Shown in pieces: positions 1-64,000 of a stretch of 64,000 nt of DNA. Under the pieces are notes generated by a model that was given only the letters and a program-made list of their open reading frames with translations, had not been told where the DNA came from and searched no databases. Origin of the DNA: Mesorhizobium huakuii (lineage in GTDB: Bacteria > Pseudomonadota > Alphaproteobacteria > Rhizobiales > Rhizobiaceae); NCBI RefSeq assembly GCF_014189455.1, contig NZ_CP050296.1, positions 5,390,001 to 5,454,000 on the forward strand, given 5' to 3'. Position numbers and translations under genes: made by a program. How positions within the stretch are numbered: position 1 is the stretch's first letter; every line of letters begins with the position of its first letter.

Positions 1-150
1 TTTGGGCAAGGGCGTATCGCGTTGCACAAATGGCTTCAAGCAGAGATTGTGGACGGTGAGGATGCAAATCGGTTGAAGAAGGCTCTCCGGGAATGCGCTT
101 CGCCTGCAGGTTCCCGCCGCGTGTTCGCGGAATTGTCTTGCTTGACCTAA
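1..150 (+). CDS. 3' end of an unidentified gene (partial)
   Basis: An open frame runs in from the window edge and stops at TAA 148-150, giving 49 residues ending in AELSCLT. It is hydrophilic, with a short charged helix-like stretch (DANRLKKALREC), and has no recognisable domain. It converges on the DUF805 gene and overlaps its end by 4 bases. With no start and no family it could be a real C-terminus or chance coding; the open frame to the edge and the tidy convergent end are the only support. Confidence 0.35.
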   Translation, partial: FGQGRIALHKWLQAEIVDGEDANRLKKALRECASPAGSRRVFAELSCLT

Positions 151-695
151 AGGCCGCGGCGGCCAAATCCGGTTGGACCTGTGGGGCGCCTCGTTTGCGG
201 CGCCGGAGGCGCGGGATCCCTGCTGGCTTGTTGTTCCAGCCTGGTGGATCGCGATTGCTGCTGAACAGAGCGTTCGGCCGTCATACGTGAAATGTGGGCG
301 TTGAGATCGCTCCTCGAGTCCTCCGCGCCGGATGGCGGGCCATAGTCGTTGTTGCCGTCCGAGCCGGAGAAAAAGCCGCACTCGACGAGCACCCACAGCC
401 CGCCGATATAGGGGAGGAACAACAGCAGGGACCATCGGCCTGATTTGTCCAGATCATGGTACCGCTTGATCGTTGCGGCGAAATTGACCCAGACCGAAAG
501 CGCGGCGCCGATGAGCAGCACCAGATTGGCACTTAGCCCGTCCGAAGGAAACGCTCTGAGCCTATGCCCTGCCGATGCACCTCCGACATGGACGAGGGCG
601 GCGACGGTCACCACCAACAGGGCCAGCACTACGAACTGGGCCAACCACCATTGCCCACGCCCAATGCGCCCGGAAAATCCAAACAAAAGATTCAT
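147..695 (-). CDS. DUF805 family inner-membrane protein
   Basis: A 182-residue protein of the DUF805 (YhaH-like) family, whose biochemical role is unknown. Three membrane segments are visible at about residues 15-37, 56-75 and 89-108. The family signature RYHDLDKSG lies at 78-86 and the C-terminal GNNDYGP motif at 114-120. The last 60 residues are polar and Arg/Pro-rich, longer than in minimal members, so there is probably a cytoplasmic tail. The start at 695 is preceded by a GGGGA ribosome site. It stands alone, with about 220 bases of A+T-rich sequence upstream. Confidence 0.85.
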   Translation of the reverse strand: MNLLFGFSGRIGRGQWWLAQFVVLALLVVTVAALVHVGGASAGHRLRAFPSDGLSANLVLLIGAALSVWVNFAATIKRYHDLDKSGRWSLLLFLPYIGGLWVLVECGFFSGSDGNNDYGPPSGAEDSRSDLNAHISRMTAERSVQQQSRSTRLEQQASRDPAPPAPQTRRPTGPTGFGRRGL

Positions 696-916
696 CTAAA
701 TCCCCATCCGTAGTAAGGGCAATATTCATTGACTATGTAAAAAGTTACTAAAGATATTCTGGTGGAGTAGTGAGTACGGCGAACCGATTAGTTGGATGGT
801 TAATTGATATGAAATGGTATATATATAAATAGAGCTTGGTTGATGGCCGGATTTTACCCGGTCCGGGCAACAATGCGCCGCACCTGTCTGGTCTCACGCA
901 AGGCAACAGCCAGCGC

Positions 917-1690
917 TCATCCCGCAGTATATCCACCGTCGATCGCAAAGATACCGCCGCTCGTCCACGCGGCCTCGTCGCTGGCGAGATAAACCGCCAT
1001 CCCGGCGAGGTCGTCGGGGCGGCCGATGCGCCCCAGCGGATAGCTGCGTTCGACATAGGCTTTCAGCTCCGCCTGTGCTTCGGCTGGCAAATTGTCGACG
1101 GTCTTGCGCCGCATGGCGGTGTCGACCGTGCCGGGTGCGATGGCGTTGACGCGGATGCCGCGCGGGCCGAGCTCGAAAGCGAGCGATTTGGTCAGCGAGT
1201 TCAATGCGCCTTTGGACAGGGAGTAGAGGCTGGATGGCCGCTTCGGGATCATCTTGTTGGCGAAATAGGAGGAGATGTTGATGACGGATGCACCGGCACC
1301 GAAATGCGGCAGCAGCCCCTGGGTGAGGAAGAACGCCGCCGTCACATTCAGCGCGAACGAGTGCTGGAACTGCGCCTCACTGACGGTCTCGAATGGCACG
1401 AGGTAGGCGACACCGGCATTGTTGACGAGAACGTCGAGCGGCCGGCCGGTCTCTTTCACGTGCCCGACAACTGCTGCGATGCCGAGGCTGGTGGCAAGAT
1501 CGCCCGATACCGTCTCCACGGCGCCAGCCGGACCGTGAGCCGTCAGCTTCCGGCGCGCGGCTTCGAGCTTGCCGGCGTCGCGGCCGACGATCAGGACATC
1601 GGCGCCCTCGCGCAGGAATGCCTCGGCGATCGCCAGGCCGATGCCGTCCGAGCCGCCGGTCACCAGCGTGCGCTTGTCCTGAAGTCTCAT
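917..1690 (-). CDS. SDR family NAD(P)-dependent oxidoreductase
   Basis: Classical short-chain dehydrogenase/reductase of 257 residues that interconverts an alcohol and a carbonyl using NAD(P). Visible motifs are the cofactor loop TGGSDGIG (11-18), NNAG (90-93), the catalytic Ser near 140, and YSLSK with Tyr156 and Lys160. The C-terminus ends GGIFAIDGGYTAG, typical of the family. I place the start at 1690, where GGAG lies six bases upstream, rather than at the longer 1717 start. The substrate cannot be told from sequence. The gene is monocistronic; next on the other strand is a broken glycosyltransferase gene. Confidence 0.88.
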   Translation of the reverse strand: MRLQDKRTLVTGGSDGIGLAIAEAFLREGADVLIVGRDAGKLEAARRKLTAHGPAGAVETVSGDLATSLGIAAVVGHVKETGRPLDVLVNNAGVAYLVPFETVSEAQFQHSFALNVTAAFFLTQGLLPHFGAGASVINISSYFANKMIPKRPSSLYSLSKGALNSLTKSLAFELGPRGIRVNAIAPGTVDTAMRRKTVDNLPAEAQAELKAYVERSYPLGRIGRPDDLAGMAVYLASDEAAWTSGGIFAIDGGYTAG

Positions 1691-1879
1691 CGGGCGCTCC
1701 GAAATCGTCTTGGCCAATGCCAGAGCACCGCATGGCCAACGCCCGGGTCAAGTCGCCGGCCTATCCCACGGTATGAACTTCGCCTGGGGCCGACGCTGGG
1801 ATCGTCTGTCCCTTGCATCCGCCGCGCCAACAGGATAGCCGCGTTGATCGAAACGGGTCGCGGCGAGACGTCTTTTAAA

Positions 1880-2802
1880 ATGGCACCACTCAACACCGGT
1901 CTGAAGGTGCTTCCGATGGATGTCGACGTCGTCGAGGTTGGCGCTTCCTGCCCGGCCTCAATCGCGGCGAGATCCACTGCCGTTTCGAAGGCGGCAAGCT
2001 CAAGGTGCGCTCCCGTGCCGCCTGGCTTGAAAGGCATGTGCAGGTGCTGACCTTGATAGCCGAGGCGTTGGCATCCCTGGGCGTCCGCAGCCTGCCACCG
2101 TTCTATATGCTTCTCGGCGACACGCCGTCGCGCCGAAGGCATCGCTATTTTCGCACGCGTTTCGCCTTCTCTCAGGCCGACGGCTATGGCGAGGTGGCGG
2201 CGCCCGATTTGGCTGGCCGGATGCGAAGTTCAACGACTACGACCAGAAGACGGGCGATGGCGGCCGCATCGGAAGAGCCGCCGCGCGACAACAGGTTGTT
2301 CTGGGCGGGGCGCTGCATGAACGGTGCCCGCAAAAGGATTGTCGAGATTGCGCCGGCCCGCCCGGACCTGATCGAGGCGTATGACACCGAGGCGAATTAC
2401 GATGTCGCCACCAACCGGTATTCCACCAAATTCAGGACGATGGAAGACCAGGTCACCACCTACAGGTACATGATCGATGTCGAAGGGGCGGGTTATAGCG
2501 GCCGCTTCAAGATGCTGCTCCACACCAAGCGCGTCGTGCTGCTGCAGGATCGGCCGTGGCGCGAATGGTTCTTCGAAGATATCGAACCGTTTCGCCACTA
2601 CGTCCCTGTGGCGCGCGACATGTCTGATCTCGCCGAACGCATCGAGTGGCTGCGCGCCAATCCGAAGCTGGAAAGCGAAATAGCCGAGGAGGCGCGGTAT
2701 TTCGCGCAGACCCGCCTGACCCCGCGCGGCGGCGGTGGCGGCATGGGCAAAACTCCTTGGGGATCACATCGCCGTCGGTGGCAATTTGAAGTCCGGTCTT
2801 GA
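1880..2802 (+). pseudogene. Decayed family-90 glycosyltransferase (CAP10-like)
   Basis: Residues typical of GT90/CAP10 lipopolysaccharide-modifying glycosyltransferases are spread over more than one frame. Frame 1 reads GWRFLPGLNRGEIHC from about 1936, then FSQADGYGEV and APDLAG near 2160-2220. The expected WPDAKFNDYDQ block is in frame 3 (about 2208-2245), and frame 1 resumes with PPRDNRLFWAG, AYDTEANYDVATN, GYSGRFKMLLHT and the conserved REWFFEDIEPFRHYVPV block (about 2560-2610). The C-terminus after RLTPR becomes Gly-rich and unlike the family. No start codon shares a frame with the N-terminal block. At least two internal frame changes plus an odd end argue for a true pseudogene, although sequence error cannot be excluded for each break. 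Confidence 0.7.
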
Positions 2803-2875
2803 GCGGCGCAAGCGCGCGACCGGCTGGCCGCCCTGATAGCCCGCGCCTGGTAGATGGTATGAAATTCGGGCTGGC

Positions 2876-3514
2876 TTACGCGCCGGCAGTCGCATTCTGG
2901 CGCATGGCCAGTCGTGCAGCGACGAAATCCTTGACCTGTCGGATCGCCTGTTCGCGCGACACGCTGCCCGGCTCCAGGCCGAGGCGCAGCCAAAGCCCGT
3001 CGATCAGCGCGGTGACGCCAAGCGCGATGTCGTCGGCGTCACCCGGCGAGGCAAGGCCGTGCAGGCCAGACAACAGGTTCGAGCGCATGCGCGCGTGCAG
3101 CACCTTCTGAATGCGCGCCAGCTTTTCGTCGCGCGGCACCTCGGCGCAGAGCGAAAGCCAGGCATGGCAAAGAGGCGGCAGGAACAGGTGCTCCTCGAAA
3201 TTGCCGTCGATCACCGCGTCGAGCCGCTCCATCGGCGTGCGCGCATGGCGAAGCCGGGCGACGACCGCGTCGCGCAGCACGGCGTTGGCCTCGCGCATCG
3301 CATGCTCGAACAATTCCTGCTTGTTGCGGAAATAGTGCAGCACGATGCCCTTGGAGGCGCCGGCATGGGCGGCCACCTTTTCCAGCGTCGCACCCGAAAT
3401 GCCCTCGCGCTCCAGCACCGCGAAGGCGGCCTGCCGCAACTCCTTGCGGCGTATGTCACTGAGACGCTTGAGTTTCACGGCTTCGATCCAGGCATTGCGA
3501 ATCCACGTTGACAT
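2876..3514 (-). CDS. betI: BetI-like TetR repressor
   Basis: A 212-residue TetR-family protein resembling BetI, the choline-responsive repressor of betaine genes. The helix-turn-helix covers about 41-69 (ATLEKVAAHAGASKG..LHYFRNKQEL). The C-terminal ALIDGLWLRLGLEPG block near 165-180 is a strong BetI hallmark. The start at 3514 has a GGCGG ribosome site. It is transcribed away from a choline-binding-protein gene, and the 83-base gap holds two operator-like repeats, so it probably represses itself and choX. No betA or betB lies in the window. Confidence 0.85.
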   Translation of the reverse strand: MSTWIRNAWIEAVKLKRLSDIRRKELRQAAFAVLEREGISGATLEKVAAHAGASKGIVLHYFRNKQELFEHAMREANAVLRDAVVARLRHARTPMERLDAVIDGNFEEHLFLPPLCHAWLSLCAEVPRDEKLARIQKVLHARMRSNLLSGLHGLASPGDADDIALGVTALIDGLWLRLGLEPGSVSREQAIRQVKDFVAARLAMRQNATAGA

Positions 3515-3536
3515 TTTCGTCCGCCTAGATCAACAA

Positions 3537-3570
3537 TTGACCAGTGGGACAATAAAAAGACCAGATGGTC
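3537..3570. promoter_or_regulatory. Probable BetI operators between betI and choX
   Basis: Two related imperfect inverted repeats lie between the divergent genes: TTGACCAGTGGGACAA (3537-3552) and GACCAGATGGTC (3559-3570), the latter followed by AATTGA. Both share a TTGACCA/TGGTCAA half-site. Their placement between a TetR-type regulator and its neighbour fits autoregulation. Binding by BetI is inferred. Confidence 0.6.
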
Positions 3571-3597
3571 AATTGAGCGATGACGAGGAGAATCGAA

Positions 3598-4541
3598 ATG
3601 GTCCGCATGCTTGCAAATGGCGTCTGTCTTGCAGCCCTGATGCTGGGCGCCCATGCGGCCCAGGCGGCCGGGACCGACGCCGAGCAGTGCAGGGCGGTCC
3701 GCATGGCCGAGCCGGGCTGGAACGATCTCGCCTTCACCACCGGCGTCGCAAATGTCTTGCTCGGTGCGCTCGGCTACCAGCCGCAAAGCTCGGTGCTGGG
3801 CATCAACGTCATCTACGAAGGCATGAAGAACAACGACCTGGACCTGTTCCTCGGCTATTGGGATCCGGCCATGGTCACCTATTACGAGCCCTACAAGAAG
3901 GATGGCTCGGTCGAGAATGTGCGCGTCAATCTCGAAGGCGCCAAATACACCTTCGCCGTGCCGACCTATGTCTGGGATGCCGGCGTCAAGGATTTTGCCG
4001 ACCTGCACAAATTCGCCGACAGGTTCGGCAAGAAAATGTACGGGATCGAGCCCGGTTCGAACCAGCTGATGATGGACGCTATCGCCGACCCGTCGCTCGG
4101 TCTCGACGGCTGGCAAGTGGTTGAGTCGAGTGAAGCCGGCATGCTTTCCGAAGTCGGCTACGAGATCACGGAGAAGCAGTTCATCGTCTTCCAGGGCTGG
4201 GCCCCGCATCCAATGAACACCATGTACGACTTCAAGTACCTGACCGGCGGCGACAAGTTCTTCGGCCCGAATTTCGGCGCCGCGACGGTGACGACGCAGG
4301 TGCGCAAGGGCTATCTGCAGCAATGTCCGAATGTCGCGCAATTCCTCAAAATCTCGCCTTCGACATCGATTTCGAGAATGTCGGCATGGGCTATCTCATC
4401 AATGACGGCATGAAGCCGGAGGACGGGGCGCTGAAGGCGATCACGCTGAACAAGAACCGCCTCGATGGCTGGCTCGCCGGCGTCACCACCTTCGACGGCA
4501 AGCCCGGCCTTGCCGCGGTCAAGGAGAAGCTCGGCCTGTGA
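3598..4541 (+). pseudogene. choX: Choline/betaine ABC substrate-binding protein (ChoX-like), frameshifted
   Basis: Periplasmic binding protein of the ChoX/OpuAC type (about 314 residues if repaired). A signal peptide ends near AAQAAG (residues 20-23). Ligand-pocket landmarks visible are EPGWNDLAF, YEGMKNNDLDLFLGYWDP and PTYVWDAGV. The frame is intact to VAQFLK, then one base is missing in the A-run at 4348-4351; the +1 frame continues NLAFDIDFENVGMGYLIND to a conserved C-terminus at 4541. One extra A restores the whole protein, so sequence error is likely. I start at 3598, after GAGGAG. The permease and ATPase genes (choW, choV) that normally follow are absent. Confidence 0.78.
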
Positions 4542-5374
4542 CGTCGGTCGCGCTGGAAGCGGCCCCGGATGCCTGGGCGGAGCAGGACGCCTGGGCCGGC
4601 CGCAAACAATCCATCAATTCCGGCGGCCTCGAGATCGCCTATGTCGAGATTTCGGGCGCCGAGCCGGCGCTGGTTCTGGTGCATGGCTTCACCGACACCA
4701 GCCGCAGTTTTTCGCTTCTGGCGCCGCATCTGGCCGGCCGCCGGCTGATCATGCCCGACCTGCGCGGCCACGGCGCGTCACAAGCGGGCAGGGGTTTCGG
4801 CATTGCCGACTTTGCCGACGATATTGCCGGCCTGACCCAGCATCTGCGGCTCGACCGGCCTGTCGTCGTCGGCCATTCGCTGGGCTCTATGGTCGCCATC
4901 GCCCTGGCTGCGCGGCATAACGAGCTTATCGGCGGACTGGTGGTCCTGGCCGGCACGTTGAAACCCGATTTCGCGCACGATCACCCGCTTGTCGCGGGTG
5001 TCCAGGCTCTGCGCGACCCGATATTACCGGCCGACCCGTTCTATGACTGGTGGCATGCCTGCCGGCCCGGCGTACCCCAGCCGTTTCTCGCCGGCCTGGC
5101 GAAGGACGCCTCGGCAATGCCCGCGGCGCGCTGGCGGGCCATTCTGGAAGAGATTTGCCGGGCTGACCTGATCAATGTCGCGCAAGCCGTGCGGACCCAA
5201 ACGCTGATCATTGCCGGCGCGTGCGACCCGCTGTTCGGCGAGGCGCATCAGCAGGCGCTGTTGCGTTGCCTGGCGGGGGCAAGCCTCGTGCGTGCCGAAA
5301 CGTGTGGCCACAACCCGCATTGGGAGGACCCGGCTTTTGTCGCGCGGGCGATCATCGAGGCATTCGAAATCTAA
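4538..5374 (+). CDS. Alpha/beta-fold hydrolase
   Basis: A 278-residue alpha/beta hydrolase with HGFTDTSRSF (oxyanion region, near 50), nucleophile elbow GHSLGSM (Ser near 115), late acid in ACDPLF and catalytic His in CGHNPHWEDP near the C-terminus. It starts with GTG overlapping the choX stop (GTGA), so it is translationally coupled to the choline-binding protein gene. A role in ester or lactone hydrolysis tied to choline-like ligands is possible but unproven. It converges with and overlaps the end of the NIPSNAP gene by four bases. Confidence 0.85.
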   Translation: MTSVALEAAPDAWAEQDAWAGRKQSINSGGLEIAYVEISGAEPALVLVHGFTDTSRSFSLLAPHLAGRRLIMPDLRGHGASQAGRGFGIADFADDIAGLTQHLRLDRPVVVGHSLGSMVAIALAARHNELIGGLVVLAGTLKPDFAHDHPLVAGVQALRDPILPADPFYDWWHACRPGVPQPFLAGLAKDASAMPAARWRAILEEICRADLINVAQAVRTQTLIIAGACDPLFGEAHQQALLRCLAGASLVRAETCGHNPHWEDPAFVARAIIEAFEI

Positions 5375-6153
5375 CGCCCGACCAGGGATCGCGACGTGGG
5401 TGACAGTCGCAAAGTCTCCGTTGGTTTGGTCAGATCAGGCTGAGCGGCCTGCCAATAGGCCTGCCATGCCGGCGCGGCGGCGAGGGCGACTTCGTGGCGG
5501 GCATGCGTCTCGGTGCTGTCGAACCGGGTGACGGAAAGGAAGACGTTTTCGCGGGCCCTTACTGGCAGGCGCGGAAAACTGTTTTCGGCATGCTCCGTGA
5601 TAAAGGCAGCGAGGAGATGGACGCCGGGCGCCTTCATCATAGGTGCCGCCTCGGCCGCGAAGCGACTGGCGAAGCCGGTCTCCGCTCCGGGCCTGAGATG
5701 ATGAATCTGGATGACAACAATGCCAACCAGCGGCTTGTTTGGAATTGGCTTTTCGCCAGTGGCCACGGCGACGCGCTGCGTGCCCGAGAGGTCGAAGCCG
5801 GCACCCGGCCATGCCGGCTTCAGCAGCAGCACATCGTCGGAATCGATCATCGTCGCATTGGCGGCATCGCGATGCGCCACCCAGACCGGGCCGTCATAGA
5901 AAGCGGCCAGCGCCTCCCTGCGCGTGTCCATGCTGTCAAAGCCGCGCAGCCAGACGAACATGTCCGGGCGGTCGAGGTCGCGGAATTGGCCGATGATGGT
6001 CATCCCAGCTTCTTCCTGGCCTTCGATCAACTTACCGTCGAAGACGTCGATGAGTGTGTCGCGCTTGCCGGTCTTCAGCGTGTACTGCCGCAATTCGACG
6101 ACAGGTGAGGCGAGCGCTGCAGCCTGCGGCGCGACGTTCAGGGGCAGGTTCAT
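5371..6153 (-). CDS. NIPSNAP family protein
   Basis: A 260-residue protein with two NIPSNAP-type ferredoxin-like halves. The first begins VVELRQYTLKTGKRDTLIDVF and contains FVWLRGFDSMDTRREALAAFYDGPVW; the second begins VGIVVIQIHHLRPGAE. The family has no settled enzymatic function; bacterial members often sit beside TetR regulators and redox genes. A longer open frame extends upstream to 6276 but runs through the operators, so I place the start at 6153, preceded by GGAG. It is divergent from, and presumably repressed by, the TetR gene at 6237. Confidence 0.8.
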   Translation of the reverse strand: MNLPLNVAPQAAALASPVVELRQYTLKTGKRDTLIDVFDGKLIEGQEEAGMTIIGQFRDLDRPDMFVWLRGFDSMDTRREALAAFYDGPVWVAHRDAANATMIDSDDVLLLKPAWPGAGFDLSGTQRVAVATGEKPIPNKPLVGIVVIQIHHLRPGAETGFASRFAAEAAPMMKAPGVHLLAAFITEHAENSFPRLPVRARENVFLSVTRFDSTETHARHEVALAAAPAWQAYWQAAQPDLTKPTETLRLSPTSRSLVGR

Positions 6154-6167
6154 CAACTGGTCTCCAA

Positions 6168-6213
6168 AAACAGGGTGATCATCCTGTTTATAAACAAACC
6201 GGTTGTCCTGTTT
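6168..6213. promoter_or_regulatory. Twin TetR-type operators
   Basis: Two sites with the same layout lie between the divergent NIPSNAP and TetR genes. Site 1 is AAACAGG (6168-6174), 8 bases, CCTGTTT (6183-6189), a perfect inverted repeat. Site 2 is AAACAAA (6192-6198), 8 bases, CCTGTTT (6207-6213), imperfect and with AACCGGTT inside. Centres are 24 bases apart. Control by the adjacent TetR protein is inferred from position. Confidence 0.7.
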
Positions 6214-6236
6214 TGTCAACTTGCTATTGTCGTGCA

Positions 6237-6857
6237 ATGTCAGCAGAGATAACCATTCGATCAGGCCCAAGGCCACGAAACCGTATCAACGACCCCGAGG
6301 GCATGCGCCGAAAAGTCCTCGATGTCGCCGAGGTCGCGTTTCAGACACGCGGCTATCACGCGACCAGCTTCGGCGACCTGATGGCGGCGGCAGGCGTCAG
6401 TGGCGGCGCGCTGCATCATCATTTCCCGACCAAGAAGGCGCTGGCGCTGGCGGTAATCGAAGAGCGCGTGGCGGCGGCAGTCGAGGAGACATGGATCGCG
6501 CCGGTAAAGACGGCGGCTTCGGCGCGAGAGGGGGTGCGGGCCGTGTTCGAGGCCGTGGCGGCGGAACTGGAGCAGCAGGGTTTCGTGCGCGGCTGCCCGC
6601 TCAACAATCTGGCGCATGAATTGTCGCTCGCCGATCCCGATTTCCGAACTGCCCTGGCCGGCATATTTGGAGCATGGCGCCAGGCGATCGCCGACAAGAT
6701 CACGGCCGACCAACAGGCGGGCAGGGAGCAAGGCACCGAGCCCCGGCATTTTGCGGCACTTGCCGTCGCCACCTATTCCGGCGCCATGTCGATGGCCAAG
6801 ACAGCGCAGGACGCGACCGTGCTGCGCGACTGTCTCGCGGCTCTCGGCGAAGCCTGA
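6237..6857 (+). CDS. TetR family transcriptional regulator
   Basis: A 206-residue TetR regulator. The N-terminal helix-turn-helix is clear (TSFGDLMAAAGVSGGALHHHF, about residues 40-60), followed by KKALALAVIEERV. The ligand domain contains GFVRGCPLNNLAHELS, a Cys-bearing motif found in the subgroup that controls oxidoreductase or stress genes. I start at 6237, downstream of both operator repeats; the longer upstream frame is antisense to the NIPSNAP gene. It probably represses itself and the NIPSNAP gene; the inducer is unknown. Confidence 0.87.
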   Translation: MSAEITIRSGPRPRNRINDPEGMRRKVLDVAEVAFQTRGYHATSFGDLMAAAGVSGGALHHHFPTKKALALAVIEERVAAAVEETWIAPVKTAASAREGVRAVFEAVAAELEQQGFVRGCPLNNLAHELSLADPDFRTALAGIFGAWRQAIADKITADQQAGREQGTEPRHFAALAVATYSGAMSMAKTAQDATVLRDCLAALGEA

Positions 6858-6869
6858 GCCGCAGCCGCG

Positions 6870-7958
6870 CTACGCGCGCTTGGCTATGGCGTTTGACGGC
6901 GGGCCAACGGACCCGCGCTCGAAGATCGATGTTGGCAAAATGAGCCTTTCCGCCGGGCGCGGATCTCCCTTCAAGCGCCTGATAAGTAATTCCGCGACAC
7001 TCTTGCCAAGCGCGTAGACGGGCTGGTCGATGACGGTAATGGGTGGGGTTGTCACGCTCGTCCAGTCCGCATCATGGAAGGTGATCAGCGAAATATCCTC
7101 GGGAACCCGCAAGCCGCGCTCGCGGATCACCCTGAATATCTCCAGTGCTATGACGCTGTCGGAGGCAAGGATCGCCGTCGGCCGGTCCGGCCCGGACAGC
7201 ATCGCGTCGGCAACCCTGCGCGTTTCGATGGGGCTTGTTGCACCAAGGCGGACATAACGTTCTGGCCGATCAATTCCTGCATCCCGGCAGACGGTGAGGA
7301 AACCGTCGATGCGCTCGCGGACCGACGAGGTGTAGATTTGCCCGAGATCGCGGTACTCATGCCCTTCGGCGTCGACAGCGGTCACATAGGCGATGTTGCG
7401 GTGTCCGGCGTCGACAAGAATGCGGGTCGCCCGCATGGCGATGCCGCGATCGTCGACGGTGACGGTATCGACGTCCAGATCGGGCAGCGCCCTGTCAAGC
7501 AGGGCAAGCGGCCGGCCTGAACGATGGATGTCGCGCAGGTGTGAGATGTCACGCGATTCCGCCGGCGTGACGATCAGCCCGTCGACGCGCTTGCCGATCA
7601 ACAGCCGCACGGCTGCCTTTTCAACCTCGATCCTTTCGCCGGAGTTGGCCAGAATGACGTTGAACCCGGCTGCCCTTGCCGCGTCGCTGATGCCGCGCAC
7701 CGCGAGGCTGAAGAACGGGTTCTCGATGTCGCCGACAACCACTCCGATGATGCCGGACCGGCCGGTCGTCATGCTGCGCGCCAGCTCGTTCGGACGGTAG
7801 TCCAGTGCCTTGGCTGCGGCCATGACGTCCGCACGGATCATATCGCTGACGACGCCGTATCCGCCGAGCACGCGCGCGGCTGTCGCTTTCGATACGTTTG
7901 CCGCGCGGGCGACATCGCTGACCGTTATCGACGGGGTCTTGGGCGCGGTTCTTTTCAT
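6870..7958 (-). CDS. LacI family transcriptional regulator
   Basis: A 362-residue LacI/GalR regulator. The DNA-binding N-terminus reads ITVSDVARAANVSKATAARVLGG (about 10-32), with hinge YRPNELARSMTTGRS. The periplasmic-binding-like domain starts IIGVVVGDIENPFFS and ends with VPEDISLITFHDADWTSVTTPPITVIDQP, which is canonical. The start at 7958 leaves the two palindromes at 8019-8051 between it and the divergent ABC operon. LacI control of an amino-acid-type transporter is unusual and suggests a glycosylated or sugar-derived amine as inducer (inference). Confidence 0.9.
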   Translation of the reverse strand: MKRTAPKTPSITVSDVARAANVSKATAARVLGGYGVVSDMIRADVMAAAKALDYRPNELARSMTTGRSGIIGVVVGDIENPFFSLAVRGISDAARAAGFNVILANSGERIEVEKAAVRLLIGKRVDGLIVTPAESRDISHLRDIHRSGRPLALLDRALPDLDVDTVTVDDRGIAMRATRILVDAGHRNIAYVTAVDAEGHEYRDLGQIYTSSVRERIDGFLTVCRDAGIDRPERYVRLGATSPIETRRVADAMLSGPDRPTAILASDSVIALEIFRVIRERGLRVPEDISLITFHDADWTSVTTPPITVIDQPVYALGKSVAELLIRRLKGDPRPAERLILPTSIFERGSVGPPSNAIAKRA

Positions 7959-8018
7959 CGGATGAACGACTACAAGAGTTGTTGACGGAAGGTCAATCTG
8001 GCGATAACGATTATCAAA

Positions 8019-8051
8019 GAGACCGGTCTCAATCAATAAGAGACCGGTCTC
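8019..8051. promoter_or_regulatory. Two identical LacI-type operators
   Basis: The perfect 12-base palindrome GAGACCGGTCTC occurs at 8019-8030 and again at 8040-8051. The second extends to a 16-base palindrome at 8038-8053. Centres are exactly 21 bases apart, two helical turns, so both would present the same DNA face. The central CCGG and the position between a lacI-type gene and a transport operon fit LacI-family binding. Confidence 0.8.
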
Positions 8052-8188
8052 TTTTAGAAAATTGCGAGTCGAGAAGCATGGCGAAACGGCTCGCGCATGC
8101 CGCGGTCGCGATGGCGGGCGATGTCAGGTGCGAGGGTGCGGGCTCGACGTAATACCAACAAGAACAGACCTTCAAGTGGAGAGAAGAC

Positions 8189-9031
8189 ATGAGCAGGACA
8201 GGAATTCTCAAGTCGTTGATGTCACCGGTCCGGACCGGCGCAATGGTCCTTATGGCCGCGTGCATTGGCGCCGGGTTGGTTTCGGGAGCAGCCGCCGCGG
8301 ATGACAATCCCTATGGTCTTATCGATGCGAAAGTCATCAGCGTTGGTACGATGGGCGATGCCAAACCCTACGCTTTCACCCAGGCGGATGGCACGTTCAC
8401 CGGCTTCGACATCGAATTGTTCCGCAACGTCGCGAGCCGCCTTGGATTCAAGCCGGACCAAGTGATCTTCACCGGCCAGGAATTCTCGGCGCTGATGCCT
8501 TCGGTTGCGAACGAACGCTTCGACGTCGCGGTCGCGGCAATCGGCACGACGGAAGCGCGCAAGAAGACCGTCGACTTCTCCGACGGGTATCTTGCGGGCT
8601 ATCTCTCCGTCCTTACCTCCGACAAGGCGATCACGTCGGCGGAGGGACTCAAGGGCAAGCGCCTCGGCGTCGTGCAGGGCACGCTCCAGGAAATCTACGC
8701 GGCGAAGAACTTTGTCGGAACCGATCTCGTCAAATTCCCAGACAACAATTCCGCCGTTTCGGCGCTCAACAACGGAACCGTCGACGCGCATTTCCTCGAT
8801 TACGAGGCCGCCAAGGACTATGGCGTTCGCTATCCGAACCTGAAGATCGCGGTCAATATTCCTTCCTTTGACGCGCCGGCCGGCTTCGTGGTGCGCAAGG
8901 GTAACGACAAGTTCCGTGGTGCCTTGAACACCGCCCTTCACGCGGCCATGCAGGACGGAACCTGGAAGACGCTCTACGAGAAGTGGTTCCCCGGTTCGCC
9001 AATGCCCGACCAGTATCTCCCCAAGAAGTAA
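8189..9031 (+). CDS. Amino-acid-type ABC transporter substrate-binding protein
   Basis: A 280-residue periplasmic binding protein of the polar amino acid/opine family (SBP_bac_3). An N-terminal hydrophobic signal (about residues 16-36, ending GAAAADD) precedes the mature domain. Family landmarks include [46 protein letters not shown] and [11 protein letters not shown]. It is the first gene after the twin LacI operators and is followed by a hairpin and the fused permease-ATPase gene. The ligand is unknown; the oxidase downstream hints at an amine or modified amino acid. Confidence 0.88.
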
Positions 9032-9039
9032 CCGCACCT

Positions 9040-9065
9040 GGCCGCCGGCTTTCGCGCCAGCGGCC
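9040..9065 (+). other. Intergenic hairpin after the binding-protein gene
   Basis: GGCCGC (9040-9045) pairs with GCGGCC (9060-9065), with an inner GGC/GCC pair. There is no T-run, so it is not a classical terminator. Hairpins here commonly stabilise the upstream message so that the binding protein is made in excess over the membrane parts; that role is inferred. Confidence 0.45.
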
Positions 9066-9127
9066 GGATCTTATGCTGCCGTGCTTGATGGCGGACGATG
9101 CGGACAGCGCAACCGAAAGGCGGGCGA

Positions 9128-10669
9128 ATGAACTGGCTTGAAAACCTGCGGCGCAGTTTCCTCGACTGGCAGGCCATGGCGGACGTGCTGCCGAGCATGA
9201 TCACCATCGGATTGAAGAACACCTTGATTCTCGCGGCCGCGTCCACGGTACTGGGTGTCCTACTCGGCATGATCCTGGCGGTCATGGGCATTTCGCAATC
9301 GCGCTGGCTGCGCATTCCTGCCCGGATTTACACGGATATTTTCCGTGGCCTTCCGGCGATCGTCACGATCCTGCTGATCGGCCAGGGCTTTGCCCGCATC
9401 GGCCGTGAAATCTTCGGGCCTTCGCCCTTTCCGCTCGGCATTCTCGCCCTCAGCCTGATCGCCGGCGCCTATATCGGCGAAATCTTCCGCTCGGGCATCC
9501 AGAGCGTCGAGCGCGGGCAGATGGAGGCCTGCAGGGCGCTCAGTATGAGCTATGGGCAGGGCATGCGCCTGATCGTGATACCGCAAGGCATCCGCCGCGT
9601 CTTGCCGGCGCTGGTCAACCAGTTCATCGGCAACGTCAAGGATTCGAGCCTTGTCTACTTCCTCGGTCTGCTCGCGTCGGAGCGCGAGATTTTCCGTGTC
9701 GGCCAGGACCAGGCGGTGGTCACCGGAAACCTCTCGCCATTGCTTCTGGCCGGCGTGTTCTATCTCGTCATCACCGTGCCGTTGACCCATGTGGTCAATT
9801 ACATCGACAACTCGCTGCGGGTCGGAAAGCAAAAGGCCGGCCTCATCACCAGCGGCCTTGCCGAGGTCGATGAACTGGAAAACGCCATCAGCAATCCACC
9901 TGCGCAGACCAGTCTTGAGGGCAATTCCGCGCTTCCCCGCTTCAAGGGCGGCAGTCTCGCCATCACCGATCTCGACATGGCCTATGGCAATCTCGATGTC
10001 CTCAAGGGTGTCAGTCTGGCGGTCAAGCCAGGCACGGTCACCTGTGTCATCGGTCCGTCAGGCTCGGGCAAGTCGACCCTGCTGCGCTGCCTCAACCGCC
10101 TGGTTGAGCCCAAAGGCGGTGACGTGCTGCTCGATGGCGAGAGCATCCTGGCGATGAAGCCGGAAAAACTGCGCCGGCGGGTCGGCATGGTTTTCCAGCA
10201 GTTCAACCTGTTCCCCGACCACACAGCCCTGGAAAACGTCATGCTGTCGCTGACCAAGGTCAAGCACCTTCCGGTGCAAGAGGCCGAGCGTATCGCCGAG
10301 GCGCGCCTTGCCGATGTCGGGCTGGCCGCCCGCAAGAACCATCGTCCCGGTAGCCTATCTGGTGGCCAGCAGCAGCGTGTAGCGATCGCCCGTGCGCTGG
10401 CGATGGACCCGGAAGTCATCCTGTTCGACGAGGTGACGAGCGCTCTCGATCCCGAACTGGTGAAGGGTGTGCTCAACCTCATGGCGGACCTCGGCCGGCG
10501 CGGCATGACAATGGTTGTGGTGACCCATGAAATGGGCTTTGCCCGCAAGGTCGCCGATCAGGTCGTCTTCATGGATGAAGGCCGCGTCATCGAGGTCGGC
10601 ACGCCTGCCGCGATCTTCGACGCTCCGAACAGCATGCGTCTGAAGCACTTCCTTGCCGAAGTGCTCTAA
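9128..10669 (+). CDS. Fused ABC permease-ATPase, amino acid type
   Basis: One 513-residue chain joins a HisM/GlnP-type permease (about 1-235) to a GlnQ-type ATPase (about 275-513). The permease half has several membrane segments and the EAA-like loop [20 protein letters not shown]. The ATPase half has Walker [10 protein letters not shown] near 309, signature LSGGQQQR near 409 and Walker [13 protein letters not shown] near 430. These are usually separate proteins; the reading frame is continuous, so the fusion is real unless an indel removed a stop. The start at 9128 has a GAAAGG site. With the protein at 8189 it forms a complete importer, probably as a homodimer. Confidence 0.88.
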
Positions 10670-10735
10670 TCGCACCATCCGCATGACCCCTGAGATGGCC
10701 GCCCAATCCAACCTCCACCCGTGAAAGAATATCCC

Positions 10736-11857
10736 ATGACTACAGCACATTCCGTCTCAAAGGTCGTTGTTGTCGGGGGCGGCATTTTCGGTGTCTCCTC
10801 GGCCGTCCATCTGGCAAGGCTCGGCATCCAAACCGTTCTGGTCAATGATGGAACGCTCGCCAAGGGCGCTTCCGGCCGCTCGCTCGCCTGGCTCAATTCA
10901 GCGCGCAAGCGATCGGCCGAGTATCATCGCCTGCGCATGATCGGTATCGACCGCTACCGGACGCTGTCGGCGAGATACCCGGATGCCGCCTGGCTGCGTT
11001 TCGATGGTGGCCTGACATGGGATGCGGACAATGCCTCGAACGAGATCGTCGATGTCTTCGCTCATGAAAAAGCCCTTGGCTATGACGCGCAACATCTGTC
11101 CGCGCACGCCATAGCCTCAGTCACGCCAGGGGTCGCAGCAAGCGCCGTCACGCCTCAAGGCGCGATCTTCAATCCGGGCGAGGGCTGGGTCGATCTGCCG
11201 TCGCTGATCGAGATATTGATCGCGGAATTCGTCGAGCGTGGCGGGCAAGTCGTCACCGATGCCGGAAGCGCTGCGGTCACGGTCGTCGACGGTCGCGCCG
11301 CCGGCGTTGTCACGACAAGCGGCATCAGCCTTGCTGCCGATGCTGTACTCTTGGCGACCGGTGCCGATGTGCCGCGAATGGTTGCGGATTCCGGCCGGCA
11401 TATCGACGACGGGACGCCGATCGCGCTGCTCGTCAGGACCAAGCCGGTGAGCTTACCGCTTCGGGCCGTGCTCAACACGCCGCGCGTCGCCATCCGGCCG
11501 ACGCCGGACGGAGCCCTCGCGCTCGATTCCGCCTGGTCGGAAGAACAGGTGGTCGTCAATTCGGATGGCACATATAGCGTAAAGGCTTCGACCATTCAGG
11601 GGCTTCTCGACGAAGCCTCGAATGTTCTCGAGGGTCATCCAAAGTTGGAATTGCAGAGCTACGGTGTCGGCCCCAAGCCGATTCCCGGAGACGGCGAGCC
11701 GGTCTTCGGCCAGTTGAAGGATATCCAGGGATATTACGTTGCCTTCAGCCACAGCGGTGCAACGCTTGGCCTGATCGCCGGCGAACTGCTCGCCGGCGAG
11801 ATTGCCAGCGGCACTGAGCATCCGCTGCTTGCGAACTTCCGTCCAAGCCGCTTTTGA
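10736..11857 (+). CDS. FAD-dependent oxidoreductase (DAO family)
   Basis: A 373-residue D-amino-acid-oxidase-fold flavoprotein. The N-terminal dinucleotide motif is VVVVGGGIFG (GxGxxG at 14-19), followed by KGASGRSLAWLNSARK. The C-terminal FAD-binding part reads YYVAFSHSGATLGLIAGELLAGEI. Relatives oxidise secondary or D-amines such as sarcosine, D-proline, opines or Amadori compounds. As last gene of the LacI-controlled ABC operon it probably oxidises the imported compound in the cytoplasm; the substrate cannot be read from sequence. Start chosen at 10736 after GAAAGA. Confidence 0.85.
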   Translation: MTTAHSVSKVVVVGGGIFGVSSAVHLARLGIQTVLVNDGTLAKGASGRSLAWLNSARKRSAEYHRLRMIGIDRYRTLSARYPDAAWLRFDGGLTWDADNASNEIVDVFAHEKALGYDAQHLSAHAIASVTPGVAASAVTPQGAIFNPGEGWVDLPSLIEILIAEFVERGGQVVTDAGSAAVTVVDGRAAGVVTTSGISLAADAVLLATGADVPRMVADSGRHIDDGTPIALLVRTKPVSLPLRAVLNTPRVAIRPTPDGALALDSAWSEEQVVVNSDGTYSVKASTIQGLLDEASNVLEGHPKLELQSYGVGPKPIPGDGEPVFGQLKDIQGYYVAFSHSGATLGLIAGELLAGEIASGTEHPLLANFRPSRF

Positions 11858-11896
11858 TCAGACCGGTCCAAAGGCTTCCTGCGCACCATAGACCGT

Positions 11897-12490
11897 CTAT
11901 TCGGACAGCGGCTTGATCGTCTCGTAGCCGTTGACCGATTGCGCGCTGGTGCCTTCATCATAGCGCCGGGCGAGAGCAGCCTGCAGGTCAGGCGAATAAA
12001 GCGCTGTGAATGCATCGAGCGTCTCGCCGGCCCCGTTCTTGAAGGTCTCGTTGACGGCCAGCACATTGTATTTGCAGTCGCCCAGGCTGAAGGTCTCCTT
12101 GCCCTTGACGACCAGGGTCAGCGTCGTGGTGGCCTTTGGCTGCTTGTCCGGCGACAACTCGACAAACTCGATCGTGCTCCTGGCTCCCGTCTTCAGCGGA
12201 AACAGTTTTCGCAGATCGGAAAACGGGATCATTGCCAGCCGGCCGGTGTCGCTGTCGCGAAAAACCTCGATCAGGCCGGCAAACAGGAACTGTTTTTGCG
12301 GTGATTGCGACTCGTAGGTGTTGGTGACGGAGGTCATCTCGCCGGCCACGGGCCGAAACTCGCTTTTGATGCCGGGCCGCGCCAGGATGAACCCATTTTT
12401 CGCGGACTTCGCATCGACGCATGGACCGGCAAACGCAACACTTGCCGGCAGCAAAACCGCCAATGCCATGCCGATAAACGCGCTCTTCAT
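11897..12490 (-). CDS. Secreted protein of unknown function
   Basis: A 197-residue protein that I do not recognise. Residues 1-22 are a typical Sec signal peptide (MKSAFIGMALAVLLPASVAFAG). The mature part has two Cys residues, one in GPCVDAKSAKNG and one in GDCKYNVLAVNETF, which could form a disulfide. It has mixed beta-type composition and a polar C-terminus with NGYETIKPLSE. The start at 12490 is well supported by GGGGGAG seven bases upstream. It is divergent from the metallophosphoesterase gene, with no sign of shared function. Confidence 0.75.
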   Translation of the reverse strand: MKSAFIGMALAVLLPASVAFAGPCVDAKSAKNGFILARPGIKSEFRPVAGEMTSVTNTYESQSPQKQFLFAGLIEVFRDSDTGRLAMIPFSDLRKLFPLKTGARSTIEFVELSPDKQPKATTTLTLVVKGKETFSLGDCKYNVLAVNETFKNGAGETLDAFTALYSPDLQAALARRYDEGTSAQSVNGYETIKPLSE

Positions 12491-12644
12491 GACGCTCCCC
12501 CGTTTCTTCCAAATCAAATGCAAGCGCAGGTAGACGTGGCAGACGTTCATTGCGATGTCGATGGTCAAGGCAGTCGCGATTCGTGGCCGTCGCGATATTG
12601 CCGAAACTGGACCGACGGACGTCGCTTGTGCTGAAATTCCGCCG

Positions 12645-13778
12645 ATGATGAATCACCGGCCGCCAAAATTGTTTTCACGACGCAGCTTTCTGGTGCAGGC
12701 TGCCGGTCTTGCGGCGGCTGGTGCGCTGTCACGCCCGGCGTTCAGCCAGACCGGGCAGCGCATCCAGCCCATCGACGCCACCTTCCTGTTCATCGCCGAT
12801 GTGCATGCCTGCCGCATGGCGAGCGGCCTCAGCCCCAACTGCCAGCAGGAGGGCAAGACCGACGCCGCATTGCTGCGCAACGTCGCGGCAATGAACGCCA
12901 TCGGCGACAAGGACTGGCCGGCCGAGATCAACGGCATCGCCACCGGCTTGCGTTCGGCCGGCAACCGGATCGGCATGCCGCTCGGCCTTGTCGTCGGCGG
13001 CGACATCACCGACGATGGCGGCGGCCAGATCGCCCAGCCAAGCGAGGGCACGCAATTGCTGCAATTCAGCCAGCGCTACAGCCAAGGCGTCGGCCCGGAT
13101 CGCGTCCACATGCCGGTCTATGTCGGGCTCGGCAACCACGATCTCGACCAGAACGGCCCGCCGCACCATGTCGACTGGTACCGGCGCGAGCTGCGCGACT
13201 ATGTCGAGGTCAACCACCGCGCCGGCGTCTTCTTCAAGCCGCCCGTGCCGGCCACCGACTACGATGTCGACACCGACTGCTATTCATGGGACTGGGGCGG
13301 CCTGCATCTCGTCCAGACGCATCGTTTTGCCGGCGACACCGGCCATGGCGCCGAGAGCAGCCTGCCATGGCTGAAGCAGGATCTGGCGACCTACGCGGCG
13401 GACGGCCGCCCGGTCATCCTGTTCCAGCACTATGGCTGGGACACATTTTCGACGGAGCGGTGGAATCCCGCCAAGAAAACCTACGACGACGATGGCTCCG
13501 GTGCGCCGCACTGGTGGAGCGAGGCCGACAGGCAAGCGCTGCTGGCGGCGCTGAAGGGCTACAATGTCGTCGGCATCTTCCACGGCCATCAGCATGACGC
13601 CTCGCTGATCTATCGTCGTGACGGGATCGACCTGTTCAAGCCGAAGGCCGCCTATATGGGAGGGTTCGCCGTGGCCAGGGTGACCAGCGATGGCATGGAC
13701 GTCGTGTTAGGCGAGGCGACCGATGACCATGGCGAGGTCATCTTCACCAACGCTTTCAGCAAGGGCTGGAGCACGTGA
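12645..13778 (+). CDS. Tat-exported calcineurin-like metallophosphoesterase
   Basis: A 377-residue phosphoesterase. The N-terminus carries a twin-arginine signal (SRRSFLVQAAGLAAAGAL), implying folded export with its metals. Dinuclear-metal motifs appear in order: FIADVHA, GGDITDDGG, GLGNHDLD, FQHYGW and FHGHQHD. The C-terminus ends GEVIFTNAFSKGW. The family hydrolyses phosphomono- or diesters; the substrate here is unknown. ATG codons at 12645 and 12648 are both possible and neither has a strong ribosome site. A perfect terminator begins at the stop codon. Confidence 0.85.
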   Translation: MMNHRPPKLFSRRSFLVQAAGLAAAGALSRPAFSQTGQRIQPIDATFLFIADVHACRMASGLSPNCQQEGKTDAALLRNVAAMNAIGDKDWPAEINGIATGLRSAGNRIGMPLGLVVGGDITDDGGGQIAQPSEGTQLLQFSQRYSQGVGPDRVHMPVYVGLGNHDLDQNGPPHHVDWYRRELRDYVEVNHRAGVFFKPPVPATDYDVDTDCYSWDWGGLHLVQTHRFAGDTGHGAESSLPWLKQDLATYAADGRPVILFQHYGWDTFSTERWNPAKKTYDDDGSGAPHWWSEADRQALLAALKGYNVVGIFHGHQHDASLIYRRDGIDLFKPKAAYMGGFAVARVTSDGMDVVLGEATDDHGEVIFTNAFSKGWST

Positions 13779-13804
13779 AAAGGCGGCCTTGGCGGCCGCC
13801 TTTT
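13778..13804. terminator. Bidirectional terminator
   Basis: AAAAGGCGGCC (13778-13788), loop of five, GGCCGCCTTTT (13794-13804): an 11-base perfect stem with A-rich and T-rich flanks. It starts at the metallophosphoesterase stop codon and can end both that gene and the convergent CsbD-like gene. Confidence 0.85.
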
Positions 13805-13831
13805 CCGATAGGAGCGTTTCTGGATGCGCGA

Positions 13832-14011
13832 TCAGAACACCTTCTTGACCTTGTCCTTCACGTCGCCATAGGCCTTCTGCACCTTGCCGGCGACCTTGTC
13901 GGCCATGCCTTCAATCTGGGTCCGCCTGTTGCCGGTCGCCTTGCCGGCCGCCTGTTTTACCGAGCCTTTAATTTGCTTGGCCATACCAGCAACCTGATCC
14001 CTGTTCACCAC
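13832..14011 (-). CDS. CsbD family stress-response protein
   Basis: A 59-residue hydrophilic Lys/Gly/Ala-rich protein of the CsbD family, expressed under general stress in many bacteria but of unknown biochemistry. Repeated helical units are visible (AGMAKQIKGSVKQAAGKATGN, then IEGMADKVAGKVQKAYGDVKDKV). I choose GTG at 14011, which follows CAGGAG; an upstream ATG frame to 14098 adds an unconserved leader. It is monocistronic and ends at a shared bidirectional terminator. Confidence 0.8.
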   Translation of the reverse strand: MVNRDQVAGMAKQIKGSVKQAAGKATGNRRTQIEGMADKVAGKVQKAYGDVKDKVKKVF

Positions 14012-14195
14012 TTTCGCATCTCCTGGGAGTCTTTGAATTCCGGGGAATTCATCCGCGCGGATAAACGGACTGGCATCATTTAGGTTCCAGGCACCCAACC
14101 GGAAGCAGACGAAACGCGCGAGGCGGCTTCCGGCGGCTGGGCAGGCAGGCTAGGCTGTGGATACGCGCCGACCGATCGTGCGCACGGGGAGAAAA

Positions 14196-14849
14196 ATGGC
14201 GGAATTCACACTCTACATCGGCAACAAATGCTTCTCCTCATGGTCGCTACGGCCCTGGGTCGCGATGAGGCATCTGGAGATCCCGTTCGAGGAGGGCTTT
14301 GTGCGGCTGCGCACGCCCGAGACCTTTGCCAATCTGGCGAAAGTGTCGCCAACCGGTCAGGTGCCCGTCCTGAATCACAAGGGCAGAATTATCTGGGAAA
14401 CCCTTGCCATTCTTGAATATCTTGCCGATCTGTTTCCCGAGAAAAAACTCTGGCCGGCCGATATCGGCGCCCGTGCGCTGGCACGCGCGGCGGCGACCGA
14501 GATGCACTCCGGTTTTCGTGAGGTCCGCTACGGCTGGCCGATGAATTTGCGCCGGCCGAAGGGGCACAAGCCGCTCGACGCCGAAGGCGAGGTGCAGCGC
14601 GCCCGCATCGAGGCGTTATGGCGCGAGTGTCGCGAGAAATACGGCAAGGGCGGCCCGTTCCTGTTCGGTCACTTCACCGCGGCCGATGCCATGTATGCGC
14701 CGGTCGTCACCCGCTTCGACACCTATGGCGGCGAGCTCGCGCCCGACACCAGGGCCTATGTCGACGCCGTGCTGGCAATGCCGGCGATGCGGCACTGGTA
14801 TGTGGAGGCGGCCGGGGAAACATGGCCCGAACCCGGCCCCGACGAATAA
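14196..14849 (+). CDS. Glutathione S-transferase family protein
   Basis: A 217-residue GST. The thioredoxin-like N-domain (about 1-80) has LYIGNKCFSSWSLRPW, where Ser residues near 14-16 are candidates for thiol activation, the cis-Pro block TGQVPVL and ETLAILEYLADLFP. The helical C-domain follows (about 90-217), with FLFGHFTAADAMYAPVVTRF. It conjugates or reduces small molecules with glutathione, substrate unknown. The start at 14196 has a GGGGAGA site. A small YciI gene follows 45 bases downstream and is probably co-transcribed. Confidence 0.88.
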   Translation: MAEFTLYIGNKCFSSWSLRPWVAMRHLEIPFEEGFVRLRTPETFANLAKVSPTGQVPVLNHKGRIIWETLAILEYLADLFPEKKLWPADIGARALARAAATEMHSGFREVRYGWPMNLRRPKGHKPLDAEGEVQRARIEALWRECREKYGKGGPFLFGHFTAADAMYAPVVTRFDTYGGELAPDTRAYVDAVLAMPAMRHWYVEAAGETWPEPGPDE

Positions 14850-14894
14850 GCCGAGCAAGGGCGGCAATAAGGTTTCGCTCCTGGAGGAGGACCG

Positions 14895-15224
14895 ATGGCC
14901 AGCAACAAAGCACCGCATGAAACCGCAACGACAAAAATCTTCCATTGCCGGCTGATTCCGCCGCGGCCGGATTTCACCTTCACCATGACGAAGGAGGAGA
15001 GGGAGCTGATGGGCCGGCATGCCGACTATCTGCGCGGCAAGCTGCGCGAGGGCGTGATGATCATGGCCGGCCCGGTCGCCGATCCGGCCGGCCCTTGGGG
15101 CCTGCTGATCCTGCGTGTCGGCAGCGAGGCCGAGGCAAAGGCGGTGACCGATGGCGATCCAGTGGCAAAGTCAGGCCGCGGCTTTCGCTATGAGATCCTG
15201 CCGATGATCAGCACGATCATGTAG
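14895..15224 (+). CDS. YciI family protein
   Basis: A 109-residue protein with the YciI dimeric alpha+beta fold: FHCRLIPPRPDFTFTMTKEERELMGRH, KLREGVMIMAGPVADPAGPWGLLIL and AVTDGDPVAKSGRGFRYEI. The His in MGRHADYL and the Asp in the GDP loop are the residues usually seen in the family's putative active site. Its reaction is unknown; other members act as dehalogenase-like or hydrolytic enzymes. The RBS is GGAGGA. It follows the GST gene closely and ends before a terminator hairpin. Confidence 0.85.
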   Translation: MASNKAPHETATTKIFHCRLIPPRPDFTFTMTKEERELMGRHADYLRGKLREGVMIMAGPVADPAGPWGLLILRVGSEAEAKAVTDGDPVAKSGRGFRYEILPMISTIM

Positions 15225-15287
15225 GCGGCCGGCATGGCCACGGGGCCGGCTCCGGCCACGACCTCCTGGCATCCATCAGATACAAGA

Positions 15288-15328
15288 ACGCCCCTCGCAC
15301 CGGTTATTGTGCGGGAGGCGTCCTTTTG
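15288..15328 (+). terminator. Terminator after the GST-YciI pair
   Basis: ACGCCCCTCGCAC (15288-15300) pairs with GTGCGGGAGGCGT (15309-15321) with one mismatch and one wobble, loop of eight, followed by CCTTTTG. It sits 64 bases after the YciI stop. Confidence 0.75.
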
Positions 15329-15677
15329 TCAGCATTCCTGAGATTGCTCTCCAAAATTGCTGACACCGTTAAAATGCGCTGGCGCTGAATTGGTTCCGGG
15401 CTCGGTGCTTTTTTTGACGCGCGGTCTTTCAGCCGGTTCGTCAGTTGAGGCCGCTGCCTCGAGCAACCCAGAATTGAATTCTGTTCGCTGGAAAACCAGA
15501 AATTGACTCGGCGCCAAAAGCAGTCTAAAAGAAACATGTCGATATTTGTTTGACCGACTTTTGTTATCCGCGCACGCAAGCGTGCCTTTGACGAACTTCC
15601 CCATCAAAAATCGAGACAAAAATCGTTGTGCGTTCGCACCGCGATTAACGAATATTTGCCATGGAAAGGGTTCGTTT
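15329..15677 (+). other. Long leader region upstream of cspA
   Basis: About 350 bases without a believable gene; short frames here have no family features. TTGACT at 15504 followed after 17 bases by TAAAAG could be a promoter, which would give cspA an untranslated leader of roughly 140 bases. Long leaders that refold in the cold are usual for cspA-type mRNAs; no specific thermosensor fold could be assigned by eye. Confidence 0.4.
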
Positions 15678-15887
15678 ATGAGCACCGGCACAGTTAAATG
15701 GTTCAACGCCACCAAGGGTTTTGGTTTTATTCAGCCTGACGACGGCTCGGCCGACGTTTTCGTTCACATCTCGGCCGTAGAGCGCGCCGGCATGCGCGAC
15801 ATCGTCGAGGGCCAGAAGCTCGGCTACGAGATGGTTCGCGACAACAAGTCGGGCAAGATGTCCGCCGACCAGTTGAAGGCGGCCTGA
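15678..15887 (+). CDS. cspA: Cold shock protein, CspA family
   Basis: A 69-residue single cold-shock domain that binds single-stranded nucleic acid and acts as an RNA chaperone. It shows [14 protein letters not shown], containing RNP1 (KGFGFI), and VFVHIS (RNP2), then [11 protein letters not shown]. Length and sequence are typical of rhizobial CspA paralogues. ATG 15678 lies after AAAGGG. A longer frame from 15546 adds 44 unconserved residues and is rejected. It has a long upstream leader; the first good terminator downstream is at 16045. Confidence 0.93.
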
Positions 15888-16246
15888 AGAAAGAATTCAG
15901 CCGTCCCGGTGACCACGGATGTACTGGCACTGGTGAATGGCGAATTCGAGCGCATGGCCGCGGAGACGTGAGTTTCCACGGCCTATGACGCGCACGGGGA
16001 GTTTGCCTTGTGCATCCAATTGGATGCGCGGTGCTCCTATGGAAGGTCAGGCGGTGCCTGGCCTTTTTCATTTTACGCTTGTTGCCGCCGAAAATGCGCT
16101 GCGCGTCGGGCTGAACGTGCTAAGGAACGCCTTAGCAATTTGAATCCGCTGCCGTATTGCCCCAATGCAGTGTTGCTTTGTGCGTGGTCCTGACCGAAGA
16201 CCCGGTCTCGCCCTATCGGCACCAGGCTCCTGACAGGAGAAAGATT
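15888..16246 (+). other. Intergenic region after cspA with a palindrome and a terminator
   Basis: This 359-base stretch has no convincing gene. It holds a perfect 16-base palindrome, GCATCCAATTGGATGC (16012-16027), and 18 bases later an intrinsic terminator. The two together could be the end of a small RNA or of the cspA transcript. The last 60 bases lead into the small-gene operon starting at 16247. Confidence 0.4.
16045..16068 (+). terminator. Intrinsic terminator
   Basis: GGTCAGGC (16045-16052), loop GGT, GCCTGGCC (16056-16063), then TTTTT. The eight-base stem has one G-T wobble. It terminates either cspA or a small transcript between cspA and 16247. Confidence 0.75.
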
Positions 16247-16474
16247 TTGACCGCCAATCCGAAGACCGCCGCCGATCCGGCGGTGTCGCTTTTCAGCAAG
16301 ACGCAAACCCAGTCGATGTCGCTCGGCCGCATCCTATCCGAGCGCGATGCCGTCAGCGAGGCGCGGGAAGCCAAGACCGCCCGCTTGCGCGAACTGCGCC
16401 TGGAAAAGGAGGCGGACGAGATGGCGGCGGCCGCAGCGCTCGCGGCGCTGCCGAAACGAGCCGGAAAACGCTGA
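16247..16474 (+). CDS. Small charged hypothetical protein
   Basis: A 75-residue protein not recognised. The second half is strongly helical and charged (SEAREAKTARLRELRLEKEADEMAAAAALAAL), suggesting a short coiled coil. I choose TTG at 16247 because AGGAG lies eight bases upstream. Its stop overlaps the ATG of the next gene (TGATG), so the pair is translationally coupled. First gene of a four-gene set (16247..17432) of mostly unknown proteins. Confidence 0.65.
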   Translation: MTANPKTAADPAVSLFSKTQTQSMSLGRILSERDAVSEAREAKTARLRELRLEKEADEMAAAAALAALPKRAGKR

Positions 16475-16881
16475 TGGCCACCAAGCGCGTACCGCCAACG
16501 CCGATCGCGGCCGATGCGACCATCGCCGACATGGTCGAAACCTTGGACAAGCCGGTCGAATATGTCCGGCGCGTGCTGGAAAAACTCGAACGCTGCAGGC
16601 GCGCCCATGGCGATGCCCAGGTGCGTGTCGGCGTGCGCGGCCGCGCCGAAGCCCCGAACTACCTGATCGAATATGTCCGCGAGGATAAAAAGACCCTGGA
16701 GCGGGTGACCTACCAGGACGCCGCCTACAGCGGCAGCACGCATCGAGAGCTGGCGCCGCATCACATCGCGGAAGCCAGGAACTGGTCGCCCGAGGAAATG
16801 AACATCACGGCGGTTTCGGCACTGATCGGCCGCTTGCGCAATCCGCGCGCACCATCATCGCGCTTCGCCGACGAGGACTGA
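16474..16881 (+). CDS. Hypothetical protein, 135 residues
   Basis: Soluble protein, not recognised. An N-terminal helical part (IADMVETLDKPVEYVRRVLEKLERCRRAHG) is followed by a predicted beta region (VRVGVRGRAEAPNYLIEYVRED) and a C-terminal segment with HREL, HHIAEARNWSPEEM. No membrane segment or signal. It overlaps the preceding gene by one base and is followed one base later by another small gene, so it belongs to the same operon. Confidence 0.7.
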   Translation: MATKRVPPTPIAADATIADMVETLDKPVEYVRRVLEKLERCRRAHGDAQVRVGVRGRAEAPNYLIEYVREDKKTLERVTYQDAAYSGSTHRELAPHHIAEARNWSPEEMNITAVSALIGRLRNPRAPSSRFADED

Positions 16882-16882
16882 C

Positions 16883-17047
16883 ATGGCCATCAAATTCTCC
16901 GCCAAGGACCAGCCGGCTGCGCCGGCTCCCGCTGCAAAGCCTGCGAAGCCGGTTGCCGCGAAGGCCGGCGAACCTGCCGAAGCCGCGACCGATCTGTTCA
17001 AGTCGCCGGTCGAAGCGCCAGCGCGCAAGACAGGCAAGAAGAAATAG
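16883..17047 (+). CDS. Small Ala/Pro/Lys-rich protein
   Basis: A 54-residue low-complexity protein (AAPAPAAKPAKPVAAKAG core, basic KKK end) like histone-tail or linker segments. No family assigned. The ATG lies one base after the previous stop and codon use matches its neighbours, which is the main reason to accept it. It may be a nucleic-acid-binding or disordered accessory peptide; that is a guess from composition. Confidence 0.5.
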   Translation: MAIKFSAKDQPAAPAPAAKPAKPVAAKAGEPAEAATDLFKSPVEAPARKTGKKK

Positions 17048-17051
17048 CGCC

Positions 17052-17432
17052 TTGCCGCAGGACGCCGATCGCAATCCTGCCGCGCCAGGGCTGCTCGCCC
17101 TGGCCGCTGCCGCAAACCTTTCGTCGTCGCAACACGGGACCGCTCCGCTCTTCGACTGCCAGAGCTGTGGTGCGTGCTGTTCCTATTCGGCCGAATGGCC
17201 ACGCTTCTCCACCGAGGATGACGCGCAACTCGACCGCATCCCAGAAAAATATGTAGCGGCCGACCTGTCCGGCATGCGCTGCGAGGGCGTGCGCTGTTCG
17301 GCCCTGTCCGGCGAAGTCGGCAAGTCGACGGCATGCGGCGTCTACGAATTGCGCCCGGATGTCTGCCGCGCCTGTATGCCTGGCGACGAGGAGTGCCTGA
17401 TGGCCCGTCGGGCGGTCAGATTGCCGGTGTAG
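17052..17432 (+). CDS. YkgJ-type cysteine-cluster protein
   Basis: About 126 residues with the YkgJ (zinc- or iron-chelating) signature: CQSCGACCSYS near 35-45, then CEGVRCSAL and a final CGVYELRPDVCRACMPGDEEC. The Cys spacing fits a bound metal or Fe-S cluster; the family's function is not established. The likely start is TTG at 17052, four bases after the previous stop, but an internal start is possible. It ends the small-gene operon beginning at 16247. Confidence 0.8.
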   Translation: MPQDADRNPAAPGLLALAAAANLSSSQHGTAPLFDCQSCGACCSYSAEWPRFSTEDDAQLDRIPEKYVAADLSGMRCEGVRCSALSGEVGKSTACGVYELRPDVCRACMPGDEECLMARRAVRLPV

Positions 17433-17534
17433 CTGCCAATCTATCCTATGCGGGAGTACGCCGATCAGCCCGCTTGTGCGCCGACCCGCAGCCCGATACT
17501 TTCCCGGCCGGGCAGGCCGCTGGAGGAAATCATC

Positions 17535-18146
17535 GTGAGTATCGAATTTCTGTTGACGTCGCTGATCGTCGTGGCCTCGCCCGGCACCGGCGTTCTCTAC
17601 ACGCTGAGCGCCGGACTTTCGCGCGGTGCGCGGGCTTCTATCATTGCCGCCTTCGGCTGCACGCTCGGCATCATCCCGCATATGGCAGCCGCCATCACCG
17701 GTCTTGCGGCGCTGTTGCACACCAGCGCCGTCGCCTTCGAGACGCTGAAATATCTCGGCGTCGCCTATCTGCTTTACATGGCCTGGAACACGCTGAAGGA
17801 GAAAGGTGGCCTCAGCGTCGAGGACAATGTCGCGCCGCGCTCGGCCGGCAAGGTGATCGCCACCGGCATCCTCGTCAACGTACTCAATCCGAAACTGTCG
17901 ATCTTCTTCTTCGCCTTCCTGCCGCAATTCGTCAGCACCACCGAGCCCAATGCACTGTCGAAGATGCTGGAACTCAGCTCCGTCTTCATGCTTTTGACCT
18001 TCGTGGTTTTCGTCGGCTACGGCATTTTCGCCGCTTCGATCCGCAGCCATGTCGCCTCGCGGCCGATGCTGCTGACCTGGATGCGCAGGACGTTTGCGGG
18101 CGCCTTCGTCATGCTCGGCGCCAAGCTGGCATTGGCTGATCGGTAG
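17535..18146 (+). CDS. LysE/RhtB family exporter
   Basis: A 203-residue inner-membrane protein of the LysE/RhtB family, which exports amino acids or homoserine-lactone-like compounds. It has the N-terminal VVASPGTGVLYTLSAGLSRG motif (the usual PGP is PGT here), about six membrane segments, GVAYLLYMAW and NVLNPKLSIFFFAFLPQFV. GTG at 17535 follows GGAGGAA closely and gives the conserved N-terminus. The substrate is unknown. A convergent NTF2-like gene follows. Confidence 0.87.
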   Translation: MSIEFLLTSLIVVASPGTGVLYTLSAGLSRGARASIIAAFGCTLGIIPHMAAAITGLAALLHTSAVAFETLKYLGVAYLLYMAWNTLKEKGGLSVEDNVAPRSAGKVIATGILVNVLNPKLSIFFFAFLPQFVSTTEPNALSKMLELSSVFMLLTFVVFVGYGIFAASIRSHVASRPMLLTWMRRTFAGAFVMLGAKLALADR

Positions 18147-18160
18147 CGACGATCGGCCGA

Positions 18161-18541
18161 CTATCCCTTCACATAGCCCATCGCCTCGACGATGCGGCCG
18201 TCCTGGACGCGCATCAGATTGACGCCGCGGACGGAGGTGTGGTCGGCCATCCAGTAGCGCCAGCGTATCGTCGCCCGGTCGCCGGCGACAAAGGTCTCCT
18301 CGAGGTCGAAGCGCGTGCCCGGCTGGGTGGCGATCGCCGACCACAATTCGATGCAAGCCGCCTTGCCGGCGCGGCGCGCGCCGTCCGGCGCCGGCGTGGT
18401 GTTCTCGATCACGCAGTCTTCAGCAACCAGATCGGCAAGCGCCGACGGGTCGTGGTGCTGGAAGACGTCGTTGAAGCGTCGCATTATCTGTGCCGTCTCG
18501 CCGGAGCGCGCGACAGCGGTGCTGTCGATGATCAGTTCCAT
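18161..18541 (-). CDS. SnoaL/NTF2-like protein
   Basis: A 126-residue NTF2-fold protein: [34 protein letters not shown], then a [30 protein letters not shown] core and a C-terminal [21 protein letters not shown]. The HHDP and DCVIE motifs are typical of the nuclear-transport-factor-2/ketosteroid-isomerase superfamily. It may bind or isomerise a small molecule, but no catalytic set could be confirmed. It is the last gene of a run of three on this strand with OsmC and a quinone oxidoreductase. Confidence 0.82.
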
Positions 18542-18575
18542 GGGACTTGCTCCTTCCGTTTCAGTCGTCGAGGTG

Positions 18576-19004
18576 TCAGGTCAGCGCTGCCTTGAGCGTG
18601 ATGCTGGCGACGCCGGCCAGCGCCCGCGAGACCAGGCAGGCCGCCTTGGCCTTTTGCGCCAGCCGCTCGAAATCCTCGGCGGCAATGCCTGCGACGCTGG
18701 CTTCCGTGTCCAGTTCGATGCGGGTGATTGTCGGCCCGGCTGCGGTCGCGCCGAGATGCGCCTTCGCGATGGTGCGGATGCTGTCGGGCGTGTGGCCTTC
18801 GCTGCCGAGGATGGCGCTCAGCGCCATCGAGAAGCAGCCGGCATGGGCAGCCGCGATGAGTTCTTCCGGGTTGGTGCCGGGACCGTTCTCGAAGCGGGAC
18901 GGGAACGAGTAGGCGCCTTCGAAGACACCGCTGCCCAGCCTGAGCCGGCCGGACCCTTCCTTGAGTGTGCCGCGCCAGTCGGCCGATGCATCGCGAACAG
19001 TCAT
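18576..19004 (-). CDS. OsmC family peroxide-resistance protein
   Basis: A 142-residue OsmC/Ohr-fold protein that reduces organic peroxides. The two redox Cys positions are visible in [11 protein letters not shown] (about residue 56) and [10 protein letters not shown] (about 121); Arg and Glu of the family active site are likely in [14 protein letters not shown]. It lies between the NTF2-like and quinone-oxidoreductase genes, all on the minus strand and closely spaced, so the three may be co-transcribed as a detoxification set under the divergent TetR gene at 20137. Confidence 0.88.
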
Positions 19005-19037
19005 TGCTTGCTCTCCTCTGGTTGATGGAATGCGGGA

Positions 19038-20038
19038 TCACGCGCCGTCGATGACGACCTTGCCGAAGACATCGCCCTGCATGAAATGCCGATAGGCCTC
19101 GCGCGCTTCGGCGAACGGAAAGATCTTGTCGAGGATCGGCTTCAGCTGGTGCTTGCCGACTGCGGCCAGCATCGCCTCCAGCCCACTGCGGTTGCCGACG
19201 AACACGCGGCCAATGGTGGCGAGGCTGCGCTGATATATAGCACCCGGGATCTCGATCGAATTGCCCTTGGCATCCTGAACGGTCAGCACAACGATGCGGC
19301 CATAAAGGGAGCTTGCGATCAGCGATTGCGCGAAGGTCGTCGGACCGCCTGTCTCCACCACCAGATCGATGCCGCCGGTCGCCTCTCGCAGCTTCATGCC
19401 CCATTCCGGCGTCTCGGTGGCCGCGATGACGATATCGGCGCCAAGTGCGCGCAGCCGGTCAGTCTTTTCGGCGCGCGAGGTGACGGCGGCGACACGGCAG
19501 CCAAGCATCTTGGCGAACTGCAGCGCGAACAGCGCCACGCCGCCTGAGCCGATGGTCAAAACCCATTGTCCGGGCTGCGGAATCTCCGCTCCTGTCAATG
19601 CGCTCCAGGCAGTCAGCCCGGCGCAGGTGAAGGTCGCGGCTTCCTGCCAGGAGAGATGCTCAGGCAACCGTACCGCCCATTGCTCGTCGAGCAGCGCAGC
19701 ATGCCGTCCAGCGTGCAGCCCAGCTGGTCGATGATTTCGGGATGAAGCCGGCCGTCGATCCAGCGCGCGAAATAGCTGCCGGTGACACGGTCGCCGACCG
19801 CAAAGCGCGTGACACCGTCGCCGATCGCCACCACTTCCCCGGCGCCGTCGCTCAATGGAACAATGCCCGCGCGGGGTGGCAGCGGGTATGTGCCCTTGAG
19901 GATCATCGCGTCGCGGCGGTTAAGCGACACGGCGTGCACCCGCACCAGGATTTGATGCGCGCCGGGCTCGGGGATTGCCTCTTCGCGCGTTGCCAGCTTC
20001 TCGATCCCGCCAAAACCCTCAAGTCGGTAGCGCTGCAT
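19038..20038 (-). pseudogene. Zinc-free alcohol dehydrogenase/quinone oxidoreductase, frame broken
   Basis: MDR-superfamily NAD(P)H oxidoreductase split in two frames. The N-half (20038 to about 19700) reads ILVRVHAVSLNRRDAMILKG and SDGAGEVVAIGDGV. The C-half (about 19697 to 19038) reads LPEHLSWQEAATF, the nucleotide loop IGSGGVALFALQFAK and GKVVIDGA. At 19690-19700 the link CTLDGML to LLDEQW is lost; comparison with the usual spacing suggests about ten bases are missing, so this break is more than a simple run error. The start at 20038 follows GGAGG. It is divergent from a TetR gene, with operators between. Confidence 0.75.
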
Positions 20039-20053
20039 TGTTGCCTCCAACGT

Positions 20054-20092
20054 ATGTAGACCGATCTACATATTATGTAGACCGGTTGTCAT
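20054..20092. promoter_or_regulatory. Twin TetR-type operators
   Basis: ATGTAGACCGATCTACAT (20054-20071) is an inverted repeat with seven-base arms. A second, imperfect copy, ATGTAGACCGGTTGTCAT, lies at 20075-20092, start-to-start 21 bases away. They sit between the oxidoreductase and tetR genes and probably bind the TetR protein as two dimers. Confidence 0.75.
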
Positions 20093-20136
20093 ATTCGGAG
20101 CAAGGCCTATAATGCGTGTTCCTGACAGAGGCTGAC

Positions 20137-20745
20137 ATGGCGACAGACACACGCACCCGCATGATCGAAGCGACGGCGCTGCTTTTGCGGCGGCGCGGCT
20201 ATCACGGCACATCACTGAACGACATTTTGAGCGCCAGCGGCGCGCCGCGCGGCTCGCTCTACTTCCATTTTCCAGGCGGCAAGGACCAGCTGGTCATCGA
20301 GGTGACACGCGACAGCGTGGCCGGCGTGACGGAACGTCTTGGCGCGGCGCTGGCGGCGGAACACGATCCGGCGGTCGCCGTGCATCACATTTACCAGTCG
20401 GTGGGCCGCATGCTGGAGGAGAACGAGTTCTCCCTCGGCTGCCCGATCGCGCCGGTAGTGCTCGACGCGCCGAACGACGTGCCGGACCTGGTCGAGATCT
20501 GCCGCGCGGCGTTCGAGCAGTGGATAGGCCTGCTGCGCGAGGCCTTCATGCGGGCAGGGGTGCCCGAACGCCGTGCCCACGCTCTGGCGCTGCTGGTGGA
20601 ATCGTCGCTGGAAGGGCTGATGGTGATCGCCCGCGCCACCCGCGACCGCGCCCCGCTACAGGCGGTGGCCGATGAGGTCGCGGCGCTGATCGAAGCCGCG
20701 GTGCTTGCCGGCGAGGTGCGGCGACGCGCAGACGCCGCTGTCTGA
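20137..20745 (+). CDS. TetR family transcriptional regulator
   Basis: A 202-residue TetR repressor. The HTH is at about 22-45 (YHGTSLNDILSASGAPRGSLYFHFPGGKDQL). The ligand domain contains FSLGCPIAPVVLDAPND, typical of the LmrA/YxaF-like subgroup that often controls oxidoreductase or efflux genes. The start at 20137 is preceded by a weak site; ATG at 20116 is an alternative. It probably represses the divergent oxidoreductase-OsmC-NTF2 genes and itself through the paired operators at 20054-20092. Confidence 0.87.
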   Translation: MATDTRTRMIEATALLLRRRGYHGTSLNDILSASGAPRGSLYFHFPGGKDQLVIEVTRDSVAGVTERLGAALAAEHDPAVAVHHIYQSVGRMLEENEFSLGCPIAPVVLDAPNDVPDLVEICRAAFEQWIGLLREAFMRAGVPERRAHALALLVESSLEGLMVIARATRDRAPLQAVADEVAALIEAAVLAGEVRRRADAAV

Positions 20746-21101
20746 AGTCAGGCCCCCTGGTTCGGAAAGCATGCGCTGGCGCTGAGGTTCGGGCCATTCG
20801 CCAGCGACGATCAGGACGGGCATCACCAGTGCCGAGATAATCAGCACGTTACCGTCGCGGTTCCGCAAAAATCGCCGGATAAATTGCATCGATCGGTACC
20901 CGATACGCCACACGCTGGAGCAACCTCGCCTTGCTCCAGCCCTTTAGTAATCGCGAATGTGTTAGAAAATATTGTCCGACAAATCGCGCGGCGTCGCCAG
21001 GATGCAGCCGAAGTTGCTGATTTTGCTATGAAATTTCTCAAGAAAGAGGCGGCTGCACGATCTAGCGCCGCAGAACCCGATGGTCGCCATTGCCTTCTGT
21101 C
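20746..21101 (-). other. Non-coding remnant region with a Tad-protein fragment
   Basis: These 356 bases lack an intact gene. On the minus strand 20806-20889 encodes IRRFLRNRDGNVLIISALV then MPVLIVAG, the typical N-terminus of a TadE/TadG-type pilus-assembly protein, cut off where the tetR gene ends. The rest (20890-21101) is comparatively A+T-rich with no clear frame. It looks like a scar left by deletion of an envelope-protein gene. Confidence 0.5.
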
Positions 21102-21987
21102 TCACACCTTCATCGCATCGATGACAGCGCGCAGCCCGGCCGACATGTTCCGCCGGCTCGGATAATAGAGGTAGAGCCAATCTTCAGGGGGACACCATTC
21201 GTCCAGGCAGCGGATCAGCTTGCCGTCAAGGATATCGCCTTCGGCTCGGTTCTCCCCAGACATAGGCCAGCGCTACACCTGATAGCGCGACCCGCACCAT
21301 CAGCTCATGGTCGTCGAGTGCGATCGGACCACTCGGATGAAAGGCGATGGTCTCACCCTTCAACTCGAATTCCCAGGGGTAGTGCGTGCCGTTTGGGTAC
21401 ATGTTCTGCACGCAGACATGATCGCCGAGATGGCGCGGCGTAAGCGGGATCTTTCGGTTGCGGAAATAGTCTGGCGAGCCGATCACCGCGAAGCGCAGTC
21501 GCGGCTTGACCTTCACGGCGATCATCCCTTCCCGAAGACTCTCGCCCAGCCGGATGCCTGCGTCGAAGCCCTCTTCGACAATGTCGACCAGCCTGTCGGT
21601 CGCCGCGATCTCGATCTCGAGATTGGGATTGTTTGTGATGAGTGGTCCGATGATGCCACCGAGCACGAAAGGTGCGATCGAGTTCGGCACGTTGATGCGC
21701 ACTTTGCCGAACGGCGTGTCGCGGAACTGATTGAGGGCATCGAGTGCCGCGCCGATATCGCCGAAGGCCGGTGCCAGCCGCGCTTGCAGCATCGCCCCCG
21801 CATCGGTCAGCGACACGCTGCGCGTGGTGCGATTGAGCAGTCGGATGCCGACGCGCTCCTCGAGATTGCTGACTGAATGGCTGATCGCCGAAGCCGTGAC
21901 GCCGCGCTCCTCCGCCGCCCGACGAAAACTGCGGTGGCGGGCCACTGCATCGAAGGCGGCAAGTTCAGAGAGGTCGGTCGTTCGCAT
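21102..21987 (-). pseudogene. LysR family regulator, single-base frameshift
   Basis: LysR-type regulator (about 294 residues if repaired). The N-terminal wHTH is intact (ELAAFDAVARHRSFRRAAEERGVTASAISHSVSNLEERVG). The co-inducer domain is good to VALAYVWGE. One extra base in the C-run at 21254-21257 throws the frame; the shifted frame continues WENRAEGDILDGKLIRCL and ends WLYLYYPSRRNMSAGLRAVIDAMKV, exactly as in close LysR proteins. This strongly suggests a run-length error or a very recent mutation. It is divergent from the VOC gene at 22113, its likely target. Confidence 0.8.
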
Positions 21988-22112
21988 TGATGATTTTCAC
22001 TCAGGAGTATCGATAGAATTGTCACTCTAATGCGCGCAATTGAATTGCGCCATCTTCTCCTCATCGCCGCAGGCAACCACTCCGCGGCTCACGATCAAAA
22101 GGAGAGACTGAG

Positions 22113-22571
22113 ATGACTGACTTCCCGATGCCCGCCAAAAACACCGCTTCGGTCTTTGCCAACATGCGCGGTCATCACGTGGCGCTGCGCGTCCCCAACT
22201 ACGAGATCGCCAAGAGCTGGTATGTCGACAAGCTCGATTTCCGTGTCGTTCGCGAATGGTCATTCGCCGACGAGCAGCTCGCCTATCTGGCGCCGGCCAA
22301 TGACGATCATTTCATGATCGAATTGCTGGGCGGCGGTGATCCGCTGCCGATCGATGCGCCGGCCTACAAGGATCTCGCCGACAGCCTGCGCTATTCCGGC
22401 TATCATCATTTCTGCATCAACGTGGCCGACATCGAAGCGACGGTCGCCGAACTCCGCAAGCGCGGCGTCACCATCGTCACCGAGCCGTTCAAGCTCGACG
22501 ACATCAGCCGCAAGCTGGCTTTCTTCGCCGACCCGTTCGGCAATCTGATCGAACTCGCCGAGGTCGTTTGA
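22113..22571 (+). CDS. VOC (glyoxalase-fold) family protein
   Basis: A 152-residue vicinal-oxygen-chelate protein. The two beta-alpha-beta halves show GHHVALRVPNYEIAKSWYVDKLDFRVV and YHHFCINVADIEATVAELRKRG, then FFADPFGNLIELAEVV. Candidate metal ligands are His in the GHHVA segment, Glu in FMIELLGG, His in YHHFC and the terminal Glu. It could be a lyase, isomerase or dioxygenase; no specific substrate is evident. The RBS is AAGGAGAG. Divergent from the LysR gene, which probably regulates it. Confidence 0.85.
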   Translation: MTDFPMPAKNTASVFANMRGHHVALRVPNYEIAKSWYVDKLDFRVVREWSFADEQLAYLAPANDDHFMIELLGGGDPLPIDAPAYKDLADSLRYSGYHHFCINVADIEATVAELRKRGVTIVTEPFKLDDISRKLAFFADPFGNLIELAEVV

Positions 22572-22595
22572 GGGCGACATGCCCACCAGAAACAA

Positions 22596-22621
22596 AAAGG
22601 GCGGCATCGCTGCCGCCCTTT
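22596..22621. terminator. Terminator of groEL, shared with the VOC gene
   Basis: AAAGGGCGGCA (22596-22606), loop of four, TGCCGCCCTTT (22611-22621): a perfect 11-base stem. Read on the minus strand it is followed by a T-run, giving a strong groEL terminator; on the plus strand it can also end the VOC transcript. Confidence 0.85.
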
Positions 22622-22647
22622 CGTATGCAAAAGCCGGGTAGGCTGGA

Positions 22648-24342
<1,695 letters not shown>

Positions 24343-24365
24343 TCAGTTGACGGTGAGGCCGATGA

Positions 24366-24662
24366 TCAGCCGATGATGCCCATAATGTCGGATTCCTTCA
24401 TGATCAGAAGGTCTTCGCCATTGAGCTTGACTTCGGTGCCCGACCACTTGCCGAACAGGATGCGGTCGCCAGCCTTGACGTCCAGGGGGACCAGCTTGCC
24501 GCTTTCGTCGCGGGCGCCGGAGCCGACGGCGATGATCTCGCCTTCCTGAGGCTTTTCCTTCGCCGTATCCGGGATGATGATCCCGCCGGCGGTCTTGGAT
24601 TCGGATTCGACCCGGCGAACGACCACGCGGTCATGAAGCGGGCGGAACTTCGACTTTGCCAT
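24366..24662 (-). CDS. groS: Co-chaperonin GroES (Hsp10)
   Basis: A 98-residue GroES that caps the GroEL chamber. It reads [28 protein letters not shown] (the mobile loop is in this region), then [31 protein letters not shown] and [12 protein letters not shown] at 24662 is closely preceded by GAGGAAG; the longer frame from 24764 runs through CIRCE and is rejected. It is co-transcribed with groEL, 62 bases away. Confidence 0.98.
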
Positions 24663-24753
24663 TTTTTCTTCCTCGAATGAGAACGGTGAGAAACAGTTCC
24701 TCCGTCCGGTGAAACCGGACAACCTACAACGCCCGGCGGCGCCGGAGCTGTGG

Positions 24754-24780
24754 TTAGCACTCACCGAGGGCGAGTGCTAA
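24754..24780 (-). promoter_or_regulatory. CIRCE element (HrcA operator)
   Basis: TTAGCACTC (24754-24762), nine-base spacer, GAGTGCTAA (24772-24780): a perfect CIRCE. It lies in the groES leader between promoter and start codon, where HrcA represses transcription in the absence of heat stress. Confidence 0.97.
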
Positions 24781-24789
24781 CGTGGCGCT

Positions 24790-24819
24790 GAAATAGGCCG
24801 CCGACCTGCGAGAGTCAAG
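24790..24819 (-). promoter_or_regulatory. Heat-shock (RpoH-type) promoter of groES-groEL
   Basis: Read on the minus strand, CTTGACT is followed by a 17-base spacer counted from TTGACT, then TATTTC preceded by CC. This fits the alphaproteobacterial RpoH pattern (CTTG, about 17 bases, CCTATNT) as well as a housekeeping promoter. It ends just upstream of CIRCE. Confidence 0.75.
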
Positions 24820-24976
24820 GCGCGCGGGAAGGGGTGATCGCGGGAAATTTTTCTCGTGCAGCCGTGCGATCGCGCAAAATAAGGGTTGCCGCTCGAACGC
24901 AGCCCGAATGCTGCCCTGTCAATCGGAAGTCAATGTCGCAGAGGCAGGCCGATCTCACGAGTTTCAAGTTCAAGCA

Positions 24977-25765
24977 TTAGGCGATCCAAGCACCAGCAGG
25001 GGGCACCGTTCCGCCAGGGGGATAAGAGCCGCTCGGTACGACGCGTACATCGCGGAACCAGGTGCTCGCCTCGTCGATCAGCATGGCCAGCGTTGCGAAG
25101 CTGTAGCTTATGTCTGAGCCGGCATAAACGTCGACCGTGTTGATCGACGTCATGCTCCATCCTGTCCGTGCGGCAAGGCCTTCGCGGTCGGGGAACAGGC
25201 TGTCGAATGTGTCGCGGATCGTCCGCACCTTGATTGTGAAATCGCCGTCGTCCGTCGTGCAGGCCATCGCGATGCGCCATTTGAGCGCGTGAAAATTCTC
25301 GACGCCGCCGGCCAGGACCGAAGCTTCGATGCTGTGCAGGTCATCCGCCGTTTCCGGCCGTGCAAAAACGCGGATCGCCGCATGCCTGCCGGGCTTCAGC
25401 ACCCTTGCGATTTCGCTGAACAGCAAATTGCGTGCGGCCTTGGAATCGACCGCCGAGAGGCATCCGTCGCCGATGATCGCGTCGAAACTTGCCCGCTCCA
25501 GGGGGAGGCTGAGCCAGTTTCCCGCCATCGCCCTGCGCGAAGCGTTGTCGCCGGCCCAAACCCCGGAAATCATGGTTGCCGATTGATCGATCGCCAGCAT
25601 CGATCTGCCCAGGACTGCCAGTTCGGGCGTCACACCGAGCAGAAGGACATCGGCATTTCCGAGATCAAGTTCGCGATCGAATATGCCGACGGTTTTCGCG
25701 GTCGGCCGCAGCGGAGCGTCCAGAAGCTTCCAGTGCCGATGATAGTTATCCCAATGATTTGTCAT
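24977..25765 (-). CDS. Class I SAM-dependent methyltransferase
   Basis: A 262-residue Rossmann-fold methyltransferase. Motif I is partly altered (ADVLLLGVTPELAVLG, near 38-53), followed by AIDQSATMI (acidic loop), NWLSLPLERASFDAIIGDGCLSAVD and FSEIARVLKPGRHAAIRVFA. The C-terminal half is specific and unrecognised (YSFATLAMLIDEAS.. FRDVRVVPSGSYPPGG). Divergent from an ATP-grasp gene whose start lies about 85 bases away; the two may act together on a small metabolite. Substrate unknown. Confidence 0.8.
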   Translation of the reverse strand: MTNHWDNYHRHWKLLDAPLRPTAKTVGIFDRELDLGNADVLLLGVTPELAVLGRSMLAIDQSATMISGVWAGDNASRRAMAGNWLSLPLERASFDAIIGDGCLSAVDSKAARNLLFSEIARVLKPGRHAAIRVFARPETADDLHSIEASVLAGGVENFHALKWRIAMACTTDDGDFTIKVRTIRDTFDSLFPDREGLAARTGWSMTSINTVDVYAGSDISYSFATLAMLIDEASTWFRDVRVVPSGSYPPGGTVPPAGAWIA

Positions 25766-25851
25766 TCAAACCCGTTGCAGACCAGGAAAGTCTGGCATCG
25801 ATCGATCAGAGCCGCTTAATAGAAGCGGGCATTGAAGCCAAGGGGAAAGCC

Positions 25852-26703
25852 GTGTCGCGCATAGTCGTCATAACGCATGAGCATGACCGGTTCCTGGGCA
25901 AGCGCAACCTTCTGTTGCGCAGGGGCAGCCCCTATCTGCTTTTCGATGTTCTGGAGGACCTGAAAAGGCGTGGCCATTCGGTCCGGATTCAACAGGGTCC
26001 GGCAAAGACACAAGATGCCGATATCGCGGTTCTGCATGTCGATGCGACAGTGACGCCTGCTGACCATGTCGACTATGCCAGGCGTTTTCCGATCTGCCTC
26101 AATATCGGGGCGTCCGACATCTCCAAACGACGGATCAGCGGGGCTCTGCTATCGGAAGGCGACGCCTGGCAAGGCCCGGTCATCGTCAAAAGCAACCTCA
26201 ACAATCTGGGCATTCCGGAGACACTCCTCAACCGGCGATCGAAGCGCGCCGGCAGACCGCCGCCTTTTCCGCATCTGCCTACCCTGCGGCCCTATCAGGT
26301 CTATGGATCTCTTGGCGAGGTTCCGGATGGCGTCTTCGAGAATGGTGATCTGGTCGTCGAAAAATTCATTCCGGAAAGAGAACCCGACGGTTTTGCCGCG
26401 CGTTTCTGGGTGTTTTGCGGAGAGCGCGAGCGTTGCACTCGCTACGTCTCGCCAAACAGCCTGGTCAAGGCATCGGAAACGATCCGGCGTGAGCCCGTCC
26501 CGGTTCCCGACGAAATGCGCCAGCGGCGGCGTGAACTCGGCTTCGACTATGGGAAATTCGATTTCGTCATGCATGAGGGCAGGGCCATCCTGCTCGATGC
26601 CAACAAGACTCCCGGCCGTCCCCAGAACCTGGTGAAAATGTTCGCGGCCGGCGCTGCCGAGCTGGCCGACGGCTTCGAAGGTCTTATCCGCCGGGCGAGA
26701 TAG
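25852..26703 (+). CDS. ATP-grasp-like protein of unknown substrate
   Basis: A 283-residue protein with ATP-grasp character: WQGPVIVKSNLNNLG (lysine of the nucleotide-binding strand), GDLVVEKFIPEREPDGFAARFWVFCG and the C-terminal metal-binding strand GKFDFVMHEGRAILLDANKTPGRP. It lacks a standard Gly-rich loop I could identify, so it may be a divergent ligase. I choose GTG at 25852, after AAGGGGAAA, giving MSRIVVITHEHDRF; the longer frame is antisense to the methyltransferase gene. Likely carboxylate-amine or peptide-bond formation on a small molecule (inference from the family). Confidence 0.72.
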   Translation: MSRIVVITHEHDRFLGKRNLLLRRGSPYLLFDVLEDLKRRGHSVRIQQGPAKTQDADIAVLHVDATVTPADHVDYARRFPICLNIGASDISKRRISGALLSEGDAWQGPVIVKSNLNNLGIPETLLNRRSKRAGRPPPFPHLPTLRPYQVYGSLGEVPDGVFENGDLVVEKFIPEREPDGFAARFWVFCGERERCTRYVSPNSLVKASETIRREPVPVPDEMRQRRRELGFDYGKFDFVMHEGRAILLDANKTPGRPQNLVKMFAAGAAELADGFEGLIRRAR

Positions 26704-26734
26704 GTCACAACGGACCGACCGCCATCGTGCCGCT

Positions 26735-27361
26735 CTAAAGAAACAGCCGCAACTGGGTGTGGATGATCGACCGGTAATCCTCGATGGTCCGGCGGCTTTC
26801 CGCCTCGCCCTCCGCAAGCGCCAGGCGCACCACCCCACCGGCGAGCTGGAAGATCAACAGAACCATGCGTTCGAACTGCTCGTGCTTGCCCGGGTCGAGC
26901 AAGGCGATGACATGGTCGCAGAACATCTTGGCCTGATGCCGGGTTTCGGCGATGTCGAGATTCTTGAGCGCCTTGTCGGCCTGGATGGCGTTCTGCAGAT
27001 CCTGGATGGCCGGATCGCCTGCAACACGGCTGAGGTAGTCGTCAAGCAGCCGGTCGGCCGCAACGATGACGTCCTTGGCTTCGCGGACATCGGCGATGAT
27101 CGCAGTCAATCGCGCGCGGCTGACCTCCGAGAACCGCTCGTAGAGCATTGCCAGGATCGCCGATTTGTTGGGGAAGTAGTGGTAGACGGTGGCGATCGGC
27201 CCGCCTGCCAACATGCCAACCTCCTTCATGGTGACGGCATCGATGCCCTTCTCGCCGATCAGCCGCATGGTCGTCGACAGGATGGCGTCGATGCGCTCAC
27301 GGCTGCGCTCCTGCTTGGGCTTGCGCCTCGGTTCGGTCGCTGTTCGCCTTGCTTCCGTCAT
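26735..27361 (-). CDS. TetR family transcriptional regulator
   Basis: A 208-residue TetR regulator. A basic N-terminal arm (RRKPKQERSRERIDAILSTTMRLIGEKG) precedes the HTH (TMKEVGMLAGGPIATVYHYFPNKSAILAMLYERFSE, about 45-80). The C-terminal ligand domain is helical, with no named subfamily. The start at 27361 keeps the inverted repeat at 27434-27448 between it and the divergent MFS gene. It probably represses the MFS-lactone oxidase-PLP enzyme cluster. Confidence 0.85.
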   Translation of the reverse strand: MTEARRTATEPRRKPKQERSRERIDAILSTTMRLIGEKGIDAVTMKEVGMLAGGPIATVYHYFPNKSAILAMLYERFSEVSRARLTAIIADVREAKDVIVAADRLLDDYLSRVAGDPAIQDLQNAIQADKALKNLDIAETRHQAKMFCDHVIALLDPGKHEQFERMVLLIFQLAGGVVRLALAEGEAESRRTIEDYRSIIHTQLRLFL

Positions 27362-27433
27362 GCACCGGTCTTTCGCACGAACTGCCAAATTCTGGTTGAC
27401 AAAAAATATGATCAAGTATCAGTTTCTGAAATG

Positions 27434-27448
27434 CTGACAGAGTGTCAG
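27434..27448. promoter_or_regulatory. TetR-type operator
   Basis: CTGACA (27434-27439), GAG, TGTCAG (27443-27448): a perfect six-base inverted repeat in the gap between divergent tetR and MFS genes. Binding by the adjacent TetR protein is inferred. Confidence 0.65.
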
Positions 27449-27485
27449 TTTTTTTGCCGTGCGGCAAGGACGTTGGGAGGCGCCT

Positions 27486-28673
27486 TTGACTTCGACAAGC
27501 ACCGGTCATGTGGGCGACGGCGACTGGCTGGTCGGCAATCCGACCGGTGGACAGCTTGCCTCGGCCCTGTGGATCGGCTCGGTCGGCCTGCTCATTCTGG
27601 GTCTCCAGCCCGTCCTGCTCGGCGCTCTCTACACCGAGGGCCATGTCAGCGGCGATGAGCTGGCGCTGGTCGCCACCGCCGAGATGATCGCCATCGCGCT
27701 CGGTTCAGCTGTTGTGGCGATGCTGCTGTCAGCCCGCAACATGCGCTGGAAAAGTGCAATCCTCCTCGTCCTGCTGGCGCTGGCGAATGTCTGGACGGCC
27801 TATGCCGCCGGCGCCAATACGCTGATGGCGGCGCGCGCTTTGGCCGGGCTTGCCGAAGGCGGCCTGGTTGCGGTGGCCACCGAATTGATCGCCCGATCGC
27901 GTCGTGCCGAACGCATCGGCGGTTTTTTCGTCACCATGCAGACCTTGGCGCAATGCGCGCTGGCGCTGCTGCTGGCGCTCTATGTCATCCCGGCCGCCGG
28001 ATCGGCTGGCGGCTTTCTCATTCTCGCGGTCGTCTGCGTCCTGTCGCTCGTGATCGCTTTCATCGTCCCCGCTGACTACGCCGATCTGCCGAAGGACGAG
28101 AACCTGGCCAATGTGCTGACGGTTCCTTCGATGACCGCACTGTTGTGCGTCTTCTGCTACTTCATGTTCTTCGGCTCCGTCTGGGCCTTTCTTGAGCCGC
28201 TTGGCGCGCAATTCGGCATCGATGGCCGCACGGTCGGCCTGATCGTCTCGGCCAGCCTCGCGGTGCAGGTTCTGGGCGCGATGACGGCGACCGTGTTCGA
28301 GGCGCGTATCGATTATCGCATTGCCATTGTGGTGATCGGTGTGGTGGCGCTTTTGTGTTCGCTGGTTCTCGCCAGTGGACCTGGCCTTACAACATTCTGG
28401 GTCGCCGCCCTGATCATGGGTTTCATCCTCCTGTTCATCGTGCCGTACCAGATCCGGCTGGCGATCACCGCCGATGACACGCGCACCGCCGTGCTGCTGG
28501 TGCCGGCCGCGCAGCTCTTCGGCCTGGCGATCGGGCCGGTCGCGGCGTCGCTGCTCATCGACGGCAAGGATTTTCGCCCGGTTCCGGAATTCGCCGCAGG
28601 TAGTGCCCTGGCCAGCGTGCTGCTGCTCGGTCTGTTCGTCCTCGTCTCGCGGCGCCGCCGCGTGGTTGCCTGA
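27486..28673 (+). CDS. MFS transporter
   Basis: About 395 residues with 12 predicted membrane segments. The N-half has ALWIGSVGLLILGLQPVLLGAL and AARALAGLAEGGLVAVATELIARSRR (the loop 4-5 Arg region); the C-half ends VLLLGLFVLVSRRRR. No drug-specific motif stands out, so it could import or export. I choose TTG at 27486 because GGGAGG precedes it; a GTG at 27459 is an alternative. It is the first gene of a tight three-gene set and is likely repressed by the TetR protein at 26735. Confidence 0.83.
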   Translation: MTSTSTGHVGDGDWLVGNPTGGQLASALWIGSVGLLILGLQPVLLGALYTEGHVSGDELALVATAEMIAIALGSAVVAMLLSARNMRWKSAILLVLLALANVWTAYAAGANTLMAARALAGLAEGGLVAVATELIARSRRAERIGGFFVTMQTLAQCALALLLALYVIPAAGSAGGFLILAVVCVLSLVIAFIVPADYADLPKDENLANVLTVPSMTALLCVFCYFMFFGSVWAFLEPLGAQFGIDGRTVGLIVSASLAVQVLGAMTATVFEARIDYRIAIVVIGVVALLCSLVLASGPGLTTFWVAALIMGFILLFIVPYQIRLAITADDTRTAVLLVPAAQLFGLAIGPVAASLLIDGKDFRPVPEFAAGSALASVLLLGLFVLVSRRRRVVA

Positions 28674-28684
28674 GCGGAGCTAAC

Positions 28685-29962
28685 ATGTCCAACTGGAGCA
28701 ACTGGTCCGGCTATGTCACCGCCGAGCCGCAGCTGATCGCCAGCCCCGCCAATGCCGGCGAACTTGGCGATCTCGTGCGAACGGCACCAGGCCCAATCCG
28801 CGTCGTCGGTGCCGGTCACTCCTTCACCCCGCTGGTGAAATCTGAGGGCACGATCCTGTCCCTGGAGAAGCTGGAAGGGCTGGTCTCGCATGACGCAGAA
28901 AAGCATCAGGCGCGCGTGCGGGCAGGGACGCGGCTTGGTTCCCTGATGCACATCCTGCAAGGCATCGGCCAGGGCCTGCCCAATATGGGCGACATCGACC
29001 GCCAGGCGATCGGCGGCGCGCTGGGCACCGCCACTCATGGTTCGGGACCGACGCTCGGCGCCTATCACACGCAACTGGAGACGGTGCAGATCGTCGACGG
29101 GCTCGGCAAGGTTCGCGACTTCACCAGGGTAGGGGATCAGGACACGATCCACGCCATCGGCGTCGCGCTCGGTGCCTTCGGCGTCTTGAGCGAAGTGACG
29201 CTGAACAACATTGCGACCTACCGGCTGCGCCGCCGTAAATGGGTGCTGCCGATCGCCGACATGCTGCGCGACTTCGAGAAGATGATGACCGCGCACCGCT
29301 CGGCCGAATTCTACTACATTCCATTCTCGGGCTATGCGCAGTTCATCGCCAGCGACTTCAGCACCGAGGCGACCACCACGCGCCCGACCGAGGATGATGA
29401 GGGCTCCTTGCGCACGCTGCGCCGGTTACGCACCGGGCTCGCGTGGCTGCCGTCGCTCCGCCGGCGGCTGATCCTCGGCGCGGTCGCGAAAGTGCCGGCC
29501 GAGGACTATGTGCAGGACTGGCTCAACGTCTATGCCAGCGACCGGCAGACCAAATTCAACGAGATGGAATATCACCTTCCATTCGAGGAAGGGCCAAAGG
29601 CCCTGGCCGAAATCATCGAGCTGACCGAAAAGCACTTTCCGGAAGTCTATTTCCCGATGGAGGTGCGCAGCGTCGCGGCCGATCAGTTCTGGCTCTCGCC
29701 CTTCTACAACAGGCCAACCTGCTCGATCGCCATCCACCATGATGCGGCCAGCGACCCCTTGCCCTTTATGCAGGCGGCCGAGCCGATTTTCCGCGGATAT
29801 GGCGGCCGGCCGCATTGGGGCAAGATGCACAGCCTGAAGGCGGCGGACTTCAAGAAGCTCTACCCGCGCTGGGACGATGCCATGGCGGTGCGCCGCGACA
29901 TCGATCCGCAAAACCGCTTCGTCTCGCCCTATATGGCCGGGCTGTTCGGCATCGGGCCATGA
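28685..29962 (+). CDS. Sugar-1,4-lactone oxidase (FAD-binding)
   Basis: A 425-residue flavoprotein of the aldonolactone oxidase (ALO/L-gulonolactone oxidase) family. The FAD domain shows IRVVGAGHSFTPLV (with the His typical of covalent or semi-covalent FAD binding), ARVRAGTRLGSLMHILQ and IGGALGTATHGSG. The C-terminal ALO domain includes FYYIPFSGYAQFIASDF and GGRPHWGKMHSL (the HWGK motif). It oxidises a sugar lactone or polyol with oxygen or a dye acceptor. ATG 28685 follows GGAGC. It overlaps the next gene by four bases, so the two are coupled. Confidence 0.88.
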   Translation: MSNWSNWSGYVTAEPQLIASPANAGELGDLVRTAPGPIRVVGAGHSFTPLVKSEGTILSLEKLEGLVSHDAEKHQARVRAGTRLGSLMHILQGIGQGLPNMGDIDRQAIGGALGTATHGSGPTLGAYHTQLETVQIVDGLGKVRDFTRVGDQDTIHAIGVALGAFGVLSEVTLNNIATYRLRRRKWVLPIADMLRDFEKMMTAHRSAEFYYIPFSGYAQFIASDFSTEATTTRPTEDDEGSLRTLRRLRTGLAWLPSLRRRLILGAVAKVPAEDYVQDWLNVYASDRQTKFNEMEYHLPFEEGPKALAEIIELTEKHFPEVYFPMEVRSVAADQFWLSPFYNRPTCSIAIHHDAASDPLPFMQAAEPIFRGYGGRPHWGKMHSLKAADFKKLYPRWDDAMAVRRDIDPQNRFVSPYMAGLFGIGP

Positions 29963-31104
29963 GCGCCTATTTTGCCACGCTTTCTCAGGCGCTAAAACAA
30001 GCCGGCATCTTCCAGCCTTGCCTGCTGCTCGACCTTGACCGGCTGGATGGCAATATTGCCTTGGTGAAAGCCAGGCTTGATCCGGGCCTTGCCGTGCGGT
30101 TGGTCGACAAGTCGCTCGCTTGCCCGCCGCTGCTTTCGCATATCGGCAAGGCGCTCGGCACGGATCGCTTCATGACCTTCCATCCGCCGATCAGCGCGGC
30201 GGTGCTGGAGGCGTTTCCGGATGCGGATCTGCTCTACGGCAAACCGATGCCGGTCAGCGCGGCAAGGGCGGTGCTTTCCAGAGGCGATGTGGCATGGTCG
30301 CGGGTTTGCTGGCTGATCGATACGCAGGAGAGGCTGGCTGAATATGGCGCGCTGGCAGCCGAGCTCGGCATCGAACTGCGCATCGCCTTCGAGATCGACG
30401 TCGGGCTGCATCGTGGTGGGTTTGCCAGCCCCGAGGCCTTGTCTAAGGCATTGAGTGCGCTGCCGGCGCACAAAGGGCTGCGCTGCGCAGGCGTCATGGC
30501 CTATGAGGCGCATGCGCCGCATATTCCTAGCCTGTTCGGTGGCCCGGCCAAGGCGTTGGCGCAGGCCTCGGAACGAGCCGCCGCTTTCGTTGCGCGTCTC
30601 GGCGCCGACCAGCGGAGCATTCTCAACATTGGCGGCAGCAAGACCGCGCTGCTCCATCACGGCGGCGCTGCCAATGAAGTGTCGATGGGGTCGGCCTTCG
30701 TGCTGCCCAGCGATTTCGACACAGCTGGTCTCGAAGGCTTCCAGCCGGCGGCCTTCATCGCGACGCCGATCCTGAAAGTGGTCGAGCCGATGCTGCCGGG
30801 TCCGCCAGCCGTTTCGCGCCTGCTGCAAGCGCTCGGCCGGTTTCCCCGCAAGGGCTGCTATCTCTATGGCGGCAAATGGATGGCCGAACCGGTGTTTCCC
30901 CTGGGCATGAAGACGAACGGCCTGCTCGGCCTGTCTTCCAACCAGCAATTCATGGGCCTGCCCGCCGATGCCGCTGCCAGGCCAGGCGATTACGCGTTCC
31001 TGCGGCCGACGCAGAGCGAGGCCGTGCTGCAGCAGTTCGGGCCGATCGCGGTGTTTTCCCAGGGCAAGATCGTCGATCGCTGGCCGGTGTTGCCGATGAT
31101 GTGA
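29959..31104 (+). CDS. D-threonine aldolase/D-serine dehydratase-like PLP enzyme
   Basis: A 381-residue fold-type III PLP protein (alanine-racemase-like barrel plus a small C-domain). The PLP Lys is in RLVDKSLACPPLL (about residue 40); the barrel shows FEIDVGLHRGGF and GVMAYEAHAP, then ILNIGGSKTALL and VSMGSAF. In D-serine dehydratase and D-threonine aldolase the C-domain carries His-x-Cys/Asp for a metal; here the matching segment reads RPTQSEAVL, so those residues appear replaced. Activity may therefore differ. Its start overlaps the lactone-oxidase stop (ATGA). Confidence 0.78.
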   Translation: MSAYFATLSQALKQAGIFQPCLLLDLDRLDGNIALVKARLDPGLAVRLVDKSLACPPLLSHIGKALGTDRFMTFHPPISAAVLEAFPDADLLYGKPMPVSAARAVLSRGDVAWSRVCWLIDTQERLAEYGALAAELGIELRIAFEIDVGLHRGGFASPEALSKALSALPAHKGLRCAGVMAYEAHAPHIPSLFGGPAKALAQASERAAAFVARLGADQRSILNIGGSKTALLHHGGAANEVSMGSAFVLPSDFDTAGLEGFQPAAFIATPILKVVEPMLPGPPAVSRLLQALGRFPRKGCYLYGGKWMAEPVFPLGMKTNGLLGLSSNQQFMGLPADAAARPGDYAFLRPTQSEAVLQQFGPIAVFSQGKIVDRWPVLPMM

Positions 31105-31117
31105 TCAACTCGGATAA

Positions 31118-31130
31118 TTGACTCAGTCAA
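31118..31130. promoter_or_regulatory. MarR-type palindrome
   Basis: TTGACTCAGTCAA is a perfect inverted repeat (six-base arms, one central base) 36 bases upstream of the MarR-GNAT start. It is well placed for autorepression by that protein. Confidence 0.6.
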
Positions 31131-31165
31131 CTAAATGGTTGATCCTGTGCAGACAGGAGATGCCC

Positions 31166-32116
31166 ATGACGATTCACCATCAGCCCAGCAACGATGCGCC
31201 CAACAAGCAGCTGATCGATGCGGTGCGGGCCTTCAATCGCTTTTACACCCGCCAGATCGGACTGCTCGACGAAGGGCTGCTCAAAAGCGCCTTCTCGCTG
31301 ACCGAGGCGCGCGTGCTCTACGAGTTGGCGCACCGCGACGGCCTGACCGCGACCGACCTCGGGCGCGACCTCGGTCTCGATGCCGGCTATGTCAGCCGTC
31401 TGTTGAAGAAGTTCGAGGCCCTTCACCTCATCTCCAGGTCGACGCTGGTTTCGGACGCCAGGCAATCTTCGATTGCGTTGACCCCGGCCGGCCGGAATGC
31501 CTTCGCGCCGCTGAACAAGGATTCGCACGACCAGATCGCGGCGCTGCTCGGCCGGCTGCCCGCGTCGGAGCAGGATCGGCTGGTGAAATCCATGCGCACG
31601 GTCCAGGCTCTGCTGGGCGAAAGCGCCGAGCCAAGGATCCCTTATCTATTGCGACCGCTTGAGGTCGGCGACATCGGCTGGATTACCCGCCGGCAAGGGA
31701 TGCTCTACGCGCAGGACTATGGCTGGGACGAAACCTATGAGGCGCTGGTCGCCGAAATCCTCGCGGCGTTCGTCAAATCCTTCGATCCGAAATGGGAACG
31801 AAGCTGGATCGCCGAGCGCGATGGCGAGGTGGTCGGCTCGGTCTTCGTCGTGCGCAAATCGGATCAGGTGGCCAAGCTGCGCCTGCTCTATGTCGAACCC
31901 TCGGCGCGCGGTCTCGGCATCGGCAAGCGGCTGGTCGAAGAATGCATCGGCTTTGCCCGCGCCAAGGGTTACAAGTCGCTGACCTTGTGGACCAACGACA
32001 TCCTGACCGCCGCCCGGCACATCTACCAGGTGGCTGGTTTCAAACTGATCGAGGAAGAGCCTCACCATTCCTTCGGCAAGGATCTGGTCGGCCAGACCTG
32101 GGATCTCGACCTTTAG
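31166..32116 (+). CDS. MarR-GNAT fusion protein
   Basis: A 316-residue fusion. Residues about 1-155 form a MarR winged helix (LTEARVLYELAHRDGLTATDLGRDLGLDAGYVSRLLKKFE; wing STLVSDARQSSIALTPAG). Residues about 165-316 form a GCN5-type N-acetyltransferase: LRPLEVGDIGWITRRQGMLYAQDYGW and the acetyl-CoA loop VEPSARGLGIGKRLVEE (the R/Q-x-x-G-x-G/A site). Such fusions occur in rhizobia; substrate and signal are unknown. The start at 31166 follows AGGAG. Confidence 0.88.
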   Translation: MTIHHQPSNDAPNKQLIDAVRAFNRFYTRQIGLLDEGLLKSAFSLTEARVLYELAHRDGLTATDLGRDLGLDAGYVSRLLKKFEALHLISRSTLVSDARQSSIALTPAGRNAFAPLNKDSHDQIAALLGRLPASEQDRLVKSMRTVQALLGESAEPRIPYLLRPLEVGDIGWITRRQGMLYAQDYGWDETYEALVAEILAAFVKSFDPKWERSWIAERDGEVVGSVFVVRKSDQVAKLRLLYVEPSARGLGIGKRLVEECIGFARAKGYKSLTLWTNDILTAARHIYQVAGFKLIEEEPHHSFGKDLVGQTWDLDL

Positions 32117-32373
32117 CGAAGCCTGTCCGACATCCGTTGCCATGATGCGCGGTTGTTGGCGGCTCGCGCCGATGCTATGGAACACGGGTCGAAAAGGACC
32201 CTGGAGCGGCAAACGGTAAGCCCGCTCCCTTCCACCGGCTGGAAGCTCCGTTCCCATGCAATATGGGAACCCACGGCAAGCCCACGGCGTGCTTTTTACG
32301 CCCGGCTTGGCGTTCGGGGTTTTCGCTGATCGGCGTTCCTTCGTTTGCCAGGCGCCAACGAAGGAGAAGAAGG
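32117..32373 (+). other. Structured leader upstream of the ABM gene
   Basis: This 257-base gap holds a chain of strong stems: GGGTC/GACCC (about 32186-32201), GGAGCGG/CCCGCTCC just after it, GTTCCCAT/ATGGGAAC (about 32250-32270), then a direct repeat CCCACGGC-AAG-CCCACGGC. Regularly spaced hairpins just before a small gene suggest a structured RNA leader or small RNA. I do not recognise it as any known riboswitch class. Confidence 0.4.
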
Positions 32374-32688
32374 ATGCCCATCATTCGCGCCGAGACCGGC
32401 GTCATCACCCAGATCAATGTCTTCACCGTGCCCGAAGGCGGACAGCAGGCGCTGATCGACCTGCTGCACGAGGCGGCAATGAGTTGCCGCGGCATTCCCG
32501 GCTGGATGTCCGCCAGCCTGCACCGAAGTCTCGACGGCACGCGTGTCGTCAATTACGCCCAGGCGCACGACCATGCGGCCATGCGGCAGGTCTTCGAGCA
32601 TTTGCGCAGCAACGGTTTTCTCGATCGCAACCAGGCCTTGGGCCAGGCCCATCCCGGCCTCTATGAGGTCGCCTGCACCGTGGAATAG
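32374..32688 (+). CDS. Antibiotic biosynthesis monooxygenase (ABM) domain protein
   Basis: A 104-residue single ABM domain (ferredoxin-like dimeric fold): ITQINVFTVPEGGQQALIDLLHEA, then GIPGWMSASLHRSLDGTRVVNYAQ and HPGLYEVACTVE. Members include cofactor-free quinol monooxygenases and haem-degrading enzymes; which applies is unknown. The start at 32374 is directly after AAGGAGAAGAAGG, a very strong site. Upstream lies a hairpin-rich leader and downstream a terminator hairpin. Confidence 0.82.
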   Translation: MPIIRAETGVITQINVFTVPEGGQQALIDLLHEAAMSCRGIPGWMSASLHRSLDGTRVVNYAQAHDHAAMRQVFEHLRSNGFLDRNQALGQAHPGLYEVACTVE

Positions 32689-32700
32689 GCGGAGCGGCGG

Positions 32701-32730
32701 ACCGTCTCTTGGCCCATGCCAAGGGACGGT
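32701..32730. terminator. Terminator-like hairpin between convergent genes
   Basis: ACCGTCTCTTGGC (32701-32713) pairs with GCCAAGGGACGGT (32718-32730) with one wobble, loop CCAT. There is no long T-run, but its place between the convergent ABM and AraC genes fits a bidirectional terminator. Confidence 0.65.
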
Positions 32731-32740
32731 TGCTCGATAT

Positions 32741-33574
32741 CTATGACTTGACCGGTATCCAGATCTCCAGCCCGCCATTGCCGCTGCGCGGATCGAACTC
32801 CGGGCCATAGCGTTCGAATTCCGGCGCGTCCGCTATTTCGTGCCCGGAGGCCGGCAGCCATTTGTTCCAGATCGTGTTGACGCTGCGGCGGATGGTCGAG
32901 ATGTGCTCGCGATGCGCGAACACCGCGTATTTCTGCGCCGGTATGCGCACGCGGCTGAATTCCCTGGGAAGGTCGGAAAAGTCTGACACCTCGACGCCGG
33001 CGATGTAGTCGAAATTGCCGGCATCGTCGCCATTGACGCAGACGCCATAGGCAACGTCGCCGGTCTCGCCCGGAATGTTGCCGATATAGGGGCCGAAGCG
33101 CTGCCATTGCATCGGAATGGCAGCACTGGTCTCGCAGCTGTAGCGCTCGCCGAGCCCGGCGATCAGGAATGGCCGGCTGGTCTCGAAGCGTGGTGGTTCG
33201 AGGTTGGCAAGAAAGGACTGGTCCATCAGGATCGGCTCCACGAGGTCGAGGGTTTTGGTCGAGCCCTGCGCGCGCACCAGCTCCGGCGTCGTGCCGAACT
33301 GATCGCGGAAGGCACGGGTGAAAGCCTCATGCGAGTTGTAGCCGGCATCGAGCGCCACCGACAGGATGTCGGGCGCCCCGCCGGCCAATCTGCGCGCCGC
33401 CTCGGTCAGCCGGCGCGCACGCGCGTAGCCCATGACCGACCGGCCGGTAGCGGCGCCGAAGGCGCGCGTCACATGAAAGCGCGACACGCCGCTGCTTTGG
33501 GCGACGTCGTCGAGCGAGATTGCCTCCGGCAGATGGCTCTCGACAAACCACAGTGCTTTCTCGGTCGGGTTCAT
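32741..33574 (-). CDS. AraC regulator with GyrI-like effector domain
   Basis: A 277-residue regulator of the SoxS/Rob type. The N-terminal double HTH (about 10-105) reads FVESHLPEAISLDDVAQSSGVSRFHVTRAFGAATG and ILSVALDAGYNSHEAFTRAFRDQFGTTPE. The C-terminal GyrI-like domain (about 130-277) has RFETSRPFLIAGLGERYSCE, VCVNGDDAGNFDYIAGVEV and ends GLEIWIPV. GyrI domains bind bulky small molecules and trigger efflux or detoxification genes. Start at 33574 (MNPTEKALWF); the upstream frame is unlikely. Its targets are not evident here. Confidence 0.86.
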   Translation of the reverse strand: MNPTEKALWFVESHLPEAISLDDVAQSSGVSRFHVTRAFGAATGRSVMGYARARRLTEAARRLAGGAPDILSVALDAGYNSHEAFTRAFRDQFGTTPELVRAQGSTKTLDLVEPILMDQSFLANLEPPRFETSRPFLIAGLGERYSCETSAAIPMQWQRFGPYIGNIPGETGDVAYGVCVNGDDAGNFDYIAGVEVSDFSDLPREFSRVRIPAQKYAVFAHREHISTIRRSVNTIWNKWLPASGHEIADAPEFERYGPEFDPRSGNGGLEIWIPVKS

Positions 33575-33686
33575 GGCTGTCCTTCTCGCATCGGCCGGAT
33601 CATATTGCCACCTCGCCACGCCGCCAGTTTGATCGAAATTGCGCAGCACCTAGATTTGGCCGGGAGAGCCATCGAAGCGATTGCGC

Positions 33687-33694
33687 AAACGTTT
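33687..33694. promoter_or_regulatory. Possible LacI operator
   Basis: AAACGTTT (33687-33694), within TTGCGCAAACGTTTCGATG, has the central CG and A/T arms usual for LacI-family sites. It lies about 100 bases upstream of the LacI start at 33795 and may serve autoregulation of the regulator-transporter operon. Confidence 0.45.
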
Positions 33695-33794
33695 CGATGG
33701 CACTATGCTTCATCAAAATCCGCCAAAGCCAATGAGAGCGGACTGGAACACATCATCAGGGAGGAGCGCTTGCCAGCACTCCGTTTGTGCCGCC

Positions 33795-34796
33795 ATGCCG
33801 ACAATGGCTGAGGTCGCGCGCCGCGCTGGCGTGTCGGTTTCGACCGTCTCGCATGTCATCAACCGCACCCGCTTTGTCTCGCCGGAGAAGGCGCGGCTCA
33901 TCAATGATGCAATCGCCGCGATGGGCTATCAGCCCAACGAACTGGCGCGGTCGCTGAAAGTGGCCTCGACCAACAGCGTCGGCCTGGCGATCTCGGCGAT
34001 TTCCAACCCCTATTTCACCGACATAATCTGCGCAGTGGAGGCCGAATGCGCGCGCCTCGGCCTCATGGTGTTCCTGTCCGACACGCAGGAAGACCCTGAC
34101 CGCGAGCTTTCGGTGGTGCGCGCCTTCCACCAGCGGCGGGTCGACGGCGTTATCCTGGCGCCGTCGGGCGCGCCGCAGCGGGCCATCGACTACCTGGCCG
34201 AGAAGAAGCTGCCTTGCGTGCTCATCGACCGTTTCGCCGACGAGCGCTTCGACCAGATCGGTGTCGAGAACCAGTCGTCGATGCGCGCGCTCATCGACCA
34301 CGTCGCCGCCTTCGGCCACAAGCGCATCGGCTATATCGCCGGCCAGCCGGGCCTGGCGACGACGCGCGAACGCATCGAGGCCTTTCGCGCCTCGCTGGCC
34401 GCCAATGGACTTGAATGCCTGCCGCACTATGTTTCGCCGGATAATGTCGACACGGCGAGCGCGACGGCATCGACCCATGCGATCCTGTCCCTGCCGTCGC
34501 CGCCCACCGCACTGGTCACGGGCAACAACATGACGACGATCGGAGCGGTGCGGGCGATTCGAGAACGCGGCCTCTCAATACCGGGAGACCTCTCGCTCGC
34601 CGGCTTCGACGACTTCGAATGGGCTGATTGCTTCGAGCCGCGGCTGACGCTGGTCGCGCAGCCCTGCACCGAGATCGGACGGCAGGCGGCAGCCTTGCTG
34701 TGCGCCCGCATCGCATCGACCGGCTTGGAGCCGCAGGCAGTACGGCTGCAGGCGGCGCTGCAGGTCCGAGAGTCCTGCGCGAGGCCGGCCCCATGA
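33795..34796 (+). CDS. LacI family regulator of the sugar ABC operon
   Basis: A 333-residue LacI/GalR protein. The HTH is TMAEVARRAGVSVSTVSHVINRTRFVSPEK (about 3-32), with hinge YQPNELARSLKVASTNSVGLAI. The sensor domain includes GVILAPSGAPQRAIDYL and IPGDLSLAGFDDFEWADCFEPRLTLVAQP. It is encoded just ahead of the ATPase, permease and binding-protein genes in the same direction, so it is likely co-transcribed and responds to the sugar they import. Start at 33795 or 33804. Confidence 0.9.
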   Translation: MPTMAEVARRAGVSVSTVSHVINRTRFVSPEKARLINDAIAAMGYQPNELARSLKVASTNSVGLAISAISNPYFTDIICAVEAECARLGLMVFLSDTQEDPDRELSVVRAFHQRRVDGVILAPSGAPQRAIDYLAEKKLPCVLIDRFADERFDQIGVENQSSMRALIDHVAAFGHKRIGYIAGQPGLATTRERIEAFRASLAANGLECLPHYVSPDNVDTASATASTHAILSLPSPPTALVTGNNMTTIGAVRAIRERGLSIPGDLSLAGFDDFEWADCFEPRLTLVAQPCTEIGRQAAALLCARIASTGLEPQAVRLQAALQVRESCARPAP

Positions 34797-34818
34797 GGTC
34801 AGCCCCCACGAGGTCAGC

Positions 34819-36336
34819 ATGAGCGCGCCGCTGCTTTCCGTTACCGGTGCTGTCAAACGCTTCGGCGGCGTTCAGGCGCTGCGCGGTGTCGACTTCGACT
34901 TGAAGGCCGGCGAGATCCATGCGCTGCTCGGCGAGAACGGCGCCGGCAAATCCACGCTGATGAACCTGTTGTCGGGTGTCTACACGCCCGATGAAGGTAC
35001 CATCCACATCGACGGCAAGCCGGTCGCCTTCAACAATCCGCGCGAGGCGCAGGCGGCCGGTATCGCCACCATTTTCCAGGAGCTCGACCTCGTGCCGACG
35101 CTCGACGTGGCGGCCAACTTGTTCCTCGGCCGCGAATTGATGCGGCCTGGCGGCTTCCTCGACGTGCCGGCGATGCGTAGCGAGGCTCGTAGGCGGCTCG
35201 AAGCCATCGAGTTGGCCATCGACCCGGCCAGCATGGTGGCGAACCTGTCGATCGGCCAGCGCCAGGTCGTGGCGATTGTCAAGGCGCTGTCCTACGCCTC
35301 GCGCGTGCTCATCATGGACGAGCCGACGGCGGCGCTCACGGTGGGTGAGGTCGACCGGCTGTTCGACATCATGCGCAAGCTCGCCGCCAGCGGCGTCGGC
35401 ATCGTCTACATCTCGCATCGCCTGGAAGAGGTGCCGCAGATCGCCGACCGGGTGACGGTCATGCGCGACGGCCGCGTCGCCGGCGTCACCGAGCCGCACG
35501 CCCCACAGGCCGAGCTGGTCCGGCTTTTGGTCGGGCGGCCGCTGGACGAGCTTTATCCCGAACGGTCAAGGGCGGCCGGCAAGACGTTGCTCAGCCTGCG
35601 CGATGCGCGCTTCAGGCTCGCCCATGAAAGCGCTGGTTGGCAGCCGCCGGCTGGCGTCTCGCTCGACGTCAAGGCCGGCGAGATCGTCGGGCTGGCCGGG
35701 ATCATGGGGGCGGGGCGCACCGAGCTGCTCAGCGCGCTCTACGGCACCGGCCTGTCCGGCCGCTGGGAAGGCGAGGTCGCCATCGATGGCCGGTCGGTGA
35801 AACTCGATTCCATCAAGGCCGCGCGCGACGCCGGCATCGCCTTCGTCACCGACGACCGGCGCGGCAGCGGGCTGATGCTGAGAATGGCGGTGGGCCTCAA
35901 CCTGGTCATGTCGGTCATCCGCCGCATCTCACCCTTCGGCCTGATGTCGTCGCGCCGCCAGGCGGATGCGGTGAAGCAGTCCTTTGGCCAGTTCGATATC
36001 AGGCCGAAGAATCCCGACATCGCTGTCGGCGCGCTGTCCGGCGGCAACCAGCAGAAGGTGGTGCTGGCCAAGGAGATCCTCGGCAATCCCCGGCTGTTGC
36101 TGCTCGACGAGCCGACTCGCGGCGTCGACGTCGGTGCCAAGGGCGAAATCTACGCGCGGCTCAGGCAGTTGGCGGCGCAAGGGCTCGGCATCCTGGTCGC
36201 CTCCAGCGAGATGCCGGAGCTGATCGGTCTGTGCGACCGGATCGTCGTGCTGCGCGAAGGGCGCAACGTGGCGGAATTCATCGGCGGCGTCGACGAGCAC
36301 ACGGTGCTTGACGCGGCAAATGGCAGGGAGGCCTGA
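34819..36336 (+). CDS. Sugar ABC transporter ATPase, CUT2 (RbsA type)
   Basis: A 505-residue duplicated ATPase. The first half has Walker A GENGAGKST (near 41), ATIFQELDLVPTLDV, signature NLSIGQRQVVAIVKALS and IMDEPTAALT. The second half has LAGIMGAGRTELLSALYG, with a degenerate Walker A as usual for CUT2, LSGGNQQKVVLAKE and LLDEPTRGVDVGAKGEIY. It energises import of a pentose, hexose or polyol through the permease at 36336. Its stop overlaps the permease ATG by one base. Confidence 0.92.
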   Translation: MSAPLLSVTGAVKRFGGVQALRGVDFDLKAGEIHALLGENGAGKSTLMNLLSGVYTPDEGTIHIDGKPVAFNNPREAQAAGIATIFQELDLVPTLDVAANLFLGRELMRPGGFLDVPAMRSEARRRLEAIELAIDPASMVANLSIGQRQVVAIVKALSYASRVLIMDEPTAALTVGEVDRLFDIMRKLAASGVGIVYISHRLEEVPQIADRVTVMRDGRVAGVTEPHAPQAELVRLLVGRPLDELYPERSRAAGKTLLSLRDARFRLAHESAGWQPPAGVSLDVKAGEIVGLAGIMGAGRTELLSALYGTGLSGRWEGEVAIDGRSVKLDSIKAARDAGIAFVTDDRRGSGLMLRMAVGLNLVMSVIRRISPFGLMSSRRQADAVKQSFGQFDIRPKNPDIAVGALSGGNQQKVVLAKEILGNPRLLLLDEPTRGVDVGAKGEIYARLRQLAAQGLGILVASSEMPELIGLCDRIVVLREGRNVAEFIGGVDEHTVLDAANGREA

Positions 36337-37385
36337 TGTCTGAACAGAAGATCTCGGAGGCAAGCGGTCCGGTGGCCGCGGCACCGGTGCATCGCGATCC
36401 GCTCGCTTTGGTGGTGCGCTTCCAGAGCCTGATCGGCCTGGTCGTGGTGGCGATCGGCGGCATCATCTTCTCACCGCGCCGGCATGGCCAGATACTGTTC
36501 CTCGACCCCGACAACATCGCCAACATCGTGCGCGCCGTGTCGGAGACCGGCATCATCGCCATCGGCATGACCTTCGTCATCATCACCGCCGGCATCGACC
36601 TGTCGGTTGGCGCGGTGCTCGGCCTGTCCAGCGTCGTCACGGCATCGATGATGATCTCGGGCGGTTTCGGGCTCATTCCCACCATCCTCGCGGTGCTCGT
36701 CATGGGCATCGTCTTTGGCGCGATCCAGGGCACCATCTCCACCCGGTTCCGGCTGGAGCCGTTCATCGTCACGCTCGCCGGCCTGCAGGCGGCGCGCGGC
36801 CTGGCGCTGGTCGTGTCGGGCAACCAATACATCAACATTTCCTATGGCGACGGGCCGGGCCTGGCACCGCCGGTGTTTGCGATCCTCGGCGAGCGGCTGT
36901 TCAACAACACCGTGCCGGTCGCCACCATCGTCTTCATCGTCTTTGCCGCGATCGCGACGATCGTGCTCAACACCACGCGCTTCGGCCGCTATGTCTTTGC
37001 CGTCGGCGGCAATGAGCGCGCGGCGCGCATTTCCGGCGTGCCTGTCTCGATGGTGAAGATCTCGGTCTATGCCATCACCGGCTTTGCCGCCGCTCTTGCC
37101 GGCATCGTGCATGCCGGCCAGTTCAATTTCGGCAGCGCCAATGACGGCATGGGCTACGAACTCACCGCGATCGCCGCCGTGGTCATCGGTGGCACCAGCC
37201 TGTTCGGCGGCGCCGGCTCGATGGTGGGCACCGTCGCCGGCACCATCATGCTGGGCGCGCTCGCCAATATCCTGCAGCTCAACAACATCACGCCCGCCAT
37301 GCAGTTGCTCGCGACCGCCGCGATCATCGTGCTGGCCGCAGTGCTTCAATCCCTCGTTCGCCGCCGCGAGGGTTTGGGTCGTTAG
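36336..37385 (+). CDS. Sugar ABC transporter permease, CUT2 (RbsC type)
   Basis: A 349-residue inner-membrane permease with about ten membrane segments. Family hallmarks are ETGIIAIGMTFVIITAGIDLSVGAVLGLSS, RLEPFIVTLAGLQAARGLAL, TTRFGRYVFAVGGNERAARISGVPV and LTAIAAVVIGGTSLFGGAGSMVGTVAGT. It pairs with the ATPase encoded immediately upstream and the binding protein downstream to make a complete CUT2 importer. Substrate not determined. Confidence 0.92.
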   Translation: MSEQKISEASGPVAAAPVHRDPLALVVRFQSLIGLVVVAIGGIIFSPRRHGQILFLDPDNIANIVRAVSETGIIAIGMTFVIITAGIDLSVGAVLGLSSVVTASMMISGGFGLIPTILAVLVMGIVFGAIQGTISTRFRLEPFIVTLAGLQAARGLALVVSGNQYINISYGDGPGLAPPVFAILGERLFNNTVPVATIVFIVFAAIATIVLNTTRFGRYVFAVGGNERAARISGVPVSMVKISVYAITGFAAALAGIVHAGQFNFGSANDGMGYELTAIAAVVIGGTSLFGGAGSMVGTVAGTIMLGALANILQLNNITPAMQLLATAAIIVLAAVLQSLVRRREGLGR

Positions 37386-37454
37386 GAGGAAAGCGGCAGC
37401 AAGTTGAAGTCAAACCAAGGTCTGGCCCCCGGCCCGACGAGGAGGAGAGTGAGT

Positions 37455-38444
37455 ATGAAAACCATAAGACAAGGAACGAGGCGCGCGCTTCACGCCATGC
37501 TTCTGGCAGGCGCTGGCCTGTGCATTGCGGGAGCCGCCCAGGCTGCCGAACCGTTGGTCAAGGCCTGCGCCAAGGACGGCCAGTTCATCATCGGCTTTTC
37601 GCAGGCGAACAATGCCGAGCCCTACCGCCAGCATGTCAATGACGAGCTGACGGCGGCGGCCAAGGAAGTACCGGGCTTTACGCTGCAGATCGCCGACGGC
37701 GCCGGCAACGTCAACACGCAGACCTCGCAGGTCGACAACTTCATCACCCAGAAAGTCGATCTGCTGCTGATCTCGCCCTTCGAGGCGGCACCGCTGACGC
37801 CGGCAGTGAAGCGCGCCATGGATGCCGGCATCCCTGTCATCGAGCTCGACCGCAAGACGGTCGGCGATCCCGGCAAGGACTACACTGCCTTCATCGGCGG
37901 CGACAATTACAAGATCGCGCTCGAAGCCGGAAAATACACCGCCAAGACCTTGCTGCCGGACGGCGGCGAGGCGGCGGTGCTGGAAGGCTTGCCGAGCTCG
38001 ACGCCGGCAGTGGAGCGGCTGAACGGCTTCAAGGACGGCGTCAAGGAGAATGCCAAGATCCAGGTCGTGGCCGAGCAGGCCGCCGACTGGGTGCCGGACA
38101 AAGCCCAGACCGCCTTCTCGGCCATGCTCCAGGCGCATCCCGATATCAAGGTGCTCTACGCCTCGAACGACATGATGGCGGCCGGCGCGTTGCTTGCCGC
38201 CAAGGGCGCAGGCAAGCAGGTCAAGATCATCGGTACCGACGGCTTGCCAGGCCCGGCAGGCGGCATCGAGGCGGTGGCCAAGGGCGACTGGGCGGCGACC
38301 TTCACCTATCCGACGGGCGCCAAGGAAGCGATCGAGATGTCGAAGAAGATCCTGCTCGATTGCGCTACTTCGGTGGATACGACGGTCACCGTCGACACGA
38401 CCGCGATCACGCCGGAGAACGCCAAGCAGCTGGCGGGGAAGTAA
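37455..38444 (+). CDS. Sugar ABC substrate-binding protein (CUT2)
   Basis: A 329-residue periplasmic binding protein of the ribose/galactofuranose-binding type. A signal peptide ends near AAQAAEP (about 28-30). Pocket motifs include IIGFSQANNAEPYRQHVNDEL, VDLLLISPFEAAPLTPAVKRAMDAGIPVIELDRK, VLYASNDMMAAGALLAAKGAG and IIGTDGLPGPAGGIEAVAKG. Arrangement and motifs recall YtfQ-like proteins, but the exact sugar is unknown. ATG 37455 follows GGAGGAGAG. A strong hairpin lies after the stop. Confidence 0.9.
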   Translation: MKTIRQGTRRALHAMLLAGAGLCIAGAAQAAEPLVKACAKDGQFIIGFSQANNAEPYRQHVNDELTAAAKEVPGFTLQIADGAGNVNTQTSQVDNFITQKVDLLLISPFEAAPLTPAVKRAMDAGIPVIELDRKTVGDPGKDYTAFIGGDNYKIALEAGKYTAKTLLPDGGEAAVLEGLPSSTPAVERLNGFKDGVKENAKIQVVAEQAADWVPDKAQTAFSAMLQAHPDIKVLYASNDMMAAGALLAAKGAGKQVKIIGTDGLPGPAGGIEAVAKGDWAATFTYPTGAKEAIEMSKKILLDCATSVDTTVTVDTTAITPENAKQLAGK

Positions 38445-38471
38445 GCCCGTCTGCCTGTAGACCATCCGATC

Positions 38472-38499
38472 CAGGGCGGGTTCACGCGAACCCGCCCTG
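38472..38499 (+). terminator. Hairpin ending the CUT2 operon
   Basis: CAGGGCGGGTTC (38472-38483), loop ACGC, GAACCCGCCCTG (38488-38499): a perfect 12-base stem 27 bases after the stop codon. No T-run follows, so it may work as an RNA-end stabiliser or a rho-assisted terminator. Confidence 0.65.
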
Positions 38500-38546
38500 T
38501 CTACGTTCGCAACCTTCTCCGGCACTCGAAGGGTGGTGGCAAGGGA

Positions 38547-38596
38547 TTGACAGCGGCAGAGGATATGTCTTTAACAGTTCTGTTATTACATAACAG
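38547..38596 (+). promoter_or_regulatory. Promoter with triple half-site operator ahead of the B12 riboswitch
   Basis: TTGACA (38547-38552), 17 bases, TTTAAC (38570-38575) is a fair promoter. Over its -10 and start region lie three alternating half-sites: TAACAG (38572-38577), CTGTTA (38580-38585) and TAACAG (38591-38596). The last two form a perfect palindrome (CTGTTAT-TAC-ATAACAG). This looks like an operator for an unidentified repressor, in addition to riboswitch control. Confidence 0.6.
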
Positions 38597-38715
38597 ACGG
38601 AGATGTTGTATGCGCCTTCTCTGACGAGGTCGCAGGCTGCTGGTGCCACGATGGTGACAGGACCAGTCGAAAAGAATCGTTGCGATGCGTCCGGGGCAAA
38701 ACTACGATTGCCCGG

Positions 38716-38894
38716 TGATGGTCCCCGCGCCGAAAGGCAAGGGGTGAAAAGGGAACACGGTGAGACCCTCAAAGGTCGAGACCGTGGCTGCCCCCGCAAC
38801 TGTAAGCGGTGAGCAAGATCCGAAATGCCACTGGCCGGCAAGGCTGGGAAGGCAGGATTGCGCCGAGACCCGCGAGCCAGGAGACCTGCCATCA
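38716..38894 (+). ncRNA. Cobalamin (B12) riboswitch
   Basis: The conserved core is present in order: GGGAACACGGTG (about 38751), GCTGCCCCCGCAACTGTAAG then CGG (about 38790-38812), CCACTGG, GGGAAGGC, and the B12 box GAGCCAGGAGACCTGCC (about 38875-38890). The outer stem pairs TGATGG (38716-38721) with CCATCA (38889-38894). Adenosyl- or methylcobalamin binding would reduce expression of the DUF1636-ABC transporter operon that starts 36 bases downstream. Confidence 0.95.
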
Positions 38895-38929
38895 CTGAGT
38901 TGACCGGACGGGGTGTGCCGGGAGGAAAC

Positions 38930-39393
38930 GTGGACGTCGGTCTTGTCGGCCGGCTCGCCAACATCCTTCCGTCGCCAGTTTTGGAAAGTGACGGAAAGTT
39001 GGACGGCTCCATCGATCATCGCATCATCGTGTGCACGCTTTGCCGTGACGTCCCGACCGGCATCAGGTCGGGCGAAAGCCTGTGCGCCGATTTGCGCTCC
39101 CGGCTCTCGGCCCATCATCAGCCCGCCGTGGCGCATGGCTTCACGATCGAAGGCGTCGAGTGCATGGCGGGCTGCGCGCGGCCGCTGACGGTGGCCTTCC
39201 AGGCGCCGGGCAAGGCTTCCTATCTTTTCGGCTCCATCGACGCCGAGGCCGACGCCGGTGATCTCGTGCGATTTGCAAGGCTATACGCCTCGCTCGCTGA
39301 CGGCTGGTGCAATTCCGGACAACGTCCGCCGCGACTGGCGGGCAAGACGCTGGCCCGTATCCCCGGGCCGGGCAAGTTTGCGGGCAACAGCCG

Positions 39394-39397
<4 letters not shown>
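38930..39397 (+). CDS. DUF1636 metal-binding-like protein in a B12 operon
   Basis: A 155-residue DUF1636 protein. Its core has VCTLCRDVPTG (two Cys), GESLCADLRSRL and GFTIEGVECMAGCARPLTVAF (Cys-x3-Cys), a ferredoxin-like or metal-binding Cys set; then SYLFGSIDAEADAGDLVRF. The reaction is not established. GTG at 38930 closely follows GGGAGGAAAC and lies directly after the riboswitch. Its stop overlaps the start of the ATPase gene (ATGA), so it is coupled to the transporter and probably handles its cargo. Confidence 0.82.
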
Positions 39398-40182
<785 letters not shown>

Positions 40183-40230
40183 TCGAAACCCATCCGTCAT
40201 TCGACACTGTTCAACCAAGGAGCAAAATCC

Positions 40231-41178
40231 GTGAAACGTCTCGCTCTGTCGCTTGTCTTCTCGCTGCTGGCCTCAACAGCCTTCGCCTTCCCCGTCACCG
40301 TCGATAGCTGCGGCAAACCGCTGACCTTCGATGCGCCGCCCAAGCGCGCCGTCATCCATGATCTCAACATGGCCGAGATGGCCTTCGCGCTGAAGCTGCA
40401 GCCGTCAATTGTCGGCCTGACCGGCATCACCGGATGGTACAAGGTCGGCGCCGAATTCAAGGCCGAACAGGGCTCCATCCCGGAACTGGCGCCCAAATAC
40501 CCGACGCTCGAAAACCTCGTCGCAGTCGAACCCGATTTCTTCTTCGCCGGCTGGTACTATGGCATGAAGCCGGGCGGTGACGTGACGCCCGACACGCTAG
40601 CCCCGCACGGCATCAAGACGCTGGTGCTGACCGAGAGCTGCGTCCATCTCGACAAGAACCGCCCCGCCGCCTCGATGGACCTGCTCTATGGCGACGTCGA
40701 AAAGCTCGCCAAGATTTTTGGCAAGGAGGCGGACGCGGAAAAGCTTGTCTCCGGCTGGAAGGCGCAATTGGCTGACATCACCGCCAAGGTCGGCAGCGCC
40801 AAGGGGACGCGGGTGTTCCTCTATGATTCCGGTGAGGACAAGCCGTTCACCGCCGGAAAATTCGCCATCCCCAGCGCCATGATCACGGCAGCCGGCGGCG
40901 ACAACATCATGGCCGACATGGACACCAGCTGGGGCAATACGGACTGGGAAACCGTGGCGTCGCGCAATCCGCAATTCCTCATCCTGCTCGATTACCAGGA
41001 CGGCGGCGGCTACAAGAAATTGCTTGAGCTCCTGAAGGCGCATCCGGCAATGAAGGAAACGGACGCGGTCAAGAACGAGCGCTTTGTGGCGCTGCGCTAT
41101 GCCGAACTGACAACTGGACCGGCGAACATCGAGGCGATCGCCAAGATCGCCAAGGCGATGCATCCGGAAGCGTTCTGA
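40231..41178 (+). CDS. ABC substrate-binding protein, BtuF/FecB type
   Basis: A 315-residue class III (helical-hinge) binding protein. A signal peptide of about 19 residues (LALSLVFSLLASTAFAF) is followed by DSCGKPLTFDAPPKRAVIHD. Landmarks include VGLTGITGWYKVGAEFK, VEPDFFFAGWYYGM, AAGGDNIMADMDTSWGNTDWETVASRNPQFLILLDYQ. GTG at 40231 follows AAGGAG. Riboswitch control suggests B12, a corrinoid precursor or a cobalt complex as ligand. The permease gene starts at the stop codon. Confidence 0.88.
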   Translation: MKRLALSLVFSLLASTAFAFPVTVDSCGKPLTFDAPPKRAVIHDLNMAEMAFALKLQPSIVGLTGITGWYKVGAEFKAEQGSIPELAPKYPTLENLVAVEPDFFFAGWYYGMKPGGDVTPDTLAPHGIKTLVLTESCVHLDKNRPAASMDLLYGDVEKLAKIFGKEADAEKLVSGWKAQLADITAKVGSAKGTRVFLYDSGEDKPFTAGKFAIPSAMITAAGGDNIMADMDTSWGNTDWETVASRNPQFLILLDYQDGGGYKKLLELLKAHPAMKETDAVKNERFVALRYAELTTGPANIEAIAKIAKAMHPEAF

Positions 41179-42227
41179 TGCTTCTTGCCCCTGGGCATAA
41201 ATCCGGTGCGCTTTCAGGGCACAAGGCATTCGGGCTGGCGATAGTGGCGGGCGCGGTGGCGGCCGTCGCCCTCGTGCTGCTGTCGATCGCGTATAGTTCG
41301 ACGCTGATCCCGCTGACCGACGTCATCGCCTCGCTTGGCCATGCCGTCGGGTTGAACGAGCACCAGGTGTCGGGCCCGGTCGGCAAGATCGTCGTCGATC
41401 TCAGGCTGCCACGCACCATCGTGGCGGTCTGTGTCGGCGGCGGCCTCGGCACAACAGGTGCCTTGCTGCAGACGGTGACCCGCAACGATCTCGCCGATCC
41501 CTTCCTGTTCGGCCTGTCGTCGGGCGCCGCTGCAGGAGCTGTTTCCGTCATCACCGTCCTCGGCGACAGTTTCGGCATCTGGACCTTGCCGGTCGCCGCG
41601 TTCACCGGCGGCATATTGGCCGCCTGCATCGTTCTGCTGCTGGTCGCGCGGGTGCGGGGGCAGGGGCCGGAACGGCTGATCCTCGCCGGCCTTGCCGTCT
41701 CCTTCCTGTTCACCGCCCTGACCAACTATCTGGTCTTTGCCGGCGACCAGCGCGCCGCCCATTCGGTGCTGTTCTGGACGATGGGCGGGCTCGGTCTGGC
41801 GCGCTGGGACAATGTCTGGCTGGGCGCCTTGGGAGCCGGCGCTATTGCGGTTTACGGGCTGTGGAACCACCGCAGGCTGGATGCCTTCCTGGCCGGTGAA
41901 AGTGCCGCAGAAAGCCTTGGCGTGCCGGTGGCGCGGATGCGCAGGACGACGTTTCTCGTTGCCGCCTTTTCGACGGCAATTCTCGTCTCGGTCGCCGGTG
42001 TCATCGGCTTTGTCGGATTGATGATCCCGCATCTGTCGCGGCCGCTGGCCGGTCCCTTGCATCTGCGCCTGATCGCCAGCTGCGCGTTGTTCGGCGCGGT
42101 GCTGTTGCTGGCCAGCGACCTTCTGGCGCGAACCCTGCTGCCGCCGCAGGAACTGCCCATCGGCATCATCACCAGCTCGCTCGGTGCCTTCTTCGTCGTC
42201 ACGCTGGTCGTGCGAAACCGGCTCTGA
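41178..42227 (+). CDS. ABC permease, FecCD/BtuC family
   Basis: A 349-residue permease with about ten membrane segments. Family motifs include LRLPRTIVAVCVGGGLGTTGALLQTVTRNDLADPFLFGLSSGAAAGA, ESAAESLGVPVARMR (coupling loop to the ATPase) and FVGLMIPHLSRPLAG. It overlaps the binding-protein stop by one base. Together the genes at 39394-42227 form a complete importer under B12 riboswitch control; corrinoid or cobalt-chelate uptake is the best guess. Confidence 0.9.
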   Translation: MLLAPGHKSGALSGHKAFGLAIVAGAVAAVALVLLSIAYSSTLIPLTDVIASLGHAVGLNEHQVSGPVGKIVVDLRLPRTIVAVCVGGGLGTTGALLQTVTRNDLADPFLFGLSSGAAAGAVSVITVLGDSFGIWTLPVAAFTGGILAACIVLLLVARVRGQGPERLILAGLAVSFLFTALTNYLVFAGDQRAAHSVLFWTMGGLGLARWDNVWLGALGAGAIAVYGLWNHRRLDAFLAGESAAESLGVPVARMRRTTFLVAAFSTAILVSVAGVIGFVGLMIPHLSRPLAGPLHLRLIASCALFGAVLLLASDLLARTLLPPQELPIGIITSSLGAFFVVTLVVRNRL

Positions 42228-42252
42228 GCGCGCTAGGCCAGAGCTTGCCGGT

Positions 42253-43188
42253 TCAGACCGTCCAGAAATAGCGCACGATGTGAAAGAAGATCGGGGCCGC
42301 GAAGACCAGGCTGTCGGTACGGTCCATCATGCCGCCATGGCCTTCGATGAGATGCCCCCAGTCCTTGACGCCCTGGTCGCGCTTGATGGCCGAGGCGACC
42401 AGCCCGCCCAGAAAACCCATCGAGCATGCGACGAAGGCGACACACGCCGCCTGCAGCGGCGAGAACGGCGTCACGAACGACAGAAGCGCGCCGAGCAGGC
42501 TTGCCGACACCAGCCCGCCGATCAGGCCTTCCCAGGTTTTCGACGGCGAGACGGTCGGCGAGAAACGGTGTTTTCCGAACAGCTTGCCGAAGATGTATTG
42601 CAGTACGTCGCTGCCTTGCACGACGATGATCAGGAAGGCGATCAGCAACAAATTGCGGCCTTCGAAGCCCGGCACGTCGAGCGTCAGCAGCGCTGGAACA
42701 TGGCTGACGCAATAGACCGAGATCATGACAGCCCATTGCTGCGCGGCGATCCGCTCGAGAAAGCGCTCGGTGTCGCCATGCAACGCGGTGATGGCCGGCA
42801 TCAGCAGGAAGCAATAGACCGGAATGAAGATGACGAAGAGGCCGTACCAGGCGGTCCACACCAGCCAGTATTGAAACGGGATGATGATGCCGAACATGCC
42901 AAGCAGCACCCAATGATCGCTGCGGCGGGTATGCGTCAGCGTCACGAATTCTCGCAGCGACGCAAACGAGATCAGCGCGAACAGGATGGTCAGCCCGTAA
43001 CGGCCGAAGAAGAAGGCGACCGTCATCAGCGCCACCATCACCCACCAGGCGTTGATGCGCTGGGTGAGATTGATCAGTGTCGAACTGAGCGGCTTCGGCG
43101 CCCGCGCCGAAAGTATTGCGGCGACGATGCTGGCAGTCGTCAGCACCACCAGCAGGCCGATGATCAGGATCGAGATGTCGTGGCGCAT
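42253..43188 (-). CDS. CdsA-like phosphatidate cytidylyltransferase
   Basis: A 311-residue membrane protein of the CDP-diglyceride synthase family (about eight membrane segments). The C-terminal signature is SPTVSPSKTWEGLIGG then KRDQGVKDWGHLIEGHGGMMDRTDSL, matching CdsA (S-x3-KR/D-x4-KDW..PGHGG..DR-D). It activates phosphatidate with CTP. It most resembles the YnbB type and is the last gene of a six-gene lipid operon on the minus strand; a dedicated supply of CDP-lipid to the CDP-alcohol transferase at 47461 is likely. Confidence 0.9.
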   Translation of the reverse strand: MRHDISILIIGLLVVLTTASIVAAILSARAPKPLSSTLINLTQRINAWWVMVALMTVAFFFGRYGLTILFALISFASLREFVTLTHTRRSDHWVLLGMFGIIIPFQYWLVWTAWYGLFVIFIPVYCFLLMPAITALHGDTERFLERIAAQQWAVMISVYCVSHVPALLTLDVPGFEGRNLLLIAFLIIVVQGSDVLQYIFGKLFGKHRFSPTVSPSKTWEGLIGGLVSASLLGALLSFVTPFSPLQAACVAFVACSMGFLGGLVASAIKRDQGVKDWGHLIEGHGGMMDRTDSLVFAAPIFFHIVRYFWTV

Positions 43189-43850
43189 CAATCGTCTCGT
43201 TCGGGACGCGGGTTGAGCGCCAGAAGCGTGGCGTGGGCTCGGTCGAGGAAGGCGCGGCGCTCTTCGCCCGGGGCCACCGTCACCGGCGCGCCGAAGACGA
43301 CGCGGCACAAAAGCGGCACCGGCAGGAACTGGCCCTTGGGCAGCACGCGCGACATGTTCTCGATCCAGCACGGGATCAGCTCGACCTCAGGCCGCGCCAT
43401 CGACAAATTGTAGAGCCCGGAGCGGAAGGGCAGCAGCGGCTCCTCGGTCATGTTGCGGGTGCCTTCGGGAAACAGGATCAGCGAGTGGCCCTGGTCGAGG
43501 ACGGACAGCATGATCTCGATCGGGTTTTCCTCGGGCTTCGTCCATTGCCGGTTGATGAGCACGGACGACAGCATGTCCTCGGCGATAAAGCGGCGCAGCC
43601 GCGATTTTCCCCAATACTCGCCGGCTGCCACGGCATGGGTGATCGCGCGCTCCTTTTCGCTGAGGCACGCCGACAAGAGGATGAAGTCGCCATGGCTGGT
43701 GTGGTTCGCGAAGTAGATGCGCTGCCGGTCCGACGGCATGCTGCCGTTCCAGATCGGGCGCACCCCGGTCACCACCCAGGCCAGCGCCGAGAGTCCGACG
43801 GAGGTTACCGTCTGCAGCAGCGTAAAAGTCTTTAATGCAAGCTTGCTCAT
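43188..43850 (-). CDS. 1-acylglycerol-3-phosphate acyltransferase (PlsC-like)
   Basis: A 220-residue membrane-bound acyltransferase. Motif I is NHTSHGDFILL (catalytic HTSHGD, H-x4-D), motif III LILFPEGTRNM, with VPLLCRVVFGAPV at motif IV. It acylates lysophosphatidate or a similar alcohol. Its stop overlaps the ATG of the CdsA-like gene (ATGA), so the two are translationally coupled, giving a local route from lyso-lipid to CDP-activated lipid in this operon. Confidence 0.88.
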   Translation of the reverse strand: MSKLALKTFTLLQTVTSVGLSALAWVVTGVRPIWNGSMPSDRQRIYFANHTSHGDFILLSACLSEKERAITHAVAAGEYWGKSRLRRFIAEDMLSSVLINRQWTKPEENPIEIMLSVLDQGHSLILFPEGTRNMTEEPLLPFRSGLYNLSMARPEVELIPCWIENMSRVLPKGQFLPVPLLCRVVFGAPVTVAPGEERRAFLDRAHATLLALNPRPERDD

Positions 43851-44290
43851 CGCGGTGCCCAGAATCCGGCCGCCAAAAGCATCACCACAAACAGGCCAAA
43901 GGCTATGCGTTGCCTGGTCAGCAAACGGCGCGTACCGGCCATGCGCTCGTCCAGCGAACGTGTGGAGGACGGCAGCGGTTTCAGGCGCATGCGCGCCAGC
44001 ATGCCGTCCACCGCGGCACCAGCGGAAGCCTCGTCGTCATGGCTGGCCATCAGCCGGAACAGCAGCGCATCGAATGCCAGCAAAGCCGACAGCGCCAGCA
44101 CGGCGACCGCGCTCACGGCAGTGAGCGACAGCGCGAGGGCCGCGGGCAAGGTCTCGAAGGCGCCGCGCGCCGAGGCGGCCAAGGGCGCCAGCACGTTCGC
44201 GGCCACGACAACCGCCGCCGGCCATGCGGCCTGCCGCATCAGCATGCGAGCGAAGCGATCGGTGCTTTCCTGATAGGCATTGCCGGTCAT
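43847..44290 (-). CDS. Small membrane protein in the lipid operon
   Basis: A 147-residue protein, not recognised. Three hydrophobic segments are visible: about 20-40 (AAWPAAVVVAANVLAPLAA), 45-75 (LPAALALSLTAVSAVAVLALSALLAF) and 128-145 (IAFGLFVVMLLAAGFW). A charged loop with LPSSTRSLDERMAGTRRLLT lies between. It overlaps the genes on both sides by four bases, so it belongs to the operon and may be a partner of one of the enzymes. Confidence 0.75.
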   Translation of the reverse strand: MTGNAYQESTDRFARMLMRQAAWPAAVVVAANVLAPLAASARGAFETLPAALALSLTAVSAVAVLALSALLAFDALLFRLMASHDDEASAGAAVDGMLARMRLKPLPSSTRSLDERMAGTRRLLTRQRIAFGLFVVMLLAAGFWAPR

Positions 44291-45627
44291 GATGCCGCCC
44301 GCTCGGTGGTCTCGACCAGATGAACCGGCCGGCCGGCGGCCTTAAGCATCTCGCGGGCCAGGGCCGGTGTCCTGGCCCTGCCGGTCGCCACCAGCCATTC
44401 GGCGACAACGCAGGCGCTGCGCTGGAAACCGAGCGCGCAGCAGACCAGCACCGTGCCGTCGCGGCGCGCTTTCTCCAGCGCGCCGGCCGCCTGTTGCCGC
44501 ATCATCACGGGCGGCGGCAACAGGTCGACCATCGGCAAGCTGATCCAGCGGCACGTCGCTCCCGCCGGCCTTTCAAGTTCGGCGGCGAGGTCGATGACCG
44601 TGCCGAAGCCGTTGGCCTCGCTTGCCGAGGGAAAGCGTCCGAGAAAGACGCCGTCGGCCACCGCGACCTGCGGAACAAGCTCGCGCGTCCATGCCCATAT
44701 GTTTGCCCTGGCGCCGAGACGGTAAGGCAAGAGCAGGATGCGGCTTGCGAGCGTGATGCTGCCATCCACGGATTTCTGGAACACTTTTGCGCCGGCTCCG
44801 GCATAGGCGAAGGCAACGATGGCCAGCGCCAAAGCCGGCCAAAGCAAGATGAGTGCGACGGCGGAAAGGAAGGAGCCGAACGCGGCGCCGGCCAGAGCAA
44901 GGACGCTACCCAGTCCATAGAACAGCGCCAGCCGGCGGGCTTTCGCGTCGCTGGTCAGCCGGAAGCCCGAAAACGGCAATTCGCCGCCGCGCGGAAACAG
45001 CCAGAGCGCGAAAAAGCCGAGCAACGCTCCGGTCGGGATATCGATGAAATGATGCTGCCAGGTCGTCAGCACCGAAGCGCCGATCAGGAAGCACCAGCCA
45101 TGCCAGAGCGGCAGCAGAAAGCCACCGAGCCGGTGGCGCCAATGGTCCCAGATGATCACCAGCAGGGCGATGTGCAGCGAGGGTGCCTGGTTGAATGGCT
45201 TGTCGAAACCGCCAAGCACGGCAAACATGAAGCCCGGCAGGCCGGTCGTTTGCGGCCGCACGAATGTCGCGGTCAGCGGGAACAGGATGAAGCAAGTGAC
45301 GGCGACGATCTGCGCGGTGAGATAGCGGCCGGCCAGGCGGTCGACCCCTTGCCGGTTGTCGTTGAGCAGCAGCGACAGGCCGTAGAACAGATTGATCGAC
45401 CAGTAGGGCACGATGGTCCAGGCGACGAACGGGATGCTGTGCTCCCAGGCGAACACGATGCTGCCGACGTCGTCGCGCCGCGACGCCAGCCAGTTGGCGA
45501 AGCCATAGGTCAGGTAGAAGAACGGCGCCAGGAACGCCAGCCACAAAGCTGCCCTGACGACCACCCGGCTGTAGGGTTCGGCGGCGACGATGGCTGCAGA
45601 TTGCGAAGCGTCAGGGTCAGTCGGCAT
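44287..45627 (-). CDS. PAP2-type lipid phosphatase fused to a dual-specificity phosphatase domain (YnbD-like)
   Basis: A 446-residue fusion. The N-half (about 25-300) is a multispanning PAP2/AUR1-type domain: FNQAPSLHIALLVIIWDH and WQHHFIDIPTGALLGF carry the catalytic His/Asp set. The C-half (about 315-446) is a cytoplasmic dual-specificity phosphatase with VCCALGFQRSACVVAEW (C-x5-R loop). E. coli YnbD has the same domain pair. It probably removes phosphates from a lipid or inositol-phosphate head group made by this operon (inference). Confidence 0.85.
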   Translation of the reverse strand: MPTDPDASQSAAIVAAEPYSRVVVRAALWLAFLAPFFYLTYGFANWLASRRDDVGSIVFAWEHSIPFVAWTIVPYWSINLFYGLSLLLNDNRQGVDRLAGRYLTAQIVAVTCFILFPLTATFVRPQTTGLPGFMFAVLGGFDKPFNQAPSLHIALLVIIWDHWRHRLGGFLLPLWHGWCFLIGASVLTTWQHHFIDIPTGALLGFFALWLFPRGGELPFSGFRLTSDAKARRLALFYGLGSVLALAGAAFGSFLSAVALILLWPALALAIVAFAYAGAGAKVFQKSVDGSITLASRILLLPYRLGARANIWAWTRELVPQVAVADGVFLGRFPSASEANGFGTVIDLAAELERPAGATCRWISLPMVDLLPPPVMMRQQAAGALEKARRDGTVLVCCALGFQRSACVVAEWLVATGRARTPALAREMLKAAGRPVHLVETTERAAS

Positions 45628-45639
45628 GCCTGGTTGGTC

Positions 45640-47424
45640 CTACAGGCGCCGTGCGACCGAGACGGTGAAGATGCCCCACTGGTCGATGCGCTGGTCGAGT
45701 TTCTCGAAACCGGCGGCTTCGACGAGCTGGTCCATTTCACCTTGCGTGCGCCGCCGCATGACCCAGGCCTGGCCGCCGCGATGCGAGGTCAGGCTGCGCG
45801 CGATCATCTCGAGCTGCGGATGCCAGGGCTGGTTGGTGTAGAGGAGCAGGCTGCCCGGCTGCATGGCGCGGGCCAGTCCGCCGAGCGAACGGGCGATCAT
45901 CGCATTGTCGGAGAACAGTTCGTAGAGGCCGGAGACGATGGCGAGGTCCGGCGCCGGATCGATCGCCGCGAGCATGTCGGCATCGAAAGCGTCGGCGCGC
46001 CGGAACGAGACGCTGGCCGGCAATTGCCGCTCGGCGATCAGCTTGCGGCCAAGCTCGACATTGAGGTCGGAATAATCCTGCAGGCGTACGCTTGCCGGCT
46101 GGTCGGGGCTCTTCACGATGGCATCGAGGACATAGCGGCCGTGGCCGGCGGCGATGTCGAGAATGTGGGCCGGCCGGCTGGCGGCCTTCAGCGTCGTCAG
46201 CGCGGCGCCGATGAGTTCTTCGAGATGCAGCTTGCGCTGGCGGATGCCGCGCCAGCCGATGGCCTCCAGGAAGATGCGGTCGACGAAGCGGCCAAGCGGC
46301 GTCAGCCCGCGGGCGTCGTTCTCGTAGACATAGTCCAGCGTCGAGCCGGAATCGAAACCGGTGGTGACGCCGGCCTTCATGCCCGACGAGACCCAGGCGC
46401 CCATGCGGATGGAGGCGCGGCTGAAGGCCCAATAGAGGCCTTTGGGCGACAACAGGTCGAGAGGCGAGGCAAGCCTGTCGGCCTCGTCGCGCGTGTAGCC
46501 GGCAATATCCGCCTGCCTCAGGTCGACCGGTGCGTCCGGCGCCGTGAACTGCCTGGCCAGGAACGGCCGGATCAGGTCGAGGGCCTGCGCCCGATCGCGC
46601 TCGCCCAGCGTGTCGTGGAAGAAACCCGGCAACACATGGCGTTCCTTGGTCCGGCTGCCGAGATTGACGAAGAATTCGTGCTGCGGGCCGTGGCGCACCA
46701 CCCAGTCGCTTCCCGAAAGCAGAAGCTGCGTCGGCACGGTGATGGCGCGGGCGTCGGCAACGATGCGGGCGGCGTGCTGGTAGAGTTCGACCAGGATGTT
46801 GGAGGCGATCGGCCGCGTGATCAGCGGATCGCTCTCGAACGAGGCGATGCGCACGGGGTCATGGGTCAGGAATTTCGCCTTGACGTAGGAGTTGACGAAA
46901 AAACGGCCCTTGAGCCTTTGCCAGAGCGCGATGCCCTCCTTGGCGAAGGGCACGTAGAGCTTGACCGAAAAGGCCGGCGAGGCCAGCACCATGGCGCGCA
47001 GTTTCGGCGCATAATCGTGCACCCAGGCGGCGGCAAGCACGGCGCCGAAGGACTGCGCGATCAGCGCAATGTCCTGCATGGCGAAGCCGTCCCTGGCGGC
47101 GATCTCGCGCATGAAGCAGTCTATGTCGCGCACCAGCGCCGAGAAGGACGGAGCATAGCCGCGTTCGCCGGATGAACGGCCGTTGCCGCGGGCATCCCAG
47201 GCGTAGAAGGCGTGATCCGGCATGTGCAGTTCGTCGACGAGATGGGCCATGCGGCCGCCATGTTCATGGCCGCGATGGAAGAGCACCACCGCGCCGTTGG
47301 CATCGGCGGAGGCCGCCGGCCAGAACCGGTAGAAGATCTCGGTCCCGTCATGGCTGTGGAAGACACGCTCTTGTGCCTGCCGGCCAAGGTTTTCGGCAGC
47401 CGCTGCAATCGGTCCGTGCATCAT
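45640..47424 (-). CDS. Bifunctional alpha/beta hydrolase-SAM methyltransferase (YnbC-like)
   Basis: A 594-residue fusion resembling E. coli YnbC. The N-half (about 1-310) is a serine hydrolase of the monoglyceride-lipase type: LFHRGHEHGGR, AWDARGNGRSSGERGY, IAQSFGAVLAAAW (nucleophile Ser) and LPGFFHDTLGE (His). The C-half (about 380-594) is a class I methyltransferase: ILDIAAGHGRYVLDAI (motif I), LQDYSDLNVELG and FRRADAFDADML. It may remodel or methylate the operon's lipid. Start at 47424 follows GAGGGAAAG. Confidence 0.87.
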   Translation of the reverse strand: MMHGPIAAAAENLGRQAQERVFHSHDGTEIFYRFWPAASADANGAVVLFHRGHEHGGRMAHLVDELHMPDHAFYAWDARGNGRSSGERGYAPSFSALVRDIDCFMREIAARDGFAMQDIALIAQSFGAVLAAAWVHDYAPKLRAMVLASPAFSVKLYVPFAKEGIALWQRLKGRFFVNSYVKAKFLTHDPVRIASFESDPLITRPIASNILVELYQHAARIVADARAITVPTQLLLSGSDWVVRHGPQHEFFVNLGSRTKERHVLPGFFHDTLGERDRAQALDLIRPFLARQFTAPDAPVDLRQADIAGYTRDEADRLASPLDLLSPKGLYWAFSRASIRMGAWVSSGMKAGVTTGFDSGSTLDYVYENDARGLTPLGRFVDRIFLEAIGWRGIRQRKLHLEELIGAALTTLKAASRPAHILDIAAGHGRYVLDAIVKSPDQPASVRLQDYSDLNVELGRKLIAERQLPASVSFRRADAFDADMLAAIDPAPDLAIVSGLYELFSDNAMIARSLGGLARAMQPGSLLLYTNQPWHPQLEMIARSLTSHRGGQAWVMRRRTQGEMDQLVEAAGFEKLDQRIDQWGIFTVSVARRL

Positions 47425-47460
47425 GGTCTTTCCCTCTGGCGGCATGGCGAGCCCCTGTGC

Positions 47461-48069
47461 TCAGCTGGCGCTGCCAATAAGACCGGCGCGTATCCGGTTT
47501 ATGGCGGTCAGCAGTGAAAGCGTTGCCATGGCCGGAAACACAAACGCCGCGATGGATGATGGCCACAGCCCGGCGGCGCACAGGACCGCCACCACGCCCA
47601 GCGCCAGCGCCCTGTCGCTCTTGCCAAACGGCCCGGCATAGTTGCGTCCGATGCCGGCGGCGATGCCGAGCACACCGGCGAACTCGGTCAGCACCGCGGT
47701 GATGGCGAAAGCGATGACGCCCCATGCGCTGAACAGCGTAAAGGCGGCGAAAGGCAGGATCAGCGCCAGGTCCGAAACGACATCGCAAATCTCGTTCAGA
47801 TACATGCCGAGTGTCGAAGCTTGGCCATGTTCGCGCGCCAGCATGCCATCCACGGCGTTGAGCGCCATGCGCACGAACAGCACCACGGGAATGAGCAGCA
47901 GCGGCCAGCGCCATTCGTGCAGGATCGCGATGGCCGCTCCTGCCGCGATCGACATCAGGGCCGCCAGTATGGTGATGCTGTTGGCGGTGACGCCGATTGC
48001 CGCCAGCCGGTTGACCAGCGGCCGCAGTCTTCCCTGGAAAGCCGGCTTGAGCGCGTAAAGCGTCGGCAT
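47461..48069 (-). CDS. CDP-alcohol phosphatidyltransferase (YnbA-like)
   Basis: A 202-residue membrane enzyme that joins an alcohol to a CDP-lipid. The active-site signature DG-x2-AR-x8-G-x3-D-x3-D appears as VDGMLAREHGQASTLG then MYLNEICDVVSD, so the usual first Asp after G-x3 is Asn; this LNE variant is shared by the YnbA-type subgroup as I remember it. About five membrane segments. First gene of the six-gene operon, divergent from a MarR gene. The acceptor alcohol is unknown. Confidence 0.87.
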   Translation of the reverse strand: MPTLYALKPAFQGRLRPLVNRLAAIGVTANSITILAALMSIAAGAAIAILHEWRWPLLLIPVVLFVRMALNAVDGMLAREHGQASTLGMYLNEICDVVSDLALILPFAAFTLFSAWGVIAFAITAVLTEFAGVLGIAAGIGRNYAGPFGKSDRALALGVVAVLCAAGLWPSSIAAFVFPAMATLSLLTAINRIRAGLIGSAS

Positions 48070-48298
48070 GGCGTCGATCCCCCGATCCTGACTTGCGGCT
48101 GTACATGAATATGTCATACGCGACCAGCGGCCGCAGCGCCCAAACGGGTACTCGCGGCCTTGATGGGGCCGGTATTTGAACGTCGCCTGGCGATGCTCGG
48201 TCGCTGCGTACCCCATCTCGGGTCACGGCCCTCACCAGTCGCTAACCATGATCATGCCATGCACATTTGCCGGCTTCCGGGGCGACGCAGCCGCTTGA

Positions 48299-48318
48299 AT
48301 AGTAAGCACGCTTATTAT
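48299..48318. promoter_or_regulatory. MarR-type operator
   Basis: ATAGTAAGC (48299-48307), ACG, CTTATTAT (48311-48318) is a near-perfect inverted repeat ending 11 bases before the MarR start codon. Autorepression by the MarR protein, and so control of emrA, is expected. Confidence 0.7.
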
Positions 48319-48329
48319 ATATACCGCTC

Positions 48330-48803
48330 ATGGTTTCAGATGGCATCGACAGATTGGGATTTTTGATCCACGACGTGCAACGCCTGATGCGCAAGCGTTT
48401 CGAGACGCGCGCCAGTGGGCTTGGCCTGTCCTCGGCGCAATGGCGCCTCATGGTGCGTGTCGCCAAGGAGGAGGGAGTCACCCAGGCCCGGCTCGCTGAA
48501 CTGCTCGAAATCGAGCCGATCAGTGTCTCGCGCCTTGTCGACCGGATGGAAGAGGGCGGCTGGATCGAGCGCCGCGCCGACGCCGCCGACCGCCGCGTGC
48601 GCATGATTTTCCCGACCGCCAAGGCAAGCGCTGCCTATGCCGAGGTCAAGAGCCTCGCCGGCGAAGTCTATGAGGAGTCGCTTGTCGGCGTTTCTCCGGA
48701 GGACCGTCGCGTCCTGATCAGGGCGCTCGATGCGATGGCACAGAATCTGGCGGACGGCGATACCTCGGAAAAAGTCGAGCCTACGAAAGGCGCAGCAGCA
48801 TGA
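48330..48803 (+). CDS. MarR family regulator of the efflux operon
   Basis: A 157-residue MarR regulator. The winged helix is clear (LSSAQWRLMVRVAKEEGVTQARLAELLEIEPISVSRLVDRMEEGG, about 35-80, and wing RRADAADRRVRMIF). N- and C-terminal helices form the dimer and ligand pocket. It is encoded directly before emrA, whose ATG overlaps its stop (ATGA). Phenolic or drug ligands probably relieve repression at the palindrome upstream. Confidence 0.9.
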   Translation: MVSDGIDRLGFLIHDVQRLMRKRFETRASGLGLSSAQWRLMVRVAKEEGVTQARLAELLEIEPISVSRLVDRMEEGGWIERRADAADRRVRMIFPTAKASAAYAEVKSLAGEVYEESLVGVSPEDRRVLIRALDAMAQNLADGDTSEKVEPTKGAAA

Positions 48804-49978
48804 ACGCGGTAGCCAAGATAGACGAAAACGCCGCCAAGGTGGAGATGGAGGCGCCGGCCCAACCGGTTGCCGTTCCTGTTGCGGTCGCTCCTCCCATGGA
48901 GCCGGTCCCGGCGCCGAAGAAGAAGCGCCGCATGGGCCGCTTCTTCTTGATGTTTGCCTTGCCGGCGGCGCTGATTATCGGCGGCGGCTATGTCTGGGTG
49001 ACCGGTGGACGCTATCAGGAAACGGAAAACGCCAATCTGCAGCAGGCCAAGGTGTCGATCGCCTCGGACACGGCGGGCCGCATCGTCCAGGTTGCGATAG
49101 CGGACCATCAGATGGTCAAGCAGGGCGATCTTCTGTTCACAATCGACCCCGAGCCTTACCGGATCGCGCTTGCCCAGGCCGACGCCGCGGTTGCCGCGGC
49201 GCGCCTCAACGTCGAGCAGCTGCGCGCCGCCTACAGCCAGTCGACGGCGCAGGAGAAGTCCGCCAGCAGCGAGGTCGACTACGCCCAGTCGCAATATGAC
49301 CGCGCCGCCGATCTCGCGCAGAAGGGCATCAACGCCAAATCGTCGCTGGATGAAGCCCGCAACGACCTCGACAAGGCAAAGCAGCAGGTCGCCGTCGCCC
49401 AGCAAGGCATCATCAGCGCCAAGGCCGCACTCGGCGGCAACCCCGACATCGAAACCGACAAGCATCCGACCGTGATGGCCGCGCTCGCCGCGCGCGACAA
49501 GGCCGCCTACGACCTGGCGCGGACTACGGTGAAGGCGCCCGCCGATGGCGTCATCTCCCAGGCCTCGTCCTTCAAGGTCGGCCAGTATGTCGGCTCCGGC
49601 ACGCCGCTGTTTTCGCTGGTCGAGACCAACGACACCTGGATCGATGCCAATTTCAAGGAAACCCAGCTCACCAACATGAGGCCAGGCCAGAAGGCCGAGA
49701 TCGTCGTCGACACCTATCCGGGCAAGACCTTCGAAGCGACGGTCAAGGCGATCGGTGCGGGAACGGGTGCTGAATTCTCGCTGCTGCCCGCCCAGAACGC
49801 CACCGGCAACTGGGTCAAGGTCACGCAGCGCATTCCGGTGCGCCTGGAGCTGACCGATCCCGACGCCAAAATGGCGCTGCGGACCGGCATGAGCGCCTCT
49901 GTCACCGTCGACACCGGCGTCGCCCGCGGTTTTCCCGCAATATTCGGTCACGCCACGGCTGGCGAGCCCGCGCAGTAA
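48800..49978 (+). CDS. emrA: HlyD/EmrA-type membrane-fusion protein
   Basis: A 392-residue periplasmic adaptor. The N-terminus is a Pro-rich cytoplasmic tail, then one membrane anchor at about 48-68 (FFLMFALPAALIIGGGYVWV). A split lipoyl domain (AGRIVQVAIADHQMVKQGDLLFTID and VKAPADGVIS) flanks a long coiled-coil hairpin rich in Ala/Gln (about 125-215). The beta-barrel part includes NDTWIDANFKETQLTNMRPGQKAEI. It links the inner-membrane exporter at 50288 to an outer-membrane channel encoded elsewhere. Confidence 0.9.
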   Translation: MNAVAKIDENAAKVEMEAPAQPVAVPVAVAPPMEPVPAPKKKRRMGRFFLMFALPAALIIGGGYVWVTGGRYQETENANLQQAKVSIASDTAGRIVQVAIADHQMVKQGDLLFTIDPEPYRIALAQADAAVAAARLNVEQLRAAYSQSTAQEKSASSEVDYAQSQYDRAADLAQKGINAKSSLDEARNDLDKAKQQVAVAQQGIISAKAALGGNPDIETDKHPTVMAALAARDKAAYDLARTTVKAPADGVISQASSFKVGQYVGSGTPLFSLVETNDTWIDANFKETQLTNMRPGQKAEIVVDTYPGKTFEATVKAIGAGTGAEFSLLPAQNATGNWVKVTQRIPVRLELTDPDAKMALRTGMSASVTVDTGVARGFPAIFGHATAGEPAQ

Positions 49979-50287
49979 AGTCAGCGGAAGCCCGCGGCGG
50001 CCAGGCGGGTGGAAGTGGATAGCAGGGATTGGTCTGATGGGAGGAGTGGGAAGGATCAGCGTTTGGTTCGGGCCGCGTCGCGGCCAGGCCGAAATCTGAA
50101 ATCTTCGTGACGGACCCTTCGGTCCTCATGTTTCCGGGCGGCAGGCATCCGCTCATCAGAGACTTTCGATCGATGTAACCCCCACATCGATAATCGCGTC
50201 CCACCGCGATGAGGGTCTTCAACGGAAGGCGTTGCCGCCCGGACACCCTATGTACACGTTTTTGTTACCTGCTGGAAGTTCCGCATC
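49979..50287 (+). other. emrA-emrB intergenic region with two hairpins
   Basis: These 309 bases hold no gene. ATCGATGT (50169-50176) pairs with ACATCGAT (50184-50191), and ATCGCG (50193-50198) pairs with CGCGAT (50205-50210), a tandem pair of stems. A GGACC-CTTC-GGTCC mini-hairpin lies near 50113. The gap is large for an emrA-emrB pair, so emrB may have its own promoter or be controlled through RNA structure. Confidence 0.45.
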
Positions 50288-51823
50288 ATGAGCACGCCAG
50301 AACCTTTCAAGGAAGTGCCGCATCGCGGCCTGATCACGGTTGCGCTCATGCTGGCGACGATCATGCAGGCGCTCGACACCACCATCGCTAACGTCGCGCT
50401 GCCGACGATGACCGGCGATCTCGGTGCCTCCCCGGACAACATCAACTGGGTGCTGACATCCTATATCGTGGCAGCCGCCATCATGACGCCGGTCACCGGC
50501 TGGCTCGCCGACCGTTTCGGCCGCAAGGAATTGTTCCTGACGGCGGTGGTCGGCTTCACCATCTTCTCCATGCTGTGCGGCCTGGCATGGAGCCTTGAAA
50601 CCATTGTGCTGTTCCGGCTGATGCAAGGCGTGTTCGGCGCCGCCATCGTGCCGCTGTCGCAGACATTCCTGCTCGACATCAACCCCAAGGAGCGTCACGG
50701 CCAGGCCATGGCCATCTGGGGTGCCGGCATCATGCTGGGACCGATCCTGGGCCCGACGCTAGGCGGCTGGCTGACCGACAATTTCAACTGGCGCTGGGTG
50801 TTCTTCATCAACCTGCCGGTCGGCATCGTCGCCTTCCTTGGCATGGCGGCCTATCTGCCGGCCGTTGCCCGGCGGGTGCGCAGCTTCGACTTCTTCGGCT
50901 TTGCCATGATATCGCTCGGCGTCGGCGCGCTGCAGCTGATGCTGGACCGCGGCGGCGAGGTCGACTGGTTTTCCTCGGTCGAGATCTGGATCGAACTCGG
51001 CCTGGCCATCACCGGCTTCTGGGTGTTCATCATTCACACAGTGACGGCGGAACATCCCTTCATCGATCCGAAGATCTTCCTCGACCAGAATTTCGTGACC
51101 GGCCTGGCGTTCATCTTCGTCATGGGTGTGCTCATCCTGGCCTCGATGTCGCTGCTGCCGCCAATGCTGTCGACCATTTTCGGCTATCCGACCATCACCA
51201 TCGGTGTCGTCATAGGTCCGCGCGGTATCGGCACGATGGTTTCGATGCTCGTCGTCGGGCGGCTCATGGGCAAGATCGACGCCAGGATTCTCGTCGTCAT
51301 CGGCTTTCTGCTGACCGCCCAGTCGCTCTACACCATGGCGAGCTTCACCCCGCAGATGGATAACTGGCTGATCATCAGCTCCGGCGTCATCCAGGGCCTG
51401 GGGATGGGAATGGTGTTCGTGCCGCTGTCGACGGTTGCCTTCGCCACGCTCGACGCACGCTACCGCACCGACGCGACCGCGCTGTTCAGCCTGGTGCGCA
51501 ATCTTGGCTCGTCGATCGGCGTCTCGGTCGTGACGGTGCTCTTGGTACGCAACACGCAGATCAACCACGCCGAGCTTTCAGCCTTCATCAACCCGTTCAA
51601 TCCTAACCTCTGGGCGGTCTCGCCGGCGGCCGCGGGCGGCGATCCGATGGCGCTGTCGGAGGTCGATCGCATGGTCAATCTCCAGGCGATGATGATCTCC
51701 TACGTCAACGACTTCAAAATCCTGATGGTGATGACGCTGCTCGCCATCCCGTTCGTCTTCCTGCTGCGCAAGCCGAAGGCTGCGCCGGCCGGCGGCGGCG
51801 CACCTGCAGCGCATATGGACTAG
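50288..51823 (+). CDS. emrB: DHA2 family MFS drug exporter (EmrB-like)
   Basis: A 511-residue proton-drug antiporter with 14 predicted membrane segments. Signatures include LDTTIANVALPTMTGDLG (DHA2 motif D1), SYIVAAAIMTPVTGWLADRFGRKELF (motif A), FRLMQGVFGAAIVPLSQTFLLD (motif B) and GPILGPTLGGWLTDNFNWRWVFFINLPVG (motif C). It works with the EmrA-type adaptor at 48800 to expel hydrophobic toxicants. No ribosome site is strong; AGTTCCGCATC precedes the ATG. Confidence 0.93.
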   Translation: MSTPEPFKEVPHRGLITVALMLATIMQALDTTIANVALPTMTGDLGASPDNINWVLTSYIVAAAIMTPVTGWLADRFGRKELFLTAVVGFTIFSMLCGLAWSLETIVLFRLMQGVFGAAIVPLSQTFLLDINPKERHGQAMAIWGAGIMLGPILGPTLGGWLTDNFNWRWVFFINLPVGIVAFLGMAAYLPAVARRVRSFDFFGFAMISLGVGALQLMLDRGGEVDWFSSVEIWIELGLAITGFWVFIIHTVTAEHPFIDPKIFLDQNFVTGLAFIFVMGVLILASMSLLPPMLSTIFGYPTITIGVVIGPRGIGTMVSMLVVGRLMGKIDARILVVIGFLLTAQSLYTMASFTPQMDNWLIISSGVIQGLGMGMVFVPLSTVAFATLDARYRTDATALFSLVRNLGSSIGVSVVTVLLVRNTQINHAELSAFINPFNPNLWAVSPAAAGGDPMALSEVDRMVNLQAMMISYVNDFKILMVMTLLAIPFVFLLRKPKAAPAGGGAPAAHMD

Positions 51824-51853
51824 GCCCTCGGGCCGCCGCCGCGGTGCCTGCGG

Positions 51854-52918
51854 TCAAATGCGGCTCCCCGACGCCGGGTCGAAGAAATGCACGGTCGACT
51901 TTCGCAGGGAAAGCATGACGGTCTCATCCGGTCTCAAAATGACGCGCTCGCGCAGCACGCAGACGAGTTCGTGGCCCGCCATTTCGACAGAAAGATGCGT
52001 CTCCGCGCCCGTGGGCTCGACGACAATTACCCTGGCCGCTGCGCCGGTTGCGCTGTCGATGTGAATGTCTTCCGGACGCACGCCCAGCACGAGGCGCCGC
52101 CCTGCGGCTGTGGCAGGAATGGCTGACAGCGGGATAATCGATCCGTCGTCCAGTTCGAGGCCGGGATGAGGATTGTCGCGCGCTGTTCCTTCGATGAAAT
52201 TCATCGCCGGCGATCCAAGGAATCCGGCGACGAACATATTGACCGGCCGGTCGTACAGGTCGAGCGGCGAGCCGATCTGCTCGATCCTGCCGCCATTGAG
52301 CACGACGATCTTGTCGGCCATCGTCATCGCCTCGATCTGGTCGTGTGTGACATAGACGATGGTCGATTTGAGACGCTGGTGCAGCGCCTTGATCTCGGAG
52401 CGCATCTGCACGCGCAGCTTGGCGTCGAGGTTGGAGAGCGGCTCGTCGAACAGGAATACCTTGGGATCGCGCACGATGGCGCGGCCCATGGCGACGCGTT
52501 GGCGCTGGCCGCCCGACAACTGGCGCGGATAGCGCGCGAGCAGCGGCTGCAGCCCCAGGATCGATGCCGCCGTGTCTACCTTTTCCTTGATCTCGGCTTT
52601 CTTGGCGCCGGCGAGTTCGAGGGCGAAACCCATATTTTGCGCGACGGTCATCTGCGGATAGAGCGCATAGTTCTGGAACACCATGGCGATGTCCCGTTCC
52701 TTCGGCTGCAGATGATTCACCACTCGCTCGCCGATCGATATCTCGCCGCCCGAGATGGTTTCGAGCCCGGCAATCATGCGCAGCAGGGTCGATTTTCCGC
52801 AGCCCGAAGGGCCGACGAGGATGACGAACTCGCCATCCTCAATGTCGACGCTGACCCCATGGATCACGGGGGTCGCACCATAGGACTTCTTCACGTCGAC
52901 GATCTGGACAGAAGACAT
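51854..52918 (-). CDS. Sugar ABC transporter ATPase (UgpC/MsmK type)
   Basis: A 354-residue CUT1 ATPase. It has Walker [10 protein letters not shown] (near 38), [15 protein letters not shown], signature [19 protein letters not shown], Walker [14 protein letters not shown] and switch [12 protein letters not shown]-terminal TOBE/OB regulatory domain begins around 240 ([11 protein letters not shown]). I start at 52918; the longer open frame continuing upstream belongs to the frameshifted glycoside-hydrolase gene. Last gene of the CUT1 operon. Confidence 0.93.
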
Positions 52919-52934
52919 CTTGTAGCCCCGTTTA

Positions 52935-54454
52935 CTAGCGCCGTGGCCTGGCGCGGATGGCTTGATATGGCTTGCCGGGTAACTCGACCCCGAAAGCAGC
53001 GTCCGCCTTGCCCCCCGCGCACGACCGAGCCATGGCGTGTTGGATGCGGGATCGGCGCCGCCACTTTCCTCGCCGGCGTCACGGTCATCTCCCAGGCGTC
53101 GATCACATCGACGTCGTAGTCGCCATCTTCCAGCGGCAGGCCGGTCGACCAGATGACCGGCTGATGCTCGCCAAGATAGATGTAGCGAAGATCGCCGTCT
53201 CTGGCGCCGGAGACCCGACTCCACGGCCAGGCACCGTTGTGGCCCATCGGCTCCAACCCATTGCTGACGTCCTCTTCGATGAGGTTGCGCAGGAAGCCGA
53301 TCCGCTTCCACGCCTCGCCGTGAAGCCGGCCGCCCTTGGCCCACCAGATTAGATCCTGGGGGGTGCATGTAGGTTTCGCCATGCCCGGCATAGCCGCCGC
53401 GCATGACGGTGAGCCAGAAGCGGTGCACCAGTTCTTCGGCACTGATGTTGCCCCATGGGAAGACGATGTTGCCTTCATATTCAGGTTCGTCGTTGACGAC
53501 CGGCTTGCCGTAGGCGTCGCGCCATTCGGGCGTGCGTTTCACATCCCAGTTCTGGATGCAGACATGGCTGACCCATGGCTTGCGGTGGTCGAAATTCATC
53601 GACTGCTCACCATTGTGGATCGATTTCAGATGTTGGTAGGGGTCGTTTTCCTCGAGGATATGGAAGTAGCGGTCCCACTGCGCCATCGGCTTGGTGTCGA
53701 GCAGGAAATCGTACTCGTTGGCCAACGACCACCAGACGTTGCGGTAGGCGGCAAGCCGTGCGGCGAGGTAGGCGACATAGCGGAAATCCTGGGCCGCGCT
53801 CATGTTGGCGTAACCCCAACGGTCATAGGGATGGAAGATGATGATATCGGCTTCGATGCCGAGATCGCGCAACTCGCCGACCTGCGTCTCGAAATGGCGG
53901 AATGCAACAGGGTTCGGCCGGTCGAAGTCTTCCTTGCCGTCCGGCCCGGTCTCGAAGATCGCATACAGTGCGGGATTGGTGTTGAAGGGATAGTCCTTCG
54001 GGAAGACGCCCATGCGTAACTTGTTGAAACGTGCCGTCTTCAACGTCGCCAGCGTCTCGGCCTGCATGTCGAGCGGCTGGTGCGTCCAGGCATAGCAAGT
54101 GGTGCCGAACGGGAAGTAGGGCGTGCCGTCGGCGTAGGCGAAATGGAATTTGTTGCGCACGTGCACCGGGCCGTGGTTGCCGGACGAAGGTGCCACCGCC
54201 TCGAAGGCGCCGCTCTTGCCCGCCAGTGACGGAATGGTGGAGTGCGTGATGTAGCTCCAGCTGCCTTCATTGTCCGGCATGAAACGGATGCGATAGGTGC
54301 CGTCGCCATCGTAGAAGCCGGGAACCGCGACGCTGCGGCTGGCTTGCGAAAAACTGGCGGAGAACTCGATCTCGGCAAAGGGATTGCCACCCGCGGGCCC
54401 CTTCAGTTCGATCTCGAATATGTCCCATTTCTCGACTGTCGTGCCGTCGGCCAT
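52935..54454 (-). pseudogene. Glycoside hydrolase with DUF5060 N-domain, two frameshifts
   Basis: About 505 residues if repaired. An N-terminal DUF5060 beta-sandwich (about 1-90) is followed by a clan-A-like TIM barrel: [14 protein letters not shown], general acid in [11 protein letters not shown], nucleophile in [11 protein letters not shown], and a C-terminal DUF5605-like domain. No signal peptide, so it acts in the cytoplasm on imported oligosaccharides. One extra base in the G-run 53358-53363 and one in the C-run 53011-53016 break the frame; correcting both yields a smooth protein ending [16 protein letters not shown]. Both are six-base runs, so sequence error is likely. Confidence 0.78.
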
Positions 54455-54472
54455 GCGTGGTTCCTTGCGTTG

Positions 54473-55339
54473 TTATTCCTTGACCGCGCCCGATGTCAGC
54501 CCCGAGACGAAGTAGCGCTGGAAGATGAGGTAGACGATCGCCGCCGGCAGCACCGTCATCACGATCGCCGCGTTGAGCTGACCGTAGTCGCGGGCGAATT
54601 GGCTCTGGAACGACATCAGGCCAAGCGGCAGCGTCCAGCGATCCGGATCCTGCAGGATGACCAGTGCCATGGCGAATTCGTTCCAGGTGGCGACGAAGTC
54701 GAGGATCAGCAGCGCCGCAAGCACCGGCAGCGACACCGGCAGGAAGATGCGCCGGAACACGGTGAAATGCGACGCGCCGTCGATAAGCGCCGCCTCGCTC
54801 AGTTCCTTCGGCACGTCTTTGAAGAAACCGTGCAGGATGAACACTTGGTAAGGGACGCCGAAGGCGAGATAGGGCAGGATGATGCCGACATAGGTGTTGA
54901 TCAGCCCGAAGCTGTTCACCTGCTTGAAGATCGGCGCCAGCATCACCTGGAACGGGATCATCGTGCCGAACACGATGGCAAGGAAGACCACCTTGTGTCC
55001 CCGGATCTGGATGCGGCTCAGCGAATAGGCGGCCATGGCCGATATCATCAGCCCGAGCGGCACCTTGATGACGGTGATGATGGTGCTGTTGACGACCGTT
55101 GTGCCGAAATCGCCGCGCCGCCAGGCATTGGTAAAATTCTCCCAGGCGATGCTGGTCGGTGGCGAGAACGCGCCGCTCCCCATCACCGTCGCGTTCGATT
55201 TTAGCGACGTAAAGATGATGAATACGAACGGCGCGATCCAGATCATGGCGACGATGATCAGCGCGATCCACAGTGCCACCAGCAGCGGATCCACCCGCTC
55301 CGCGCCGGCCTGGCGAAAGGGGCTGGCGACGCCGCTCAT
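54473..55339 (-). CDS. Sugar ABC transporter permease, MalG type
   Basis: A 288-residue CUT1 permease with six membrane segments. The coupling loop EAALIDGASHFTVFRRIFLPVSLPVL (EAA motif) lies near 195-220. It pairs with the MalF-type permease, whose stop overlaps its ATG (ATGA), and with the ATPase at 51854. ATG 55339 follows AGGAGG. The neighbouring glycoside hydrolase implies uptake of a plant or microbial oligosaccharide; the sugar is unknown. Confidence 0.92.
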   Translation of the reverse strand: MSGVASPFRQAGAERVDPLLVALWIALIIVAMIWIAPFVFIIFTSLKSNATVMGSGAFSPPTSIAWENFTNAWRRGDFGTTVVNSTIITVIKVPLGLMISAMAAYSLSRIQIRGHKVVFLAIVFGTMIPFQVMLAPIFKQVNSFGLINTYVGIILPYLAFGVPYQVFILHGFFKDVPKELSEAALIDGASHFTVFRRIFLPVSLPVLAALLILDFVATWNEFAMALVILQDPDRWTLPLGLMSFQSQFARDYGQLNAAIVMTVLPAAIVYLIFQRYFVSGLTSGAVKE

Positions 55340-56288
55340 TGATAGGCCTCCTGCCGCTTGAGCGTCCAGCGCAGGTAGGGGATGACGACGGCGACGGTGA
55401 TGAGCAGAAGCACGACGGAAATGGCGCTGCCGCGCCGAAGTCACCGAGTTGCATGGCTTGTGTATAGGCCCACATGGCCAGCATCTGCGTCGATTGCGCC
55501 GGTCCGCCGCCGGTCATGCCGTAGACGATGTCGAAGGCTTTCAGCGAGTTGATCAGCGACAGGATCAGGACGATGGTGATGGTGGGCCTCAGCGCCGGCA
55601 GCGTCACGTAGCGGAACAGCTGGAAGCGTCCTGCGCCATCGATGCGGGCGGCTTCGATCAGCGTCTGTGAGACCCCTTGCAGCCCGGCCAGGAACAACAC
55701 CATCGAGAAGCCCGCGACCTCCCAGACATAGCCTATGAAGACCGAATAGAGTGCGACGCTGCGGTCACCCAGCCAATCCTGGATCAGGTTGGCCCATCCG
55801 GCCGCGGAGAGCAGGCTGTTGAACAGCCCGAAGAAAGGGTCGAACATCCAGCGCCACATCGTTGCCACCGCGATCGGCGCGATGATCACGGGCATGTAGA
55901 ACAGAGCGCGCAGCGGCGAGCGACCGGGGATGTTCTGGTTGAGGCCGAGCGCCAGCCCAAAGCCGATCAGCGGCGGGAAGATGACCGACAGAAACGTCCA
56001 GATCAGCGTGTTCTTGAAGGCGACCCAGAACACCGGATCGTCGTGCAGCACGTAGCGGTAGTTGTCGAGCCCCACCCAATGCTTGTCCGCGTTCAGTCCA
56101 TTCCATTTCATGAAGCTGAGCTGGATGACGTCGATCATCGGGTAGAAGGCAAAGACTGCGTAGGCCAGCACCGCAGGCGCCAGCAGCATCAGTCCCTGCA
56201 GGGTCGGATCCTGCAGTTTCCGGCGAAGCTGACCTGACCGGGTCGGCATTCGCGCATGGCGATCGGCGGCGGAAATGTTCACAGCCAT
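55336..56288 (-). pseudogene. Sugar ABC transporter permease, MalF type, frameshifted near the end
   Basis: A CUT1 permease (about 317 residues if repaired) with six membrane segments: LMLLAPAVLAYAVFAFYPMI, NTLIWTFLSVIFPPLIGFGLAL and the EAA loop IEAARIDGAGRFQLFRYVTLPAL. The frame holds to MQLGDFG; near 55431-55436 one base (a C in GGCCGC) is missing. The other frame then reads GSAISVVLLLITVAVVIPYLRWTLKRQEAYQ and stops in an ATGA overlap with malG. Only the last 35 residues are affected, so the gene is probably intact in the living cell. Confidence 0.82.
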
Positions 56289-56372
56289 GTATGGTCCCAG
56301 GAGCGGTGCGAAAAAATCGGCTGGCCGGCCCCGGCCTTCGGCTTGTCGGGCCGGCCATCGCGAGGTTCAATA

Positions 56373-57617
56373 TCAGCTGCGGTTGCCGATGAATTTCTGC
56401 AGCTCGGCAGCTGCCGCCTTGGGATCGAGATTGTCGCTGGCAACCTCGTTGATGACCCGGAAATATTCGGTCGTGACATCGAGCGGGAAGGCCTGGTCGC
56501 CATTGACGAATGTCGACGGGAACTTGCCGAAAATCTCGATCCATTTCTGGTCGAGCGGTTCGGTGCTCGTGTACTTTACGTTCTTGTTGACCGAGATCGA
56601 ACCGAAATCGCCAAGGTGCTTTTGCTGCACGTCGGTGGATTCCAGATAGTTCAGGAATTTGGCGGCGATGTCGGGAACTTTGCTCTTGGTCGAAATGTAG
56701 TTGTACTCGGCGAAGCCATAGAGGCGGTCGGTGCCGGTCGGGAACGCGAACAGGCCGAAATCGGCTGTGCGGTTTTCGCCCTTGAGCTGTCCCACCAGCC
56801 AGTCGCCTTCAAGCATCATGGCGGCCCGATTGCCGAGGAAGAGATTGAACGACTGCGCCTGATCGATGCCCATGAACGGCTTCAGCGTGTAATTCGATGT
56901 CCATTTGTGGAACTCCTCGAAGGAGGCCGTGGCGCAGGACTCGTCGGCCCAGCTCACCCGCATGCTCATCAGCTGGTCATGCTTCTCGACGCCGCATTTG
57001 GTTTCCAGGATCATATCCATGAGACGCATGACGTGCCAGTTGACGGTTCCGCCAAAGGTGATCGCCGGAATGCCGGCGGCTTTGAGCTTCTCGGCGTCGG
57101 CGATGAGCTCATCATAGGTCGCGGGGGCCGTGGTGATGCCGGCCTTCTCGAACAGCGCCTTGTTGTAGTAGAGCGCCTCGCCGTGGAATGTGTAGGGTAC
57201 GCCGTGCCTGCCACCCTCATACTGCTTGGAAAAGGAAAGCGCCGGTGAGAGCAGTTCGTCGTCCCATTTGTATTCGGCGTAGTATTTGTCGAGCGGTAGG
57301 CTAAGTCCCGCCTTGACGAATTCGCCGCCAAGGCCGAGGCCGCCCCACATGAAATAGATGTCTGGTCCCTGGTCGGAACCTGAGGCGACGCGTAGCGCCG
57401 ACTTGTGTTCATCCGTGCCGCGGCCCTCAACCTTGATGGTGACGCCTTGATTGGCGGCCTCGAACTCCTTCACGATGTCAGCCCAGGCCTTGTTTGCGGA
57501 ATCGTTGGCGAAGGTCAAAGTCCAGACCTTGATCTCCTGGGCCGACGCCGCGCCGGCGACCATCATGGCGATACCGCTCAAAAGCGCTATGCGCCGAATT
57601 TTCCTCGACGTTTGCAT
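56373..57617 (-). CDS. Sugar ABC substrate-binding protein (CUT1)
   Basis: A 414-residue extracellular solute-binding protein family 1 member. A signal peptide ends near AGAASAQEI (about 23-27). Landmarks are KVWTLTFANDSANKAWADIVKEFEA, GPDIYFMWGGLGLGGEFVKAGL, YTFHGEALYYNKALFEKAGI and AAMMLEGDWLVGQL. ATG 57617 follows GAGGAGGAAAC. First gene of the operon SBP-MalF-MalG-hydrolase-ATPase. It probably binds an oligosaccharide that the cytoplasmic hydrolase then cleaves. Confidence 0.92.
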   Translation of the reverse strand: MQTSRKIRRIALLSGIAMMVAGAASAQEIKVWTLTFANDSANKAWADIVKEFEAANQGVTIKVEGRGTDEHKSALRVASGSDQGPDIYFMWGGLGLGGEFVKAGLSLPLDKYYAEYKWDDELLSPALSFSKQYEGGRHGVPYTFHGEALYYNKALFEKAGITTAPATYDELIADAEKLKAAGIPAITFGGTVNWHVMRLMDMILETKCGVEKHDQLMSMRVSWADESCATASFEEFHKWTSNYTLKPFMGIDQAQSFNLFLGNRAAMMLEGDWLVGQLKGENRTADFGLFAFPTGTDRLYGFAEYNYISTKSKVPDIAAKFLNYLESTDVQQKHLGDFGSISVNKNVKYTSTEPLDQKWIEIFGKFPSTFVNGDQAFPLDVTTEYFRVINEVASDNLDPKAAAAELQKFIGNRS

Positions 57618-57935
57618 AGTTTCCTCCTCGTCGGGCTCCCTCAAGATGCGCTGAGCCTTCGAAGCCGACCCTAGTTATATTAATCATCATGTCAACTGGT
57701 ATAATGAGATGAAGAGTGGTGCTCGACATCTTCGGTATCGGCGGCACGCGCCGGAACGCAGGCTCTGCAAAGATCGGTGCGGCCGCTTGGTCGGCGGCTA
57801 CTTGCCCAAGGCCAAGTATCGCAGGTCGGGGTCGCGCCTTTGGCGCATATGGACTAGGACGGACAGGTCGGTTGGGCCTAGCCTATTGCCGAACCCGACT
57901 GCATCGTCCCGGTGGGCGACCATCTGGATGCGAGA
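57618..57935. other. Divergent intergenic region
   Basis: The 318 bases between the CUT1 binding-protein gene and the oxygenase gene contain no believable frame. An A+T-rich block at 57672-57710 has TTGACA on the minus strand (57690-57695), a plausible -35 for the transporter operon. I see no clear palindromic operator and no local regulator gene. Confidence 0.4.
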
Positions 57936-58919
57936 ATGATGCAGGCGACATTTCCGGTATTCGACCTCAAGCGGTTCGAAAACGCGGGCGCGCGGGAGAA
58001 AAAGACGCTCGGCGCCGAGGTCGACCGCATCTGCCGCGACACCGGATTCCTGGCTGTGACCAACCACGGCATTCCGCAGGCGGTGATCGACGCGGCATGG
58101 TCCAAGGCACGTGCCTTCTTCGATCTACCGCCGCAGCAGAAGCAGCGCGCGAGGGCGCCCTACAAGGGATACCCCTACGGCTATCTCGGTCCGGAGTTGG
58201 AGGCGCTGGCAAAATCCCGCAATGTCGAAACGCCGCCCGACCTCAAGGAGAGTTTCAACGGCGGACCGCTCGGCGTGCCGCAAGGCATGTCGGATCCCGA
58301 AGCGCTCGCCTTCTGTTATGCCGAAACGATCTGGCCTGAAGAACCGGACGGATTCGTCGACGCCTGGAAGGCCTACTATGCCGCGCTCAAGGATCTGGCG
58401 CTGCGCGTCATGCGGGTCTTCGCCACCGCGCTTGGCCTGCCTGAAAATCATTTCGACAGCTATCTCGATGCGCCGATCAGCGCGCTGCGGGCGCTCAACT
58501 ATCCCGAACAGCATGTCGCGCCGAAGCCTGGACAGATCCGCGCCGGCGCCCACACAGACTATGGCAGCCTGACCATCCTTTTGCCGCAGGCCGGATCACG
58601 TGGCCTTCAGATCATCACGCCGGATGGAGAATGGACCGAGGTGCCGCCGATCCCGGGAGCCTTCGTCATCAACATTGGCGACCTGATGGCGCGCTGGACT
58701 AACGACCGCTGGGTCTCCACCGTGCATCGTGTGGTCAATCCGCCTGCCGATCAGGGCGGCAGGGACCGGCGCCAGTCCATGGCCTTCTTCCACCAGCCGA
58801 ACTGGGATGCCGAGATCAAGGTGCTCGACGCCTGTCTTGCCGATGGCGAGGCGCCGAGATACGCACCGGTGCGCTCCGGCCCTTATCTGATGGAAAAATT
58901 CAAGGCGACGACGAAGTAA
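57936..58919 (+). CDS. 2OG-Fe(II) oxygenase (isopenicillin N synthase family)
   Basis: A 327-residue non-haem iron oxygenase. The N-terminal DIOX_N region reads FPVFDLKRFEN, ICRDTGFLAVTNHGIP and KARAFFDLPPQQK. The jelly-roll core has HTDYGSLTILL (Fe ligands His/Asp, about 203-205), VHRVVNPP (third His) and RRQSMAFFHQPN (Arg-x-Ser for oxoglutarate). The substrate is unknown. The start is one of two adjacent ATGs, 57936 or 57939. Palindromic repeats follow its stop. Confidence 0.9.
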   Translation: MMQATFPVFDLKRFENAGAREKKTLGAEVDRICRDTGFLAVTNHGIPQAVIDAAWSKARAFFDLPPQQKQRARAPYKGYPYGYLGPELEALAKSRNVETPPDLKESFNGGPLGVPQGMSDPEALAFCYAETIWPEEPDGFVDAWKAYYAALKDLALRVMRVFATALGLPENHFDSYLDAPISALRALNYPEQHVAPKPGQIRAGAHTDYGSLTILLPQAGSRGLQIITPDGEWTEVPPIPGAFVINIGDLMARWTNDRWVSTVHRVVNPPADQGGRDRRQSMAFFHQPNWDAEIKVLDACLADGEAPRYAPVRSGPYLMEKFKATTK

Positions 58920-59005
58920 TGCATGTCGCCCAAAAGTGCGTAGCGGTTTTGGGATAACGACATGCATCAAACAGGAAAATGCATGCCGCCCAAAAGTGTG
59001 TGACG
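58919..59005. repeat. REP-like palindromic repeat, one full and one partial copy
   Basis: Copy 1 (58919-58967) has outer arms ATGCATGTCG and CGACATGCAT around CCCAAAAGTG...GGTTTTGGG. A truncated second copy starts at 58979 (ATGCATGCCGCCCAAAAGTG). The same core occurs at 61947-62045. These look like dispersed intergenic palindromes of rhizobial genomes. Confidence 0.8.
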
Positions 59006-59520
59006 CTACCTGCCGAGAACCAGCGACCAATAGCGCAGGTTGGGGTCACGTCCGTCGCGGACATAGGCGAGCCCGAAGCGGCTGAAATCCGCATCGAGTA
59101 TGTTGCGCCGGTGGCCCTGCGAATGCATCCAGATGTCGAACAGTTCTTGCTGGTCGAAGCGGCCTTCGGCGATGTTCTCGGCCGCGCTCCCCGCACGCCA
59201 TTGTCCTTCATGCGCGAGGCGAAATCCTTGCCCCAGCCGGTGGTGTGGCTCATGCGCTCCCGCGACGCCATGTAGCCGGCCTGCTGCAGCGCCGCCTGCT
59301 CGAGTTGGGTGTCCGGCGTCAGCGGGCCGAGCCCGGCTGTGGCGCGCAGGCCCGCCAGAGTGGCAGTGGCCGAGGAAGAGACGCCTGCGCCTTCGCCCGT
59401 CGGGACTGAGACGGTGCTGCAGGCGGAAAGCACGGCAAGGGCCGCGAGGCCAGCTACCATGAGCAACGTGTGCCTGTTCGGATTCGGGATCGGGGAGTTT
59501 GCAGTTTTCGCGATCATCAT
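59006..59520 (-). pseudogene. CAP-domain (SCP/PR1) lipoprotein, frameshifted
   Basis: About 171 residues if repaired. The N-terminus has a lipoprotein signal (VAGLAALAVLSAC, lipobox LSAC). The CAP domain follows: LTPDTQLEQAALQQAGYMA, SHTTGWGKDFASRMKDNG, then in the next frame SAAENIAEGRFDQQELFDIW, HSQGHRRNILDADFSRFGLAY and NLRYWSLVLGR. The break is at the C-run 59189-59192, where one base appears missing. His and Glu of the CAP cavity (SHTTGWG, AENI, HSQGHR) are present, so the protein is probably functional in the cell. Confidence 0.78.
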
Positions 59521-59599
59521 GCCCACCTGACATAATGGCGATCATGGCTTTTGCCGGGCAGGGCGGCAGAATCTGGGATGGAAATGAGAGGCTAACCGC

Positions 59600-60823
59600 T
59601 CATTTGACAAGCGTGATCATCCGGCTGGCATACATTTCGCGATTTCCAAACACGGCCGAGCAGTCGGTTTTGATGGATGAGTTTCCCGTCATCTGCACGG
59701 TCAAGCCAACAAGCCTCAGACAGTCCCCCCTGACCGCTCATATCTGAGTTGCCGGCAAAGGAAACCGCCGCGTCAGGCGCGTAGACGAAACCGCTGATCA
59801 CGGAATTTGCACCGCCATTCAGCGTCAAGGCCGATGTGTTGCCGCGGTTCTCGAATATGGTGATGCCGGCGTAGGGACCGCTGGTGGGTGGCGATAGGTT
59901 CACCTGTTCATTGGCATTTATGGTGATCTGTGAGCCCTCCATGAGGAACAGGGTCACGCCTTGACCGGTCAGGCTGCCGTTGCCGCCGGGCTTTATGGTG
60001 ACGCCACGGAAGATGTAGACGCCCGGATTGAGCGTGATGTTTCCCGACAACGTCTTGTCGCAATAGGTTCCGGGCGACAGCGTATAGGTTTTGCCGTTCG
60101 GGACCGGCAGGCACAATGTGGAGGGGGAGGGACGACGTCCGCCAGAGGATCGAAAGATGCATATTGATGTTCGAGCGGGGCTCCGCAGGTAAGATTGGCA
60201 CTGGGCGGCGAAAGCCCGTAAGTGCCGCCGACGGTCGAGACGCAGCCCGCTGAAACCTGTGCGGAACCGCCTCTGCTGACGGCATCGGACGCGTCCGAGT
60301 TTGCCGCGATGACGCAGCTGGTCATAGAGACATTGGTCGAGCCCTGCAGGCTTACGGCTGACGACGCATGTGGATCGAGCGCCAGCACACAGGCCTGCGC
60401 ACCGGGGTTCATCTTGACCGTGGCCGAGCGGTGAGCTGGCCAGGGGGCCGCGCCATTGATGAAGCTCGGATGGTTGATGCTGGATGAAAGCGAGATGTAA
60501 TAGGCGCTCGGGTCGCCGCTGGCGGTTGTCGAAAAAGCGGAGACGCTGTCGGAATATTCCTGCTGGTCGGCGAGGCTCAAATTGGCCGCGAAGAATGTCA
60601 GCCCAAGTCCCTGGACATCACTCGCGGCCATGCTGGGCAGGTACTTCGTGCCGACGGCAAGCCCTGCCGCGTCCAGCGAGTTCTGCAATTGCGCGGCGTC
60701 GTCACTCGTGCCCGTCAGATCGATCGTGCCGGCCACGACAACCATTATCGGCAGCATCGCTATGGCGGTCGCCATGGCAAAGTTGCCCCGCTTCGAAGGC
60801 CAGAAGCCCCTCAATGTAAACAT
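59600..60823 (-). pseudogene. Tad-type envelope protein (TadE/G N-terminus), two frameshifts
   Basis: About 408 residues if repaired. The N-terminal SKRGNFAMATAIAMLPIMVVVAG is the TadE/TadG-type signal-anchor, followed by AAQLQNSLDAAGLAVGTKYL (pilin-like helix). The rest is a Ser/Gly/Asn-rich beta region (LSGNITLNPGVYIFRGVTIKPGG, GVTLFLMEGSQITINAN). Breaks lie at the G-run 60123-60127 (one base short) and the C-run 59725-59730 (one base extra). The repaired end reads VFGNREMYASRMITLVK. Role in pilus or surface assembly is inferred from the N-terminus. Confidence 0.75.
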
Positions 60824-61117
60824 CGTCCGCCGCCAAGGTTTGCAATGCCTAGGTGATACGCTTGGGGTCTCTATGAGTAATTTAAGCAATAGCTAAAATG
60901 CATAGATTCTGAAATGAGGCGAGGTGGCTCGCCAAACGAAGGCCGTCCGGCACGCTCAATGAGGGGCAATAGCCGGAGATGAACACGACAACGACTGGTT
61001 CCAGCCATTGACGCGGCGACAACCGACGCCAGATCTGCTATCGTCACTCTCGTTCTTGCAGTGGCAGCTACGGGCGGCCTCACCGCGTGACCGCCCCCGA
61101 CACACGGGAGGATGGTT

Positions 61118-61943
61118 ATGGCCGGCTTTCATGTCATGGCGGACGCGTATGGGATGCATGTGCAGCCCACGGTGCGCCGCATCACCACGACGGATCTCTG
61201 GGACGCGCTCAAGCTCGGCGCCGAGGATTTCTGGGCAAAACCGTCCCACTACGTGTTTCTGTGTCTGATCTATCCGATTGTCGGCCTGATCCTCACCCAA
61301 TGGTCGTCGGGTTCCAACGCCATTCAACTCGTCTATCCCTTGATGTCAGGCTTTGCCCTGGTCGGGCCTTTTGCCGCGATCGGGCTCTACGAGATCAGCC
61401 GCCGGCGCGAACTCGGCATGAACACGGATTGGCGCCATGCGCTGGATGTGCGCCGTTCCCCGGCGCTGCCGTCGATCGCGGTCATCGGCATCATGCTGTT
61501 TGCGCTGTTCCTGCTGTGGCTGTTCACCGCGCAATCGATCTACACCAGCCTGTTCGGCGACCAGCCGCCGGCTTCGATCGGTGCCTTTGCTCGCGACGTG
61601 CTGACGACCGGCAAGGGCTGGACCTTGATCTCTGCTTGGCAATGCGGCCGGGTTTGTCTTTGCCGTGGTGGTGCTGGCCACAACGGTGATCGCCTTTCCG
61701 TTGCTGCTCGACCGTGATGTCGGTGCCGTCTCGGCAATCGAAACCTCGGCCCGGGCGGTGATGGCAAACCCGCTGCAGATGGCGCTGTGGGGGCTGCTGG
61801 TTGCGGTGCTGCTGGTGATCGGCTCCATCCCGCTGTTTGCCGGACTGGCTGTGGTCATGCCGATCCTCGGCCACGCCACCTGGCACCTCTACCGCAAGGT
61901 GGTCGAGCCGGCACAGATCCGGCCGATCCGCCGGCCGATGTAG
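61118..61943 (+). pseudogene. DUF2189 integral membrane protein, frameshifted
   Basis: About 274 residues if repaired, with six membrane segments. The DUF2189 core is ITTTDLWDALKLGAEDFWAKPSHY, CLIYPIVGLILTQWSSGSN and FAAIGLYEISRRRELG. At about 61630-61633 one extra base shifts the frame; the other frame carries on GNAAGFVFAVVVLATTVIAFPLLLDRDVG and ends GHATWHLYRKVVEP. The start at 61118 has GGGAGG. The family's function is unknown. Palindromic repeats follow the stop. Confidence 0.8.
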
Positions 61944-61946
61944 GCC

Positions 61947-62045
61947 AAGGCATGATCCCCAAAAGTGGGAACCGGTTTTGGGAAAAGATCATGCTCAACT
62001 AAGGCATGATCCCCAAAAGTGGGAACCGGTTTTGGGACCATGCTC
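61947..62045. repeat. Tandem REP-like palindromes, two copies
   Basis: AAGGCATGATCCCCAAAAGT... occurs at 61947-61994 and again at 62001-62045. Copy 1 is a near-perfect palindrome (GCATGATC / GATCATGC arms); copy 2 lacks part of the right arm. The inner CCCAAAAGTGGGAACCGGTTTTGGG core matches the copies at 58919-59005. It lies between convergent genes and may also act as a terminator. Confidence 0.85.
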
Positions 62046-62057
62046 TGCCGGAAGGGC

Positions 62058-62690
62058 TCAGCGCTGAGCGTCGGTCGCCATCTTCAGCGCCAGCGCCGTC
62101 AGCACGCCTCCCATCATCCAGCGCTGGATGACCAGCCACAATGGCCGCCCGGCAAGGAAGGTGGCGATCGAGCCGGCCGTCACCGCGATGATGGCATTGA
62201 CGGTCAGGCTGATTGAGATCTGCGTCGCGCCCAGAACCAAGAGCTGCGACAGGACGTGGCCTTTGCCGATGCTGATGAATTGCGGCAGCAGCGACAGATA
62301 GAGCACCGCCACCTTGGGGTTGAGCAGATTGGTCATCAGCCCCATGGCGAACAGCTTGCGCGGCCGGTCTTTCGGCAGGTCGCGCACCTGGAACGGCGAA
62401 CGTCCGCCAGGCTTCACGGCCTGCCAGGCAAGCCACAAGAGATAGAGCACGCCGGCAAAGCGCAGCGCGTCATAGGCATAGGGCACGGCGAGCAGCAGCG
62501 CGGTGATGCCGAACGCCGCCGACACCACATAGAACAGGAAGCCGACCGCGACCCCGCCAAGCGAGATCAGTCCGGCCTTCGGCCCTTGCGACAGCGAACG
62601 CGAGATCAGGTAGATCATGTTCGGGCCTGGCGTCAGCACCATGCCGAGGCAGACCAGCGCGAAGGCGATATGATTGGCGGTATCGGGCAT
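62058..62690 (-). CDS. LysE/RhtB family exporter
   Basis: A 210-residue inner-membrane exporter with six predicted segments. The N-terminal signature is ALVCLGMVLTPGPNMIYLISRSLSQG, and the mid motif is GLMTNLLNPKVAVLYLSLLPQFI. It exports amino acids or related compounds, specificity unknown. A second, more divergent family member is encoded at 17535. ATG 62690 was chosen because it gives the conserved N-terminus (MPDTANHIAFALV). Confidence 0.9.
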   Translation of the reverse strand: MPDTANHIAFALVCLGMVLTPGPNMIYLISRSLSQGPKAGLISLGGVAVGFLFYVVSAAFGITALLLAVPYAYDALRFAGVLYLLWLAWQAVKPGGRSPFQVRDLPKDRPRKLFAMGLMTNLLNPKVAVLYLSLLPQFISIGKGHVLSQLLVLGATQISISLTVNAIIAVTAGSIATFLAGRPLWLVIQRWMMGGVLTALALKMATDAQR

Positions 62691-62806
62691 TGTTCGTCCC
62701 CTAAGCGTGCCGCGATGGATGCGCGATCCCGCGAGCGGCTCCTCTGTGCCCGTGATCGCACGCGCCTGCAAGGGCTTGGCGGCGCCAGGCGTTGCGCCAG
62801 ACGGCT

Positions 62807-64000
62807 TTAGCCGACTACCCGCAGGTTCGACAGTTCGTTGCCGATTTCCTTGAAATCGTTCGACAGGCTGGCGCCCGTCGCATTCCAGAACAGCTTCACC
62901 GGCTTGGTCGGATCCGTCGGGTCCTTGCGGAAGCGCGAGTCCGACGAGCAGGATTTCAGCGCATCGATCGCCAGCTTGTCGCTTGCCTTGGTCGTCGACA
63001 GGTCGAGCGCCACCGTCATCACCATGATGTTGGCTGCCTTGGCGTTGTTGCAGAGCGTTGCCATCTGTTCGTTGAGTGCGTTGGTGTAATTGCCGTTCGA
63101 ATAGTCGAGCTGACCGATGGCGCTCGATGTGCCCATGAACATGCGGCCGACCGAGGTGCCGTTATAGCCGGGGTTGAGATAGCCGTAGGACGCATAGGTC
63201 GATTTCGAGTTGGCGGGATCTGAATAGCCCAGCGAGGAGGGTGTGTAGTAGGTGTTGGCGCCGTCGGTCAGCACGATCACCACCTTGTCGTTGCCCTTCT
63301 CGGTTTCCGGGCGCCCTTGCGTGAACGGTTCGCCGCTTGAGACCACCCGCCAGCCCCACGCCAGGCCCTCGGGAACATTGGTGCCGCCATTCGGCTGCAT
63401 CAGGTCGATCGCGGCCTTGATCGCGGTGGCCCCATCGGTGACGCTGACATCGGTCAGCGGCGTGATCGGGTTGGTGGTGCAGCTGTAGTTCGGGCCATTG
63501 CCGGAGGGCAGCGCCGGCGCATCGATCGGCCGCAGCTGGAAATATTTGGCCATGTTACGCAGCCGCGTTTGGCCGGTGCTGCTCGAAGGATCGTCGTTCC
63601 ACCAGCTGTTCACCGCGCCGTAGGTCACCGGGGCGGCTTCGTCGGGGTCCTGGGTGAGCTTCCAGTGATTGCCGGGCTCGTCGGGAGCGAACATCGGCAC
63701 GAACATCGTTGCCGGATCGCCGACGCCTATGCCCGTGTTGGCCGAGCCGCCGGATGGCGGGGTGTCGTTGACATTGTAGGGGTAGGGCCGGGCCTCCACG
63801 CAGCCCTGCCAGCTGGCAAACGGACCGTAGGAATCGATGTAGTCATATTCGTCGTGGCTGCGTCTGCAGGTGTTGTTCGAATTGTACTCGTCGCAAACCA
63901 CCCGCTTGCTGTTGACGACACGCTCGTGGTTGGTGACGACCTTCATGTCCCGATACAGCGAAAACCGGGTCAGCATCTGGCCTTCCTCGGTGCCCCAGCC
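62807..64000 (-). CDS. TadG-like pilus assembly protein with von Willebrand A domain (partial)
   Basis: The C-terminal 397 residues of a gene that continues past the window end; the frame is open to base 64000. It has a VWA-like core: PLTDVSVTDGATAIKAAIDLMQPNGGTNVPEGLAWGW, KVVIVLTDGANTYY (the DGAN strand), VDLSTTKASDKLAIDALKSC and ends FKEIGNELSNLRVVG, typical of TadG-family proteins. The long loop (CDEYNSNNTC.., Pro/Ser-rich) may be surface exposed. It may form an envelope set with the Tad-type gene at 59600. Confidence 0.85.
   Translation of the reverse strand, partial: GWGTEEGQMLTRFSLYRDMKVVTNHERVVNSKRVVCDEYNSNNTCRRSHDEYDYIDSYGPFASWQGCVEARPYPYNVNDTPPSGGSANTGIGVGDPATMFVPMFAPDEPGNHWKLTQDPDEAAPVTYGAVNSWWNDDPSSSTGQTRLRNMAKYFQLRPIDAPALPSGNGPNYSCTTNPITPLTDVSVTDGATAIKAAIDLMQPNGGTNVPEGLAWGWRVVSSGEPFTQGRPETEKGNDKVVIVLTDGANTYYTPSSLGYSDPANSKSTYASYGYLNPGYNGTSVGRMFMGTSSAIGQLDYSNGNYTNALNEQMATLCNNAKAANIMVMTVALDLSTTKASDKLAIDALKSCSSDSRFRKDPTDPTKPVKLFWNATGASLSNDFKEIGNELSNLRVVG

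Follow-up and report, generated by a model that had tools for sequence, protein, structure and literature searches.

An operon of six genes in rhizobial soil bacteria, with a shortened form in laboratory Escherichia coli, looks like a dedicated production line for a methylated lipid of the membrane

The window analyzed here, a 64,000-nucleotide stretch of a Mesorhizobium-type genome, contains six open reading frames on the minus strand between positions 42253 and 48069, arranged in the order A-C-D-S-P-B (Table 1). Genes A and C are separated by 15 bases and genes C and D by 12 bases, while D/S and S/P overlap by 4 bases each and P/B by 1 base. A preliminary description of this DNA had listed the same six genes in this order and on this strand, and all of them are present; it had also stated that the last four overlap by 3-4 bases, which holds for D/S and S/P and not for P/B. 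The domains it had named were recovered as well, namely PF01066 in A, Hydrolase_4 and PF12147 in C, PF01553 in P, and PF01148 in B, together with DSPc and PAP2_3 in D, both of the latter below threshold. The likeness it had proposed to E. coli YnbA, YnbC, YnbD, and YnbB is borne out by direct comparison (identities in Table 1).

Table 1. Genes, domains, and selected codons of the locus, in window positions.
Feature	Position	Strand	Basis or remark
Gene A, ynbA orthologue, CDP-alcohol-transferase homologue, 202 aa	47461..48069	-	PF01066, 45% identity to E. coli YnbA
N71 codon of gene A, at the D1 place of the hallmark motif	47857-47859		
N92 codon of gene A, at the D3 place of the hallmark motif	47794-47796		
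Gene C, ynbC orthologue, hydrolase/methyltransferase fusion, 601 aa	45640..47445	-	Pfam, 54% identity to E. coli YnbC
Lipase-like alpha/beta hydrolase domain of C	about 46594-47301	-	
PF12147 methyltransferase domain of C	about 45646-46572	-	
Gene D, ynbD orthologue, membrane domain/phosphatase fusion, 446 aa	44287..45627	-	38% identity to E. coli YnbD
PAP2/lipid-phosphotransferase-like membrane domain of D	about 44782-45582	-	
Dual-specificity-phosphatase domain of D	about 44290-44679	-	
Gene S, small membrane protein, 147 aa	43847..44290	-	Unnamed conserved family
Gene P, PlsC-type acyltransferase, 220 aa	43188..43850	-	NHTSHGD, FPEGTR motifs
Gene B, ynbB orthologue, CdsA-type cytidylyltransferase, 311 aa	42253..43188	-	PF01148, 38% identity to E. 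coli YnbB

The linkage of these genes exceeds chance. Among 99 loci found by searching for C, all of which contain C because they were sought through it, the order A-C-D-S-P-B is kept on one strand in 70, and 4 of the 29 loci without the full order end at contig edges. Outside the family of the host, where 15 of 17 genomes were taken in (G232 and G290 were left out), the full order occurs in 12 of 15 loci; one of the others has P-B divergent, one carries A-C-P-B, and one A-C. Across 146 genomes of the same genus, A and C, each searched separately, were found in the same 91, the search for A alone providing an unbiased test of their co-occurrence, and neither was found in the other 55 at the thresholds used. 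S is present in 90 of the 91 genomes with A and C and in none of the 55, and B lies beside A or elsewhere in the genome for 90 of the 91 A-bearing genomes, the exception (G436) yielding no match at E 1e-60. Ordinary cdsA, plsC, and pgsA paralogues without conserved linkage, one of the outcomes that the preliminary description had named as refuting it, are ruled out by gene order and co-occurrence.

Individual genes are not always needed, as indicated by a genome (G242) with neither a D nor a P match at the thresholds used, by G436 with no B match at the threshold given above, and by E. coli K-12 without local P and S. Of the 55 congeneric genomes that lack both A and C, 13 nevertheless have B-type genes, one of them as a fragment and the other 12 with 59-61% identity, and all three B contexts read among such genomes hold a second kind of operon, P-B-A', without C, D, and S; a set of an A-like transferase, B, and P thus exists without the methyltransferase. 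In E. coli, a ynbABCD match was found in 4579 of 5426 genomes, and in 4242 of them a single place reaches a coverage of 80% or more. Among plasmid records, a YnbC relative was found in 30 of 72,556 at E 1e-40, several of the 30 being chromosome-sized. Phage cargo was considered and rejected: a search at E 1e-20 through 50,697 records of phages gave no YnbC relative. A shared-ORF comparison of the flanks of 23 representative loci, in which the choice of ORFs was crude and the loci G+C-rich, returned LysR-type regulators as the family recurring across distant loci (5/5 checked); these neighbors carry no weight because their places and strands vary and the family is large.

PlsC-type acyltransferases are marked by an H-x4-D motif and FPEGTR. 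In P, residues N49, H50, D55, and F127-R132 are kept in 79 aligned sequences, the PF01553 score (58.5 bits) lies above the cut-off of 23, and the sole solved-structure match is the 1-acyl-sn-glycerol-3-phosphate acyltransferase 5kym (E 1.5e-5). Gene B encodes a protein that scores 226.6 bits with PF01148 (cut-off 24), matches the solved CdsA structure 4q2g (E 1e-15), and in 81 aligned sequences keeps K269-R270, K275-D276, G283-G286, D289-R290, and D292, that is, the KR, KD, GHGG, DR, and D residues that we take to be the CdsA signature. E. coli YnbB is described in a review as a CDP-diacylglycerol (CDP-DAG) synthase in vitro (PMC7018664); it is reported to fail in rescuing a cdsA knockout, and the N-terminal halves of YnbB and CdsA are reported to lack significant homology (PMC6362211, PMC7018664). 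According to the same sources, YnbB overproduction raises MPIase, and YnbB restores MPIase and not bulk phospholipid synthesis. In view of this work, the earlier statement that the product of the pathway is undefined suits YnbA, YnbC, and YnbD better than YnbB. For those three, no product was found in the literature among the matches listed. In the excerpts of the respective reports, disruption of ynbC makes LtrA diffuse in E. coli, with polar effects possible (PMC2435150), ynbA is an entry in a c-di-GMP screen table (PMC13031359) and is down after 15 days of 239Pu (PMC10134817), and ynbC is an entry in a persistence table (PMC13313352); these excerpts give no mechanism for ynb genes, and that of PMC8590670 contains no ynb gene.

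The published view of YnbB is that of an MPIase backup, and the operon might serve MPIase-type glycolipids. YnbB, perhaps together with YnbA, would then combine CDP-DAG with a sugar phosphate, and the product would be a pyrophosphate-linked lipid (GlcNAc-PP-DAG). The effects of YnbB on MPIase speak for this, and the altered metal site of YnbA described below might suit an anionic nucleophile. However, MPIase was reportedly not significantly changed in a ynbB knockout (PMC6362211), YnbB is encoded alongside a methyltransferase, an acyltransferase, and a phosphatase fusion, and the lack of A and C in the 55 congeneric genomes would be odd for the backup of an essential lipid. We regard this explanation as quite unlikely; the gene neighbors of YnbB suggest another role.

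Gene D is a fusion whose two halves both score below the Pfam cut-offs (DSPc, PF00782, 24.7 bits against 33.5; PAP2_3, 21.1 bits against 27). PAP2 proteins carry the motifs K-x6-RP, PSGH, and SR-x5-H-x3-D. In D, PSLH and H192-x3-D196 are present in 97/97 sequences, and the window protein has P117 at the place of the motif 1 Lys and V186 at that of the motif 3 Arg. The whole membrane domain gave human SMSr, a head-group transferase, as the sole structural match among those listed, a likeness reported here for the first time; the domain may have a head-group-transferase-like fold. The phosphatase half has the C-x5-R loop with an upstream Asp and a dual-specificity-phosphatase fold; it is no nearer to lipid phosphatases than to those acting on proteins. 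Gene S belongs to a conserved family of small membrane proteins that accompanies the gene set: D74, L77, F78, D95, L98, R111, R116, G119, and L123 are invariant in a 10-member alignment, a profile built here matches in 93 of 109 loci scanned, and 10/10 members gave no Pfam match at E 0.1.

Both halves of C are well above their cut-offs (Hydrolase_4, 218.5 bits against 27; PF12147, 472.6 bits against 21), and S132, D247, H277, D430, and A432-R437 are each conserved in at least 97% of the 99 sequences aligned, D430 with A432-R437 probably forming the SAM-binding loop, as judged from the fold family. The hydrolase is nearest to monoacylglycerol lipases. Together with the hydrolysis of several phospholipids reported for SMSr (PMC7988496), this likeness is consistent with a cycle of lipid remodeling or turnover, in which C would deacylate, P re-acylate, and the membrane domain of D free diacylglycerol, with P and B returning it to CDP-DAG. 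However, the methyltransferase outlasts the hydrolase fused to it: in Pseudanabaena, PF12147 stands alone and the hydrolase domain is missing, and in a Kosakonia YnbC relative (PF12147, 379.4 bits), encoded in an ACP-KS-MaoC-FabG operon, the hydrolase is degenerate. Recycling offers the methyltransferase no role, and we consider such a cycle very unlikely. The occurrence of this relative in a fatty-acid-synthase-like operon suggests that PF12147 may act on acyl groups.

Gene A scores 34.2 bits with PF01066 (cut-off 22) and is predicted to adopt the CAPT fold. The CAPT hallmark is D-x2-D-G-x2-A-R-x7,8-G-x3-D-x3-D (PROSITE PS00379, quoted in PMC9385802). In YnbA, the first and third of these aspartates are replaced by N71 and N92 in 39/39 aligned sequences, whereas the CAPT paralogues of the same genome have Asp at both places in 5/5, two of them with other spacing. 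The presence of Asn for two of the four metal-binding aspartates of YnbA proteins is new here, and it makes YnbA a homologue with an altered motif rather than a canonical CAPT member; with two hallmark metal ligands missing, it may be unable to function as a canonical transferase. A', the transferase of the P-B-A' operon, has the same two changes. In a tree of 39 YnbA, 4 A', and 4 own-genome control sequences, a 92/93 branch sets YnbA and A' apart from the controls, a grouping that is weak because the branches are long. One YnbA sequence, from an E. coli plasmid, seems to have lost its reading frame for the final third in that record; it was kept in the 39-row alignment and the tree and excluded from one further YnbA alignment.

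What A transfers can be approached through its relatives. The curated models NF045883 and NF040950 score 38 bits (cut-off 170) and 80.7 bits (cut-off 180), the latter, for archaetidylinositol-phosphate synthase, being the closest curated profile, and PIP synthases are the closest folds. YnbA could on this basis form phosphatidylinositol phosphate, which YnbD would dephosphorylate to a phosphatidylinositol that might be methylated, but 80.7 bits is less than half of the cut-off, and the genome gave no match to inositol-phosphate synthase (PF07994) in a search positive in 5/14 controls, E. coli not among these. These two findings lower the likelihood of this product, and Gly stands in YnbA at the place of MtPIPS K135; we hold it to be highly improbable. 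Of the PIPS acceptor residues, only R155 and R195 have counterparts in the alignment of A: Y133 and S132 of MtPIPS face Val and Gly, R137 a gap, R94 Val, and R152, strictly conserved in PIP synthases (PMC9385802), Lys. With most of the acceptor site absent, the alignment speaks only faintly for a phosphorylated acceptor. The head group could also be an ordinary one, with YnbA acting as a second PGP synthase on glycerol-3-phosphate and YnbD as a PGP phosphatase, so that the operon would add or remodel phosphatidylglycerol, along with methylation or acyl editing; this we find unlikely. Tentatively, and as a possibility that we would not put foremost, YnbA and A' may constitute a distinct class of CDP-lipid transferases (Asn-x2-Asp-Gly, Asn-Glu) that performs a transfer undescribed for the superfamily in the literature found, through another metal arrangement or with phosphate or an unusual acceptor, and makes an overlooked class of phospholipids in E. 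coli, many Proteobacteria, at least one Fusobacterium, and one cyanobacterium.

We propose, with a probability of roughly 50%, that these six genes form a pathway of their own, self-sufficient and devoted to a methylated phospholipid of low abundance that derives from CDP-DAG. The relationship to YnbABCD and a dedicated lipid pathway, both suggested in the preliminary description, are supported, as is the conserved linkage. In the proposed pathway, P would acylate lysophosphatidate, B would convert phosphatidate to CDP-DAG reserved for the pathway, and A would exchange CMP for an alcohol, probably phosphorylated (X-phosphate), to give phosphatidyl-X-phosphate, from which the phosphatase domain of D would take the phosphate. 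Methylation of the resulting lipid or of its head group would then fall to the PF12147 domain of C. Editing of acyl chains, or transfer or removal of the phospho-X group, may be the work of C's hydrolase and of the transferase-like membrane domain in D, and S would probably serve as a scaffold. Observed are the genes, their domains, orthology, linkage, and co-occurrence, and also that B, P, and C, like the phosphatase part of D, keep their catalytic motifs intact; we infer all substrates, the order of the steps, the identity of X, the phosphorylated acceptor of A, and methylation as the last step.

The comparison with E. coli turns ynbABCD, carried by most strains of the species, into a testable pathway, offers YnbB a role other than that of MPIase backup, and adds the unnamed small membrane protein family to the set. 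B resembles CdsA, with a PF01148 score well above the cut-off and the residues of the catalytic half kept, and is a predicted cytidylyltransferase; unlike CdsA, it has A, C, S, and P as partners in one operon. A differs from PIP synthases in Asn at D1 and D3 and in most of the acceptor-site residues, and D differs from SMSr and the PAP2 superfamily in its fusion to a dual-specificity-phosphatase and in its low PAP2_3 score. The Kosakonia protein shares the methyltransferase domain of C, but has lost the hydrolase nucleophile and the HRGHEH motif and belongs to its fatty-acid-synthase-like operon. E. coli K-12 has all four ynb genes adjacent and orthologous to A, B, C, and D, in the order A-B-C-D without P and S, whereas the operon described here has the order A-C-D-S-P-B with both, and the E. 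coli plasmid variant, A-B-P-C, retains P.

Six-gene operon in the window, its neighbours and a Kosakonia relative (window positions unless a record is named; neighbours identified by eye)
Feature	Position	Strand	Description
Gene A	47461-48069	minus	CDP-alcohol-transferase homologue
Gene C	45640-47445	minus	lipase-like hydrolase/PF12147 methyltransferase fusion
Gene D	44287-45627	minus	PAP2-like/dual-specificity-phosphatase fusion
Gene S	43847-44290	minus	small membrane protein
Gene P	43188-43850	minus	PlsC-type acyltransferase
Gene B	42253-43188	minus	CdsA-type cytidylyltransferase
MarR-type regulator-like and EmrA/EmrB-type efflux-like genes	48330-51823	plus	divergent to operon
Siderophore- or cobalamin-type ABC-transporter-like genes	39307-42227	plus	convergent; ATPase, binding protein, permease
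866-aa ORF	51854-54454	minus	glycosidase-like protein apparently joined to ABC-transporter ATPase
PF12147 protein with degenerate hydrolase	L149 4931-10656		Kosakonia cowanii plasmid record; end of ACP-KS-MaoC-FabG-hydrolase row

The operon is real, and its support goes beyond what the preliminary description could draw on. The domains assigned to the six genes in that description agree with Pfam, NCBIfam and pairwise comparison, with both D domains scoring under the Pfam cut-offs. Identity to the E. coli K-12 orthologues is 45% for A (YnbA), 54% for C (YnbC), 38% for D (YnbD) and 38% for B (YnbB), and the closest named relatives belong to Mesorhizobium (≤96% identity in YnbC). In the alignments, catalytic residues are intact in B and P, in the hydrolase and methyltransferase domains of C, and in the phosphatase domain of D; neither the window S protein nor any of 10 family members matched Pfam. 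NCBIfam PRK12361 matches D residues 235-421, comprising the last membrane helices and the phosphatase domain (75.3 bits vs a cut-off of 505), so a related phosphatase half is present in another, longer protein family.

According to ORF coordinates, A and C are separated by 15 bases and C and D by 12; the overlaps are 4 bases at D/S, 4 at S/P and 1 at P/B. The divergent neighbours lie 260 bases from the start of A, and the convergent transporter-like genes stop 25 bases short of B. Further away in the window, which spans G000:C1:5390001-5454000 of an 8.4-Mb genome, the 866-aa ORF is overlapped by an ORF (52891-53478) that, by eye, appears to encode the expected remainder of its first part, which makes a frameshift or an error in sequencing likely there.

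Linkage was scored by tblastn and an S profile at 99 loci, every one found through C. The order A-C-D-S-P-B occurs on a single strand at 70 of them, a count leaning on close relatives because 80 of the 99 are the best 80 of 468 confirmed relatives from one scan, all Rhizobiales. Six loci have this order with A divergent, one (L117) has P-B divergent, 15 Rhizobium-type loci have a divergent A followed by C-D-S, and four are cut by contig ends; the remaining three are E. coli K-12 (A-B-C-D), L118 (A-C) and L119 (A-C-P-B). A adjoins C in all 99. A separate P-B pair lies elsewhere in all five Rhizobium-type genomes examined (of the 15 such loci). Seventeen genomes outside the family of the window matched; the full order is kept in 12 of the 15 loci fetched (G232 and G290 left out). 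D lies ~43 kb distant in G176; in G242, B is at another place, and searches for D and P found neither. A named Burkholderia plasmid carries A-C-D-S with divergent P-B. PF12147 is patchily distributed (22 of the 299 phylum-sample genomes).

When each protein was searched for separately in 146 congeneric genomes, C was found in 91 and A in the identical 91. S is present in 90 of these (exception G394) and in none of the 55 without A and C. At E 1e-60, B has a match in 90 of the 91 (exception G436) and also in 13 of the 55. The thirteenth of these matches (G348; L162, about 7667-8122) is a remnant ORF joining the first residues of A in frame with the last part of B, the operon being absent; it looks like a deletion scar from a single internal loss of the whole A-to-B unit. 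The other 12 B-type genes show 59-61% identity, and all three contexts read among these genomes (L159, L160, L161) contain a P-B-A' trio, A' being a YnbA-like transferase; tblastn of these stretches with C, D and S gave no match. Besides these three congeneric genomes, a Rhizobium-type one (L156) also has the P-B-A' operon. A' has the same Asn/Asn-Glu motif as YnbA, in which Asn (N71, N92) replaces D1 and D3 of the hallmark CDP-alcohol-transferase motif; the Arg of the motif is also missing in A'.

Reduced sets comprise C-A-B in Fusobacterium vincentii (L150), A-B-P with a 314-aa PF12147 protein lacking the hydrolase domain in Pseudanabaena (L151), and A-B-P-C on an E. coli plasmid (L152). A, B and the methyltransferase are therefore the most persistent parts among the sets seen, which were sought through C; the P-B-A' trio lacks the methyltransferase. 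By eye, the L152 YnbA copy (5827-6432) resembles YnbA for the first two thirds of its length but not for the final third, and looks out of frame near its end in that record. The Kosakonia relative retains the methyltransferase, its hydrolase domain lacking the serine and the HRGHEH motif; it lies within an ACP-KS-MaoC-FabG operon, so PF12147 may act on acyl groups. That gene row adjoins rep and ilvC.

Judging from the domains, P would convert lysophosphatidate to phosphatidate, B phosphatidate to CDP-diacylglycerol, and A CDP-diacylglycerol to phosphatidyl-X-phosphate, which the D phosphatase would convert to phosphatidyl-X for methylation by C; the C hydrolase and D membrane domain may edit acyl or head groups. 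The B step is backed by published in vitro results for YnbB of E. coli (PMC7018664). A PF07994 search of the genome of the window detected no inositol-phosphate synthase.

The literature searched, which excludes the majority of subscription journals and bioRxiv entirely, yielded no product for YnbA, YnbC or YnbD. As described in PMC6362211, YnbB overproduction raises the level of the glycolipid MPIase, ynbB knockout does not significantly change it, and YnbB does not complement CdsA loss. The genes that accompany YnbB, and the fact that 55 of the 146 congeneric genomes lack the set, are more in keeping with a separate pathway than with one that backs up an essential pathway. Such a pathway would represent CDP-DAG-based phospholipid synthesis, an already known kind, and the newest element of the operon is the catalytic-site change.
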